Positions 1 to 64,000 of a stretch of DNA of 64,000 bases are shown in pieces. A program made the translations under genes and the position numbers. The DNA lies in assembly GCA_905147135.1 (NCBI GenBank), contig LR990053.1, forward strand, positions 18,639,115 to 18,703,114, written 5' to 3'. Position 1 is the stretch's first letter; each line of letters opens with the position of its first letter. The notes below the pieces were generated by a model. It was not told the DNA's origin and did not search any database. It saw only the letters and a program-made list of their open reading frames with translations. Source of the DNA: Blastobasis lacticolella (Eukaryota > Arthropoda > Insecta > Lepidoptera > Blastobasidae).

Positions 1-3000
1 GAAGTTAGACCTCAATCATGAAACTAACCAAGTCTAGTGTTCAGCAATCCTGCGGTTTATAGCCACGGACTCGTTATTAGCGTAATGGCGGGGAGCCAAA
101 TTGGCGCCAACTCACCGCGTCCCAGCGCCATTTTGATTTGTTTTTCATTTTATTGTTCACTCGGTTCGGCTGATTAGGGATGCTGGCGGCATGCAGAGCT
201 GGATGGCGTGGACGTGTAGCAGCGGTGCCTCGAACATGGTTCTCAGGAATAAAACAGAGCATTAATCAGAGAGCTCAACTTAGTGAAAGTTTTATATACT
301 TCACCAGTATTAAATAAGAAATACCTCGTGAGTTTATTCTTCTGTCATCATAGTTTTCTCTAAGTTTTCAGGCTTTGTTAGTTATTTTATAGGAAACGAT
401 AATATTTCTATCATAGTTTCATACTCAAGGACAAATTATTATATCATTAATGTAACCTTTTTAAATAATAATTTATATGCTGTAAAACTGTTGTTATACG
501 CAGTTCAATTCTCCCTCATTCTGCGATCGGCAAATATGAATAAAGAAAATACTAAATCGCAGACACACAATATACTTACTCCACCTGCCGCTTGTCTGAG
601 CAAATGACAATGACACTGGGAGTACTGGAGCTAATGCCCCTTGCGACGTGCGACCGCAAAAACGCGCCGTAGATCAGTGGCCGGCGCAGGCGCGCGCTAA
701 TCGCGGGCATACGTCACGGCGCCGCGCGCCGGCCCGCCCACGGCTGCCAGGGAACGCTTTGGGACTTAGGTATTGATACGGTGGTGACAGTAATACGGCA
801 GTAGTGAAGTGTGTAGTTGCTACAGACAAAACTGCGATGCGCACATCGCAAAGACTCGTCACTGCGCCGAACGTTAATGCGACAAAAGGTACTATCCTGG
901 GTTCCCACTGTTTACCAAGTTTCTACGGGTATTTCTTCATAGGCAATAGCTTACCCGTTCTTCAAATTCGCCAGAAACCTCTCCACTTTGCCAAAGGTAA
1001 TCGGGTTTATCATTTCATGGCTTACAAGAAGCTGTGGTGAATGTGGTTACAACATCCACCGCAAGTGGTGGTGGCACGTACATATTGGCCTTGTTAGACA
1101 GTCGGTACGGTCGGACAGCGGTAGATTTGTAGATGGCCTTCTGCCACTGCCGCAAGATAGTGCTGACCATGACCAAGGCGGAGGTCAGTAAGGTTCTAAG
1201 AATTTTATCTTCCTTACTATTTGCCGGAGCCAAATCCTCCAGGAATCCAGCCAAACGCCTCGCTCAAATGGCCCACATGGCCGTTGAAATCGCACCAACC
1301 ACGATCTATTCGGACTATGATATACGCAAGGTATCGTCAAAGCTTCCAGAAGGTAGCTTACTTGGTGTCTGCGCAACCGGACTGAGATGCCGTTTGAAGA
1401 AGTTTGCTAATCCAAATACATTTAATAAGTTGGCCGACTATTACTCGTTAACTTGAAGAGTCCACTTCGCTCTGATAGTTTTCCTGTTAACTTCGTTATA
1501 CAAGTACATTATTATTTTGAATACTTACACGTATCCATCTATGTTTAGCTGTTAGAGGTGGGGGCGGGCGGTCGGGTGGAAATAATAAGCAATTCAAAGA
1601 CCCTTTAACCCTCACTGTTCACAATTTCAATAGCACTGTAACTACCAGGTTAGTGTACCAAAAATATAATTTAGAGCGACGCCGTTTTATTTTTTCCATT
1701 TATCTTAGTAAACCCTTTCAATGGACACCCATATCATCCATTGGCCCGCTAGGTCCGTAGGGACTCGGTCATATTGGATTTAGAATGATATAATGATATC
1801 GAAAGCTAGCTAGCTAGGTTAGCTAATGAGCTAACCACGCAATGTTTTCAAAAAAAACGTCATGAAATGTTTTATCACAATCAGTTCATTTTAGCTGAGT
1901 TGCAAATTTGACCCACATAACTAACTAACTTACACGGCAAATTTATTTAACGCTTTGTATATAAAATCACTTTAAATAATTTTCGAAAAATATGATATAT
2001 AAGGGGTAACGGCTTAAGCTTAATTCTACAAGGGACAACAATAAAAACAATTAATTATTTCTGGATATTTCTCTTCTGAGTTCTTTTCAAGGTTTATCCG
2101 ACGTTACGTAGTGCTCGAAGAATCCCAATTCGAACTCGCATTTAAGAGTGACGCTACCACCGCTATTCCGTCACATCAAAACTCATACACACATCTTTAT
2201 TAAATTACTCAATATGATTATGCCAATCCATTGCAAATAAATATGACACTAATAGGTTATTATTGAATTTTCCCTATTTGTCATTTTCCGGGAAAAGCGC
2301 TCAAAGGCCTCTTTTGCGGCGCGGGACGGAGCGTCAGTACCTACTTAGATACTCGCACTAATAACAATATTTAGAAACGTTACAAAAGTATTCAATGCTG
2401 GGCTGAAATCTCAAAACTCGTGTAAAACTAATAAATATTTGTATAGTCAATCAGCTTCTTGAATTACGACTTGTACTGTTATTTGATAGATGAATTAGAA
2501 ATTTCACAGAGAGAAAATTGTGATTTATCATTTACGTCTCTATTTGAAATTGAAGCACAAATTCCATCTCAATATCATTATTTTCTACTAAAAAATAAAC
2601 AACAAAGCAATCTCGTGTCTAACTAGACACGCGATATCAAGATTGAGAACTACAAAAACAGTCCCCGCGAGGCGAGCGCGCCCGCGCCGCCGCAATACCG
2701 GATCGCAACCTTGCCCAGGTGGATGAAACATCGCATTTGGCACGAGCTACTTTAATTAGAGCCGGTTTAGATTAAGCTGGATATGAGCTGGCGTCGCAGG
2801 AGCTGTACAGTCGCGCCAATAAATTGGATCGGACTGCGCCCGCGGCGGCGCCACGGCACCACGGCGCGTTAACGGCTAAGTCCTAGAGACGGATGCGGCA
2901 CTTTAATCAACGACTTAGCAGTTATTTCGCGCAGTCCGCCGCCCGGCAGATAGCTTAGTGTCGCTGAAATTAGCTGGGGACCTAGCCGGGAAGTTTGCCC

Positions 3001-4490
3001 GCAATTGCTGCCTCGCAGCGGAATTTATGTTTGTCAGCGGCGACGGCGGGCTTTGTACTGCGGCGGCGCGCTGCGATCGGACCCCGGTCAGAGATAACGC
3101 GGCTGCCGGTCGGGCTGGCTATAGGTACTTGTACTGGATTTTTCAAGAAAAATAGATAAACACATTCTCCTGTGGAAATTATATATTTAACAGTTAAAAT
3201 CAATAAGAGACAGGCGAGCAAGGGCGGCCTTATCGCTACAAGTGTAGTGACGAAGTATGTTACATCAAACCTCACATAACTAAAGTCAAAGTCCGAGTAC
3301 GAAAACCTATATAAATTAGAAAAGCCAGATCATGCCCAACGGTTATACAGTCCTAGTACATAGATACATATATACACACCAGCACGCTTTTTTGACATTG
3401 TTATCCTTTCCATCGCCAACAGTACAATCGTCAATCGTCGTACAGTGCCAAGTTCAGCTAGCAGGAAGTAAGTAAAAAACGAACTACGTGCAACCAATTT
3501 AGAAAAAAAAAACTAAGTAAAACACAAGTTTCTAGTAACGTCTACGCCAAATGATCTTAGTCGTGGCAGGATCAGAAAGTTCACCATGGATTTCGTAAGA
3601 GTACACCGAAATTTACAGTTATTTAAGAATTATTTTGGACAAGCGTCTGCCATATTTAGTTGAAAAATTTCGAGTCTTATTTGATGCGACCAATTTTGGT
3701 CCAGACACTTGTAGTTTTAGTTCTTCACAGATAGTTTGTGCAAGGCCAACAGTATGCTGGCGTTATTACTAATTCACCTCTTAGATCAGAGGCTGGATGG
3801 AATCTGCTCAACACTTCCGCCACACATGCTAACGAAGGATCGAGTCTTTTTTTAAAGTCAAACGAATTGGTACAGAAGAAGATGCACGCCAGTACCCGTA
3901 GTCAACCGGCCAGTACCCGAAGAAGACGATATTAATTTTCGGGCATTCTCGTGTTTGGTAGCCAGGGATATCATATTTGAGTACATGATAAAGAATAGGA
4001 TCCAGCAGTTATCTAGAATTAGAGGAACACAAAAAAATTCAAATCTTTGCCATCTCCGCCGTCTATGAAATGTCTCGACTCGACTTGACTTTTAAAAATC
4101 CCCCCCGAGAAATTGCAGCAGCCAGGAGCTCGTTACGCCATAAAACCAAGGAGATACAGACGTATGAATTCAAACACACACCCCAATTCCCTTGTTTTTA
4201 TATCGAAAACCAATATTACTTTTACCAATTAGGTATATACATAACGGGAGATCATTCTACCAAACAGAAATGCTCCAGGCGAAATCAAAATCATTTGTGG
4301 AACGTAGTTCTATCCACGTATTTATATTAGATAATCACTCATTTTCCAGGAAAAAAAGATGGGCCACAAGGGAAAACCCAAGGAAAGAATAACACATATC
4401 CCAGAAATACAATTACATTAAGTACATATAAAATTAAAAATAAATGTTTCAACGAGCTGAACGGTTGTTTGAGAACAATATTATAGTAAT
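1..4490. other. AT-rich non-coding DNA with GC islands
   Basis: No coding region can be supported here apart from one weak open frame at 1133-1456. The DNA is AT-rich, with short GC-rich islands near 660-750 and 2640-3110 that contain no long open frame. Short A/T runs and degenerate repeats occur but none is recognisable as a full element. Confidence 0.6.
1133..1456 (+). CDS. Uncharacterised 107-residue open frame, doubtful gene
   Basis: An ATG opens a 107-residue frame immediately after an in-frame TAG. The composition is not obviously random: it has few rare residues, an Ala/Lys-rich middle and a C-terminal part rich in Lys, Asn and Leu. I recognise no domain, signal peptide or membrane segment. 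No splice partner or neighbouring gene supports it, and an isolated 324-bp frame is expected by chance in 43 kb of non-coding DNA. It could be an exon fragment of a host gene or a worn transposon piece. Confidence 0.15.
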   Translation: MAFCHCRKIVLTMTKAEVSKVLRILSSLLFAGAKSSRNPAKRLAQMAHMAVEIAPTTIYSDYDIRKVSSKLPEGSLLGVCATGLRCRLKKFANPNTFNKLADYYSLT

Positions 4491-4652
4491 CTGGGGACCA
4501 GTTTTTGAACCGCTCACATCCACGCGAGCGCTCACCGCCTAATGCCTGTCTTTTCTATATCTAGCAACTTAGCACGAGTATAAAAGAGATAGGTAGCACA
4601 AGCAAGCGCTCGCGTGGATGCGAGCGATTCAAAACGAAGGCCTCTGGGCCAC
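4491..4652. mobile_element. MITE-like foldback element
   Basis: A long imperfect inverted repeat. The left arm, 4501-4532, reads GTTTTTGAACCGCTCACATC and continues. The right arm, 4604-4635, is its reverse complement with two substitutions and one length difference over about 31 bp. The outer ends (CTGGGGACCAG on the left, the complement of CTCTGGGCCACG on the right) extend the symmetry. About 70 bp of weaker internal symmetry lies between the arms. There is no coding capacity. This fits a small non-autonomous DNA transposon. I could not define a target-site duplication, so the exact ends are uncertain. Confidence 0.6.
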
Positions 4653-7600
4653 GATTCCGACATCAATAAAGACTAAGAATAACAATATAAGAATCCGGCA
4701 AATAACTAGTTTCGTTTTCTAATATTACCATATTAGCCAGTCACTATTTTCTAGCGAAAATTCGCACTATCTCCAATACGATTACCTGACAATAACTATT
4801 CGACTAAGGTAATGGAACTGCATTATGCCTAGGATAAAACGAAAATAGCAAACAAAGCAAAACCTAAAGCCACATAATTAGTGCGGCCGCCGTTTCTGGA
4901 TACCGTACTGTTTGGCTTTCCAAACTACTACGATGCGAACTTGCTTATTTTGTATTTAAACAGGCTTGAATTTATTTTATGCTTAAAACAGCAACCCCGG
5001 CCTGGAAAGGTACTCGTATAAACGGTCTTCCTATTTCAGACAATTTTACATAATTGGCATCTTATTATAAGATCACTGAAAATAATGAAAATGTTGGTAC
5101 GGTATTATTTAACATGGTATTTACGACGTCGACAAAAATATTTTAGGATAACAAAGAAATAGAACAGAAATGATCGCGTACTCTGCGATTCCAAAGGTGC
5201 TTTAGCCCAGGCACCTACACTTGCTTTGAGGGTTGAGCACCCGAGTAAGATTCGATTCTGTGTGGTGGTGACGCATTCAAGGTAAGTGCACTTACCATTT
5301 TGTCAGCACTACACATATTTGAGAGTTTAGACGACTTTCATTTGAAAATAGACTCGTCTAGTTAAAGTAAACTATATGGTGCCAGGGACAGTAGACTATG
5401 CCACCACCAGTGCGGGCCACTTTGGGTCTCTACATGGTAATGATTTAGACTTAGCTTTTCGTGGCCCACCGGTTATCAACGGTACTACAAACATAAAGTA
5501 CCTATGGCTATATCTCGGCTAGAAATTTATTTCGTTAAACTACACATCAGCTTAGGCGTCCAAAGCGCCGAAACATAAAAACGTTTTTAAAGAAAATAAT
5601 TGAATGATTGAATGGGGAAAACCAGGAAAAAGTACGAAGACCCCTACGGAAAAGAGGCGATGAATGTAAGTAGAGGGAAAAATGTTCAAAAATTTGCTCG
5701 TGAAACTTCTCCCTGGGTCAAGCAATGAGGCCTTACGATAAAACTTATCCATCCGAGCGAACCCTTGAAAGGCTTCACGTGGCCGTCCCAGGACAAAGCA
5801 AATCCCACGGCTGTCCGAGTGGCGAGTGGGGTCCCGCGGGCCTCGCCGTGAGGCCTCGCCGTGAGGCCCGGCCGTCAGCCCTCACGGCGGTGCGTAAACA
5901 AGTTCCTAAGTTAACCGTACGCCCGTCGGGACATCACGCGCCAACACTGACCGCTGAGATGAAATGTTGTTTACCTGCTCGGTTAAGATGTATTTCAGTT
6001 ATTTTGTTTGCTCATTTTCAAGTGTAAGAGAGACAGCATCACGATTGAAATGCTTTTAGTTCGAGGCTACGTTGATTTTGTTTAATACAACAGTTATTTT
6101 ATTTATTTAACTGTTTATTGTACACAATGATAGCATCTGTGATCAGGTGTGATCCAGTCTGGTCTGTGACAGCAGCGCAAAACCGAGCCCTGGGGAGCTG
6201 GTATGACGACACCACCTTTAGCAATCAACACCCATACAAAAAGAATGAATCCATACAAATACATTGTACTAATTCGTAATTTATATAAATATGAGAGATC
6301 ACTTTGAAATGCAATGTTATCTACTATGATTTAGTAGAAACATGTAGGTAACATGTGTCTACATACTATTAATTAAATGCGGGTTTACTTTTACTGGTAC
6401 TATAAATAATATTTCACTGCAATAAAATAACATTACTGCAATTTTATTCTCGTATAATAGAGTGTGTCTCCCATAATAGAGCCCCATATCAAATTAAGAG
6501 TGCTCCGCCGGTGCGGTTACCCCGGAACAAATTACACAAACATCACAGCATTCCGTCTAAAATTAAAATTCACAAAATGAATTCCGAAACGAATTTACTA
6601 AGACAATTTTAATTAAGTTCCTGAGAGCTCATTACGGTGAGTAGCGACACTGGCCCCGGTAAAAAATATAAAAGTACTACAACTTTCTTTATTTATTTAA
6701 GAAAAGATTCCTTATTTAAGGATAGCTCCTACTCTCTATCTATTAAAATAAGCGTATACGGTTTACTTTTCAACATAGAGTTACAGTTTTTTTTTTGCAG
6801 AAATACTTGTAATTGTTTTCTTACATTGGTTTTAATTTAGAGCAGTAGCAAAAATGACCTATTTTATCGAGATCGCATGCGGTTGACAGCATGTCAAAAG
6901 AAAATGTTGACTATCATAACGAAAATCTACGAAAACTCTCAAATGGTATTGACGGACGGGGCTTCTGCACGGAATGGTTGGTACTTATCTAATCTACTTA
7001 CGTACGTACTGAGCTGGAGAACACACACAACCCTTCATTAGGGCGCGCGGGGGGCGCGGGGCGCGGGGCGCGGGGGGCCGGCCCGTGCCCTCCCGTGCGT
7101 GAAGGACCACTTAGTTACAAGCATAGTGCGCCACTCTATTGGTTTATCGAGGGAAATTACGATGCCCCAACAAAAGGCCCCCGTTCGGGGCTCCCGGCAC
7201 CGAAAGGGTTATGTTAACAATGGAAAAGAGTGGTCGGCGGCACGGTCCGAGTTACGGTAATTACCGCGGTACGGGTTCGGTCAGTTCAATCTGTAGTGTC
7301 GCGTGTGTTGCCTACAAACGGTTGTCTGGCGTCGCTCGCGGCGGTTTTCATTAAGCTGCATTATATTACGTGCTTTGGATATACTTGCAAACACCAAAAG
7401 TAACTGATTAGATCTAAAATTGATTATCCCAATTCCTTAATGGCTAAACGATAAAAACATACAAAATTATAAACGTATGCTGACTTTTCCCGTAGTGGTA
7501 GGCAGAGACGAATTTGTTCCACTCTCTACGATTCTGACAAATGCACATTCATCAACCTTGTAATATTTGCTCTCGATTTAGGAAATTCTTGACCTAACCT

Positions 7601-8257
7601 TTGATAATTCTAATTAAACTTAAAGTTACGTAGTAAGTCTTCTTCTAAAGGTGCTGTAGTATTTATTTGTAGAGTATATGAGTTAAATCAGTGAACATTA
7701 ACCGGCAAACGAGCAGTGGCATTGTCGTACCGTGAAACCTACGTAACAAAGTCCCCTCTTTAAACCTAAACTCCCAAGCCCGTCATTTTCATTTGGCGAC
7801 ATAGGCGCCCATTAAAACGTGACTACGTATGTGTCAAAGAATATTCGGAGGCAACAAAAAGAGGCAGCAAAAGTAGAGGCTGCAGCCTGATTGACCTGCG
7901 GGGCGGGGCTTTTAACTAGTGCTGAAAGAGTGAAAGAGCGCTGCGGCGCGGCGCGGCGGCGCAGGGCTGCCGCGGCCGGCAGGGCGTTGGCATATACACG
8001 GATTTTTATATTTAATGTTTGTTGTGCAGATTTTGGTTTGAAGAAGAGTTTGACTATTTAAATACTATTAGCTACGATTGTAATGTATATGCCTAAATTT
8101 CACATCTGTGCTTTTCGGTGTCAAAACGACTGTATTCGTTTAGAAAAATGTATCGTTCCCAAACAGAATTTGATGAGTAAAGTTTAAAATTCAATACGAA
8201 TTGGGGCGACTGAATATGTAACCATGATCGAATCTAGTCTGATTCCCCTGTAAACAG
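4653..8257. other. Non-coding DNA, GC islands, possible LINE tail
   Basis: No supportable gene. A 12-bp direct repeat of GGCCTCGCCGTGA type sits at about 5839-5868 inside a GC-rich island (5800-5940). At 6090-6235 an (ATTT)-rich edge next to a sequence reading, on the minus strand, into AAATAAATA resembles a truncated retroposon tail, but I cannot name it. GC-rich patches at 7040-7100 and 7880-7985 include runs of GGGGCGC. Confidence 0.5.
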
Positions 8258-8360
8258 CGTCAAGGAGGTCAGATGGTAGTCGCTCCACTGTAATAACCAG
8301 ATCTGCCAAATTCTGGATCATTGTCAAGCCGGACCCCGGGCCCTGATGGGCGAGAGTACA
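8258..8360 (+). repeat. Dispersed lepidopteran-type repeat, GGAGGTCAGATGG family
   Basis: The stretch beginning GTCAAGGAGGTCAGATGGTA and containing AGTCGCTCC and, later, AAGCCGGACCCCGGGCCCTG resembles a short dispersed repeat I know from many lepidopteran genomes, probably the 3' end of a LINE. It is about 100 bp and has no coding content. The assignment rests on remembered similarity only. A related scrap may lie at about 8995-9025. Confidence 0.45.
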
Positions 8361-10796
8361 ACCGGGACGTCTTTTTACTATTTATTTATAAGTAATTAAG
8401 CACTCTAGCCTTGGAGAAGTCCAGATTGTACTGTTCAAGTAACTCATCTAGACACAAAGCGTTTGATCCCATCTTGATTCGAATGTGTTATTACACATTA
8501 GAATGGTCGAGCAATTCGTGCGGATAGCTGGTATAAGTATCTACGACGTAAGGTAATATTGTGTTCCCCGAACAGTACAACTGTACAGTAGGACAGTGTA
8601 CAGGCTGTAACTAGACTGGCACGCTCCATCTTCGGCCGTATCGTCGCTTTCCTAAATTCGCTTAAATGCGGTCCACTGCCTGCCTAGTAAGTAATAAAAC
8701 AAATTCGTAAAGGGAAAACGCCAACCCTGTACGCACCGGCGACAGCAATCCGGCATGCTTTTAGCGAGGCCGCGTCGCCGGCGGCGCTCCCGCGCAGAAG
8801 TCGCATCGCGCGAACGGCCGCAGATACGGAGATATGTTCAAAATGATACGAGAATAAAATGGGAATGTAATGTCGACATGTTATAATGCTGTAGCTGTTG
8901 GAGTATGGCCTACAATTTCAGAAAATCAGCTTTTCTTTGTGTCATTTTTCTATGGGTTTTGAGCAGTAAAAGTCTTTTTAGTTTTATAGTATTAGAGGTG
9001 AGATGGCAGTCCTGGCTAGACTCATTATAAAAACAACTTTTTTAGTAGTAGAAACCTCGCGCGAGGATAGAAGTGCGCCACTTCCTCATTTATTTCTAAA
9101 CTTGCAAAGTGACATTCCGATTTATGATTTTCATACAAATTACATCATACATGCCAAAGGTCTTTCAGCTTAGTACCTACTGACACAGACAATGCACCTG
9201 CGTTTCTGCATTTATGGGTGACAGTGACAGGTTTGCATTATATGAGCACTGTACTAACCGTCAAGGCAGGGTGCTTCCTACATTAGTCTTCATGTGAATC
9301 ATCCGTAGCACCGCGCGCAATGTCTCCCAGACCTCCCCGGCTTTGTCTTGCGACTGTCGGGGGCGGACAGAAAAATTATAGGCGACTACGTGGTCTGCAT
9401 CGTCTGCGCAAAGATGTATCGTTACGCCGTATGGGGACAAATTCAGACCACAATATATGCGATATGTGCACGTGACCTGTTTATATGCTATTCCTTCCTA
9501 AGTGCAAAAATTTCTAAGGCTGGATATTAAATGTTTCACATAAAAAACCCTTTGACGTAAAACATTCTCAACGAATTTTAATGAAAATGTTCAGTGTTGT
9601 TGTTTATAACCCAAACTAACGCACAGTGTGTTTTGAGGAATTGTATGCGAAAGACATCACGGGCAAAAGCTAGATTACATTAAGACAGATAGCAATCAAT
9701 ATAACAGTGTTTTCGATCGAATCAATGCGAAGAGAATGCACCACAAAGAGTGAACAGGAGATAGAATGACGGTTTAGTGTAGAAATTGCACCTGTTGTAC
9801 TTTGCATGAAGGATTGACTGTAGATATTTTTAAATGGTGCACCTAGCGTTAAGTTTTAGCACTGTCATTATTTTAAACTACTCTTCTATCCTGACTGACC
9901 CCCTGAGCTTAACAAAGTCCTGACACGTATAAAATCAACCCAATAAAGATAGGTAAATATAAATCAATATACGAATATAAATAAAAAGAATGGGAAGTCC
10001 AGCAGGTCCTTACCGCCCGGAGGCCCGAGAAATGCTCCCAACAGTGTCCGAAGCCGTATTTCAGATAGCTATTGCACATGTTGCTGCGGACGTGACTTGA
10101 CGCGTACCTGGGAGGATTCAACACGGTGCACGCGTAAATATGTTTAATTAAAAGAAACCGTCAGCTGTATTATTCGAAACTGAAATCAAACGTCCGTTGA
10201 ACCCAAATTGTGGCGAACTGTGTAGTGCTGTGTCATTGTCGGTAATCACAAAGATGAATTCTCCCACGTTTTTAGTTGTGGAATGTGTCTCTAGACTGAG
10301 ACGGATTTTCAAGACGGCATGTTTATACGAGGTTGGCAACACGTAATGGGCACTTATTTGCTAGCCGACTTAGCAGTACGTAGATACAGCTGGGCATCGA
10401 AATATACCTACACAATTTCTATAGATAGCTGTATAATTTTTGATTTAACCCATTATAATTTATTTATTTATTATAATTACGAACTCGTATAATTATGGAT
10501 ATGATCAAGTGCTCGTGTTATTGTGTCGAGAAACGGAACTTGACGATGCAGCCACCTCGTGCTTGGTGGGCGCTGTACCTCTATACTGGCTGTCTGTTCC
10601 GGCCGGTTGCGACGTCAGGACTCTTCCAGACTCTCGATCGGATCAACGAAGAGTAAACAAGTTTGGAAACTGTCATCATCACGTTTCATGTGTAAAACAA
10701 GTATGGCTCAAACTAATCTAGTCTTCTAAATTAACCAAGACAACCTTTAATAATAGTCCCGAAATGTGAACTAACAGTACTTTCAATATAACCAGA
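8361..10796. other. Non-coding DNA
   Basis: No gene or element recognised. There is a GC-rich patch at 8740-8830. Short open frames (for example around 9348-9530 and 9909-10342) show no motif, and their composition matches translated AT-rich DNA. Confidence 0.5.
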
Positions 10797-11042
10797 TCAT
10801 TGAGTGGTTCAGTGGTCAACATGCCACGCAAGAGGTCCCGGGTTCGATTCCCGGCCGAGCCGAAATTGAAATGATGAATTTTAATTTCTGTTACGGGTCT
10901 GGGTGTTCTATGTATAATAAGTATGTATTTAAAAGTATATAAGTAGTTTATCAGTTATCTAGCACCCATAACACAAGCTTTGCTTACTTTGGGGCTAGAT
11001 GGCGCTGTGTGAATTTGTCCACGATTATTTATTTATTTATTG
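10797..11042 (+). mobile_element. tRNA-derived SINE
   Basis: The head carries RNA polymerase III promoter boxes: an A box around TGGTTCAGTGGTC (about 10805-10817) and a B box GGTTCGATTCC (about 10848-10858), followed by CCGGCCGAGCC. The body then runs through a sequence ending GGGGCTAGATGGCGCTGTGTG, which resembles RTE-type LINE 3' ends in Lepidoptera. It finishes in a short (ATTT)n tail at about 11026-11042. The bases before the A box do not pair with the CCGAGCC end, so this is a SINE and not a tRNA gene. It probably depends on RTE enzymes for movement. Confidence 0.7.
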
Positions 11043-11139
11043 CAACGCTAACATGAAGATGCTTTATGTCAACTAAATCATCCTGATAAACCCCATTGAT
11101 GTCTTACTCTCTCAGAGAGTACTCCTGTTAAGACATATT

Positions 11140-11415
11140 TTAAATTGAAGTACCATGATACTCGTGCCCATACGTATGGCGGTTTAGAAACCATCTCATC
11201 GATAAAACTATTAACCATTCCCATTCTGTCCACACAACACGACCGCACACTAAACAAACTCGGCACTTAAACGCTATTCTTGCTTCTGATCGAACGAGCC
11301 CGGAGTGACAAGCCGGGCATTGCGCGCGTTTATCCCCCATTACGACTCCAGCACCACAAATAATACATTGCAGTCGGTGAAAATTTGAACTACAATTTTT
11401 TACATTCGTATTCTT
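11140..11415 (-). CDS. Small cysteine-rich open frame, possible zinc-binding relic
   Basis: A frame of about 90 codons is open between an upstream TAG (11416-11418) and its stop at 11140. It contains several Cys pairs in order: CIIC, CPAC followed by HSG, and CRVCLVCG. The spacing suggests a zinc ribbon or a transposase-tail zinc module, but I do not recognise the family. The only ATG is internal, at 11340, downstream of the first Cys pair. No intron or neighbour supports a host gene. It may be a transposon relic. Confidence 0.25.
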   Translation of the reverse strand, partial: KNTNVKNCSSNFHRLQCIICGAGVVMGDKRAQCPACHSGLVRSEARIAFKCRVCLVCGRVVWTEWEWLIVLSMRWFLNRHTYGHEYHGTSI

Positions 11416-12049
11416 CTACAAGAGAAAGGGCTCAATGACAGGAGCGCTACTCTCAAATGTTAGGCCAGTTGGTGCGACGATACACTGTTGCCAGTCGCCC
11501 TAAAGTCAAATCACGGAGACAATGTCGTGACCAGCGCGACCGCCAGCGCCGGGATACTGAACTCGTGCACTTAAACTGAGCTCCGCAAATAGCCTTCTGT
11601 CTGTACTGTTAAACCTTTATTTATTGTCCATTACGAACGTTTACTTTGCTTGTGCATGCGTAAGTTTAATTTAAATTAAGATGTTAATTATTTTCTTGGA
11701 CGGTGTTATTTTAAGTTATGAAACCGTATAATTATCATTCAATACGCTGTATTAGACAAGCGTTTGTATTAGTGGCCGTTTTATGAGGAGTCTTATTTTC
11801 AAATTCAACTGAGCGTTGGAAGCTTTCACGTTGGGCTGATTAGAAGAACTGAGCGTATCGTGTATGACCGATGACTGTAGTTAGCGTCTGCTATGCGATT
11901 GTTTAAAACCGATCAGACCGAGCTGACCAAGGTTTATCTGTTGATTGAGTTCATTAATAGTATTTATAGAGCTCGTTAGTAGTATTTCCTCTCCTTAGAA
12001 AATATATTTTTAAGCATTTTCAACTGAACCAGTGCAGTCGTAAGACATT

Positions 12050-12262
12050 TTTTAGGGTTCCGTAGTAAACCAAGAAAGCCTTACAGTCTCGCCATGTCCG
12101 TCCGCGGCTTATCTTAAAAACTATTAGTACTAGAAAGCTGAAATTTAGTATGGTTATCCCTATTATTCACGCCCACGAAGTTGTTAAATATAATCTTTTG
12201 AAAGTACCCTTTTTGGGTACCTCTCCTACAAGTGATAAAAAAAAATTATCGTTTAGTCCATT
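12050..12262 (+). repeat. Dispersed repeat, TTTAGGGTTCCGTAG family
   Basis: The segment starts TTTTTTAGGGTTCCGTAG, continues with CTCGCCATGTCCGTCCG, then CTAGAAAGCTGAAATTTAG, and ends near GGGTACCTCTCCTACAAGTG. This block order is a very common dispersed repeat in lepidopteran genomes as I remember them. It carries no coding sequence. I do not know with confidence which transposon class it belongs to. Confidence 0.5.
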
Positions 12263-13838
12263 GTGTGGGATGTTGTTGAATAGGTATTTTGTATTATAGG
12301 ATATATATTCATGCAGCATCGGATTTGTGCTTTATATAACTTAAGCATCTGCGTAGAAGTCAACTGTCAAGACGACACCAAGTTTCTTCAGCCTTTGAAC
12401 CTTGTCTGAGAAAACCGCCGAGATGTGTCATACAAATCACTTCACATGCTCAGCTCTTAACTGACAGTCGTTTGTGAAGAGCATCCCGTCCAAATAAATA
12501 ATTACAGATTCACAATCACATTCAGAACTAAAAAGCTTCTCTTTAAACTTTAAAGTAAGAAACTAATACCACGTAAAACATTGGGCGGCGGCTTAAAAAA
12601 GCAGCCGCAAAAACACAATGGGACCGGGTAACATCTTAATCAGTGGCGTTTATTTGCCACGGGCCTCCCTCATTCTTTGCAGGCGCCCGAGACCGGTTAG
12701 CCGGGTCGGCCGCCCGGAGCCCCGGATTGTTTTATCCCGGTGCCCGGGTGGGGAAAGGCGGCATTATCATAAAACGGCCGGCTCGCTATGCAAAAATGGA
12801 ATGCGAACACTGCAGCTGCAGTCTCGGCGCTAATGAAATAATATCAAACTTTAATGCGCAACAATTTCCATGAATACCGAGCAGGAGCGCCGTCGCCGCC
12901 GCGCGCCGGCTGCTCGGACTTTACGCGTTCGACGGACATAATCGGCTCATTGGAAACATATTATTTGTAGATTTTGTCTAAAAAGTCAAGAAACTTTGAG
13001 GATCATTAAATAATGAAGACGTCCGTCTGTATACAACGAAATAGTTGCTACTAGACTAGCTGGACGTCTTCCTTATTCAATCAGTGTTGAATATTCGTCG
13101 ATTTTAATCAAACCTTCCAAGTCGGTGTACGAAATTTGTTTTTAACTTTGACAGGGTACCGATTCTGGTGTGCAATGCAGTTGTTTTTATGTTGCAATGT
13201 AACTGTGATGTTACTTTAACTACGTCGAGGTTATCGAGTCAGTCCCAGCATCATCCCAGTTAGGTTGCAATTAAATCATTGTTAGACCTTTGACACGTTT
13301 TCGTTGACAGAATTGAAGGCAGTTTGATAACTAAGAAAGATGCAACTTAGTCATTTATTTATTTAACGGAGTAACAACAGCCATATAAAACCATAATGCA
13401 ACTAAAGTACCAGAAAACGAATTGTTGAAAAGTTCGAACTCATGAAAGTTGCAACTCAACATCTGTCATTTGAATAACAATCACACGTTTGACATGCGAT
13501 GCAATTGAAATGTTACTGCAACTGAGACGATTTCCGTACCAGAATCGAAGCCCAGGTATTTTAAGAACTGTTGCCACATTATGAGTATTTCCACACACAT
13601 GTTGAGAAACGTTTTATATCTAAACATGGAGTAAGGTAGCATTAGAAACCTTTATTCCTAAACCCTTATAAACATTTAGTAACATTTGTAAACATTATAC
13701 GAGCAAATACGAAAGTCGTCATACAATAAGAAAAAGTATCTAGTTTTTCGACTTCAGACATCGGTATGAGAACATTTTTGGAACTGCTGAATTTTTTTGT
13801 TACCTATATGCGTTTTCTCATAGTTATGTTCGGTTTTA
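12263..13838. other. Non-coding DNA with a GC island
   Basis: No gene supported. A GC-rich stretch at about 12690-12920 has two overlapping short open frames that reflect base composition only. An (ATTT)n edge occurs near 13354-13366. The remainder is AT-rich and featureless. Confidence 0.5.
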
Positions 13839-13940
13839 TCAGTCTATGGCGTACGCCCTGTACTCAGCTTTCCGCATCCAATCTCCGCCTGCAGCCTTTC
13901 TGAAATCGTCACTCCACAGGGTGGGACGGCATCCTATACC
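13839..13940 (-). pseudogene. RTE-clade LINE ORF, C-terminal remnant
   Basis: Read on the minus strand, the last 33 codons before a TGA (13839-13841) contain the order GCRPTLWSDDF, RKAAGGDWM, RKAEYRA. This is the recurrent C-terminal signature of insect RTE-type ORFs, which close with a G-R-P...W-x-D-D...W-M-x-x-A-x-D-R pattern. Nothing upstream continues the frame, so only the tail survives. It abuts the Penelope-like remnant on its right, on the same strand. Confidence 0.6.
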
Positions 13941-13984
13941 ACACTTATGTATATTATTATATTAATCGGACTTGCAGGCGACGT

Positions 13985-14580
13985 ACCTTTTCGATTTGTT
14001 TTCCCGACGTTTCGGTAGGGTTACACCCATAAAGTCACGAGTCGACTGCCGTGGAGAGGTAACAGCTGCGGTGATGTGCTGGTAGACTCCTACCCTCACA
14101 TAGAATTGTCAATTTGTTGTTGATTCGGAACAACACGGACACGTCCGACAATAAATCTTGTGTCTTAAGATTTTTTTTTTGTACCCTCTGGTTTCCACGA
14201 CGCCGAAAGCTTATATCCATCTTCCCGATTGAAAGTTTTGTACTTTTTAATTTCAATCGCTTCCCGAACCATACGCGGATAATATAGCCGGTCGGTGGAG
14301 AGGACATTAGGCGCATGCAATACTATCCAGTGGTTTGGGCCAGAGTTAAGCAGGTGGTTCTATGGCTATAATCAATGGCAGATTTATTCGTCTGGTGGTT
14401 TTTTACGCAGCTATATGCTCTTTGACCTTTTCGGCAATAGAACGTTTACTTTGGCCAGTGTATGAGCTGCCACAGCTACAGTCTATCTTATAGACACCTG
14501 GCGTCTGATACGGGATCATCACATCCTTAGGAGTACGCAGCAGGTTCGCTACCTTGAGGTGCGGGACATATATTGTTGGA
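13985..14580 (-). mobile_element. Penelope-like element, GIY-YIG remnant
   Basis: On the minus strand, 14580 to about 14400 encodes GVYKIDCSCGSSYTGQSKRS followed by a Glu-His pair. This matches the GIY-YIG endonuclease of Penelope-like retroelements: G-V-Y at the start, Y-T-G for the second strand, then the conserved Arg. A second coding block at about 14310-14200 reads STDRLYYPRMVREAIEIKK and NREDGYKLSASW, also typical of the Penelope C-terminus. The lower end (about 14040-13985) encodes CNPTETSGKQ, the usual terminal stretch. Stops and frame changes between the blocks show it is dead. The reverse transcriptase is absent, so the copy is 5' truncated. Confidence 0.8.
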
Positions 14581-17500
14581 ATCGAGTAACTACTTAGTAC
14601 TGATCCGATCTGTCACCCCTTTCACATACGGTAGGAACTCTGACTACCCACTCATGCACACCCATCACCCATCACTCATGTCACACTTATGTACTCATTT
14701 ACTATATACAATAAATAACTTTTAGTAGGTACGTACATTTTGTCTCTTTGGTGAATTGAGTGTAAGTTTTCTTTCAAGTCTTTCATTTGCACTTCAACTT
14801 GGAGTTCTGAAAAGCCGCAGGTAATATGTCAGCAGGTATTCGGTATTGTTTGAGATTCGAACCAAAATAAATGAGATACAGTTCGATACAATATACTGAA
14901 CACACGACCATTGGAATTGCATAATATTCCGCCGCATATTGCATGTGCCACAAACTAAGACGGACTCTCAGCTCGTTATACGGAGTTAGTTTCGAAAGCA
15001 AACTCTCAACTCAAATAAGTGTAGCTATTTCAACTCGGTCTAGAACATCGATACCTGACTGCGGTGTGTGGCGGCTAACCGGCACTGGCGCTTAATATGA
15101 ACGCATATATGTTGGTTGCGAGTCGTGATGGGGAGCGGCTTAGTTTTATGGCAGTTTGGTTTTTGTAGAGTAGAACAGTACACGACGAATTACGTGGGAG
15201 ACCTGCAAGAAACTCTGAATGAAAGAACAGAACGGTTTCATGATTGAATTATCATTATATTGCAATAGTATAAGACCGAAAACAAAACGAACTAACACTA
15301 CAATACACACAATACAACTACAGGCGTGAGGAATTTCATCTTTAGTCCTCACAGTGACACAGCACCTGCGATTCTTTATTTTCGTTGCCTAAAACCTAAA
15401 TGCTTAAATCGAAGATGTTCTTGGCGACAGACCGCTTACCATTAGGTGGGCTGTGTGCTCATTTGTCACCGAGAAGCATTAAAAATGCACTACAAATTGC
15501 AACATTATGGCCAAAAGCCCTCTATTCCAACCCACGCGGAAGACACACACAAAACAACAAACTATAATGACAGTGTGCCACCGAATAGAACGTTTATTTT
15601 AACCGTGTCGCTCGGAAATAGCGGTAAAGTAAAAATGCAGTTCGCGCGACGTCACCACCGTCCGCCGTAAATTATGATAGCTAGGAACGGGTGCAATTAC
15701 GCGTGTCTGTGGTCTTCGGTAACTACTTCAATTACACCGACACTTAGACGCAATAGCCTGCAGCGGTTTCGCGACTACCCGTGTGTTGCAGGACTTGCAG
15801 GTGGGTGGAAGTGATCACTTCAAAAACGCTTGCTCTTCTTTCCTCCCTCAAAAAAAAACTGCCACATTTTGCATACATGCGTCTATAATCCTTTCATCAT
15901 CTGTAACTCACTCTGGCGTATGGATATCACGGACTAACTCAATCCAAAATGTATAACGGAAACAAAACGTAAACGACAAAATTTACACGAAAACTAGAGT
16001 TACACAATGGCCCCGCCATTAGGGGCGGCTAGGCGCCGAACTATGCCGGACTAAGTTACTATGCCACGCTATTTAGTAAATGTCTTTCCACTAGCCCTAC
16101 TAGCGCCGCCGTCAACTGAGCCGTTAAATTGGCGGCAATGTACTACTGGTAACAGAGCAATTTGCACGGCACCCTGCTTTATGAGTGCGCGGCGGGCGAC
16201 GGGCGGCGACTCGTTAGAGCGGGTTAGCATACCGCGGCCCGGCAGCGGCGCGGCGGCCGATCAGCTGATCACACCGTTATCACACAGGCTGATAACAACA
16301 GAGTTATCAGGTGAAAACTTGATTCGTTGATGTGTTTTCATTTCATCGAGAATTGTGTGAAATGTCAGTCAGTATCAAACGATCGCTTGTCTGTCCCAAG
16401 TATCATTACAGGGAAAACCAGTTCTACGAAAGAATATTACAATAATATGTGTGAGCGGTCAAAGGCAAGATTATGTAAAAAATAGTAAGAACGCTAATGG
16501 TTCTCTCGTGATCATAGCAGGGTCGCCTCAATAAATAGGTCGCTGGCAAGAATAATAACGATGAAATTGCCTTTCGTGGCTTCAAATACTACACCACAGC
16601 GTTAATATTCTACACTTTTACGTCTGTATATTTATTTTATACGCAAAGGATTATTAATACGTTTTCAATTATGGTTAAGTTCATAGAAAAATAAGTAGTT
16701 AGAAAAGCTAAGTAGGCGGTGCAGTCGCGCCGCAACTATGCGCTAATGAGCTAATTTCCTTCAAAAGGCGCGAACGCGCCGTCAGCCTCTTGCGGAATTC
16801 AACGGAGTGCGCATCAAAAAAAGCTGTGCCTAAAATGTGAAAAATATGCCATCTTGCGCAATAGTTAATTGCGAGCAAGAAGCTAACATACTTCTAAAAC
16901 AAAAAGAGTGATTTCATTTCACCGTTAAGTCTAAAAACCTTGTATTTATCACTATTTTACGAAAAATATTCACCCGCGCTCAAGGACACCTTGCGCCCAA
17001 TCTAGTGCTGTACACATGAACCGACCTTATCGATAAATTAATTTGTTTATCGATATAATATATTTGTAGTATAGTAGAATTGATATCAAAAAAGGAGAAC
17101 ATTCCTATTTCGATTGAATGTTCTTTTATTGTAGGTACGTGTGGTCCTTGAAATTTTCGTCAATTGCGGACCGATTTTGATTCATTATTATCAAATAATA
17201 AATACCATAATAATAGTTAGAATTTTATCGAAATATTAATATTGACAAGAATTCGATTTTGTCAATCACTAGCGTAAATGTAAATTCAGAGAGGATTTAC
17301 AGCACACACGCAACGCAATGTGTGTATGTGGTAGTGACCGATTGACTAATCACGGCGCTCCGTTTGACTTTGCGTGTGCGTGCGTAAGCCTGTGCATATT
17401 AAGTTGCATGAGTAGTAGTAAAAATAGTGGGGTCGGGAACGGCGGCATCGGTTTCGGTACTAATGGCGAAGATGCCACTTCTATCGTGTTCTGTGGTTAA

Positions 17501-17954
17501 GTTGATTCGCGACGAAGATTTAGATAAATAATTGTCAATTTGCATCGGATTGCCAGAGTGACAAAGCATTGTACGTGGTGTGAGTGAACTTGCTGGCCCT
17601 GTGGTAATTAGCAGAGTTCCATTAGACACGTGCGCCTCCGAGTAATGACGTCCCCTAGCCGCATATCTTACAAATTATTCGGTTTACTACCTTGTTATAT
17701 TTTGCAATTGACGAAACTAAGTTTATGACCCCTTTCATACAGCCATTTAGGTGTAATGACTTCCATACTATTATCTACTGTACTGTTTTAGTATGCCACA
17801 TGCATACGGAAATATATTCAAAGGTTATCTGGTGTAATTATCAAAAGTTCAGCATTAAACTCGGACTCGCAGAATTGACGAGGACATTTGATGGTGGAAT
17901 GACGTACAGGAGGCGGTAAGTGTCAAAACGGTTTGCATGTTAATAAGGTTATTT
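14581..17954. other. Non-coding DNA with LINE-tail scraps
   Basis: No gene supported. At about 15335-15480 the order TAGTCCTCACAGTGA ... CCGCTTACCATTAGGTGGGC ... GCTCATTTGTCA resembles the 3' untranslated end of a LINE, and a similar order recurs at 31650-31770. GC-rich patches lie at 16010-16030 and 16170-16270. A short ATCGATAAA/TTTATCGAT inverted repeat lies near 17030-17053. Confidence 0.45.
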
Positions 17955-18644
17955 TAAGTAGATTCCAGATCTCCAGTGACGTCCAGTTTCGCAGTCACCT
18001 GGAAGAAAAGGTCAAACTCGCTTCTTAAAAGCTGGGTGTGCTTAACAGGTCTAAGCAATTTTTCACACCGGGGCAACGACTTCTCCTTTGCAAGGCTCAA
18101 GTCAGACCCCATTTGGAGTATTGCTCTCATCTATGGGCGGGAGCACCGGCACATCAGCTTGGTCCTTGTGACTCGATTAAAAAGCGCGCTGTGAGAATTG
18201 TCGATGATACCATGCTCACAAGTGGTATTGAGCCGCTGAGCCAGCGGAGGGATTTCGCCTCCTTTTGTGTGTTCTACCGCTTGTACAACGGTGTTTGTTC
18301 TAAAGAACTGTTTGACATGATGCCTACAGCTACGTTCTATCATCGCACCGCTCGCCACCGACAGGGAGTTCATCCTCACACCTTGGAGCCAAATTGGTCG
18401 CGAACTGTGCGGTTCCAATGGAACTTTCTCCCACGCACACTAAGGTTGTGGAATAAACTACCTGGAGAGGTTTTCCCTGGAGAGTACAACATGGAGTTCT
18501 TCAAGAAACGGGTTAAAAGGTTTTTACGGGGTCGGCAACGAGTGGGTGATGCCCCTGGTATTGCAAACGTCCATAGGCTGCGGTGACTACTTACCATCGG
18601 GCAGGCCGTAAAATTGTTTGCCACCTTGGTGCTATAAAAAAAAT
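17955..18644 (+). mobile_element. CR1/Jockey-like LINE, 5'-truncated 3' end
   Basis: The plus strand encodes the reverse-transcriptase thumb and C-terminus of a LINE. It starts with a DVQFRSHLEEKVKLAS block, broken by one TAA at 18026-18028. An open frame then runs to 18586: RPHLEYCSHLWAGAP, KRAVRIVDD, SFCVFYRLYNGVCSKELFD, WNFLPRTLRLWNKLP, ending near VHRLR. About 50 bp of 3' untranslated DNA containing TACTTACCATCGGGCAGGCC follows, then ATAAAAAAAA. Finger and palm domains are missing, as expected from incomplete reverse transcription. It is the better preserved relative of copies at 30960 and 34762. The clade (CR1 versus Jockey) is my inference. Confidence 0.75.
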
Positions 18645-21600
18645 CACATTTTATTCATATTCATATATTTATTCATAAATAATAATATTCACATGTCATT
18701 TTTATAGTAATATCAATTAAGTAATTTATTGGTATAATGTATGTCTATTATTATAGTTAATTTTAATGTTATATATCGTCTCGTTTAATTACATTAAATT
18801 CGATTCGATTTAGGTATATACAAGTTTATCACTCGATTACATATAAATATGTCAACGCATTTGAAGTAATAAAGTAAAAACGTCGAAACCAATACAAGGT
18901 TTCATGACTGGGTCAATGATTTTATGTTCGTAAAAAACTCTGTAATTGAGTATGGTGAAAGAACTCGAACGTCTATATCAATACCTTGTCCGAGATGGCA
19001 TCCTTTATTTTATTTATTTATTTATTTAATACTTCATGCACAAAATAGTACAAAGGTGGTGGCACAGGGTAAGGCGTTATAGATCTTAGGACCTATAACA
19101 TGCAGGGAAGTATTTGTTTTGGTTAACCGCCTTGGGGGAACAAACAAGTGGTGGCGATACCGGGTGTTAAAATTATGCTGTTGACCGTTTGTAAGGTATG
19201 CAGTTAAGTGTTTTCTGACTAGGTTAGCGATTGATCATACACAGAACTACTTCGCGAACATACTACGTATCGAACTGCAAGAGTAATTTTTAAAACGCTG
19301 AAACAACGGCATGCCCGTTCCTCCGCGAAGTAGATAGGGCCGATGCAACCACTCAATTATCCGGAGATATTACTTTTAAAAACTGTGAGCCGGGATAGCT
19401 CGAAGCGGCCGCGCCTCATACCGATCCAGCAGCGGAGTGGAACTTGATAAATAGTATGAGCTCCGATAGCCGCGTTGCCGTACCGACTGCGTGAATGCAA
19501 TAGTTTTGTGTTTGAACTCGTAACATACATCAACACAGGTTTTAAGTTGCGATGCGAAAGGAAAGGAATGTGAATTTTGTAAGCAAGATAAAGACAAACT
19601 CGGTTTAACAAGTCCAACGTTGCGAACCAAAACTGTTACAAAAACAATTCTCTACATTAGTGGTTTGCTAAGAGACGCAGGATAGCCCCAGCCACAGGGC
19701 GAACAAGGCGTCAATGCACGCCATTACAAAGGCCGCAATCGCAGGCGAGCAGTCGGTCACGGCGCGCCCACAAGTCTCAATCTCAATGCAAAACCGATCG
19801 CGGCGTCTCCCATAGAGCCAAAATAAATCTGCCTTAACATCGGTAACGAATCGGTGTAATTTGCAGCAATTTGCATGGTCCGGCCATTCCGTTATCTTGA
19901 GGGGAGGGGGAGGGGGTAACGACGAGGAGGCTGCAGGCTAACCCCGATCCTCCGTGGCGAGACCATACCTTCGGCCGTGGCCGCGCCAAACAACGAAGGT
20001 CATTCCACTTGATAAATTATCCATATTTTTTGAAGACGAATGGCCAGCAATGAATTCAGTCCGCAACGGCAGTCCGACATTTAGTTATTTCGTATGTTAT
20101 TTTTCATATGATATTTATGCTGTTACTTATCAGATTACCGTGAAATGTACACCAAATATTTCAAAAATTGTTTATCTGAAATGCAATTTTATACGTTGTC
20201 TTTTATTATAAAAACTATTGTTGTCATTCATGATCGTCAACAACAACGGACGCAGTCGCCATAGCCGAAGCCGACTAGGCTTGCGACTTCGTTAGCAGGG
20301 CCAGATTTTCCCTATTCCGTCCCGATAACAGGAACGTCTATGAAACGGCGGATATAATAGTGGTAAGGTGCAGAAAGTTTCCTGCTAACATTATGCATGA
20401 ATCGCGTCTGTAACCTTTTGACTATTATTCGACAAAGTTCATAAATTCATGTACACATGTTTGACAGAAAAGGACAATAAAATTGATGGCATTGCCATGA
20501 GTCTGTGTTAGTGTGATACAAATTTTAATACATTAGCATTAACAATAAAAGGCAAATAAAGTGTTTAATTTACCCAGTGCTGGAAGACCACGCCGGCGCC
20601 GTCCAGGAAGCACGCAGGCTGCCTTGGCATGATTTAAAGGATAAAATGCGAACATTACAACTTTGTTTGTAAAATACCACTGTGTTTGGAGAATGCACTA
20701 AAATCTAGGTCGTCCACTTCTTCTGTAAAAACAATAAAACGAAAGCTCGATGGACGAATCCTACTTACATTATTATAACATAGGAATAACTTAAGAAAGG
20801 ATTTTCGTATATTCCCGAGGTAATGAAACGGGGTTGCGAAAATCTGTATGAAAAATGAACGCTCTATTAACAACAATCGTTATGTCAAAAGATACGTTGG
20901 AGGCCCTTGGGCGACTTCGATGAATAAATACACCAACGCCTTTGCTAATTAATTTTAAACGCCTGATAAAATAAGCAAACTGTGGACGTATTCTTGTGTG
21001 TACTGTCTGGCCATCCCGTTATGGGATAGTGTAGGTGTACTTACACAAAATGAACATTGCTGCTGAGAAAGCTTAGATCATACGACCCAAGATGATAGAT
21101 AAAGACAATTCTCTCATGTTAAAACGCAACGAAAACATGATTCAATCAATAGTTATAATGCAACTAATCAAATAAACGACGACGTGATCCGCCCCGAAAG
21201 AGAACCCCCGGCCGTGTTTGCCGATAAGATATACGTAATCAGCAAACAACATTGCGTAATAATAAGAAATAGACTGGAGAGCTAATGAAAAAGCTGCGTA
21301 AATATTGGGAGACAAAACCCAGGGGCCGGTAACACGACTCCGGCTAATCTCGCCATTAATCTGCGCTTATCTCACGGCTTGCCGGCTTACGCGGCATCCA
21401 TCCGGGCTTTATGGAAAACTGTATGGCTGGTATTAATCGCGGACACGGGAGCCCGCGCCGTAACGCGGCTGCGAATGTGCCGCGTATTAATCTCGCGCGC
21501 TCCGGCCGCCGCTGTTTTTCTTGCGAATATCGCGTTACTCCCGCGGCGAACGCTATTTGTAATCCGTAAATAACGTGGAAATTGCACAGGTACGGGCGAG

Positions 21601-23207
21601 TGGGATAATATTTCTGATTTAAATCAAACGTTCGTTGTCCCGCTGAACTCCAAACGTCAATAGCGGTCAATTGTATAGTCCAAAGCGACCTACGTAGAAC
21701 TAGCCGTCCCAAGTAATGCCACAGCGACGCGAGGTCTTCCTAGAGCCGGGGCGTCGCCCGCGTTATAAATGTTCCTCGTCACAGTTAATAATAAAATGTC
21801 TGTCACAATTAAAACTTGGCTAATCCGGTTCACCTGCAAACGGGTCGCTGCGAGCGGCGACTGCGGCAAAAACTTAAAGCATCCACTCTGATAAACGAGC
21901 TCGCTCTATTAATGTATTATTTTCAGTTCGTTTAGCGACGAGCAGCGCTAGACTAATGCAATGCGAATCCATTAATGCGGTGGAGAATCTGCAGCCGACC
22001 ACACGCGAGAGAGAACCCTGTGCGCTTACGGTAAAGTCCAGAATGCATAGAGCTAAAAATGGCGCTTCGGTCCCGGCAGCACTCACCCTGGTGTCGCGAA
22101 CAAGACAATTTAAACTAATACCTAGGACTTAGGTGTTTAGATTTATTGTTCTAGAACTCCATTTGAAGTTGGTAAGGAAGCGCAATTTCCGTGTCGTGAC
22201 GCGAAGGTAAATATTTACAGCTCGCCATGATATCTCGCACAATAACTTTGTGTTGGCACGACGCGGGCGGCAGCGATATCACTTGTGATGGTGGCGTTGA
22301 GCATTTTGTGATTACATACTACTATGAAATTTTATTTATTTATCAAAAATATATTTTTTACTAATAGGTAATACTAATGTTAAAGTTTGTTTATTATTTG
22401 GGTGTTTGTTACTCAATGAAATTAAGCAAAACCAGTTAAAGGGATTTCGATGATTGACATAGACTGTAATTTATACCAAATTTAAATTTGGTTCCCGCCG
22501 ATTAAAATCTAGATATAATATTACTTAATTGTTACCTAGGTATATACATATAGTTTCAACTAGAAATTAGCAAGTAAGTATTTACCTAACCTCTTTTGTC
22601 TTTTCCGCATTTTTACGTCTTCTTATACTTGAGGCTGAAGATGGTATACACTGATTCAGCTGATCGGATGAACCCACGAATTCCCCAATCCTCAACCGAT
22701 GATGTCTCCAATTCTCGATCTTGCTCGCGGCGCGGGTGATGCGTGCGGCCGCGATTACTTCACCTGCGACGGATTGTGCGCGGCCGACAACAGCATTCAA
22801 TGATGTAACGACGCGTGTAGGTCCGAAATCATCTAAAATTACAAATATGACACTGTTTGGTTCTTTATAGGCTTAATATAAGTAATATATAGACATGCCC
22901 ATCTTAATTTTCTTGTTACTCGTATGTAAATCTTAGGCTTGGTAGGTATCACAGCTTTGAATCACTTCGAGGAATTTAAGTTATATACAGGTTTAATTTG
23001 AAACATCTTTATACAAATTCTAGCCGATATTTTAGGTACTTAATAAAATCCAAATAACACAAGACAGATAATTGAAAATTGTTTTATAATATAAGTCTGC
23101 TACGTACATCTTGTCTTCAAAATTTTAGCTTTCTAGCATTATCCAAACCAAAGATATGGGGACATGAAAACAGTCACACTACCTGGGGCTTAAGTGGTGT
23201 GCCTGTA
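18645..23207. other. Non-coding DNA, LINE tail at 18996-19200, GC islands
   Basis: No gene supported. At 18996-19200 an (ATTT)n run followed by AATACTTCATGCACAAAAT reads on the minus strand as a common lepidopteran LINE 3' end. GC-rich islands lie at 21300-21560 and 22650-22800 (short frames only, with opposite-strand frames of similar length, as composition predicts). A G-rich run GGGGAGGGGGAGGGGG lies near 19900-19916. Confidence 0.45.
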
Positions 23208-23283
23208 ATACATTAGTCACCTTGTACAACACCCGGGAATGCAAGGGGTTGGTGCTACATTCTACTCAGCCCGCCACCGCACG
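23208..23283 (-). repeat. RTE-type LINE 3' region fragment
   Basis: The block CATTAGTCACCTTGTACAAC ... GGGGTTGGTGCTACATTCTACTC matches the same portion of the longer copies at 34408-34690 (minus) and 39441-39682 (plus). Only about 75 bp of this repeat survive here. Confidence 0.5.
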
Positions 23284-24881
23284 CGGGCGGCCGCGCCGGG
23301 CGCCGGCGCCGGCGGCGGAGATCGCGATAAGCAAAGCTAATTCCTTAGTTTACAGAGTATCGGAGGGCAACAGCCGCAAATAGGGAGTTATTTGACAGCG
23401 ATTGTTTACCGGCGTCGGCGGGGCGGGGGGCGAGGGAGGGCGCGTAATAAAAATAATGGCCGCTTTTGTCTCCTTTATAAAAACAAATGAACGCGATAAA
23501 CACAACAAAAAGCAGAATACGAAACAGTGGTAGAGCAAACAAGATTTATTTGCACGGGGCGGTGTTTTTTATTTGAACAGTGGATGTAGACAACGTTCCG
23601 GACCGTTGGCGGCGGACAGCTGACGGCGGCCCCGGAGGACCAGAGAAATAATAATTGTGTTATTTCTGAATCTGTAATATGTCCGATGAGTGGGTTTTGT
23701 TTACAATGAGCAGTTTTCCAATAGGTATCTAAAGCATTCCTAACCACTCCCTAAAGGGCGCCCAGACGATTTTGGTAATTGATAATCGCTTGAAATAGGT
23801 TCTTAGCAAAGAGAATATAAACACTGGGTACGTTGTATTGGATAATATTGTATTTATCAATAGTTTTCAACCATTTTAGAGGTTGTAATAAATTATTACA
23901 AACAAAACAAACATCCATTTGACTGAGTCAATTCGTTTCATGGACACTGGGATCAAGGAAAGAAAAGCTTTGTATTAAAATACATTTCGTTGAACCATTT
24001 GGTAAAAAATTACCAAAATTGTAGGAGCGCCATCCATGCGCCAGGATGCTTTTTGAAATCAATTGACAACACCTACTAGAAAACTCCTCTTTGCTTTAAC
24101 CAGCACCCGGTTTGGTCGGATCGTTCTAATGAGGGTGGCTGTATATACGATAATATGTCGTCTGCAAGTATGTTAACTGTTATGTTGCCAGTATTGCCAC
24201 CCACTGTATAGTATTCCTAAGCATAGATTAATCCTCAGATATAACGATACAGGCCTGCCCTAGTTTGAAGGCCATAATAAGCTTTCCACAGTAAGTCTGT
24301 TTGATGTACTGGAAACAACATAATATGTACTTAATTAGATTTTTTCAATAAGTTTATTTGTATTTGTATGTATCCCGGGTACAATCTGGTCAAGGTTAAA
24401 CGAATATGCTCCCATCGTCACTTGGCGGGACCTAGTGAGCCTATTCAAACCAAGTGTACTTTAACTTCCTCTACGGCAGTCAATACTTTCATTAACTGAG
24501 AATATGTGCAGGTGAACTAGTGTCCCCGACATGGCCCGAAGGATTGACCAAGTGGCAGTGGGCAGGGCATAATTAAAGCTTGCAGAAAATATTGCTACTG
24601 GGGCAGAAAAGTACTTTATTAAGAACTCGACTCGGCATGACCCGACAACCCACCCAACACTTGCACCTGAACCCGAGTGGTCGCTTATGCAAACACAGAA
24701 CGGTCGCAACGTCTGAGACGGGCGGGCGCCGGTTATTTCTGGTTAGTTAATTGGAGCGGACGCAGCGGCCGCCTTAAGCCAGCAGCGGGGTCATATCTCC
24801 TGCGACCGCAGCCGCGGGATTAAACTGCCGGCCAGGTAGCATGCCGCCTAGATTAAACATTGGACGGCTGCGGCTCACACC

Positions 24882-24937
24882 GAGCGCCCGAGCGCCCGAG
24901 CGCCCCAGCGCCCCAGCGCCCCAGCGCCCCAGCGCCG
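24882..24937. repeat. 8-bp GC-rich minisatellite
   Basis: Seven tandem 8-bp units, first of the form GAGCGCCC (three copies) and then CAGCGCCC (four to five copies), ending in GCGCGCC. The switch from G to C at the first position splits the array into two homogeneous blocks. Confidence 0.85.
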
Positions 24938-27336
24938 CGCGCCAACGCAGAGTAATTAGGCAAAGCGCTCCTGCTTTAGCTTGTCTTAGTTGAGGAGACT
25001 AAAATCTTGTCCTGTAAGTAAGTCTGTTTTAAGTTACATATAATGCACAATAATTTAATGATAGCAATATACATTTTTCCACAGTTAATTTTTGAATTAA
25101 TAAAGTAATACGAGGCCCGCGATTAATACTTGTCAAGTGTTTTAAGACAGACAAAACACGATAACGATTATTTAGTCCTAATGACGACAGACGTAACCAA
25201 TCCATTTGCCGCCTATGTCACCACATTGCACGGCTACTTTTCCGGGTCTCCTGCATCCATTGATTTGCTAGGACCTTATAGAGGACCAACCATTTCGTGG
25301 GCGGCCGTCCGGCGCTGCGCTCAGTGCATGGTCGCCACTAGAGACCATCTGTTATCTCTTGAAAATTTACAAATAGCCAGGTGCGCCACGGTGTGAGGAG
25401 CAGCCACCTTAACCCCGGTGGCTGCGGCCACGGGCCGGCCATTCCTTCGCGTCACTCGAGATTTAATCAGCCCCGCATCGGCGCCGCCCGCCGTCACAAT
25501 CACAGCCAACCGGAGCCAACTGGACCTTGCTTTGCGAAAGACAGGCCAAGTTCAAAACGACAGTAACGCTCCACTTGTTGTTGAATTCGAGCCGGCCGTG
25601 TTATCTGCTCGCTGACAGTCGGTAGGGCTAGGTGGCAACGCCCTGCTGTAGCCACCAGTTATATAACACATCCACGACTTATCAGATCGATGAACAATAT
25701 GGAATCCTGGTCAGATTCTGTAGTCAGGTGGTCTGGAGCGATAACAAATGTTGTAAATAGATGATCATCTGTCAAAGCTAAATAAGTTTAAACCATAGGG
25801 CGAGCTATGCGAGGCTATAGTATCTACGCAGGCATGCTCTATCTTCATTGAGGTCCTGCCTATTATCAAATAAAGAAATATTATAATATAGTACAATATA
25901 TTCCTAAATACCGCCAATATTTTTCCCTGTATATTGTCTTAATGCCCGTAATAAAGTTTACCATCAAATTGTTAAAATATTCCCTTTCCGAGATGATTCT
26001 GAGTGGTCCTTTATTACAATGAATCGACAAAAGCATTTAATTATCATTTCCAATGCCCCGCTAACAGCCTGCATCGCCATTACACAGCGGAATATGCACA
26101 CTGACATTTTCCCGAAGCTGCGAAATCCTCGCCGCACCATTACCTCGAGTTTATTGGTTATTATTATGGTAATTCATTAACAATAATTTGCTTTGCGAAG
26201 CTCCCGGGCCGTGACAATGAGATTACATGTATTAGCTTATTAATTGTGTTCACGAACCACTCATAACGTACATATGTATTCCGTTTATATTAGTTTATAA
26301 TTTGTATAATTAAGTTAAACATCACTGATTGGATTACGGTGCTCGCTGCTTCTCGTGTTGGATATATCAAAGTAGTATCCACGGTAACAATAGGGATTAA
26401 GACTGGATCAACATTTTAAAATTTTAATAATTTCGTCAGTTAGATCATAAAAAGTAGTGGACTCGTATTTTTTATTTATCAAATACAAAAATGGCAAAGA
26501 TAAAGCGTATCGAAATTACGATGCGGTCACTTCTAAGTGAAATTTGACCTCAGACGTAACGTCACGCAACATTGCAATGCACTGTATCGGCTTTATTTTT
26601 GTTTAACTAACAAAAGAAAAAATACTTGTCCAATAGTTTTTGGTAATCTACCTGACGGACTAAAAATACTCTATCAGTTGCGAAAAGATACCACCTCTTA
26701 TACAATACCCAGATAAAATATTCGATCTTAAATCACTAGCCATTCTATTCTTCTAGCCCGCGCTGCAAGGAAACCAGGCCACGTCTCCCAGTCTGATGTA
26801 CGGTCCAATATAACTGCTCAATCCATATCATGAAGCCCGGAATCTCAAGAACGAGCCCCTATCAGCGAGGGTCGGTATCGAAGCAATAGAAACCGCATTA
26901 GCAGCTATTTTTATGCTTCGCGCTTCGACACGGTAAGCTCCTTCGTCTGAACAATAGTGCTCGGTCCCGCTCGCACCCGGGCCACCAGAAGGGGATGTGT
27001 GCTCGAAAGCATTTATCGTGGGGAAGAAATTAAAGTCGCGCCCGAATCGAGCGGTTTTATCTACGTGTCGATAGCGGTCACAAATTATGTGCTTCCTTCG
27101 CGGAGGCGGTGGTGCCCGCCACGCGAGCCGGCGTTTGGCCGCATGACAACCATTTCCATTGACCGCCGGTAGGCAGCTTTGGTGGTCATAGAATCTGCTG
27201 TGCTGTATGGTGGAGCACAATAACAATAAATAAACACTTTCACGCACGGGTGTCAATGTCGAATAGACATTTATTTATTACTTAACTCTTTTTGCACTAA
27301 AACTACAAGTGCAACATACAAGGGTTATTCACTACG

Positions 27337-27372
27337 CGTCATGATCACAAGTAAACTCGTGACCATGACGCA
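27337..27372. repeat. Short inverted repeat
   Basis: GCGTCATGATCAC at the left and GTGACCATGACGC at the right are reverse complements except for one position, separated by AAGTAAACTC. It lies in otherwise featureless DNA. It could be a foldback remnant of a small transposon. Confidence 0.6.
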
Positions 27373-28234
27373 TGCAGCCGCGTCGAAATATCGAGGTACA
27401 AACAATACTATCCCTAGTAATAAACCCGATAACGCGTGCGATGAAAGTTTAGAAGAAGAATAATTATTCACTTGAACCGAATAGTGCAGATACAAAGTTA
27501 AAGTCTAAACAGATCGTGCCTGTTCTTTTAGTGTTTTTATTCTCCAAGTATTGGGGAGAGGCGTTCTTTATACGGTGCCTATGTAATAATACATCTGTTT
27601 TCTATGTAATAGTATATAACAGTAAACTAAACCAAGAAAGTCGCGTCAAAATAGTTTAGATTTCCACATCGTCCTACTCAAATAAAAGACGAATGGCCTG
27701 CCAAAATTAGATAAATTACAACGAGCCCTAGTACTCTTCGGAAGTTTTAAAAATACTGTCTCAGTTCAACGGCACCTAAAACTTTGGAAGTGTCTAATAT
27801 AAAACCGGAATAAATTATCGAAATCTAATTAACGTAACCGCACCTTCCGCCCGCGCTCCTGCCCCGCTGCAAGCGAAAAGCAAACTTATCGGGAGCGCTT
27901 AGGTTTGTAATTCGCTCGCCGGTGACTCTCCTTCAGTTTAGTCTGAAGATAAATGAATTCCTTTCGTTGGCGATCAATCGGATACGTTATCAGTACTTTG
28001 TGCTTGCGCAGCAAGGGTTGTAAGTTTATTACAATAAAAAAAGTTGTAATAATAGCTCTTATTATGGACTTTGAGCCTTTGAGAGGAGTATACTGTTAAC
28101 GGGATTAGATCGGAAGGTGGAATCACTGTACTTTAATATCACCGTTAACCTCTAAAACGTCTCACTATTGAGACAGTATTTCTTCTCATAGATCTTGCCA
28201 GAAAGGATTTAATACCATAATTACCATCATAGCG

Positions 28235-28620
28235 ATCAGTTACGGCTTATGCCAGGGTACGCTTTCCTGCGTTTTCGTCTCCACTTTGCCCGGTCTTCGG
28301 TATCCTCGCGGCCGTCGTAAGCCGTCAGCTCTCGCATCCGACTCAGCAATGTCAATCCGTCGCTTCTTGGGCCGCTCCTTCTTGCCGGGCGTCCGGTTTA
28401 GGTACCTATTACCTACGTAACTCTAAGGTTTACGCATAACGAGACAAAACTAGCGTACGCCAGCCTCCTCAATCTTAAATGCGATATCCCTCACACCTTG
28501 GATGAACTCAACTTGGTCAAGTCGCGTAACCGCATACCCACCGCAGCATTTTCAATTCGTTGACGTGGAGTTTATGGGCATCCTTTGTCAGCGCCGGCCA
28601 GGTATCGCAGCCAAATTAAT
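28235..28620 (-). pseudogene. RTE-clade LINE ORF remnant
   Basis: Minus-strand translation from about 28620 downwards gives, in changing frames, a YGCDTWPALTKDAHKLHV block followed by NELKMLRWVCGYAT, then an IEEAG block, then PGKKERPKKR, SRMRELTAYDGRED and DRAKWRRKRRKAYPG. This order (Y-G-x-x-x-W, M-K-M-L-R-W-x-x-G, G-R-P-K-K-R-W, D-R-x-x-W-R) is the C-terminal third of RTE-type LINE polyproteins. Several frame changes and stops show it is long dead. A shorter relative lies at 36228-36450. Confidence 0.7.
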
Positions 28621-30959
28621 ATAAGCCCTTTGAGCTTGATCGGAATATATTATTTATTATAAAGAGTTCAGGCTAGTAGTCCGAATATGAGAATTTTCCG
28701 AATATAAACAATCATGGAGCCCGACAATGTTGTAAACGCTTTAAACGCCCATATTCGGGAAACCTTGGTAATGTAATTGTGACATTAACCCTTAAAATAT
28801 GGACTCCAGTCGCATGGCTTAAGGCCCAAACAAGTACTGCACACACCTCCCATGATTTGGTCCGATGCTGTCTCACCAGTTTCATTAGACTATGGTGGTG
28901 GGAAATAGCCTTTAATATCTTAATTAAACCATTAACGGTAGCAGTAAATTCCCGTCCATTAATACAAGGTTGGGGCTTACGCCGCGTATCCGGCAATCTT
29001 TTTCAGTGTGACGAAACCGGTGGAATATAAAGTGGCTATTTTATTCGAACCGAATGGCTATGATGGCGGCGCAGGCGCCTACCTGCCGCTGCGTGCCACC
29101 CATCCATCAATGGCTACTTATTTAATTTGCAGCACTCGCCGAAACTTCGTTACGAGGTTATGATGGATCGCCGGCCGACCCGCGCCCGCTATGAAAATGG
29201 CACGCACTTTCGGATTAAAATATAGTACCGTTAACCTAGTCGCAGCTACAATGTTGGTATCTATTTTGAAAAATTATACGAAAGCTGTCGCATGTCAAGA
29301 ATGTTAGACAAGAGCTCAGTCTTAGACTTAGACTTAGTCAAACAGGTTTGGTAAACAACTGCAATTCTAGCTGTATGATTGAACCTAATACCTGGCCTTG
29401 TAGTGTCCGATATTGACCAAGGACAAGAGGCAGACGATCTAAGATAGATATTAAAGCCTTCAGAAACGAGGCAATACGCAGCAAAGTGTAATTGGGGTTG
29501 GGCAGCCGTCTGCTTGGAGCAGTTTTGGCCAGCTGCTTCAGGGGATGCTCCTGCTCGACTTTCAGCTGAGTTAATCTAAATATAAAATATTATAGACTCC
29601 TCGTATGCGTTATCGATCAAACTCTCTATGTGACCCTTGAGTTCATATCATTTAGCGGAAACCTAAGGCCATTTTGTGTGTAATCATAATAAAGCAGTTC
29701 ATTCAAATTCAAACACCATCTTTCATTCCGAGCCTCTAGGTTAAGCGCTACTTTACCCACTAAAATTATAAACATTACATGTTATTCTACATTTCGATCT
29801 CTGACCCACTTGCCAAGCGAACACATTTTAGAATAACTCACTTAATACGAATTTTAATTCTAAATAATGAAAATGCGCTAATTAACGTTGCCAACCGGGC
29901 TAGCAACGTGATGTGCGAACTTTATTCGCTATTCCAATAACCCAATATTCCCTATTACAATAACACTAATTAATTTGCCATACTCCCGCCCCGAAGAGGA
30001 CGAAAAATGACGAGACCGAGTTATTTGCATTTGAAATTGCATTGATTCCAAATTTGATTCCAATCAATCCGTCCAAACTTTTGCTTCATTACGTTGCCCT
30101 GGAAACTTTCCATTCGTTCATCATCCACTCTCGAATTTAAATTTTTGATTTCACCTCACTCACTTCTAAATTAATACCTAACTCCTTTATACTCGTAATG
30201 GTATGCGAAATTATATTTTGGAATGGAAAATAATTGGACGGAATTAAGTGCCTACTGCCTACTTTCGGAGAACATAAATCATTTTATGACAGTTTAAACC
30301 GCATGAGGATTTTATTATTAAAATTTCGATTACGTCGGCTTAACCGTTCTGTGTATTCGGAAAAGGTACTCCCTTAATACACTTTATAGCTAGTGTAATT
30401 GTAGGCAAGCGTGACAGTGCGCTTAGTCCTCAAAATAACAACACACCTGCGGTTTTGCCTTTCGATCACTTCAGGTCGTCAAACAAAGGGAACTTTCTTC
30501 ATAATTTCTTACATTATTAATATATAAAAAATTAATCTAAGCATAATCACATCGGCGAAAGTAAAAAGACATATGAGTTCGGTTGTCACTATGGCTGCAT
30601 AAGGAAAGTGGCCACATTCAATTTTTATTTCAAGGAAAGCGTAGAAAATAGATTTTTCTTTATAAACGTAGCAACAGCGCAAATGCAGCGCGCGCGGCGG
30701 ATTATGGAGGACTAATTAATTGTGTGTCGCGCAAACGAAGACTTGCAACTGTTGCAAATTACTCGCTCTCAAAGTGAACGCTAATTAATAATATCGACGA
30801 TAGAATAATAATAAATGCCACTACGAGATTGTTCAGCATTTCTACGGCTTCGGCTTCTCTTGGGTCTATTTTTACGAGGGGTTTGAAATTGTGATAACTT
30901 AGTTACTATTTTAGGAACTATTGTCTCGTTTATTGCTAATAATCCCGTAATTCCTCCTG
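28621..30959. other. Non-coding DNA
   Basis: No gene supported. A stretch from about 28780 to 29210 is GC-balanced with a 94-residue antisense frame that shows no motif. The region 29850-30180 is rich in AATTAA/TTAATT motifs. A short triple repeat ACTTAG occurs near 29321-29338. Confidence 0.45.
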
Positions 30960-31454
30960 CCTAATCCTTTGGACTCCGTACAGAGACGCGCCGTACGAAT
31001 TGTCGACGATCCCATACAAACAAGCAAGTTAGAACCACTGGCTAACCGAAGGGACTTTGGCTCCCTGTGTGTGTTCTATCGGCTGTACAATGGGGAGTGT
31101 TCCGAGGAACTTTTCGATCTGGTGCCCACAGCACAATTCCGCCATCGCACCACCCGCCGTGGGCTGGGTACTCATCCCCACTACGTAGACCCTCTGTTGG
31201 TCACCACGCGAAGGTTCGAAAGAACGTTACTCGCTCGTACGATTCGGATGTGGAATGAGCTCCCAGCCACAGTGTTTCCTTTGGACTATGACATGGGATC
31301 GTTCAAGAGGTATATTAGAGGTCTCTTTAGAGGCGGGCAACGCATTGGTGACTCCCCTGGTGTTGCCGATGTCCATAGGCGGCGGTGACCACTTTCCATC
31401 AGGTGGCCCGCTTGCCTGTTTGTCTGCTAAGTAACATAAAAAAAAAAAAAAAAA
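30960..31454 (+). mobile_element. CR1/Jockey-like LINE, 3' end with A tail
   Basis: An open frame to the TGA near 31388 encodes DSVQRRAVRIVDD, SLCVFYRLYNGECSEELFD, RHRTTRRGLGTHP, RMWNELPATVFP, DMGSFKR and VADVHRRR. It aligns block by block with the copy at 18038-18586. The 3' untranslated segment (ACCACTTTCCATCAGGTGGC ... GCTAAGTAACAT) is about 50 bp and ends in a run of 17 A at 31438-31454. The 5' end is cut within the RT thumb. The intact frame and long A tail suggest a younger insertion than its two relatives in this window. Confidence 0.8.
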
Positions 31455-33161
31455 TTCAATGTTAGGACTCAAGTCGAATTTTAATTAATATTTTTCGTCT
31501 TTTGACGATAGGTGTATTCTCAATTCCCCTAGAAGAGTCCTCCTAGGAGAATGCCATCGCATTCTTTATTTCAGCCGCCAAGTAACAATGCTTGCATTGT
31601 TATGTTCCGCTTTACAGGACATGATACCTAGCGCAATTAATGTACATGCTAGAGGTATTTCGTCTTAGTCCTCACAGTGAGAACGCACTGCATTTTTGTT
31701 AGCTGCAACATGCCTGAATCGACAGTTACCATCTATTGGGCTGTCTGCTCGTTTATACAGCACAAAAAATACTAAAGAGGGAATCTCCCGAGACCCCCAA
31801 TAACTCCACTATCGGCGGTAGGTACGTAGATCAATTCAAGGTCACGGCACTGTCGCCGTACTCTTGTTCTCTCTGGCTAAAACCTCAATTGATCATGCCT
31901 GACAGTTCTAATATTAAAACGAAAGAATAGGGTAGTGGCGCCATCTATGTAGGTCAATTGTCGGTTGCATTGCGTGTCGCGGCGGCGAGGGCCCGGGGTC
32001 ACGGTGCCCTGTAGAGACCATCGTGTGGTCGTACAGGGCGGGACTGAGATGCAATTTTAAGAACGTTAGGAGAGAAAAAATGTTAAGAATTTTAAGAAGA
32101 CCCCTTGGTTTTCATTTGCTTATTTCAATCATGTAGGTGTGCCTATATAAATATTTTTTTTACTTTTTATAAATTTTCGTATTTACATAAACACTCTTCC
32201 GCTTTATAATATTAGAATAAATTAAGAATTCATTTATATAATAATATATTTTTAGAAGAAGAAGATATTTTTAGTTATGGTAACTTCAACACTTCCATAA
32301 CTTTAAGGGCTTTCTTCGACGTCCCTGAAATTCCGTCTTCAGATTCTGACTTGGTGATAATAAAACCACCTCAAGCCCCTCCTGAGGTGATGATAGAGGA
32401 CAGTCCATTTGAATAACTGTCGCAGTAAAATTGTAGTTACCTCAAGTTGTGTTGGTGGCCAGAGGGGCAATAATAAGTTGTGCCCAGCCGGCGCCCGGTG
32501 CGGCCCGGTGCGGCCCGGTGCAGGCCGGCGCGGCGCTGACGAGGGTCGCCGATATTGGCCGCTATCGGCAACCCGCGGCCCGCGGATTACTCCGCCGTAG
32601 GATTATTGTAGCCACTGGACTAAGATAAATGTGCCCCTCGAATATTATTTGTAAAGGAGAATCCTTTACCGGGACCTCCATAAATCTTACGATCGTTTTT
32701 GTCTCCGCTCCTCCGTTCTTCGGTGTACATAATTAGTACCCGATGTTGGGTACTGACACCGGGTACCTCAATCTTCAGCACATTCTCGGCGCGTTTTTAT
32801 AAAGTTTTCTCTTCCCTTAAAATCTTTCACTTTAAACGTTCTTTGAGATAAAAATCTCTTTGTTCTGACACTGAGCTCGGAACAAACATAAATTGCGAAC
32901 CGACCCCTTAGGTTAATAACTGCACAAAACAGCAAAGGGAACGAATCGTACCCGAGATCGGCTGCAATCAGTTAAAAGCCGCCGGGACACAGACAGAGGC
33001 GGATCCAGAATAACGCAGCCCAGCGAAAATTTTACTTATCCACAATTAAATATTTGTTAAGAACGTATCAGAGTCATTTATTCCAATAGGACATTATCAG
33101 GATGATTTCTTTGAAACATCAGCGTCACCTTCAACATAAACAGGCTGTAACAGTGCACCGG
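31455..33161. other. Non-coding DNA
   Basis: No gene supported. A LINE-tail scrap lies at about 31650-31770 (TAGTCCTCACAGTGA ... ACCATCTATTGGGCTGTCTG). A GC-rich hairpin with GCCCTGTA and TACAGGGC arms lies at about 32014-32049. A GC-rich patch at about 32485-32600 contains GTGCGGCCCG repeats. Confidence 0.45.
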
Positions 33162-33206
33162 TGTATTGCCATAATCTCCACGCCTGGTGGGTTTGAGATC
33201 GCAGTA
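33162..33206 (-). repeat. RTE-type LINE 3' fragment, 45 bp
   Basis: TATTGCCATAATCTCCACGC followed by CTGGTGGGTTTGAGATCGCAGT is the same block found at about 34471-34517 (minus) and 39570-39622 (plus). Only this block survives here. Confidence 0.6.
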
Positions 33207-33880
33207 TTTAGAACTCTGCTGACCATTTCATGGTTTGCCGGTAACTGTACGGTCTCATTACCGCACATCGTTCCGTGTCAGCATTTATGCGATATAGGCA
33301 TTCCTCCCGTACGCTACTTCACTACATACCATCAGACAGTGTACTCACGTGTTAACGACTCAAATAAAATGGATTTACATAACATACTTACAAGTTTTAT
33401 TCATCATATCAAGATATCATCTACAACACTGTGCAGAGCTTCCAAGAGCCTAAAATACATGGGAAATAGGTGCCTAAACCTGCTCGTACCGGAAAGACGT
33501 CCCCCGGAAGGCTATACTTAACGAGCAAATGGACGTTTTCACGTCAAAAAATCACCAAACACTGGGTCTGCTACGTATACATCGCATTCTATTTTATCAG
33601 CCTTGCCCTAGATTCGGCCCTGACGTCCACGGGCCGTCGGTCGGCTCGCCGAGCTAGATGCTGCGATAGCGCGCCCGCACTCGCCTGCGCCGGCCCTGCG
33701 CGCCTAAATCGCACCATCGTATGTAACACACACCATACCTAACAGACAATTACTTTAATGCTGCCTGTTATGCACCACACACGATGAGGAGAAAATGGCA
33801 TGAGTGAATTAGAAGTGATTAAAATAATACGGTGCCCATATTAAACTTATAAAATTAACGTTTTTCATGAATCTCTGTAC
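33207..33880. other. Non-coding DNA with a GC patch
   Basis: No gene supported. A GC-rich patch at about 33620-33720 carries only short open frames without recognised motifs. Confidence 0.4.
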
Positions 33881-34000
33881 ATTTTTATTGCCTAGGGAGA
33901 CACACGATCAGGCGGTCTATCTGATGAAAAGCGACCGATGTTCCGAACATCTGTAGTCCTAAGGGGAGCGATGCGATGCCGGCTTTTGAGGAGAACCCAA
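33881..34000 (-). repeat. LINE 3' end, antisense, degenerate
   Basis: The order TTTTTATTGCCTAGGGAG ... GATCAGGCGGTCTATCTGATG ... CCGATGTTCCGAACATC ... GATGCCGGCTTTTGAGGAG resembles, in antisense, the 3' end of a LINE common in Lepidoptera whose sense strand carries a CATCAGGTGGGCC-type motif. The motif is shared with the copies at 18600 and 31400. It is about 120 bp and non-coding. Confidence 0.45.
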
Positions 34001-34407
34001 TGGTTACTGAAAGTTAACCTCCTTCAAATTATCGTAATTTTCGACTATTTGAAAAGCAAAACAAGCACGCACATCGCTGGATCAATCAATGAAACCGCTC
34101 GCGCCCGCGCCGCCCGCGCCGCCCGCGCCGCCGCCGCCGCCGCCGTCAGGCGATCGCGCATTGTTCCTTTCATTCGCGCGATGAGTGAGTGAGTTCAATA
34201 GAACGACTCGGCTCAAAGACAACTCTTTTGTCGCCGAGACGAGAACCGCGATTGGAAATGTCATTTCGTGTTCCATTCCTGAAAATGGGGTTCGGGGTTC
34301 TCGTTTTTTTTTTCTTTTTTCCTGTTCATTCAATGTGCATTTCCGCCCGTAATTGCTCTTGTCTTGCCTTTCGATATTGTAGGCACGTCTTCTCTTTTTG
34401 CTTCAGT
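34001..34407. other. Non-coding DNA with CGCC-rich patch
   Basis: A CGCCCG/CCGCCG-rich low-complexity patch lies at about 34097-34150. Its translations are Ala/Arg or Gly strings and are not evidence of a gene. Nothing else recognised. Confidence 0.5.
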
Positions 34408-34690
34408 TCATCATCACAGCCCATAACAGTCCACTGCAGGACTTAGGGCCTCTCCCACAAAAAGGGAGGTTATTGCCATAATCTCCACGCTTGGCAGGCG
34501 GGTTGGAGATCGCAGTGTTATAATATAACAATGGAAAATGCTGCTGCCCATTTTCCAGTTTATGGAGGCGTTTAGATCTTTTGCCTCGAAAACATTAGTC
34601 GCCTTGTACGACACCCACGAGTGTAAGAGGTTGATGCTATTCTACTCTGCCGGACACCACACGGCCGTGCCGGACACCACACGGCCTGCT
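34408..34690 (-). mobile_element. RTE-type LINE 3' end
   Basis: On the minus strand this copy reads from a block near 34690 through CTCCAACCCGCCTGCCAAGC and GGAGATTATGGCAATA to GTCCTGCAGTGGACTGTTAT and a GATGATG end. That ending is typical of RTE elements, which finish in short tandem repeats instead of poly(A). The same body is present in opposite orientation at 39441-39682, giving inverted copies about 5 kb apart. Near 34646-34686 an approximately 20-bp block (GCCGGACACCACACGGCC) is duplicated in tandem. Confidence 0.7.
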
Positions 34691-34761
34691 TCAGTTACTT
34701 TATTATAATTCAGATGGGCGCAGGTGAAAATTGTGTCATATTGTTTCGACACCTCCTGTCC

Positions 34762-35030
34762 GGCGCTCACAACTGGTATCGATCTGTTGAGCCAGCTTAG
34801 CGTATTGTACCGCTTATTATAATGGTGTTTGTTTCGAAAAATTATTTAACAATAGCCACGCTCAATTTCTATCATCTTCCACTCGACATCGACAGAGAGT
34901 TCATCCTCACAGCTTACAACGAAATATGGTTCCGGCGGTCTCAAAGTAACTTTCTTCCATACATCCTTAGGTTGTAAAATGAACTTCCCTGATAAGGTTT
35001 TCCCAAGTGAGTTCTTCATGAAGGATGTGC
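34762..35030 (+). pseudogene. Degenerate CR1/Jockey-like LINE 3' fragment
   Basis: Nucleotide blocks match the copy at 18210-18510 in the same order: CTCACAACTGGTATCGATC, TGAGCCAGC, TACCGCTTAT, GGTGTTTGTT, TTCTATCAT, GAGAGTTCATCCTCAC, AACTTTCTTCC, TTAGGTTGT and GGTTTTCCC. Deletions and substitutions remove any open frame. It is the oldest of the three related copies here. Confidence 0.65.
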
Positions 35031-36227
35031 AAAATACTATAAAGACGGGCGCCGCTTTTTTTGGCACCGAAATGTCAGTTCAAATACACTTCAAAATGAA
35101 GTGCCACCATTTTTCAATCTCCAGTTTCGGCCCTTGGGTCCAAGAACCAAGAATACCGGGTGAGATAAGTTAGTAGTACTGTAACTGCTTAAAGTAAGTC
35201 AATGAGATGCTCTTGGTCTTGTATTTATAAGTTGTAGTTTGGCCGTTGCTGTATGCAAATTGATATTATGCCACTTTACTTAAAATAGCTCCCCTTAGCC
35301 CCATAGTCCACCGACGCGTTCGCGTGCGCACTGCGAAAAAGATGTGTCTTGCCATAGCATGCTCAAACCATAGCGAAATTCTATAGTATAATTTCTTAGT
35401 GAAATTCTATAGCTTTTTAAAATAAATAAATAAATAAATAGTTGCATGCTTATCGGTATGTTTCGCAGTTTCGCCTCTGCGCGCGAACGCACCGGTGTTA
35501 GAGCGTTAAAGCGTTAGAGCTACGGGCGTTAGAGCACTACGTCCGACAAGTTGGCCTGACAGCCGGGCCAACAGCGCTTTTTGAATTTGGCCCGAGCCAT
35601 CGGACCGTGTAGACAAATACTGAAGAGGTAAATAATCATATATCTTACAACAACACATTTTATTTTATTTTTAAAAATCCAGTACGAGTATTTATATGTT
35701 TACTATCTAAATGTTGATTTATTTATTCATTGTTTGTTTATTAATATGCACTAAGTATTTCCTGACTCAGTGCAGAGAAAGCTACTCCTGCAACGTGATT
35801 GTCGCGAATCGTCGCGATCGCGTGCGGCGGGCGCGCGGCGCCGGCGGTGCTCGAGCCAGCAATCTCTGAAATGAAAGTGTTAAGCCCGCCAGTCAGGTAC
35901 GCAGTGCACTGGCGGTGGTGGTGCGAATGGTTAGATCAAAGATTCCGATATCAGGTATGTCTGATTTTCACACATATGTATTTACGAGTTTCTATTTCAG
36001 CAGCCAGCTGGTGTTGTTGTGTTCAAGTTGTGTTCAGGTTTTATGGAGTCGGTATGCTCGAGAATATCAACTTCATGCTTATTGTGACAACACTGGATGG
36101 TAACACTACTATTCAGTACTATTTCAGTGAAAACGAACTTATTTGTTTGTCACAAAGGTTGTATAAACCCCGCTTCACTTTGTCCACTAACAAACTTGTC
36201 TATTTCCAAAGTTAGCCACTTCCTTGC
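35031..36227. other. Non-coding DNA with a GC patch
   Basis: No gene supported. There is an (AAAT)n run at about 35420-35440 and a GC-rich patch at 35810-35860. A 138-codon frame from 35799 has no recognisable motif and mixed composition, and I do not call it a gene. Confidence 0.4.
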
Positions 36228-36450
36228 TTGAAATCATACCGCAACATTTTCATTTAATTGGCGTGGAGTTCGCGGACGTGTTTCGTCAGCGCCGGCTAGG
36301 TTTTGCAGCGATAAAACATCCCAAGCCTTATTATGCAGTTGTATGTAAGACTCCTGAGCTTCATCGGGATTTTAATGTCACAAATGTCTGCCGTAAGTTT
36401 CTGCCGTTTGGCCCAAGCTGCAGATTCGGGACTTGACACAGGGGCTGATA
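36228..36450 (-). pseudogene. RTE-clade LINE ORF remnant, second copy
   Basis: On the minus strand 36450 downwards encodes SAAWAKRQKLTADICDIKIP, then MKLRSLTYNCIIR, then a damaged PALTKHVRELHAN and MKMLR. The last blocks line up with PALTKDAHKLHV and MKMLRW in the copy at 28235-28620. The order corresponds to the RTE region leading into the Y-G-x-x-x-W box. In-frame stops mark it as dead. Confidence 0.65.
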
Positions 36451-37917
36451 CTGCCACGACCTGCCGAACGGGGAAATTTTTTTTTTCTTTTTAATTATTT
36501 GAAGGTACAAACGACAACCTTAATCTTACCTTAATATTTTTGAAGTAGAGTAACTAATATAATGTATAATGTGTTTGGAAGACATAATAAATTTTAATAA
36601 ACAATCGGCCTTTGAGTGGCGGAGCTCCGACATCAAAGTGATACCTCGCACAGGAAAGAATTTGTAAATACTTTTAGAATTAACCCCCAAATATTTTGTG
36701 TGCAAAGTGGAATCTCTTAATTCAGAAACTTATGTAATTCTTGGTATTAAATACTGGCGCGTTAATAGGCGATAAAGCAGCGGCGGCGGCGCCGGCGCGG
36801 CCGCCAGGCATTCCAACGACGGATTCTTAGATTTCATTTCAAATAAAGTCATTTACCCGCGCCCGAAATCCGGGAAAACTGTGAATAATGACCGGGTATT
36901 ATACTGTGTTTTATGCCGTCCGCCGCGGGGGGCGCGGGCGCGGGGCGCGGGCGGCGAATTTAACGAATTACCCGAGAGATCGCGCCCCGAAGGAAGAACC
37001 CGCGTGTGAAATTGGTTTGTTGGCTCGAAGAGCCGGCGGCGCGCGAAGCCCGGTTTATTATGATAATTTTGGTAGCAATACGTAGCGATATCCGCGGGCT
37101 TAGGCGCGCGCCTCCTCGCGGAGACTCCGAGCCAGTGCGGGGCGAGTCGGCCCATTGATTGACTGAGGACGTGTTGCATACGCGCGTTCATGTTTGGAAT
37201 GGCTCATCAATATTTCGGTGACGCAGCTGTCTTTCATTCTCCATTTCTCCACGCAGTAGCTCGGCATTTACACACGACGTTGCAAATATTGTTGGACAGA
37301 ATTTTGTGTAATTACTCGTAATATTAATTTATCATACCATCTCTCCTGTCGCTTCCGCTATCCCGTCTTGGCCGGGCGCCGGGCGGCCAGCAATTAACTA
37401 ATGAGATTTTTATCAACCTTCAAACCTTACGATTTAATTTATTACCGGCGCATGGGCACGGAAATATGGTCGTAATGGGCGCCGCCGCCTCGCGCCCCGC
37501 GCCCCGCCCGCCGCGCCCGCCGGACGACGTGCATATTTAATTACTAGCAAATGGAGTAATGCTTGTTGTTGGCTCAGACGGATGTGGTGTGCCGCAATGA
37601 AATGGATCCGAGGGACTGAATTTAAAAAGGTACATAATTATGATTGTAAAGTTTTGCTTTCGCAAAAAACTGCCCGGGCGATTGCCTCACTCGAGGTAAA
37701 AACTCCATCGATTACTTCACCTCAAAACTCAAATCTATAATTACATTGTTCTAAGTATTCGTGAAAACCACATCCTGAGTAAACAAGAGATATTTTCTTT
37801 TGCGATTGCTTTATTCAATCAATCAATTTAAAACAGATACAGGCAATTACAATTTGGTGTTACATTATTTTTATGTCCAGCAGTAGTGCGCCCAATCTGA
37901 GCATACTAATTATATGT
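36451..37917. other. Non-coding DNA with strong GC islands
   Basis: No gene supported. Two GC islands (about 36775-37160 and 37360-37530) contain CGCGGGGCGCGGG-type runs. The 112-codon antisense frame at 36853-37191 follows GC composition and has no recognised domain. Confidence 0.45.
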
Positions 37918-38110
37918 AGGGTAGACCGGGGACAATCGTACAATTTTTTAAACATCGGTCGATAGTGAGCAATTTACCAAAATGTAGATAACTTCGTATC
38001 TAAACTTAAAAACCCACTCTCATATGCTACATATATATATATATATTCAAAGTTAATGTATTCTTCAAAAACCTCAATTAACCACATACATGGGTCAATT
38101 GTACCAATAC

Positions 38111-38144
<34 letters not shown>

Positions 38145-38162
38145 TCAACAAGACTTATAGCT

Positions 38163-38194
38163 AAAATATTTTCCCTTCTAAGGGAAAATATTTT
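38163..38194. repeat. Perfect 15-bp inverted repeat, 2-nt loop
   Basis: AAAATATTTTCCCTT, then CT, then AAGGGAAAATATTTT: a perfect hairpin. The arm unit TTTTCCCTTA is repeated once more directly after it (38191-38200). Confidence 0.9.
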
Positions 38195-38618
38195 CCCTTA
38201 TTGGATAATAAAACTCACTTAATATTTATCATTAATCATAATTTAATAACTGTTTGCAGTATTACCCCGTTACAATCAGTATTTATAATTAGGAACCAAA
38301 ATTTCAATAAATCAGCTGACAAAAACAACACTTAAACGTAGAAAAAATAAAACATTACTTTTCGTCCCTTGGAACATAAACTAATCAACTTCTACATAAT
38401 ATAGTCATCTCTTTGGCTTAAACGTTTCATCTGCGTAAATAATTAGCTTAATAGTAATGATATTTATACTTATTTGTTTAAGGCAATAAATGATTCTTAT
38501 TCTTAAAATCAAGAATTGTTTATTTGTATGAGGGTAAAATTGACCCCTGGCAATGACAATTAACCCTGACATTTATGATAATTATTTAGGGTTAATTATT
38601 AACACTAAATAATTATCA

Positions 38619-38819
38619 TTAAAAAAAAATCTGTTCAGATTTGCAGTTATGGTAAATATAATCAGCTTCTTGTGGTGTACATTCTTCGTGTGCCCACATT
38701 GCGCATTGTGAGCACCGAATCCAAACCCGAATTTCCTTAGGCCGGCTGGCACTATACCGATACCATACACATAATACAATACCACTCTTCTTTTTCTTAT
38801 TCAAAGCTCCCAGGGTCAT
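38619..38819 (-). pseudogene. PHD-like zinc module of a transposase tail, decayed
   Basis: The minus-strand frame starting at ATG 38819 reads YSASRPKEIRVWIRCSQC followed by AMWAHEECTP and YIYHNC. This matches the Cys/His order of PHD-like modules at the C-terminus of insect transposases (C-x2-C, W-x-x-C, W-A-H-x-x-C, then C-x2-C). The penultimate Cys appears replaced by Tyr (TAT). The first pair is also incomplete: only the single Cys in VLCVW is seen. A second frame (38979-38797) just upstream is Lys/Glu-rich and partly overlaps, which suggests one former reading frame broken by a frameshift. Confidence 0.5.
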
Positions 38820-39440
38820 TTTCTTTGGTTTTCTTTATTGGCGTATTTGGTTTGCTTTTTTTCCCTTTCCCTTTTTCTTTGCTTTTCTCCTTAACAAAGC
38901 CCCCGAGATGCTTTTTAACTTCTTTGGCTCTCTTTTTCACATCAGCTTCTTCCGCTTCTTTCCTTGATAGTAAACACAATATTAATTTAACTAGGTTTAG
39001 TTTATTCTATTGTTTAGGTAGTAGTAAGTATCGGGGTTAATACTACCACGGGGTTAATTGTACCGCTACAATTGGCCCCACCGACGCTAGTACAATTGCT
39101 TCCAGTAGGTAGTTCTGAGAACTCATTCGAGAATCACGAAATATTCCCAGCAAATATTCTTTTAAACTCATCACTGTCGTAAAGTTTAGGGCCTTAATAA
39201 ACTAGTAAAAACAATAGTATGGTAGAAAATCTCATTTTATACAAGTAATATGCCCTTAACACTTGACAAGAATGCTTACCACGGTAAGGCAAAAATCAAA
39301 AATCCTCTGTGCACACTTCCGTTTCACAGCTCGAGCGCCGCCGACTGGTGAGCGGAAAGGGACGTAAGGAGCGCGCGTCCTGATGCTTCTTACATAGGAA
39401 AACATTGTTTAAGTGTGGAAATATCGCCAATGATACAATT

Positions 39441-39682
39441 GTGGTGTGTGGTGCCGCCACCTCAAAGAATAGCACCACCCCATCGCTTCCCGTGGGTGTC
39501 GTACGAGGCGACTAAGGGACAAATCCGAAAGGTGGGCAGCAGCATCTTTCTGGGTAGATTTACATCAACTGCACTGCGATCTCCAACCCGCCTGCCAAGC
39601 GTGGAGATTATGGCAATGACCTCCCCTTTCGTGGGAGAGGCCCGAAGTCCTGCAGTGGACTGTTATGGGCTGTGATGATGAT
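39441..39682 (+). mobile_element. RTE-type LINE 3' end
   Basis: This carries the same body as 34408-34690 in opposite orientation: GGTGTGTGGTGCCGCCAC, CGTGGGTGTCGTACGAGGCG, GATCTCCAACCCGCCTGCC, GTGGAGATTATGGCAATGAC, GTCCTGCAGTGGACTGTTAT, and a final GATGATGAT tail. No coding sequence. The short tandem-repeat tail and high similarity of blocks indicate an RTE insertion. Confidence 0.75.
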
Positions 39683-42090
39683 AAAATTGTCCCTATGTAT
39701 CAATATTGTTAAAATTATTTATGTAACAGCAAATTATTAAAATTATTAATGTAATGTGAAATTAAATCATATTAATCACTCTTTAAGTCAATATTACGCA
39801 ATATTTATTCGAAATATCAATTTACGCACCTAGGACCTCCGTAGACCTGCGTAGGAGTTGTCCGTAGTGGACTGTATAATACATTTATTTATTTATTCGT
39901 TATTATCCTAAACTTCGTCTTCAGGGTTGCAAGCTATCCATCCAAATCGACGTTAAGCGATTTCGACATGAAAACGTAATTGACAGAGTGATGATTTCAT
40001 AATATTTTATAATATACTAGCTAACCCGGCGCAACTTCGTTTGCGTGGCGTCCCATCCCTACCCTACCCCTACCCTAAACATACCCTACACCCCCTACAC
40101 CTACCCTACAGTAGTTTTTCACTAGTAGTTCACGAACTGTAGACCGTAACGTATACTCATGACGTTGAGTTGAATGAAATTAATGGGCTTCGAACTGTTC
40201 AGCTGTCCAATAGACGGGCAAACCAATTTCCTGTATCGTTTCATTGGCAAAAATAGACCCGAAAGAATTCTACAAGAGCGTTTCATTTCGTAATACCCGG
40301 TGAAATCCGTCGTGGAGCGTATCTGCATACATCAGACGTGCGCGTTCGTTTCCAGGATCTCGGATACGTTCGACACTCTATACATCATGCAAAACATCGT
40401 AGCGCGAGCGCCGCGGCCGGCGACGGAGCGGCTGACGGATCGAGCAAATAAGCAAGCACTTTATTCCGCAGAGCTACGCCGCGACTCCATCTACATGTAA
40501 AGTTTTGGAAATGGGTTTTCCCACCATCGCCGTCACAATACCCAATACAGATACGACCTCGGCTATTCGTTTGAACGTATAGCGGATTTAGATCTCACAC
40601 TGCCACTACGGAAATGTTACGGTACTAATGCCAAATAATCTAAATAAATAAAATAATTATCTTAGCGTTAATGTCCCGGTTGTGCTCTCGCGTACGAGGG
40701 CAAGGAGTCCGCCTTGACCCTGATCCAGGATTTGGCGGATCAGATAATTACAGTGGAGCGGCTGACCATCTGACCGCCATGACCCCGATATCATCAATAA
40801 TAATATCATTATAATGGAAAAAGGATTCAATACTTTTCATACCCCACCTAGCAGATTGATCAAAAAAGCCGTCGTTGGCTGCCATTGCCACATTCTGCTC
40901 CCAATTTTAATCAATGTGTAGATATCACTATTATACCAGCTGGGATCGTACCAAAATCTTTTTTAAAACCATCCAAGTTCCGCGCAATTCAAAAGCAAGT
41001 CTTAAAGGATTGCTTAGAATCGTACCATGAGGACTCCAGCTGTTTGTCAAAAGTGACAGTTTACAAGATGGCGGCGTTAGTTCCGATTTCGGGCCCATGT
41101 CAAAACATCCTTGTAGGCATAGCCTCCTTCTAGATGAAGGAGGCTATGTTTTAGGTCTTAAACTGTCAATGATTATGTACGAGACAACGATATCATTTTT
41201 TTCTTTCTTACTGTAGATAAAACATATTTAAAGTCCCGTCGTTATTAGCGAAACTATTCTTCATATGTACTGAATGTTGAAACAGCTAAGAGGATAGCAG
41301 CTTTTTAATTATTGCTTCATTTGCCATTACAACCCGCAATATTTGTTTTGCTGCTGTCAAATTCAGCGACATGGTACGATTGTCCATACAAAATTTTGAT
41401 GAACTCGTAAGAACTGTATTGTTTTTGTGACAAGCCAGCGAGCCTGCTCAATGTTGCACATGGTACGAATAAGCCGGGCAGTTCTGTTTAGGCCTGCTAT
41501 GAGACCTCATGGTAAGCCCCCCGTTGTGTTTCGTGTTGCCGCAGCAAATTAAATACAATAGTTCAATTTTAATGTCAAAGTCATGAAAATATATAGTCAT
41601 AAAATGAACGAGCACAGACGGGAAAGGCAGGCCCCGGCTTAAAACAATTATTGAATACTTTTTCCATTATAATGATTTTAACCGTCGCGACGGTTGTTTT
41701 CTAAAATTAAAATTTTCCATGTTGGATTGTGTTTTCCTATTATCTATCCCGGGGTCCCGGTCTACAAATATCACACCGGATTCCCCAACATTCATGCAAA
41801 ATACTATTTCAGAACTTCGCCCGGCCGGCCTCAGTCGTCCTAAACTCACGTATAGGTTTATATTTGCAATAACACGCTTTTCAAAAGCGATTTACTTCAA
41901 AGTTATGCTTGTAATTATTACTAGAGCTTTATGTTACTTAATTAGAAGTAACAAACTAACTCTATGTACCAAAAGTACGACTACAATGTTGCCGAATTCA
42001 TCTTAATGTCATTCAATAAACATGCTATCATGGCAACAGCATACCACGCCAAACCTTTGTCATCATTCGTCACCAAGGAGTCTAATACTA
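39683..42090. other. Non-coding DNA with small repeats
   Basis: No gene supported. At about 40010-40130 a dispersed-repeat-like segment (ACTAGCTAACCCGGCGCAAC) is followed by a degenerate TACCCTACCCC tandem run. A perfect 16-bp palindrome AACCGTCGCGACGGTT lies at 41680-41695. A GC patch occurs at 40400-40490. Confidence 0.45.
41118..41148. repeat. Perfect 13-bp inverted repeat
   Basis: CATAGCCTCCTTC, loop TAGAT, GAAGGAGGCTATG. The arms are perfect. Too short for a typical insect microRNA precursor. No flanking symmetry beyond the arms. Confidence 0.9.
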
Positions 42091-42178
42091 CACTCACCGG
42101 CATAAAAACGTCTCCTAAATAACGAAGTGACTCGCAACTTAGGACAATCACTTTGACAACTTTTTATGCTGGTGAGTG
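42091..42178. mobile_element. 88-bp MITE with TA target duplication
   Basis: The 18-bp left end CACTCACCGGCATAAAAA (42091-42108) and right end TTTTTATGCTGGTGAGTG (42161-42178) are reverse complements except for one base. Both are flanked by TA (42089-42090 and 42179-42180), the target duplication of Tc1/mariner-type transposases. The 52-bp interior has further weak symmetry (TCCTAA/TTAGGA). It would be mobilised in trans, since it has no coding capacity. Confidence 0.85.
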
Positions 42179-43019
42179 TACATGAATAGGCTGAAGGAAA
42201 TGACATCACCTTGGCTCTGAGGTCTTGTCCTGGAGACGTACTGACTGACGATGATGATAGTGATGATGAATCGGCAATTGCGCTCGTTCGTAAAATGATG
42301 TAGAGTGGTTGTGTAACTTAGTTGTAGGTAACCTACGTATCAATGTAGTTTCCGCATAGTTTAAATAGAAATTACTAATCATTTTCATCGAAAGAAAGAG
42401 AGTTTTTCATTATTTGTAAATAAAAGTTTTTCTCTGAATCCCGTTACACCAACATTTTTGAGAATGTTTTTCTGGCCACAATTCTTAACTCTGGCAGGTT
42501 AGGCAGCTACCCCGATAGTAGTACCACAAAGACCAACATTTAAAGATAGCTTTACTTAGGGAAGCATACAATATAATGTGAGATGCAGTTAGGTTCTAAA
42601 ACATTTGAATAGAAAGTAAGGTATGGACAATTATCTATAAATAGTGGGAGCGATCGGACACAAGGGGTCCTAGTCGGGCAGCAATAACAATAATTCCGGA
42701 TTTATCCGGGCGTCGTGCTCCACTTACTGGATTTGGGCGCAGGCTGACCCGTAATGGAGCCGCGGCCCGCCGCCCGCAAACACGGGTGCGCGTTTAACAT
42801 AATCTTAGAGTTATCTTCTCTTCGTAAAACACTTGTTTGTGTTCAGATTTAGTACACTTTTCTGTTCAAATACGAAGGGCCATTTCCTTTGTTTACTGAG
42901 GCCGCGGACTCTCAAGTTTCCCGAGAATTTGGAAATAAGCCATACCCATAATTTGTAAATTTGTTTGATAATGTACCCATATTTTATCTGTATTTAATTG
43001 CTGTTAAACTGTGAAATGA
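42179..43019. other. Non-coding DNA next to the subtelomeric layer
   Basis: No gene supported. A GC-rich stretch at about 42700-42800 is followed by AT-rich DNA and an (AATA)n run at about 43022-43040, which forms the proximal edge of the TRAS fragments. Confidence 0.5.
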
Positions 43020-43065
43020 ACTAATAAATAAATAAATAAGTTAAATTCACAGACAATACAGACTA

Positions 43066-43458
43066 GACATGCTCCAACTTTGCCATCAATTTTGCTGCCG
43101 TCTGTGAAAATATGTACTGCATCGTCCTCCATGCGCAACCCCACGTCTGCCTCGCTTTCCAGGCAAGCGAAAGAGACTTCACTCTCCTCAGCAGGATGAG
43201 TCCTCATTAGAAAGCTGGCTCTTTCTTCCACAGAGCGGTCCCCCAGAATCGGCTGTGGCTTTCCTCTCTTCGCCTCATACAAGGATGCCACTTCCTTGAC
43301 TCTCAAGTCAAGTGGGAGCAGTCCCGTTAATATCAGAGCCGAATTCAGGGAGACTGTCTTGTATGCCTTGCTGATTTTCTGAGCGAATCCCCTCTGGACA
43401 GCATTTAGTTGCTTTTTTTTAATGTATTGTTCTTCAACCGATTTAACCCATATACTAT
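43066..43458 (-). pseudogene. TRAS-like ORF2 fragment: RT thumb to RNase H start
   Basis: The minus strand encodes LNAVQRGFAQKISKAYKTVS, then a LLPLDLRVKEVASLYEAKRG block and HIFTDGSKIDGKVGACL, where homology stops. These align with the TRAS ORF2 at 59309-62341 (LNNVQRGFAQKI, LLPLDLRIGEAAALYEAKRG, YTDGSKIDGGVGASL). TDGSK holds the first catalytic Asp of RNase H; the rest is missing. Past 43066 the frame runs into an (AATA)n host edge, without 3' untranslated region or A tail. So both ends are cut. It lies head to head with the plus-strand fragment at 43502. Confidence 0.85.
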
Positions 43459-43468
43459 CCCCCCCCCC

Positions 43469-43501
43469 GTACAACTAATAATCGTTTATTATTAGTTGTA
43501 C
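43469..43501. repeat. Perfect hairpin at an inversion junction
   Basis: GTACAACTAATAAT, spacer CGTTT, ATTATTAGTTGTAC: 14-bp perfect arms, preceded by a run of ten C (43459-43468). It sits exactly where the orientation of the TRAS coding pieces flips from minus to plus. Confidence 0.95.
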
Positions 43502-44093
43502 GAAAAAGGATGAGATCGAAAGGGTAGGGATCAAAGAGGCCGGAACAGAACTGAAAGTAGAGCAAACGGCAAATAAAAACCCTCTGATAATAATTAAAGA
43601 CGTAATGAAATACATTACCGATGACGACCTAGTCGCGGCTATAGAGACCCAGAACGGACATCTTTTGGAGGGAATTGAAATAAAGAAAGAGGACATGCAA
43701 GTAAAGACCAGACGAAAAGCAAGAAACGCGCTAGCCAATCACGTCATACTTCAGGTGCCACCCCTGGTCTGGCAGCGGCTGACTGCTGTTGACAAAATAC
43801 ATATCGATCTGCAGAGAGTGGCCGTCATGGACCAGAGCCAACTTATTCAATGCACAAAGTGTCTGGCATATGGACACACTAAGAAAGTGTGCACCCAATC
43901 ATCAGTGGTTTGTAGACACTGCGGCGGACCACACACTAAGCAAGACTGCGATGCTCTCGTCTTGGACGAAAAGCCAAAATGCAGGAATTGCGACTTAGCA
44001 AAGAGGGATGCTAGACACAACGCTTTTGACAAGAAGTGTCCTATTCGGCAGAAATGGGACGAACTCGCCCGATCGGCAGTAGCGTACTGCTAA
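43502..44093 (+). pseudogene. TRAS-like ORF1 (gag) C-terminal fragment
   Basis: The frame is open from the hairpin and contains an ATG at 43605; it ends with TAA at 44091-44093. It encodes the R1-clade gag tail: a DVMKYITDDDLVAAIETQNG block, basic linker, and three zinc-knuckle groups, CTKCLAYGHTKKVC, CRHCGGPHTKQDC, and CRNC...HNAF...C, finishing RQKWDELARSAVAYC. The order matches the ORF1 at 50987-52342. The knuckles are expected to bind element RNA, and R1-clade gag proteins help deliver TRAS to telomeres. The N-terminal half is missing. ORF2 follows directly. Confidence 0.85.
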
Positions 44094-44955
44094 GAGCTTG
44101 CCAGGTGGACAAACGACTGCAGGCAGCGACATTGGGTACTGCGTTGTGCAGGCTAACCTGCAACGTAAAAAACTTGCCACCGACGAGCTCATGCTCGAAG
44201 CAGGTCGAAAAAGAGTGAAGTATGCGCTTGTACAGGAGCCATATGTCGGAGCCACCGGCATCCTAAAAACTTATCCGGGTACGAGAATCCTCCAAAACGT
44301 AAACTTGAGGAATAGAGTTAACAAATCAGCCATAGTTGTGTTCGATAGCAGTATCGATGCAGCTTTGTGTCCCACCCTAACAACTGAAAACATCGTAGTC
44401 GCAAAACTTAGAATCGAGGATGTTACGACAACAGTTGCGTCGGTATATTTCGAGGACAATGTTGACATAGAGCCGAGCCGTACTTGGACCAACTGAAAAG
44501 AGTGGTTGAGAAAACGGGAAGCGCAAATATCCTGGTAGGAGGTGATGTTAATGCGTGGAGCACATGGTGGGGAAGCGACAAGGAAGATGAAAGAGGAAAA
44601 ATCCTGTCAGCAACGCTTGAAGACCTAAACCTCCATGTGCTAAGCCGAGGAAATATCCCGACTTTCGATACCATTCGAGGAGGGAAGAGATACAAGAGCT
44701 GTGTCGATGTCACGGCTTGCTCCGACAACATACTCCGGCACGTAGAGGACTGGAAAGTCGACCCGAATATGACGAGTGCGGATCACAATGCGATCCTTAT
44801 CAGTTTCACCACAAAAAAAGGAATAGGAAGTAAGTTAGGTACAGTAACACTAGAATCTATAATACAAAAAAAGCAGAATGGAGTAAATTTAAAGAAAAAT
44901 TGAATAGAAAATAATAAATATACTTACCCTGGTGGACTGCAGAACTGGACCAGCT
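44094..44955 (+). pseudogene. TRAS-like ORF2 endonuclease fragment
   Basis: Open pieces (about 44095-44496 and 44484-44903) encode the apurinic-type endonuclease of telomeric R1 elements: VQANLQRKKLATDEL, the Glu motif VQEPYVGATG, GGDVNAWSTWWGS, IPTFDTIRGGKRYKSCVDVT, and the catalytic TSADHNAI. A frame break near 44490 and another near 44850 interrupt it. After an internal deletion near 44905-44925, a scrap reading LPWWTAELDQLR ends at CTGAGG (44955), directly fused to TTAGGTTAGG. The reverse transcriptase is absent. It points toward the chromosome end and is cut on its distal side. Confidence 0.85.
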
Positions 44956-44969
44956 GAGGTTAGGTTAGG
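44956..44969 (+). repeat. Telomeric remnant at the proximal element boundary
   Basis: GAGGTTAGGTTAGG separates the broken plus-strand TRAS fragment from the poly(T) that ends the minus-strand element beginning at 44970. It is two TTAGG units in the G-rich orientation. Confidence 0.85.
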
Positions 44970-45439
44970 TTTTTTTTTTTTTTTTTTTTTTATAAGTATT
45001 TATTAATGTCCATAGACTGTTGTCCATGCTTTTGTTAGAGTATTTTTTAATTATAAAGTTCTTTTATTTTCTTCTACACTGAGCATCTTTTAGTGCTACA
45101 GAAGGTCAAAGATTAAATATAAAATAATAATATTATTAAATTTATGTTAGATACATGCTTAAATACAAAATACATTTAAAGAATAGATATCAGAGATACA
45201 TGCTCCATGCATTTTTTTTTTTTTTTTTTTTGTGTCATTTCTTTATAGAATATTTTAAACAGCAGTTGTCTTTTCTCTTGGTTCTTATACATGTATAATT
45301 CTTTTTTTTTTTTTTTTTTTTTTTTTTATTAATATTATCCGGTCACTGATATAAGTTTAAACAGACAATGCTTACTCTACGTACAGCTATAGCCACATTG
45401 TTTTTGTTTTGCAAAGTTTTTTTTATGACAACCAGGTTG
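44970..45439 (-). other. 3' untranslated region with three A tracts
   Basis: Downstream of the helicase stop the sense strand holds oligo(A) tracts of 26 (45302-45327), 20 (45212-45231) and a terminal 22 (44970-44991), then telomeric DNA. The internal tracts may be former 3' ends extended by later read-through, or structural parts of the 3' region recognised by the reverse transcriptase. The TRAS copy at 58400 also has several A tracts. Confidence 0.75.
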
Positions 45440-46795
45440 CTATGGGTTATTCAGGGTAGTCGCTTCCAGAAGCTTGCCTACTGTACCCATGTCCCGACTT
45501 CTTATCGCCATTTTGATATTACAGTCCTTGATTGCGACTGCCGAAGCTCGCTCCGCCCGCCTCACAAATCTGGCTATCGCGTCATCACTGTCATCAGTGT
45601 AATAGACACAGCTAACAGTGTGCCGCGACACTGCCACTACTGCGTGCGAAACGCTGTCGTGCAGCTGTAGCCTCTTAGATGTTGTGCACACTACAATCAC
45701 CCGCTCGCTCGTTAGACCCTGAGATTCGTGTATGGTTAAGGTGCGCGACCCGGTACCGCTCCCGAATCCCTTGGTGATCAGGGATTCTTTTTCTGCCTGT
45801 GTATGCACCAGGTAGAGTGTGTTTGGAAGGGTTGCGTCTATTTGTGTACCTGTAAACCCATTTAACTTTAAAGATCGTATTAGGGGTTTTGACGAGTATA
45901 TGCCGCTATACACTTCGCTAAGAGCATAAGCGACATCCATTGGGTTCCTATGTGTGCACAACAACTCCTGGCTAATATTTAGGACAGGATCTGGTCTATT
46001 ATATTTTACTGTAAATAGGTTCAGCCTGTCGATGTATGGCAATTGGTTTCTGTCCCCTATCAGAATGACTTCCTCAGCCCCCGTCAGTTGAATAGCCATC
46101 ACTATAGCTCCGAAATGGTTCATGAGAGCCTCGTCGACCATAATGCGCTTGCACTTTTTCTTACCTGACTCTGATAAACCATTTACGAGGAGTGACGCTA
46201 GAGTTCGAACACAGGACTTTGCGTCATTTCCCATACGATGGGAAAGCTTTTCCCTAAGATCTTCAGCCGCCTCTGTGGTTGTGGTGACTACTAGGTCTTC
46301 ACCTATTTCGAAGCGCTTTACAACCCATGTGGTTTTCCCGCATCCGGGAACTCCGTTGACCCATGTAATTTTTGGCATCACCCACGAATCAAAGGCTTTG
46401 CTATCTTCGAGGTTTTCTACGATGGCGTTTACCATTTTTAAAACTCTGTCATCCAGCATCACCTTTGTGCATCGGGCAGTGACAACTATCGGGTCACACG
46501 GTGGAGCGGTAAATGTTATCCGACGGGTTCGCTTTGCTTCCTCCTCGTCCACGTCAATGAATCCACTGGTCGCGCTGTACGCCGCCATATGATGACACAT
46601 TTCTTTCCCGTGTAAGACTTGGGATGTGTCGTTGTTATACACGGTGGCCTCTGATTCCTCGAGTCTCGTTTTGAGCATCAACTGACTACCCAGGAAATAG
46701 GATTGCATGATGTTTTTGCACGTTGTTAGGCTAACTTCCTTCGTAGCCTTGGTGATTGCGACAAACTCGAGGAAAGCGTTGACCATATGGTCCAA
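45440..46795 (-). CDS. Superfamily-1 RNA-virus-type helicase domain of the element
   Basis: A 451-codon frame encodes a full SF1 helicase like those of alphavirus-like plant RNA viruses (tobamovirus type). Visible motifs: Walker A GVPGCGKTT (148-156), motif Ia VVTTTTEAA (169-177), Walker B MVDEAL (219-224), motif III LIGDRNQLPY (245-254), motif IV LLCTHRNP (278-285), motif V TIHESQGLTS (354-363), motif VI AVVAVSRHTVS (385-395). All are intact, so ATP binding and hydrolysis are plausible. It is not a free gene. Same strand, the overlap with the upstream frame (46731-48095), and the shared 3' untranslated region make it the C-terminal part of the element's ORF2 product, separated by one frameshift between about 46970 and 46735. 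The track start at Met46795 is arbitrary. Unwinding of RNA or RNA-DNA hybrid during target-primed reverse transcription, or RNAi evasion, are only guesses. Confidence 0.9.
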   Translation of the reverse strand: MDHMVNAFLEFVAITKATKEVSLTTCKNIMQSYFLGSQLMLKTRLEESEATVYNNDTSQVLHGKEMCHHMAAYSATSGFIDVDEEEAKRTRRITFTAPPCDPIVVTARCTKVMLDDRVLKMVNAIVENLEDSKAFDSWVMPKITWVNGVPGCGKTTWVVKRFEIGEDLVVTTTTEAAEDLREKLSHRMGNDAKSCVRTLASLLVNGLSESGKKKCKRIMVDEALMNHFGAIVMAIQLTGAEEVILIGDRNQLPYIDRLNLFTVKYNRPDPVLNISQELLCTHRNPMDVAYALSEVYSGIYSSKPLIRSLKLNGFTGTQIDATLPNTLYLVHTQAEKESLITKGFGSGTGSRTLTIHESQGLTSERVIVVCTTSKRLQLHDSVSHAVVAVSRHTVSCVYYTDDSDDAIARFVRRAERASAVAIKDCNIKMAIRSRDMGTVGKLLEATTLNNP

Positions 46796-48095
46796 GGGCG
46801 TAGACGCTTTTCTGAAACTCGGCGGCCGGACCTGTACCCCGGATTCTCCTACACGGATTGTTGGGCGTTGTGATGTTTGGCCCTCGGGCTGTTGCTTGGT
46901 TGTGGGTGTCTTCTTCCAACCGCGCCGTCTCTGTCTTCTGTGTCTTAGCTGTTTTAGAAGTCCCTAATACTGACGTTTTTATAGTCCTTATTAGGGCACT
47001 GAAGCGGTTCTTAGTTTTGGACTTTTCCTTAGCGGCGGCTTGCTTCTGCTCTTTCTCCTGAGCTGTTCTTTGTTGAAGGAGTTCGGATCCGCTAAGTGCT
47101 TCTGGATTTACTATGGGGTGTCCCCAGGTGTCGATGGGGTTGGCTGCTGCTGAAGAGCCGGGCTTTTGTGTATTTAGGAAACTAAGGTTTGCACCTCTAT
47201 CCTCGTATACAATGACCTCGTGATGTTCCGAGGCGTTGATACACCCGACGTAGTCTGCAGCTTTACATGGCTCAAACCCTACCACCATAGCATCCACACT
47301 TATTATGCGGGGTGTGACTGCGGCACTGCTGCCTTCCCTTCCAATACTGGTAAGCACGGAGCACGCCTGAGCAAACTGGGTTTCATCAGTACTTCCCTCG
47401 AATAGCGCAATCGTTTTATTATGCGATCGCACCAGACGACATTTGTTACTGGCAACCTCTATCTCTGGAAGCGCATTGAATGTTCTGCGCTTCATGCTCG
47501 TTTTAAAAGTACTTCCATTCAGAAGGACGGCGAGGCCAGGTGAAATCGTCACTCTATTTCGAGCCATGGCGCTGCAGAAGCTTATACCCAGCCGTTCGGA
47601 ATTATTGTCCATGAACAGGACCACTGCCCTAGTACTAATTCCCGGTGTTCCCAACTCCCCATACTGTAACAGTTGATTTGTTGTGGTTTGGTGTGGGACG
47701 AGAATAGGGCTCACGGCGCGTGGGAATGTGACTTGGGTCGCCGTTGTTGCCGTACCAGGGGTGATGGTGCTGTTTCTGGCAACTGCTGTTTTAAAAATTG
47801 ACGCAATGTAATCCAACAGATGCGGCCTTTTGATCTCATCAGCTAAAACTCTGTGAAGCCCTGCCTTTGTTAGATTTGTGTTTATGCGGTTTTGTAAGTC
47901 ATGTCGAGCCGCCAGAAAACGGGGGCAGTCTAAGATTATATGCCATACAGACTCAATGACGTCCGGTTCACACTCACATTCGGGGCTGTCTTTCAACTTA
48001 AACCGATGTAAATATTCCGCTATACCTCCATGTCCTGTCAGAGCTTGAAAACGACGTTTCCTTTCCCTGTTCCCACCATGATAGGGCAGCGCCAA
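46731..48095 (-). CDS. Zinc knuckle plus unrecognised linker domain of ORF2
   Basis: The first codon is a non-ATG (TTG): this is a frame continuation, not a start. Residues 17-60 carry QALTGHGGIAEYLHRFKL and the C-x-C-x9-H-x4-C knuckle (Cys40, Cys42, His52, Cys57) that ends ORF2 of R1-clade elements. In the sister element at 58-62 kb the protein stops at the position equivalent to about residue 108 here. This one continues for about 340 residues. Residues 120-290 look folded (alternating hydrophobic strands, such as TRAVVLFMDNNSERLGISF and RIISVDAMVVGFEPCK); residues 300-410 are Gln/Lys/Ser/Thr-rich and probably flexible. I recognise no family. It leads into the helicase frame. Confidence 0.8.
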   Translation of the reverse strand: MALPYHGGNRERKRRFQALTGHGGIAEYLHRFKLKDSPECECEPDVIESVWHIILDCPRFLAARHDLQNRINTNLTKAGLHRVLADEIKRPHLLDYIASIFKTAVARNSTITPGTATTATQVTFPRAVSPILVPHQTTTNQLLQYGELGTPGISTRAVVLFMDNNSERLGISFCSAMARNRVTISPGLAVLLNGSTFKTSMKRRTFNALPEIEVASNKCRLVRSHNKTIALFEGSTDETQFAQACSVLTSIGREGSSAAVTPRIISVDAMVVGFEPCKAADYVGCINASEHHEVIVYEDRGANLSFLNTQKPGSSAAANPIDTWGHPIVNPEALSGSELLQQRTAQEKEQKQAAAKEKSKTKNRFSALIRTIKTSVLGTSKTAKTQKTETARLEEDTHNQATARGPNITTPNNPCRRIRGTGPAAEFQKSVYALGPYGQRFPRVCRNHQGYEGS

Positions 48096-51003
48096 CTTTG
48101 CCTTCTATCTTGCTGCCATCGGTGAAAATCTGTGGCCCGCAGATGTGGTGGGCTTCAAGGGTTTCGGGATTCGTGTCTTCCAGGAGCTCGTATTCCGGCG
48201 CCAAGAACGCCGATGGATGGGGAAGGTTTAGTTGATTAACCTTCTGTTCGAGCTCCCTTTTGGGTGGTAGATAGTCTTTTGTGAGGTTTTTCTTAATTTT
48301 ATATAGGCTGGAGGCTTCCTGTATCCTCAAGTCCAGCGGGAGCAAACCCGACAGGACTAGAGCCGACGTGAGTGAGGCCGTTCGATACGCCTTGCAGATC
48401 TTCTGCGCGAATCCTCTTTGTAAGGTGTTTAGTTGGTCTTTGACCATTTTCAGCTCCGTGGCTGAGGACCACGCACTTGCGGCGTACATGACTATGGGTT
48501 CAATAACCGCTGTGTACATTGTTCTGATAATTTCTCCGTTCAGGCCCCAGGTTACTTTCGCTGCACATGCCAGCTGTTTGTATATGTCCATGGCTTTCTT
48601 GCAAACGGCGGCAATGTGTGGCCTGAACGTTAGTCTGCTATCAATAATGAGACCCAAAAGTTTTATTTCGTCAACTAGGTCGAGACGACATCCCGACATG
48701 TAGAGTTGCGGGGACTCGTATTTTAGCTTTTTCGTTAGTAGCATCACGTTGGTTTTGTGAGCTGCGAAGTTTAGCTTATTTTGGAGTCCCCATTTGACCA
48801 CAGTACCGAGAGTGTTGTTGACGGCCTGTTCCAGCTCGTCAATCTTTTGCCCAGAGAAAACCAATACCACATCATCCGCGAAAGCCTGACAGTACACGCC
48901 CTCACCGGTGAGAGTCTGCAACAGAGGATCAAGGATGATGTTCCAAAAGGTTGGTCCGCCGATGGAACCCTGAACACAACCCTTCGTAGTTTCCTTCTCA
49001 CTTGTCGCTCCGGCATAATTGACCTTGATCTTGCGGTCGCTTAGGTACGAGTCTGTCAGTGCGTATAGGTTTCTTGGACACTTTTTGTTTATTAATTGAT
49101 GTTTTAATGCTGGCCACCACGCGTTGTCGAAGGCCCCCTCTATGTCCAGGGAGACTAGAAGGACGATCTTTTTATCGTTCACTTCCTCCCGAATATGTTT
49201 TACAAGGTCAAAGAGGGCGTCCTCGGTCCCGCGCTGCGGCATGAAGCCGTACTGCTGTTTATTGAGAGTTGGAAAAATATGCCACTGTATGCGGCCCACC
49301 AAAAGCTTCTCGACTATTTTTCCAAGAACTGGCAGCAGACCGATTGGTCTGTAGGATTTTGGATGGGTGTAATCCTCTTTTCCTGGCTTCCGTATAATGA
49401 CTACGTGGGCCAACTTCCACTGCCTAGGAAAGTACGCGAGAGACAGGCACTTATTTGCCAAAGCCAAAAACACCTTCCTGTCGGTTTGAATGGCCACGGT
49501 GCAAATATCTGCCGTCAATCCGTCATGACCGGGGGCTTTCTTAGGGTTTAATGCCCTAAGAACTAGATCCAGTTCTGCTGTTGTAAATGGTGGATCGTCC
49601 CCCGGCAAGTCTGCGAACTCAGTTGGTCTGCCTCCCGTCAGTTGCCGGAGCCGAGTGTGGTACGGATGATCGGTCGATTCGGAATCGTTGGGATAGAAGG
49701 TTTCTGCCAGGAGCCCCGCTGATTGTTCTGGGCTTAGAGTTGTGGAATTTACACTTCTCAGGAGTAAGTCTTCCTGTCTCTTGGCTGTCCTTCTAATGAC
49801 CCTATAGACACCGTCCCACATGCTTTCCTTTTCTTGTGTGGTGCAGAAAGTTTTCCAACTCTCAGTCTGAGCTTGCTCAGCTTTTGTTTGGTAATCCTTT
49901 TTGACCATCAGATACTCATCGATGACCAGCTGTCTTCTGGTGGGGGCTGCGTTCCTTATTCTTCTCTTTTTCTTTAGTACCTCTCTCTTAAGGTCCTCTA
50001 AATGTTTGGACCACCATGGAGGTCTTCCGTCTTTTCTCCATTGTCCAACTCTAGGAATAGCCTTATCACACGCTTCATGAATTGCTTGTGTGTAAGCAGT
50101 TATTTTGGCTTCCAAATCTTTAGGTGTCTTCAACGTCTCAACGGTTTCGGGTGTTATGTTGTATGTTGAGAGGAGAGCTCTGAAATAGGATCTAAAGTCC
50201 GACCAGTTGGCCTTCTTTGTGTTGTATCTGCGTGTTGATGAGGACGGAATAGGTTCCAGCGTCGCTTCAAGGCACAGATCAAATGTTATGGCATTGTGGT
50301 CTGATGTGATCAAACTTCTGTCAACCCTCCAGTTCTCTATGGCTCCTAGCAGCGACTCGCTGCAAGCGGTTACGTCGACTATACTGGTACAGAGTCTTTC
50401 TCTCCTGTACGTTTCGAACGTTGGCGTGTCTCCTGTGTTTAAGATTTGTAAATCCATGTCATTAAGGAAGGTACTATATGCTGCTCCTCTTGCATCTTCA
50501 ACGCTGCTCCCCCACCATTGACTCCACGCGTTGATGTCACCCGCTACGATAAGATTATTTGTATCCAGCTTGTTGCAGACCGCACGAGTCCTTGCCAAGT
50601 ACGGTTCTATGTCCTGATCTCCCTCGTAATATACTGATACCACTCCCAGCTTCAGTTTTCCCGCTACCAACAGGACAGCCGCCTCCGTCTCAGTCACCAG
50701 CTGGGGGTCATGTATTACCTCCAAGCGGACACTGAAGATTATTATAGCGGTCTTCACTGGTTTCTGGCGATTTAGGGAGCACTGTATGACTCGAGTTCCA
50801 GGATATTGTTTAAGAATGCCTGTCCTTCCCACGTAGGGCTCTTGGACCAAAGCTACAGATATACCCTTCTCTCTCGCCACCTGAAGTAGCTCAGCTGTTG
50901 CTAGTTTGGAGCGTTGCAGGTTTGCTTGGATGATGTGCAGCCTGCTTGTATCACGAGGGGTGTTGCTTGTGGCCTCCTGGTCGCCCTTAGCAAAAGGACA
51001 CAC
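47998..51003 (-). CDS. TRAS-like ORF2: endonuclease and reverse transcriptase
   Basis: A 1001-codon frame. Endonuclease, residues about 20-240: HIIQANLQRSK, VQEPYVGR (catalytic Glu55), VAGDINAWSQWWGS, and ITSDHNAITF (Asp235, His236). This type of domain nicks TTAGG/CCTAA in TRAS. Reverse transcriptase, about 485-800: KAPGHDGLTAD, YRPIGLLPVLGKI, YGFMPQRGTEDAL, LVSLDIEGAFDNAWW, QGSIGGPTFWN and the catalytic AFADDVVLV (Asp710, Asp711). A stub of RNase H (FTDGSKIEGKVGAALSWWE) is followed by a short out-of-frame tail, because about 165 residues are deleted. The first codon is GTG, and no ATG occurs in the first 180 codons. The frame overlaps the end of ORF1 by about 20 bases. Confidence 0.93.
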   Translation of the reverse strand: MCPFAKGDQEATSNTPRDTSRLHIIQANLQRSKLATAELLQVAREKGISVALVQEPYVGRTGILKQYPGTRVIQCSLNRQKPVKTAIIIFSVRLEVIHDPQLVTETEAAVLLVAGKLKLGVVSVYYEGDQDIEPYLARTRAVCNKLDTNNLIVAGDINAWSQWWGSSVEDARGAAYSTFLNDMDLQILNTGDTPTFETYRRERLCTSIVDVTACSESLLGAIENWRVDRSLITSDHNAITFDLCLEATLEPIPSSSTRRYNTKKANWSDFRSYFRALLSTYNITPETVETLKTPKDLEAKITAYTQAIHEACDKAIPRVGQWRKDGRPPWWSKHLEDLKREVLKKKRRIRNAAPTRRQLVIDEYLMVKKDYQTKAEQAQTESWKTFCTTQEKESMWDGVYRVIRRTAKRQEDLLLRSVNSTTLSPEQSAGLLAETFYPNDSESTDHPYHTRLRQLTGGRPTEFADLPGDDPPFTTAELDLVLRALNPKKAPGHDGLTADICTVAIQTDRKVFLALANKCLSLAYFPRQWKLAHVVIIRKPGKEDYTHPKSYRPIGLLPVLGKIVEKLLVGRIQWHIFPTLNKQQYGFMPQRGTEDALFDLVKHIREEVNDKKIVLLVSLDIEGAFDNAWWPALKHQLINKKCPRNLYALTDSYLSDRKIKVNYAGATSEKETTKGCVQGSIGGPTFWNIILDPLLQTLTGEGVYCQAFADDVVLVFSGQKIDELEQAVNNTLGTVVKWGLQNKLNFAAHKTNVMLLTKKLKYESPQLYMSGCRLDLVDEIKLLGLIIDSRLTFRPHIAAVCKKAMDIYKQLACAAKVTWGLNGEIIRTMYTAVIEPIVMYAASAWSSATELKMVKDQLNTLQRGFAQKICKAYRTASLTSALVLSGLLPLDLRIQEASSLYKIKKNLTKDYLPPKRELEQKVNQLNLPHPSAFLAPEYELLEDTNPETLEAHHICGPQIFTDGSKIEGKVGAALSWWEQGKETSFSSSDRTWRYSGIFTSV

Positions 51004-52342
51004 GAGCCCGCGCTATGGCATCCCACTTCTGCCGTTCTCGACACTCAATGCTAAATGCGTTGTGTGCGACGTCACGGTTCTCTCCTTGAGCTTTAACGCA
51101 GTTTCTGCACTTGGGGGGTAGTCCCTCCTGCCTACTTGGACATTTTTCCCAGAGGTGAGGATCCCCGCAGTAACTGCACAGATCGTTCTTATCCTTGCAT
51201 AGAGCCCTTGTATGACCGAATCCCAAACACTTTGTGCACTGCACCATTGGGGACTGGTCAACCACTTGGGCTCTCTGTAGGCCAACATAAACTCTGCCTG
51301 CGTCGACAAAGCGTTTGTGTATCTCTGGGGAGAGTTCCAAGACCGGATGGCATTCGTGAGGATTTCGGGCTTTTTTGCGATAGCGGACTCGAATTGTACT
51401 TTCCTTCATATCGACTCCATGTAATAAGTGCTTATTTTGCACGATGACATGCTCAACAATCTCTGCGTCAGTATGATAGGAGAGCACATCCTTCATTCTT
51501 GCGAGTGGGTTGCTAGCTTTGGCAATCTCTGCTTTGAGAGTCTTGTCCAATTTAACCCTATCTCGGACAAGGTTTAGGTCTTCTTTAGTATTGCAGCTCA
51601 GAATGACCTTCTGGTTCTTTGCCTTTCTCACCCTGTCCACTTTTGCCCCTGTATTTTTGAGGTCTAGTACTTTTCTAATCGTCTCTATCACTTTTTCACC
51701 GGTTTTCCCAGGGTCCGTTGATGAGACGATCAGAGTATGGTTAGGATTCGGTGTTGGAAGTTTAGCTGCCATCCGTGCATAAGAAGATGGTTTTGACTTG
51801 GCTTGCACCATATCTGCCTTTGCCATTTCTGCGCCTAAATTGAGAACGGCTGCTGGCGGTTGCTCTTGCTGTTTGAGCTTCCTCATTGTGCGTAACTCGG
51901 ATGAAACAGCTTCCAGGCGTTCAGTGATAGGTTGAAGGTGTTCCTTCAGCTGCTCGCTAGACTGCTGCTGGTTTGCGGGTAACGTAGATAGTTTGGTAGT
52001 CATATTGTTTTGTATATCCTTACCTATTTTGTCTATTGTAGTCTTAAGTTCGTCGAGACCCAATTCTATGCTGGAAGAGTCCGAATGTGAAGGTGGTGGT
52101 GGCTGTGTTTTAATAAGGTCTAAGGTTTTTAATGTTGTGTCCTTTACTTCAGAGGTTGATGTTCGCGTCTCTTCAAAGTCCCTTCTCATTGTGTCCAATT
52201 GATTGGAAATTGTGCTTAGTGAAGAGTGGAGCCTTGAAAGATCGCTGTGTGTGACCCCTGAAGTTTTTCCTCCTGCACCCTCTTGGCGATGTTGCGTCGG
52301 TCTGTCTGCTAGTGTCTTAATACACATGCTTTGTTCCGACAC
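50987..52342 (-). CDS. TRAS-like ORF1 (gag), C-terminal part
   Basis: A 451-codon frame ending TGC TAA (50987-50989). Residues 30-170 are helical, Ser/Thr/Gln/Glu-rich with heptad-like spacing, probably a coiled coil for multimerisation. A central basic/helical part contains NHTLIVSSTD and VIETIRKVLDLKNTGAKVDR, the RRM-like region of R1 gag. Near residue 370 three zinc-knuckle groups follow: CTKCLGFGHTRALC, CSYCGDPHLWEKC, and CRNC...HNAFSIEC. The product should coat element RNA and bring it to telomeres. The first codon is GTG after an in-frame TAA, and the first ATG is five codons on, so the true N-terminus is probably the frame at 52360-53124, separated by two stops and a frame change. Confidence 0.88.
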   Translation of the reverse strand: MSEQSMCIKTLADRPTQHRQEGAGGKTSGVTHSDLSRLHSSLSTISNQLDTMRRDFEETRTSTSEVKDTTLKTLDLIKTQPPPPSHSDSSSIELGLDELKTTIDKIGKDIQNNMTTKLSTLPANQQQSSEQLKEHLQPITERLEAVSSELRTMRKLKQQEQPPAAVLNLGAEMAKADMVQAKSKPSSYARMAAKLPTPNPNHTLIVSSTDPGKTGEKVIETIRKVLDLKNTGAKVDRVRKAKNQKVILSCNTKEDLNLVRDRVKLDKTLKAEIAKASNPLARMKDVLSYHTDAEIVEHVIVQNKHLLHGVDMKESTIRVRYRKKARNPHECHPVLELSPEIHKRFVDAGRVYVGLQRAQVVDQSPMVQCTKCLGFGHTRALCKDKNDLCSYCGDPHLWEKCPSRQEGLPPKCRNCVKAQGENRDVAHNAFSIECRERQKWDAIARARVSFC

Positions 52343-52359
52343 CGACTTTTATATGTCTT

Positions 52360-53124
52360 TTATCTGCTTATGGGGTTCGGTCGTCTCAAATTCCAACCAA
52401 CTTCTACGGCCTGCGTCTCCTTTAAGGTAGATGTAACATCGGCTCTGACATGACTCAGCTCAGAGATTATGTTGTTAGTTATCTCCGTTATTTTCTTATT
52501 ATGAGCGTGCTCTACGCGCACTAGTTCCTGCGCGTTCCTGGAGCGTTCCTTTTCCAAGTTGAACTTGTGTCTGGATCGGGAGTCAGATAATGCCAGAAAC
52601 GTTTCATACATCGACTGCAGGCATTCTAGGGCTATAGATTTGCATTCCCTCTTCATATTGCCTGCGTTCTCTATTGCCTCCTTTCCCTTTTGAAGAAGAT
52701 CGTTGGCGTGTTTTGTGGCCATATCCATTTCGACACCAGGCCGCCTTGTTGACGAGAATATCATGCTCTGCCGCCCGACCCGTGGCAGTTCGGACGTTGC
52801 CGAGTCGGACGCCGACACAACCGATAATTCATCGTCTGATGCCACAGCGAGGCACAGAGGACTATCTGCTTGATCCCAGGTGGAAACCTTTTCGATGGCC
52901 GCAAACGCAGCAACCGGGTCCAGTTCCACCGTCGATTCGTCCTCTGATTCTTGGGCAGATGTTACTGCTACCGCTGCTTTCGTCAAGACCTGCTCTCTTA
53001 GCGACCTTGGTGCTTTAATAGATGGAGTAGTAGTGTTTTTCCCTATGAGACTTGACGCCTTTTTCTTAGGTGAAGCCTGTTTTTGTTCTTTGCCGGTCTT
53101 CCCTGTGGGAACTGCCGGGGGCAT
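52360..53124 (-). CDS. TRAS-like ORF1, N-terminal part, broken off
   Basis: A 254-codon frame from ATG 53124 to TAA 52360. It starts basic and low-complexity (TGKTGKEQKQASPKKKASS), has an acidic middle (SEDESTVELDPVAAFAAIEK), then a long helical stretch with HKFNLEKERSRNAQELVRVE suggesting a coiled coil. This resembles gag N-termini of telomeric R1 elements in position and composition. The frame is also open upstream of ATG 53124, while another frame offers ATG 53287 with MSSVTKRTRSTKEAS, so one more frameshift near 53230 is likely. It could instead be a separate short ORF in front of gag, but the missing N-terminus of the next frame argues for one broken ORF1. Confidence 0.6.
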   Translation of the reverse strand: MPPAVPTGKTGKEQKQASPKKKASSLIGKNTTTPSIKAPRSLREQVLTKAAVAVTSAQESEDESTVELDPVAAFAAIEKVSTWDQADSPLCLAVASDDELSVVSASDSATSELPRVGRQSMIFSSTRRPGVEMDMATKHANDLLQKGKEAIENAGNMKRECKSIALECLQSMYETFLALSDSRSRHKFNLEKERSRNAQELVRVEHAHNKKITEITNNIISELSHVRADVTSTLKETQAVEVGWNLRRPNPISR

Positions 53125-53287
53125 GATGGAAACTATTGGTGTTGGCCCCTTCTGCCGTGTTATTTTTTGTGAGGCGGGGGGAGAGATATTCTTTTCAGGA
53201 GTCGATTTTTGCGGCTTCTTAGAAGCTGCTGGAAGCGACGCGCGACGCCTCCTTTGTCGACCTGGTTCTCTTAGTAACTGATGACAT

Positions 53288-54620
53288 TTTTATATTGTTG
53301 ACAATATTTTGTTAAATACTAATAACTACTACTAAATAAATAGAAAAACAATATTATTACTTATATGCCAAATGAAACAAAACTAAATATTACAATAACT
53401 AAAATTAACCTTCAGTAGCACCCGATGCACCTGATGCGCCAAGCCCGATGTTCTGGACTCTGCGTGGATTTATGCTGTGTCGTAACAAACAGTGCACTTC
53501 CCTATGGTTCTTATCCCGTAAATCTGTTGGAGCCAAAATATAGATCTCGTTGTTCCGAAAAATTTGAGTCCAAACAGAGGTGGTCTAGCCTTCGTAGTTC
53601 GAGAGATACAGCTTCCGGGGTTTTATCCCTCTATTTCTCGACTTCCTGGACAGTGAAACGGGAATTTAGATTTTCTGCTGGAGCCAAAGTGCTTGTCTTC
53701 TCTTCCCGAATTCAACGAGCCCAAACAACAGGCCCCTATCTCTGCAGGTTCCAGAGTTATGACTCGGGGGGGTGAAATTCGCGGGGGGGGGATTTTTGTG
53801 GGTACGCTATTGATAAAGTTTAAAAAATAGCGCAGGGGGGGAGAGTTTTGTATGAGGGGGGGGGATGTGTCCTGTAGGATAGATCCTGTAGGATATGTGA
53901 CACCCTTTCAACTTCCTGGTTGTAATGAGCCCAATCACGGGGGGTCTTCCTCCTTTGGCTTGGGAGTTAGGAGCTATGGAGTGGAAGTACAATAAGGGTG
54001 AAACTGTGAAGGGTGAAAAGGGGAATTTCACTATGGGAATGATGGTATCACAAGTGTATTGACGTCCTGATCCCGATGAGCCCAAACACGGGTAGCATCG
54101 GACCAACGGTTGAAGAGTTCCCTCGAGGTAGCCTGGTGGTCGTTAAAGGAGGCTTCAGGTCTGGACATCCAAGTTTTGCGGAGTCCTAAAATCTGCTGCG
54201 AAGTCGTCAGGTACGGCCGGTGTGTCAGCTACGTCACGCCTCGTGCCGCTACTCAGTGAACGTATGTTGTAAGTAGGCCACGCGTGGCAAAAATGTTAAT
54301 ATTTAGGAGCCTGTAACTCCTTAGGATGACTTCCGATCACAATTCCGTTTTCAACGTTTAATAGAGCAAAACGAGCACTTTAAGATGATATAATGCTGTA
54401 CTTTATAGCACTAACCTTCTTGATGTTATTAACCTCCAAAGTTGGGATCCTGTGGGAGCTGCACCTGATAAGGGAGAGCGTTGCAAACGCTAATCCTGGC
54501 GAGTCACACACTTATTTATCACAGCACAACACAATTTTGCGCGTAGCTCAAAAATTGCGATTTATGGCAATTTTTATCGCGGAGCTATATGTTTATTCGG
54601 TCACTATTGGATGCGTACTG
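53288..54620 (-). promoter_or_regulatory. 5' untranslated region with internal tandem repeats
   Basis: On the plus strand, GAGCCCAAAC-type motifs recur at 53566 (GAGTCCAAAC), 53717, 53927 (GAGCCCAATC) and 54078, spaced 151, 210 and 151 bp. Each is followed by a variant of GAG..ATA/TATGAC-type sequence, and G runs lie between. So this part is built of degenerate repeats of about 150 bp. R1-clade elements carry an internal promoter at their very 5' end, here expected next to 54620, where the element meets TTAGG. Long 5' regions are known in TRAS. Confidence 0.7.
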
Positions 54621-54639
54621 GGTTAGGTTAGGTTAGGTT
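54621..54639 (+). repeat. Telomeric repeats between TRAS and SART elements
   Basis: GGTTAGGTTAGGTTAGGTT: about three and a half TTAGG units lying between the 5' ends of two divergently oriented elements (minus-strand TRAS-like to the left, plus-strand SART-like to the right). Confidence 0.95.
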
Positions 54640-54982
54640 GGGGGAGGCCCCATGAGTGTTTTCGGTACGTTTTAGGTGCGATCACACGGTGCATACGCTA
54701 CGTCCACGTCGTCTCCCCTGGACCCCTTCCTGTGCGCGGTAACGCAGTGGCAGGTTGACCGAACGCGTATGCGCATACGTGGGGCAATCAAGGTGTCATT
54801 TACATCCAAACATTATTTTCTGCTTTTTCCGGTGTCTACCTATGCTCTCTGCCTGTTGAGGGCTCTCCAGGTTCAGATTGAGCGGGTTTTCGCTGGCGAT
54901 TGCTGCTCTGGTGTGCATTGGGTGTTTGTGTTTGCGGTCACCTTGTGTGTATTTTTGATCTGGCATTGACCGTTTCTGGAAG
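54640..54982 (+). promoter_or_regulatory. SART-like 5' untranslated region
   Basis: 343 bp from the telomeric junction to the first ATG (54983) of the gag N-terminal frame. Non-coding; contains a T-rich segment near 54820-54840. By analogy with R1-clade elements the promoter should be internal, but I see no motif I can name. Confidence 0.5.
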
Positions 54983-55168
54983 ATGACGGACGCCAGGCGG
55001 GAACGCCCGCTCGTGCAGTCCCAGGACTCTGTTTCTGATGCGGAGTTTTTACACCCCAGTGCTAGCACTCGGGTATCTTTAGAAGTTGCTTCGGCTCCGG
55101 TTGCTTCAGGCAGCCGCTTCTTTCGATGGGAAGATCTTGGCGGTCCGATACGGATGCGTCAACATTAA
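54983..55168 (+). pseudogene. SART-like gag N-terminus, separated by a frameshift
   Basis: ATG 54983 opens MTDARRERPLVQSQDSVSDA and continues to FFRWEDL before running into an unnatural tail and stop at 55168. The downstream gag frame (ATG 55126) continues smoothly in composition with SDTDASTLTDTSS. One frameshift around 55120-55140 would therefore explain both. This makes 54983 the probable original start of ORF1 and the ATG at 55126 an internal Met. Confidence 0.55.
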
Positions 55169-57210
55169 CGGATACTTCGTCCATTGCTGGCGCAGGCGAA
55201 CGCGCAAAGTATCTGCGCAAACGCACTCGCGCGACCAAGGGGGACTCTAGTTCGGAGACCCCTTCAATCAAACAGGTTAAGGCGGCGACTAAGGCAGCGC
55301 CCAAACGTGGCCGAAAACCAACTACGGGGCACTCCGTGGGGTTGGCAAAGGCCCAGCAAGACCTTAACCAGCTCCAGAGAGAGGATTATGCGCTGGAACT
55401 CGAGGAGCGAATAGCAGCGAAAGAACGTGCTGCTCGCGTCCAGCACGGATATGGCGTTTCCCTCTTCGAGAACTATGAAGATAAGACCATCCCCGAGCTA
55501 GAAGCGATGATCAAGGCTGACTCAGAGACAATAATTGAAATTGCCACAAAGTCGAACCGATTGAAGGGCACCTTGCAGAAGGCGTTAAAAAATAAGGCCG
55601 GCTCTCTTAAAGAGATATGCTTAGAGCTCAGTAAAAGGTCGGTCTCTGAGGAGACACAGCGGCTGCAAGCGACCAATGATCGCCTGCAGGCCGAGGTGGA
55701 GAAGCTAAAGAAGGATATCGCCGAAATAAAGGCGCAGCTCCCCGTTTCGGCCGGCTCACTTTCAGCAACCGCAACCTCAACAGCTACTACAGCGATGGAG
55801 GTTGTTCCGTCAGTGTCGCAAGTCTCTCAGCCCGATTTGGGCCCCATGGACTTTGAGGCAATCATCCGAAAGGTCACTATGGAGGAAATGGCATTCACGA
55901 GAGCTTTATTTGACGGAATTGAGGATCGACTGTTACCGGCTAAAATATTACGTCCTCCACTCGCGGCGGACAAAAGGAAGGCTGCCGAGGCTACCGAGGC
56001 CTTGGTGGTGGAGACACCGAAACCCACCAAAGGTAAAGGTGCAAAGACCAGAGGATTAACGTCGTCAGTCCCCAAACCTGCGTCGGGTATAGGAGCCAAG
56101 GCGCCGGGAGCATTGCCCCCCGCACCCACTCCCAAGGTCGTAGTTGGCCCGTCTAAACCGGGCCCATCAAAGGCGATCGAGTCCACCGATCTGCCGTCAT
56201 CCGCTCAGGCCTTGCCGGAGGCGGATACTATGCTACCTTCGACTACTGCCGCCAATGATGGGTGGACTGCCGTGGGCAAAAAAGGAAAGAAAGGGAAAAG
56301 GAAGGCGACTAGAGCCTCCTCTTCGGCCCTAAAGCCATCGAATTCTAAGTCGCCTGCCAAGGGCTACAAGAAGAGTAAGGCAGCCACAGCCCCGACCGAA
56401 AAGGTTAAGAAGATGGCGCCACCCAAGTCTGCGGCAGTCATTGTGACTATTACGCCGGAGGCCGCAGGGAGAGGCGTGACTTATGAGGCGGTATCAACAA
56501 AGGCTCGGGAGTCGGTGAAGCCCGAGGCCCTCGGTGTAACAGATGTGAAATGTAGGCAAACCCAAACTGGGGCTCGAATCTTCGAGTTCCCTGGAGCGGA
56601 ACGGGAGCAGCATGCCGACTCTTTTGCAGCAAAGCTCCGAGAAGCTGTCTCCGATATGGCCAAGGTGACGAGGCCGCAAAAGACTGTGTCCTTGGCAATC
56701 TCCGAATTGGATGACTCGGTTACTAAAGACGAAGTGGCCGCCGCGGTCGCGAAAGCCGTCGGCTGTAACGTAGAGGAGATAAAAACTGGGGAGGTCCGAC
56801 GAGGCCACGGCGGATTGGGCACGGTTCGTATACAATGCGCCGACGCGGCCGCAAAAGCCGTCCTCACAAAGGGGCGGCTACTAGTTGGTCTTAGTACTGG
56901 TGTCATCCGGGCTCTTCAGGAGCAGCCATTACGCTGCTTCCGATGTTATGCTGTCGGGCATACCGGAGCACGCTGCCCTTCGAAAGAAGACAGGGCGGAG
57001 CTTTGTTTCCGCTGCGGAAAAGCGGGTCACAAGTCAGTCTCCTGCAGTGAAACGCCGCGCTGCGCGGTGTGCGCGGCGAGTGGACGGCCCGCGGGTCACG
57101 TTATGGGGGGGAAAAATGTAATCCCCCACAAAGAAGGGAAAGATGCAGCCAATAACGAGGCCTGCTACCACTGCCGCTGTCGGGTCACGCCCGAGCAACT
57201 TGGAGGGTAA
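55126..57210 (+). CDS. SART-like ORF1 (gag)
   Basis: A 694-codon frame. The N-terminal 110 residues are basic and Ser/Thr-rich; about 115-210 form a long charged helix with coiled-coil character (LQATNDRLQAEVEKLKKDIA). Residues 290-440 are Ala/Pro/Lys-rich linker. About 440-600 is the compact R1-gag region (TKARESVKPEALGVTDVK, RRGHGGLGTVRIQC). Zinc knuckles follow: CFRCYAVGHTGARC, CFRCGKAGHKSVSC and CAVCAASGRPAGH. The last Cys of the third knuckle is out of frame: a TGT at 57117-57119 sits in another frame just after GGGGGGG-AAAAA, and a further shift near CCCCC (57123-57127) would lead to a frame ending ATGTCCGAGTAA. So the stop at 57210 is probably not the original one. Function: RNA binding and telomere targeting. 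Confidence 0.88.
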   Translation: MGRSWRSDTDASTLTDTSSIAGAGERAKYLRKRTRATKGDSSSETPSIKQVKAATKAAPKRGRKPTTGHSVGLAKAQQDLNQLQREDYALELEERIAAKERAARVQHGYGVSLFENYEDKTIPELEAMIKADSETIIEIATKSNRLKGTLQKALKNKAGSLKEICLELSKRSVSEETQRLQATNDRLQAEVEKLKKDIAEIKAQLPVSAGSLSATATSTATTAMEVVPSVSQVSQPDLGPMDFEAIIRKVTMEEMAFTRALFDGIEDRLLPAKILRPPLAADKRKAAEATEALVVETPKPTKGKGAKTRGLTSSVPKPASGIGAKAPGALPPAPTPKVVVGPSKPGPSKAIESTDLPSSAQALPEADTMLPSTTAANDGWTAVGKKGKKGKRKATRASSSALKPSNSKSPAKGYKKSKAATAPTEKVKKMAPPKSAAVIVTITPEAAGRGVTYEAVSTKARESVKPEALGVTDVKCRQTQTGARIFEFPGAEREQHADSFAAKLREAVSDMAKVTRPQKTVSLAISELDDSVTKDEVAAAVAKAVGCNVEEIKTGEVRRGHGGLGTVRIQCADAAAKAVLTKGRLLVGLSTGVIRALQEQPLRCFRCYAVGHTGARCPSKEDRAELCFRCGKAGHKSVSCSETPRCAVCAASGRPAGHVMGGKNVIPHKEGKDAANNEACYHCRCRVTPEQLGG

Positions 57211-57226
57211 CAATAATATGTCCGAG

Positions 57227-57231
57227 TAATG
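57227..57231 (+). promoter_or_regulatory. TAATG stop-start overlap between SART ORF1 and ORF2
   Basis: TAATG at 57227-57231 joins a TAA (in frame with ATG 57218, MSE then stop) to the ATG of ORF2. In Bombyx SART1 the same UAAUG arrangement drives coupled termination and re-initiation. Here it works only if the gag frame is the one ending at 57229, which supports the two frameshifts inferred in gag. Confidence 0.7.
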
Positions 57232-57816
57232 TCACAAATTGGGCAACGCACAATATTGCAGGGCAATCTAAACCATTGCAGGGCAGCCCAAGACTTAATG
57301 TTTCAGGTTATGGCGGAATGGTCTGCAGGGATTGCAGTAGTTGCCGAGCCATATTCTGTACCTCCCACCTGGGAGGGTGACAGAGACGGCCTGGTGGCCA
57401 TTGTTCCGCGGCTATCCACGGATTCCCCACTACTCTCAGTCAATGACAGGGGACATGGATACGTAGCCGCTGTGTGGGGGGAGATCTCGCTTGTGGGAGT
57501 TTATTTCTCCCCTAACCGCTCTCTGGCGGAATTCGATGATTTCCTCCAGGAATTGTCAGGTGTCATCGGTCGTTTGTCGTCGAGGCAGGTCGCCGTTCTT
57601 GGTGACCTGAATGCCAGGTCCGGGCGCTGGGGTGACTCAATCACGGACGCGCGCGGGCGCCTGCTGGAGTTGTGGGCGACATCAACTTCCCTGTCCCTTC
57701 TGAATAGGGGGACGACTCAAACGTGTGTGAGGCGGCAAGGAGGGTCAGTGGTGGACATGTCGTTTTTGAGTTTATTGAGTTTTTTTTTATGTCGACTTGT
57801 TCTATGGGTCAATTAG
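57229..57816 (+). CDS. SART-like ORF2 N-terminal endonuclease fragment
   Basis: ATG 57229 (from TAATG) opens an endonuclease of the R1/SART kind: LQGNLNHCRAAQDLM, the Glu motif VVAEPYSVP, GHGYVAAVWGEISLVGVYFS, VAVLGDLNARSGRWGD, and RRQGGSVVDMSF, where homology stops at about 57765. The remaining codons to 57816 come from the adjoining repeat. The catalytic SDH near the end of the domain is absent, as are reverse transcriptase and everything downstream. No activity expected. SART endonucleases cut TTAGG/CCTAA in the opposite orientation to TRAS. Confidence 0.85.
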   Translation: MSQIGQRTILQGNLNHCRAAQDLMFQVMAEWSAGIAVVAEPYSVPPTWEGDRDGLVAIVPRLSTDSPLLSVNDRGHGYVAAVWGEISLVGVYFSPNRSLAEFDDFLQELSGVIGRLSSRQVAVLGDLNARSGRWGDSITDARGRLLELWATSTSLSLLNRGTTQTCVRRQGGSVVDMSFLSLLSFFLCRLVLWVN

Positions 57817-58253
57817 GTCAGGATAGGTCAGGTCAGGTCAAGTAGGTCAGGCCAGGTAAGGGTGGGTCAGGTCAGGTCAGGTCATGTTAGGTCAAGTAGG
57901 GTCAGGTCAGGTCGGGTCTAGGTCAAGGTGGGTCAGGGTATGCGGTGCCCAAATTTCCGGAAATTCCAGGAAACTTTAGGAAATTAGGAGCACGTGGTCG
58001 AAAGCACGTGGTGCCTAAAATGGGCCAAAATGTAGGTTTTTGAGTTTTTTGAGTTTTTTTTTATGTCGAATTGTTCTATGGGTCATTTAGGTCAGGATAG
58101 GTCATGTCAGGTCACGTAGGTCAGGTCAGGTAAGGGTGGGTCAGGTCAGGTCAGGTAAGGGTGGGTCAGGTCAGGTCAGGTCATGTTAGGTCAGGTAGGG
58201 TCAGGTCGGGTCGAGTTAGGTAACGGTAGGTCAGGTGCGTCAGGACAGGTGAA
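57766..58253. repeat. TCAGG-rich telomere-associated tandem repeat, ~274-bp unit
   Basis: Two copies of a unit starting TTGAGTTT.TTGAGTTTTTTTTT then ATGTCGA.TTGTTCTATGGGTC begin at about 57766 and 58040, a period of about 274 bp. Each contains a long degenerate run of GGTCA pentamers (roughly 30 GGTCA in both together) with scattered GGTTA, GGTAA and GGGTC. The first also has a unique insert (CCGGAAATTCCAGGAAACTT ... GCACGTGGTCGAAAGCACGTGG). The second unit is incomplete or diverged at its end. Confidence 0.85.
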
Positions 58254-58399
58254 AACCAAAAAAAAAAAAAATTGTTTTTTCGTCTCGGGTTCGAGACACG
58301 CCCAAAAATTTTTTTTTTCGTAGTTTTGGTTAGTATTGGTTATAATTATTTAGTGTAGGTCACTGTTCCTTAGTGTTGGTTAGGTTAGGTTAGGTAAGG
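58254..58399. other. A/T-rich spacer ending in TTAGG units
   Basis: Runs of A (58258-58271) and T (58309-58318), then degenerate GGTTAGTATTGGTTATAA-type sequence, ending in TTGGTTAGGTTAGGTTAGG and GTAAGG at 58375-58399. The last part is the target-side telomeric flank of the TRAS element that follows. Confidence 0.7.
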
Positions 58400-59106
58400 T
58401 TTTTTTTTTTTTTTTTTTTTTTTTGTTTGTCTTGCCGGCCATGTCAGAGACAATAGTCTAGGCCATATACGGCTTGACAGTTTGCTCTGTTTCTTCCGTA
58501 GTTAAACGGAATCCTTGTTATGGTTTTTTTTTTATTTTTTATTTTTTTTTGCCTTACTTATTACTTTACATTGCTTAATTTAAAATCTAATGGTTGTAAA
58601 ATATATAACATTGTCATTTATCTATATATTGATAGTCTTAAACTACACCTGTCAAGTAATGTCATAACACAATATTTGTGGTAGTCTATAATCTATAGTA
58701 CATAAGTTTACTACATACAGTACATGTTATGAACTAATTCAGTACAATTAGCTGTCCGAAGTGTATGGTTCTTCTTTGCATGATATACTAAAATTCAGTA
58801 TGTTTTATTTTTTTTTTTTTTTTTTTTTAATCTTTCTTTTTTGCTTATTGGTTTTTTTTTTTTTTTTGTATATATATGTAATGAGGACAATTTCAATCTG
58901 GGCATTGCTCTATTTCTGCAATACATCGGTTGACTCTATCTATATAGTAACAACATTATCTCTACTTATTAAATTTTTAAGTTAATTTAAGTTACTTAAT
59001 GTAATATAACACCTACTCAAAATTGCTTACTTTGTATTTTACTTATTCTTATCTATCTAAACATATGCTTGACCTATATATAACCATTATATATTGGCAT
59101 CATATC
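58400..59106 (-). other. TRAS-like 3' untranslated region
   Basis: About 700 bp, very A-rich on the sense strand, with at least four oligo(A) tracts including the terminal 25. Short frames here translate only to Phe/Lys strings. It starts after the TAA at 59107-59109. Confidence 0.75.
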
Positions 59107-59313
59107 TTATTTATTCCTACTTATAACCTTATTTGCTACGTTTATCATATATTTTAGTAAGTGCGATCGTTTGCTTTTGTTTGATATTATTTCACTAACT
59201 TTTTCTTTACATAGAGTCTCTTCAATTCTATTTTCAATGTCATGTCGTTGTTTAGCGTTTGCTGGGCATTCGAAGAGGATGTGTGCTACGGTTTCTTCGA
59301 CTCCTGGTTCACT
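59107..59313 (-). pseudogene. C-terminal end of TRAS ORF2 beyond a frameshift
   Basis: After FKCK and a TGA the homology continues in another frame: EPGVEETVAHILFECP, then NAKQRHDIENRIEETLC and a lysine-rich end NKVISRNK before TAA 59107-59109. The H-x4-C half of the terminal zinc knuckle is in this part, so a single-base loss at about 59313 splits the knuckle. This marks where a normal TRAS ORF2 ends, and no further coding follows. Confidence 0.8.
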
Positions 59314-62300
59314 TACACTTGAACCTTGTCAAGTATTCAGAGAAACCGCCATGCCCCGTTAGTACCTGTGTTAGTGTACCTGTCACTTCCATTTCCTTTA
59401 TAATTTTGTAGGAGTGTACGACATCCGGGAAAAACATTTTCGTAACCGCAGCAGTTCCTCCCGTCACATACCTATCATTCCACTGTTCAAGTGAATCCTG
59501 CCTAATTTGCCATTTTACATAAGAGACCGGGCACAAGTCATATTTTGGTCTAGTTTTCCTCTTAGCTGCTTCCTTGGCCAAAAAGTCTGCTCTTTCATTT
59601 CCTTCCAGGCCAACGTGTGCTTTGATCCAGAATAGAGATATTTCTTTATTCTGGAGTTTAGATGTCCGGATGATTTCTCTGGCTTGTAGAGCTAAACGGT
59701 GCCTGGAGTCATTATTTGCGATCGTTTCGAGCGCCGACCGCGAGTCACTATATATGCCAAAGCTTGTTTCCTGGCGTTCCAGGGTGAACCTCATTGCTTC
59801 CGATATGGCCAGCAATTCCGCATGGTAAACCGTACAGTACGACGACAGCTTTAACTTAATGGCTTTAATCTCGGTATCACCATTCCATACAGATAGTGAT
59901 GCGCCGACTCCACCATCAATTTTGCTGCCGTCTGTGTATATTCTAATTTCTTGCTTATTATTAGCGTCTACTTCTGCTTGATTTACCAGGCTCATGAACT
60001 CCAGGCGCACATTTTCCGCTGGATGAGGAGCCTCCGCATATGTAGCCACCCGCTCTACCTCCCTGTCGGCCAGTAGATGCGGCAGCTTTCCCCTTTTTGC
60101 TTCATATAGGGCTGCAGCTTCCCCGATTCGCAGGTCCAATGGAAGCAACCCAGATAGCACCAGCGCCGAGTTTAAAGAAACGGTTTTGTACGCTTTAATA
60201 ATTTTTTGAGCAAAACCTCTTTGAACATTATTCAGGTGTTTTTGAACCCCTAGTTTCCGCGCTGCTGGTGCCCAGACGGAAGAAGCGTACATAATAACGG
60301 GTTCTACTGTGGCTCTATATATTAAGCGGATTACTTCTGGATGAAGGCCCCAGCTGATCCTGGCCGCTCTTGACAGCTGTTTATAGATGTTTATAGCTTT
60401 TTTACTAACCTCCGCGACGTGTTTATTAAACGTTAGTTTACTGTCAACGTAGAGTCCCAGGATCTTAATGTCTTCAGATATACCAATGCCGACCCCGCCC
60501 ATGCTCAGCCTTGGTGCGTCATACTTCAACTTTCGGGTTAAAACCATGGCTTTGGTCTTTTGAGGACCAAAATTTAGCTTATTTTTAATTCCCCAATCCC
60601 GGACATAGGCGAGGGCGGCATTGGCACGTCTTTGGACCTCCAGCGCTGTGTCTCCATCGAAGACCAGCACCACATCATCCGCAAAAGCTTGCACATAATC
60701 TCCTCGCTCCTCGAGCCCCCGCAACAGCGGATCCAGTAGAATGTTCCATAATGTGGGTCCGCCTATAGATCCCTGAACACAGCCTTTCGTTGTGTTTTTT
60801 GTGTTCTGCTCGCCCCCGTATCTTACCGAGACTTTTCTGTCCTGCAAGTAGCTATCCATTACTCTTCTAATGTTTACAGGGCAGTTCACCTCAGCCAACC
60901 GAACCCTGATGGCTGGCCACCACGCGTTGTCAAAGGCACCCTCTATGTCCAATGATATCATTGTTACTAATTTTTTAGCCTTTACTTTTTGTTGTACATA
61001 GTGTGTCAGGTCATAGAGGGAGTCCTCAGTGCTTCTTTGGGGCATGAATCCGTATTGGCGAGTGCTCATATTCGGCAGTACATGCCATCTGAGGCGGTTC
61101 ACCAGCATTTTTTCATATATCTTTCCCATCACTAGCAACAGGCCTATGGGTCTATATGACTTGGGGTTTCTGTAGGTTTCTTTCCCCGGTTTCCTCAGGA
61201 CCACCACTGTTGCTTCCTTCCAAATAGTTGGGAAGTGTTCCAATTCGAGGCATTTATTTACCAGTGCCAAGAAGAACTCTGGTTCTCCAGATATTGCATG
61301 ACTGCAGGTATCTGCTGTCAAGCCATCCGCACCCGGAGCCTTTTTTGGATTGAAGCTCTCCACCGCGCTTCGAAGCTCCTCCATCGTAAAAGGCGAGTCA
61401 TGTATTTCCTCTGGGTGCCTATCGTTTACATGGTCTGCCTTTTCCCTAACGCTTTGGTGGTGTATTGTATCGCTTCCCGACAGATCATCCGGATAGAAGA
61501 CCTCAGTTAATAACTTGGCAGATTCACTCAGATCCACCATCACTCCATTACTTTCCAGGGGCAAATCCTCTTGTCTCTTGGTTGTTCTATTTATTACTCT
61601 GTATATACCTTCCCAAACTCCCTCCCCATCCTGCTTTCCGCAAAATTCCTTCCAACTTTCTACCTGAGCCTTTTTTACCTCCATTTCATAACTTTCTTTT
61701 ATTTGCAGGTATTCACGGATCACTTTATCTCTCCGGACTGGTGCTGCGCAACGTATTCGACGCTTCAAGGTGAGTACTTTTTTCTTTAACTTCTCCAGTT
61801 CCTCGGACATCCACGGCAGAGTAAGTTTTTCGGTGGACCTCTTTTTTGGTAAGGTTTCCTCACATGCTTTCGTAACTACGCTCGCAAAGCGTTCTGTCAC
61901 GAGATCCAATTCTCTCTTACTGTATATTTTTTGTACCTTTGCGACGTTTATATCCTCCTCTCCTTTTAGCTGGTTTAGTTTTTCATGAAATATTGCCCAG
62001 TTTGCTTTTTTGGTGTTATAAACTCGTGTTGTCCTCAGAACATTCATTCCTTTTGCTTTTGCAAGCATGATACTGAACACGAGGGTGTTATGATCCGAGC
62101 TTGTTATTGCTTCATCCACTCTCCAGTCTTCTACTAGGCCAACCATGTCCATCGTACAGGTTGTGACATCGACGTGGCTGGAAAATCGCTTGTTGCCCCT
62201 GATTGTGTCAAATGTTGGAACATCCCCCACGTTGAGTATTTGTAAACCCATTTCTTCAATGGCCCCGTGCATTTCCTCTCCTCTATGATTAACTTCGGTA

Positions 62301-62341
62301 CTTCCCCACCAGGTGTTTTTAGCATTTGTGTCCCCACCCAT
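59309..62341 (-). CDS. TRAS-like ORF2: endonuclease (part), RT, RNase H
   Basis: 1010 codons from an internal ATG. The frame is open further upstream to about 62411 (LEPYLERLKAIQLELKPKK), so the true start is lost. Endonuclease C-terminal half: GGDTNAKNTWWGS (2-14) and TSSDHNTLVFS (80-90). Reverse transcriptase about 330-640: NPKKAPGADGLTAD, SYRPIGLLLVMGK, QYGFMPQRSTED, ISLDIEGAFDNAWW, GCVQGSIGGPTLWN, and AFADDVVLVF (Asp555, Asp556). RNase H near 800-925: IYTDGSKIDG, YHAELLAISEA, GIYSDSRSALE and GNERADFLAKEA, with all catalytic acids present. It ends at LTGHGGFSEYLTRFKCK with TGA, one frameshift short of the terminal zinc knuckle. The intact RNase H gives the reference for what is missing from the element at 44970-54620. 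Confidence 0.95.
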   Translation of the reverse strand: MGGDTNAKNTWWGSTEVNHRGEEMHGAIEEMGLQILNVGDVPTFDTIRGNKRFSSHVDVTTCTMDMVGLVEDWRVDEAITSSDHNTLVFSIMLAKAKGMNVLRTTRVYNTKKANWAIFHEKLNQLKGEEDINVAKVQKIYSKRELDLVTERFASVVTKACEETLPKKRSTEKLTLPWMSEELEKLKKKVLTLKRRIRCAAPVRRDKVIREYLQIKESYEMEVKKAQVESWKEFCGKQDGEGVWEGIYRVINRTTKRQEDLPLESNGVMVDLSESAKLLTEVFYPDDLSGSDTIHHQSVREKADHVNDRHPEEIHDSPFTMEELRSAVESFNPKKAPGADGLTADTCSHAISGEPEFFLALVNKCLELEHFPTIWKEATVVVLRKPGKETYRNPKSYRPIGLLLVMGKIYEKMLVNRLRWHVLPNMSTRQYGFMPQRSTEDSLYDLTHYVQQKVKAKKLVTMISLDIEGAFDNAWWPAIRVRLAEVNCPVNIRRVMDSYLQDRKVSVRYGGEQNTKNTTKGCVQGSIGGPTLWNILLDPLLRGLEERGDYVQAFADDVVLVFDGDTALEVQRRANAALAYVRDWGIKNKLNFGPQKTKAMVLTRKLKYDAPRLSMGGVGIGISEDIKILGLYVDSKLTFNKHVAEVSKKAINIYKQLSRAARISWGLHPEVIRLIYRATVEPVIMYASSVWAPAARKLGVQKHLNNVQRGFAQKIIKAYKTVSLNSALVLSGLLPLDLRIGEAAALYEAKRGKLPHLLADREVERVATYAEAPHPAENVRLEFMSLVNQAEVDANNKQEIRIYTDGSKIDGGVGASLSVWNGDTEIKAIKLKLSSYCTVYHAELLAISEAMRFTLERQETSFGIYSDSRSALETIANNDSRHRLALQAREIIRTSKLQNKEISLFWIKAHVGLEGNERADFLAKEAAKRKTRPKYDLCPVSYVKWQIRQDSLEQWNDRYVTGGTAAVTKMFFPDVVHSYKIIKEMEVTGTLTQVLTGHGGFSEYLTRFKCK

Positions 62342-62411
62342 AATGAGCTTTTTAGGTTTAAGTTCTAGTTGAATGGCTTTAAGCCGCTCCAGGTACGGCT
62401 CCAGGGGTTGG

Positions 62412-62631
62412 TCAGGTTAGGTTAGGTTAGGTTAGGTTAGGTTAGGTTAGGTTAGGTTAGGTTAGGTTAGGTTAGGTTAGGTTAGGTTAGGTTAGGTTAG
62501 GTTAGGTTAGGTTAGGTTAGGTTAGGTTAGGTTAGGTTAGGTTAGGTTAGGTTAGGTTAGGTTAGGTTAGGTTAGGTTAGGTTAGGTTAGGTTAGGTTAG
62601 GTTAGGTTAGGTGAGGTTAGGTTAGGTGAGG
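62412..62631 (+). repeat. Interstitial TTAGG array, ~44 units
   Basis: TCAGG followed by nearly perfect TTAGG units on the plus strand. The distal end has two TGAGG variants (62613, 62627). The array separates the TRAS element from the satellite. Confidence 0.97.
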
Positions 62632-63662
62632 TAAAACTGTAAAAAAAAACTTGTAAAAATTTGTAAAAAAAAATTTGTAAAAACTTGTAAAAATTTGTTA
62701 AAAAAAAAATTTGTAAAAACTTGTAAAAATTTGTAAAAAAAAATTTGTAAAAATTTGTTTAAACTTGTAAAAATTTGTAAAAAAAAATTTGTAAAAATTT
62801 GTAAAATTTGAAAGTTTGGAAAATTTTGAAAGTTTGGAAAATTTGAAAGTTTGGAAAAATTTGAAAGTTTGGAAAATTTGAAAGTTTGGAAAAAATTTGA
62901 AACAATTTGAAATTTTGGAAAAATTTGAATGTTTGGAAAATTTGAAAGTTTGGAAAAAATTTGAAACAATTTGAAAGTTTGGAAAATTTTTGAAACAATT
63001 TGAAAGTTTGGAAAATTTTTGAAACATTTGATAATTAGTAAAATTTGAAAGTTTGGAAATTTTTTGAAACTTTTTGAAAGTTTTGGAAAGTTTGGAAAAA
63101 TTTGTTAGGTTAGGTTAGGTTAGGTCAGGAAAGTTTTTGAAACTTTTTGAAAGTTTTGGAAACTTTTTGAAACTTTTTGAAAGTTTGGGAAAATTTGTTA
63201 GGTTAGGTCAGGAAATGTTTTGAAACTTTTTGAAACTTTTTGAAAGTTTTGGAAAGGTTTTGAAAGTTTTGGAAACATTTGGAAAATTTGTTAGGTTAGG
63301 TTAGGTTAGGTCAGGAAATGTTTTGAAAGTTTTTGAAACTTTTTGAAAGTTTTGGAAACTTTTTGAAAGTTTGGGAAAATTTGTTAGGTTAGGTCAGGAA
63401 ATGTTTTGAAAGTTTTTGAAAGTTTTTGAAAGTTTTGGAAACTTTTTGAAACATTTGGAAAATTTGGAAAAATTTGTTAGGTTAGGTTAGGTTAGGTCAG
63501 GAAAGTTTTTGAAACTTTTTGAAAGTTTTGGAAACTTTTTGAAACTTTTTGAAAGTTTGGGAAAATTTGTTAGGTTAGGTCAGGAAATGTTTTGAAACTT
63601 TTTGAAACTTTTTGAAAGTTTTGGAAAGTTTTTGAAAGTTTTGGAAACATTTGGAAAATTTG
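62632..63662. repeat. Subtelomeric satellite with embedded telomeric pentamers
   Basis: Proximal part (62632-62810): tandem TTGTAAAAA/ACTTGTAAAAATTTG units. Middle (62811-63100): GAAAGTTTGGAAAATTT units. Distal part (63100-63662): blocks of about 93 bp made of GAAACTTTTTGAAAGTTTTG units, each ended by TTAGG units plus one TCAGG. The telomeric groups start at about 63104, 63198, 63291, 63385, 63477 and 63570 and alternate four and two TTAGG, giving a dimeric period of about 186 bp. Long Phe/Lys/Asn-rich frames on the minus strand here are repeat translations, not genes. Confidence 0.9.

Positions 63663-64000: not shown

Follow-up and report, generated by a model that had tools for sequence, protein, structure and literature searches.

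What is the helicase of an RNA virus doing at the end of a retroelement that inserts itself into telomeric repeats? The question is raised by a stretch of 64,000 nucleotides of the lepidopteran Blastobasis lacticolella (the window, in what follows), which forms the terminus of contig C14 (position 18703114), where the terminal (TTAGG)n run amounts to only about 340 bp (63662-64000). A preliminary description, made from the letters alone, had proposed that a telomere-targeting element of the TRAS type captured a viral helicase long ago. We have followed this proposal through the genome to which the window belongs (577 Mb in 45 contigs) and among related proteins.

The element and its helicase

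The helicase-bearing TRAS-type element, which lies on the minus strand with all the parts described here, occupies about 44970-54620, that is 9.65 kb with an internal loss, between 5′ and 3′ ends that are common to other copies in the genome; the span first proposed for it was too short. Telomeric repeats, (CCTAA)3CC, adjoin its 5′ end (54621-54637). The ORF1 region (50987-53289), with CCHC-like cysteines, consists of two frames, 52360-53289 and 50987-52348, the second of which has the same end point in other copies. ORF2 follows in three pieces: a first frame (47998-51012) with an endonuclease (PF14529), a reverse transcriptase (RT; PF00078) and the start of an RNase H; a second frame (46731-48104) with a zinc-type tail and a region termed the spacer, whose domain at 47142-47705 (coordinates from tblastn rows) is homologous to a viral replicase and has a predicted, suggestive likeness to macrodomains; and a third frame of 507 aa (45440-46963), made of a pre-helicase stretch and an SF1 helicase, with which ORF2 ends. 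A 3′ untranslated region with inner A-tracts, also found in other copies (44992-45439), leads to a tail of 22 A (44970-44991) and immediately after it to the telomeric repeat CCTAACCTAACCT (44957-44969), so that the succession of poly(A) and TTAGG-type repeat noticed at the outset is indeed present at 44991-44957.

The ORF2 of this TRAS-type element ends in a complete RNA-virus-type SF1 helicase, as had been recognized from the letters. All six motifs are present in the third frame (GVPGCGKTT, VDEA, GDRNQLPY, THRNP, HESQG and AVSRHT), which matches Viral_helicase1 (PF01443) with 109.5 bits and an E-value of 2.9e-31, the core being at 45596-46360 (residues 202-456 of the frame); the structure retrieved from the PDB is that of the tomato mosaic virus helicase (3vkw, E 3e-28). 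Complete motif set and fold are those of the alphavirus-like SF1 helicases, and the C-terminal position in the ORF2 frame is that of the SF1H-bearing TRAS elements of Lepidoptera. The catalytic (ATPase) motif residues are invariant columns in an alignment of 52 rows, one of which, P0029, may be viral.

Further elements lie in the surroundings. Pieces of TRAS type in both orientations, whose longer matches show about 39-55% identity, are found at 43004-44897, with ORF1 and endonuclease on the plus strand and an RT end on the minus strand. Just past the 5′ end of the helicase-bearing element, a LINE of opposite orientation (55066-57816, plus strand) has an ORF1-like frame of 714 aa, in which a zinc knuckle is weakly matched, followed by a fragment of an endonuclease that is 26% like that of TRAS; it is perhaps a SART- or R1-type element. 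A member of a different TRAS-type family, devoid of helicase, sits between the helicase-bearing copy and the chromosome end (59309-62416, minus strand); it is 5′-truncated into a (CCTAA)n run, and its 3′ end, with A-tail and CCTAA at about 58420-58376, joins telomere-like repeats. A dense AT-rich tandem array (62638-63687), made of AAAATTTG-like units and of a 93/186-bp unit containing pieces of TTAGG, is flanked by two telomere-repeat runs.

Intact copies and their constraint

The copy of the window is broken. Compared by blastn with three other copies (L010, L012 and L013), its RNase H is shorter by about 490 bp, missing at a join placed at 48045-48047, and frameshifts have occurred as well. 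Elsewhere in the genome, eight copies have ORF2 as a single open frame of 2018-2026 aa, in which (reference L012) the endonuclease is followed by RT, RNase H, the zinc-type tail, the spacer and the helicase. The overlap between the helicase frame and the preceding one (46731-48104), which the preliminary description had pointed out, is therefore real as an observation, and must be understood as damage of this copy rather than as the normal structure; the continuous frame from RT to helicase that it recommended looking for is unbroken in these eight copies. How this long ORF2 is translated is a matter of its own: in L010, L012, L013 and L016 no ATG occurs in it upstream of codon 186, by which point the endonuclease has already begun, and it extends across the stop of ORF1 in a different frame; frameshifting, re-initiation or a non-ATG start would therefore be needed.

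The eight intact copies are 98.7-99.7% identical in nucleotides, which points to a recent spread as an element. Pooled dN/dS values are 0.17 for the helicase, 0.18 for the endonuclease and 0.21 for both RT and RNase H, then 0.34 for the zinc tail and 0.55 for the spacer; the comparison across copies, suggested at the outset, thus sets the helicase beside the RT. Synonymous changes are in significant excess in the helicase (p 2e-4) and in the RT (p 4e-3), and not in the spacer of these eight copies (p 0.07). The counts behind these values are small (14 synonymous and 9 non-synonymous variants in the helicase), because the copies differ by just 0.3-1.3%; choosing open copies removes stops, not amino-acid changes.

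A fixed part of one TRAS family

Searching the genome for the RT, with the best 46 of 13942 candidates scored, and for the spacer, with the best 93 of 478, gave counts that are lower bounds, since only the best candidates were scored. Among those best 46 RT rows, 22 are 91-100% identical to the query, and 18 of these have a helicase at most 6.5 kb downstream; the other four are partial RT matches or contain an internal stop. The remaining 24 rows, at 47-52% identity, belong to different TRAS-type elements with open frames of 1200-1268 aa in 20 cases and 911-1187 aa in the rest, too short to accommodate the helicase. Similarly, within the best 93 of 478 spacer candidates, the match of distant elements to the query stops at residue 112-115 and covers no more than the zinc tail. 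This TRAS family thus carries the helicase as a regular component. The preliminary description had named two findings that would speak against its view, a helicase nested in this copy alone and a helicase bounded by its own poly(A) or target duplication; neither appeared.

Residence at chromosome ends

All 83 candidates of the helicase search were scored, giving 77 rows. These reduce to 39 places; placed contigs account for 38, and the last is on a small contig (C42). As many as 33 of the 38, spread over 24 contig ends, lie less than 100 kb from such an end, and in all 33 the orientation is identical, with the 5′ end towards the end of the contig (the limit set in the script was 105 kb, and the farthest place counted is 99.4 kb from its end). 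A binomial probability of about 1e-59 can be computed for this placement if insertions are taken as independent and the chromosomes as 31 in number, and we place no weight on it. The other five places are more diverged or fragmentary: one inside contig C17 (82-85% identity, with stops), one 298 kb from the end of C25 (best piece 89%), one at 164 kb on C2 (56%, in opposite orientation), one at 156 kb on C4 (45%) and one at 2.9 Mb on C30 (37%).

The junctions tell how these copies are set in the repeats. Fetched copies have the same 3′ untranslated region as the copy of the window; of the 20, the window's included, 15 have kept the native 3′ end and five have lost it. In 14 of the 15 the A-tail passes directly into telomeric repeats (a junction present, for instance, in L026), the exception being the copy on C42, which meets other sequence. 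A-tails vary among copies from 11 to 29 A and the telomere repeats from 0 to 226 perfect units, as expected from separate insertions. At the other extremity, six of the seven stretches examined, including the window, have the same 5′ start after (CCTAA)nCC; the seventh (C1) is made of CCTAA repeats throughout, with no 5′ end visible. In two of the six, about 100 bp separate the 5′ start from the end of the contig. At L014 and L017 the repeats following one copy lead into the start of the next helicase-bearing TRAS, head-to-tail, 14 and 12 repeats apart.

Insertion in TTAGG repeats with an A-tail next to CCTAA, the mark of TRAS elements within the R1 clade, is thus what these copies display, and the site agrees with the target given for TRAS in PMC12036569. 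The telomere-repeat pattern itself occurs 10156 times forward and 13679 times in reverse, and 0 times as reversed control, figures used as a count only. In this one genome at least, which sets the scope of the evidence on location, the helicase-bearing TRAS lives at the ends of chromosomes. Morozov 2019 (PMC6338049) states that the vicinity of (TTAGG)n is devoid of helicase-bearing copies; this premise fails here.

Probable origin in a viral replicase

A protein search with the block of L012 retrieved 60 proteins, of which 54 (P0062-P0115) are of ORF2 type, 42-60% identical over the block and, where a species is named, all from Lepidoptera, and six (P0116-P0121) are viral replicases. In another set of relatives the sole named non-lepidopteran row is a distant entry from Vigna angularis. 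The six viral relatives are virga/martelli-like replicases, those with a name being Mite martelli-like virus, Wufeng shrew martellivirus 1 and Atrato Virga-like virus 3, and we reject a plant virus as the nearest source on this ground. The initial assignment to plant RNA viruses of the alphavirus-like kind consequently keeps its RNA-virus part and loses the plant. PMC5563155 says the same, of invertebrate viruses.

One of these replicases, P0116, is colinear with the spacer and then with the helicase. Its residues 1518-1705 match the spacer (26%, E 6e-12), and the match to the helicase with the stretch before it, up to residue 2383, reaches 42% identity over 568 columns; a profile of the spacer domain finds residues 1517-1696 (E 2e-19). 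P0116 is the only virus matching the first part of the spacer; in two other viral replicases compared, the match starts at about residue 1548 of ORF2. An earlier protein search with the spacer gave seven proteins, none of them viral, and a scan of viral contigs found no relative. The captured viral piece was probably larger than the helicase alone, as judged from these alignments; the capture of a viral helicase by a telomere-directed TRAS-type element, put forward at the beginning, is partly supported and was conceived too narrowly.

The first part of the spacer is predicted to fold like a macrodomain, with scores that are suggestive only. Sequence profiles comparing the domain with Pfam and PDB macrodomains gave no match at E-values up to 10, and the NCBIfam search run alongside gave no family above its cut-off. 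With the full model, the best match in the viral library is the replicase of Atrato Virga-like virus 1 (E 1.1e-42 over 847 columns), where an rmsd of 20.5 means that superposition of both domains is not demonstrated by that match.

Trees were built on chosen subsets of rows. In the helicase tree, where P0055, P0036 and P0040 were left out (helicase match below 250 residues), 25 TRAS rows group at 90/91 and have as sisters P0116 and P0029, which group together at 98/94; the long rows P0121 and P0047 meet, and their placement is unsure. The tortricid proteins P0049, P0051 and P0053 (Leguminivora, Cydia), of about 500 aa, contain a distantly related helicase of this type and sit on a long branch in the tree; their listed Pfam domains include no RT, and they possibly represent a separate captured gene. 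The RT tree, which drew 26 of the 54 ORF2-type proteins and left out P0107 and P0109 (RT stretch below 280 residues), unites the 25 helicase-bearing rows in one group (100/97); the rows outside it were four shorter elements of TRAS type from this genome and a single distant LINE. RT and helicase distances are correlated (r 0.72). These comparisons, of a kind the preliminary description had called for, support a shared history of helicase and RT in the family; placement of the family's RT with TRAS1 and TRAS3, against other R1 elements, is reported by PMC4686597.

What the helicase may do

The reading that we prefer, with a probability of about 0.55, is that the window contains a damaged TRAS-type copy, and that in this family the helicase likely serves the element itself, aiding reverse transcription at chromosome ends, a function that we infer. 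An ancestor in the lepidopteran line would have taken up, at the native end of ORF2, some 745 aa of a virga-like replicase, comprising the pre-helicase stretch and the helicase and stopping before the polymerase. The ORF2 protein would nick the TTAGG strand and prime on the element's A-tail, while the ATP-driven helicase would open structured template RNA, or the RNA-DNA duplex, during target-primed synthesis. This is the most economical view, because helicase and RT are parts of one chain under one level of constraint, in copies that spread recently; it is weakened by the fact that selection at the level of the copy fits a silencing suppressor equally. A more tentative, indeed rather doubtful, proposal is that a macrodomain-like module and the SF1 helicase were taken over as a viral unit into a telomere-copying enzyme of 2025 aa, where the pair would act, during target-primed synthesis, on telomere ends that are ADP-ribose-marked, nicked and G-rich.

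Several other roles have to be weighed against service to the element in reverse transcription. The main rival, following Lazareva 2015 and Morozov 2017, is that the helicase suppresses RNA silencing, shielding the RNA of the element from siRNA or piRNA. This would also yield the selection seen among copies, and PMC5563155 calls the activity weak but detectable; we consider it possible, if on the unlikely side, as the invariant ATPase motifs and RT-like dN/dS are at least equally explained by an enzymatic step, and the authors of PMC4686597 call their assay no unequivocal demonstration. That the host itself retained helicase-bearing copies for antiviral defence, these being telomere elements no longer, was argued in PMC6338049 from the absence near (TTAGG)n, and seems improbable in view of copies sitting inside the repeats at 24 contig ends of this genome, and of identities up to 99.7%, the sign of spread as an element; of the two sources cited there (Geisler 2018 and Kondo 2017), the former does not use the string 'telomer' in its text.

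The weaker constraint on the spacer (dN/dS 0.55, not significant) and the success of shorter-ORF2 elements in the same genome would suit a mere passenger, fused long ago and without function of its own, an idea made very improbable by the synonymous excess in the helicase and by catalytic residues that are invariant over 52 rows. As for a nested or recombined insert particular to the window copy, which the separate frames of that copy could have suggested, its chance is practically nil: 38 further places match (some of them old and diverged), those fetched share the 3′ untranslated region, and a single frame runs through eight copies, so that we take it as refuted. Against the preferred role, assistance to the element's own reverse transcription, it counts that TRAS-type elements whose frames are too short for the helicase also stand at contig ends of this genome, so that the helicase is not needed for telomere insertion in general.

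Comparison with known systems

Helicase-bearing TRAS elements were already known (Lazareva 2015, PMC4686597; Morozov 2017, PMC5563155), and the statement in the preliminary description that R1 LINEs with such a helicase had been reported in insects was right: in both papers, the reported cases are exactly TRAS. The Spodoptera species from which the Sf9 cell line comes also has elements of this kind (PMC5803895). A search of titles and beginnings of abstracts, in which subscription journals are mostly uncovered, retrieved, among the entries listed, neither a helicase-bearing TRAS in telomeric repeats nor a viral origin of its spacer, which is no proof of absence. With the present observations this element, so far a dispersed curiosity, becomes an inhabitant of chromosome ends that has spread recently, in one species at least. 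This runs against the view in the literature from which an antiviral role was argued, and it makes a testable question of what a reverse transcriptase gains from a viral helicase when copying into telomeric repeats.

The SF1H-bearing TRAS/R1 LINEs of Lepidoptera (Lazareva 2015; Morozov 2017; Geisler 2018) have the same ORF2 order, with a spacer of more than 300 aa and a C-terminal SF1 helicase. The differences are two: they are absent near TTAGG in the account of PMC6338049, whereas here they lie within TTAGG repeats at chromosome ends; and their spacer is described, in PMC4686597, as without significant similarity to viral sequences, whereas here it matches a virus. Jockey LINEs of Hemiptera and Orthoptera (Morozov 2017) also have a viral SF1 helicase, but in ORF1 and in another clade, and PMC5563155 ascribes to it a separate origin. 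Among viruses, the virga-/martelli-like replicases (P0116, Atrato Virga-like virus 3, Mite martelli-like virus) resemble the ORF2 block in pre-helicase stretch and helicase, P0116 being 42% identical and colinear; by their listed Pfam matches they additionally contain FtsJ, RdRp and mostly a methyltransferase. The tomato mosaic virus helicase (3vkw), from a plant virus, is 24% identical to that of ORF2. Finally, the helicase-free TRAS elements, be they TRAS1 and TRAS3 of Bombyx or those of this genome, are akin in their RT (55-59% for four elements of this genome); the latter share the contig-end position of the helicase-bearing family, and differ from it by an ORF2 of mostly 1200-1268 aa as against 2018-2026 aa.
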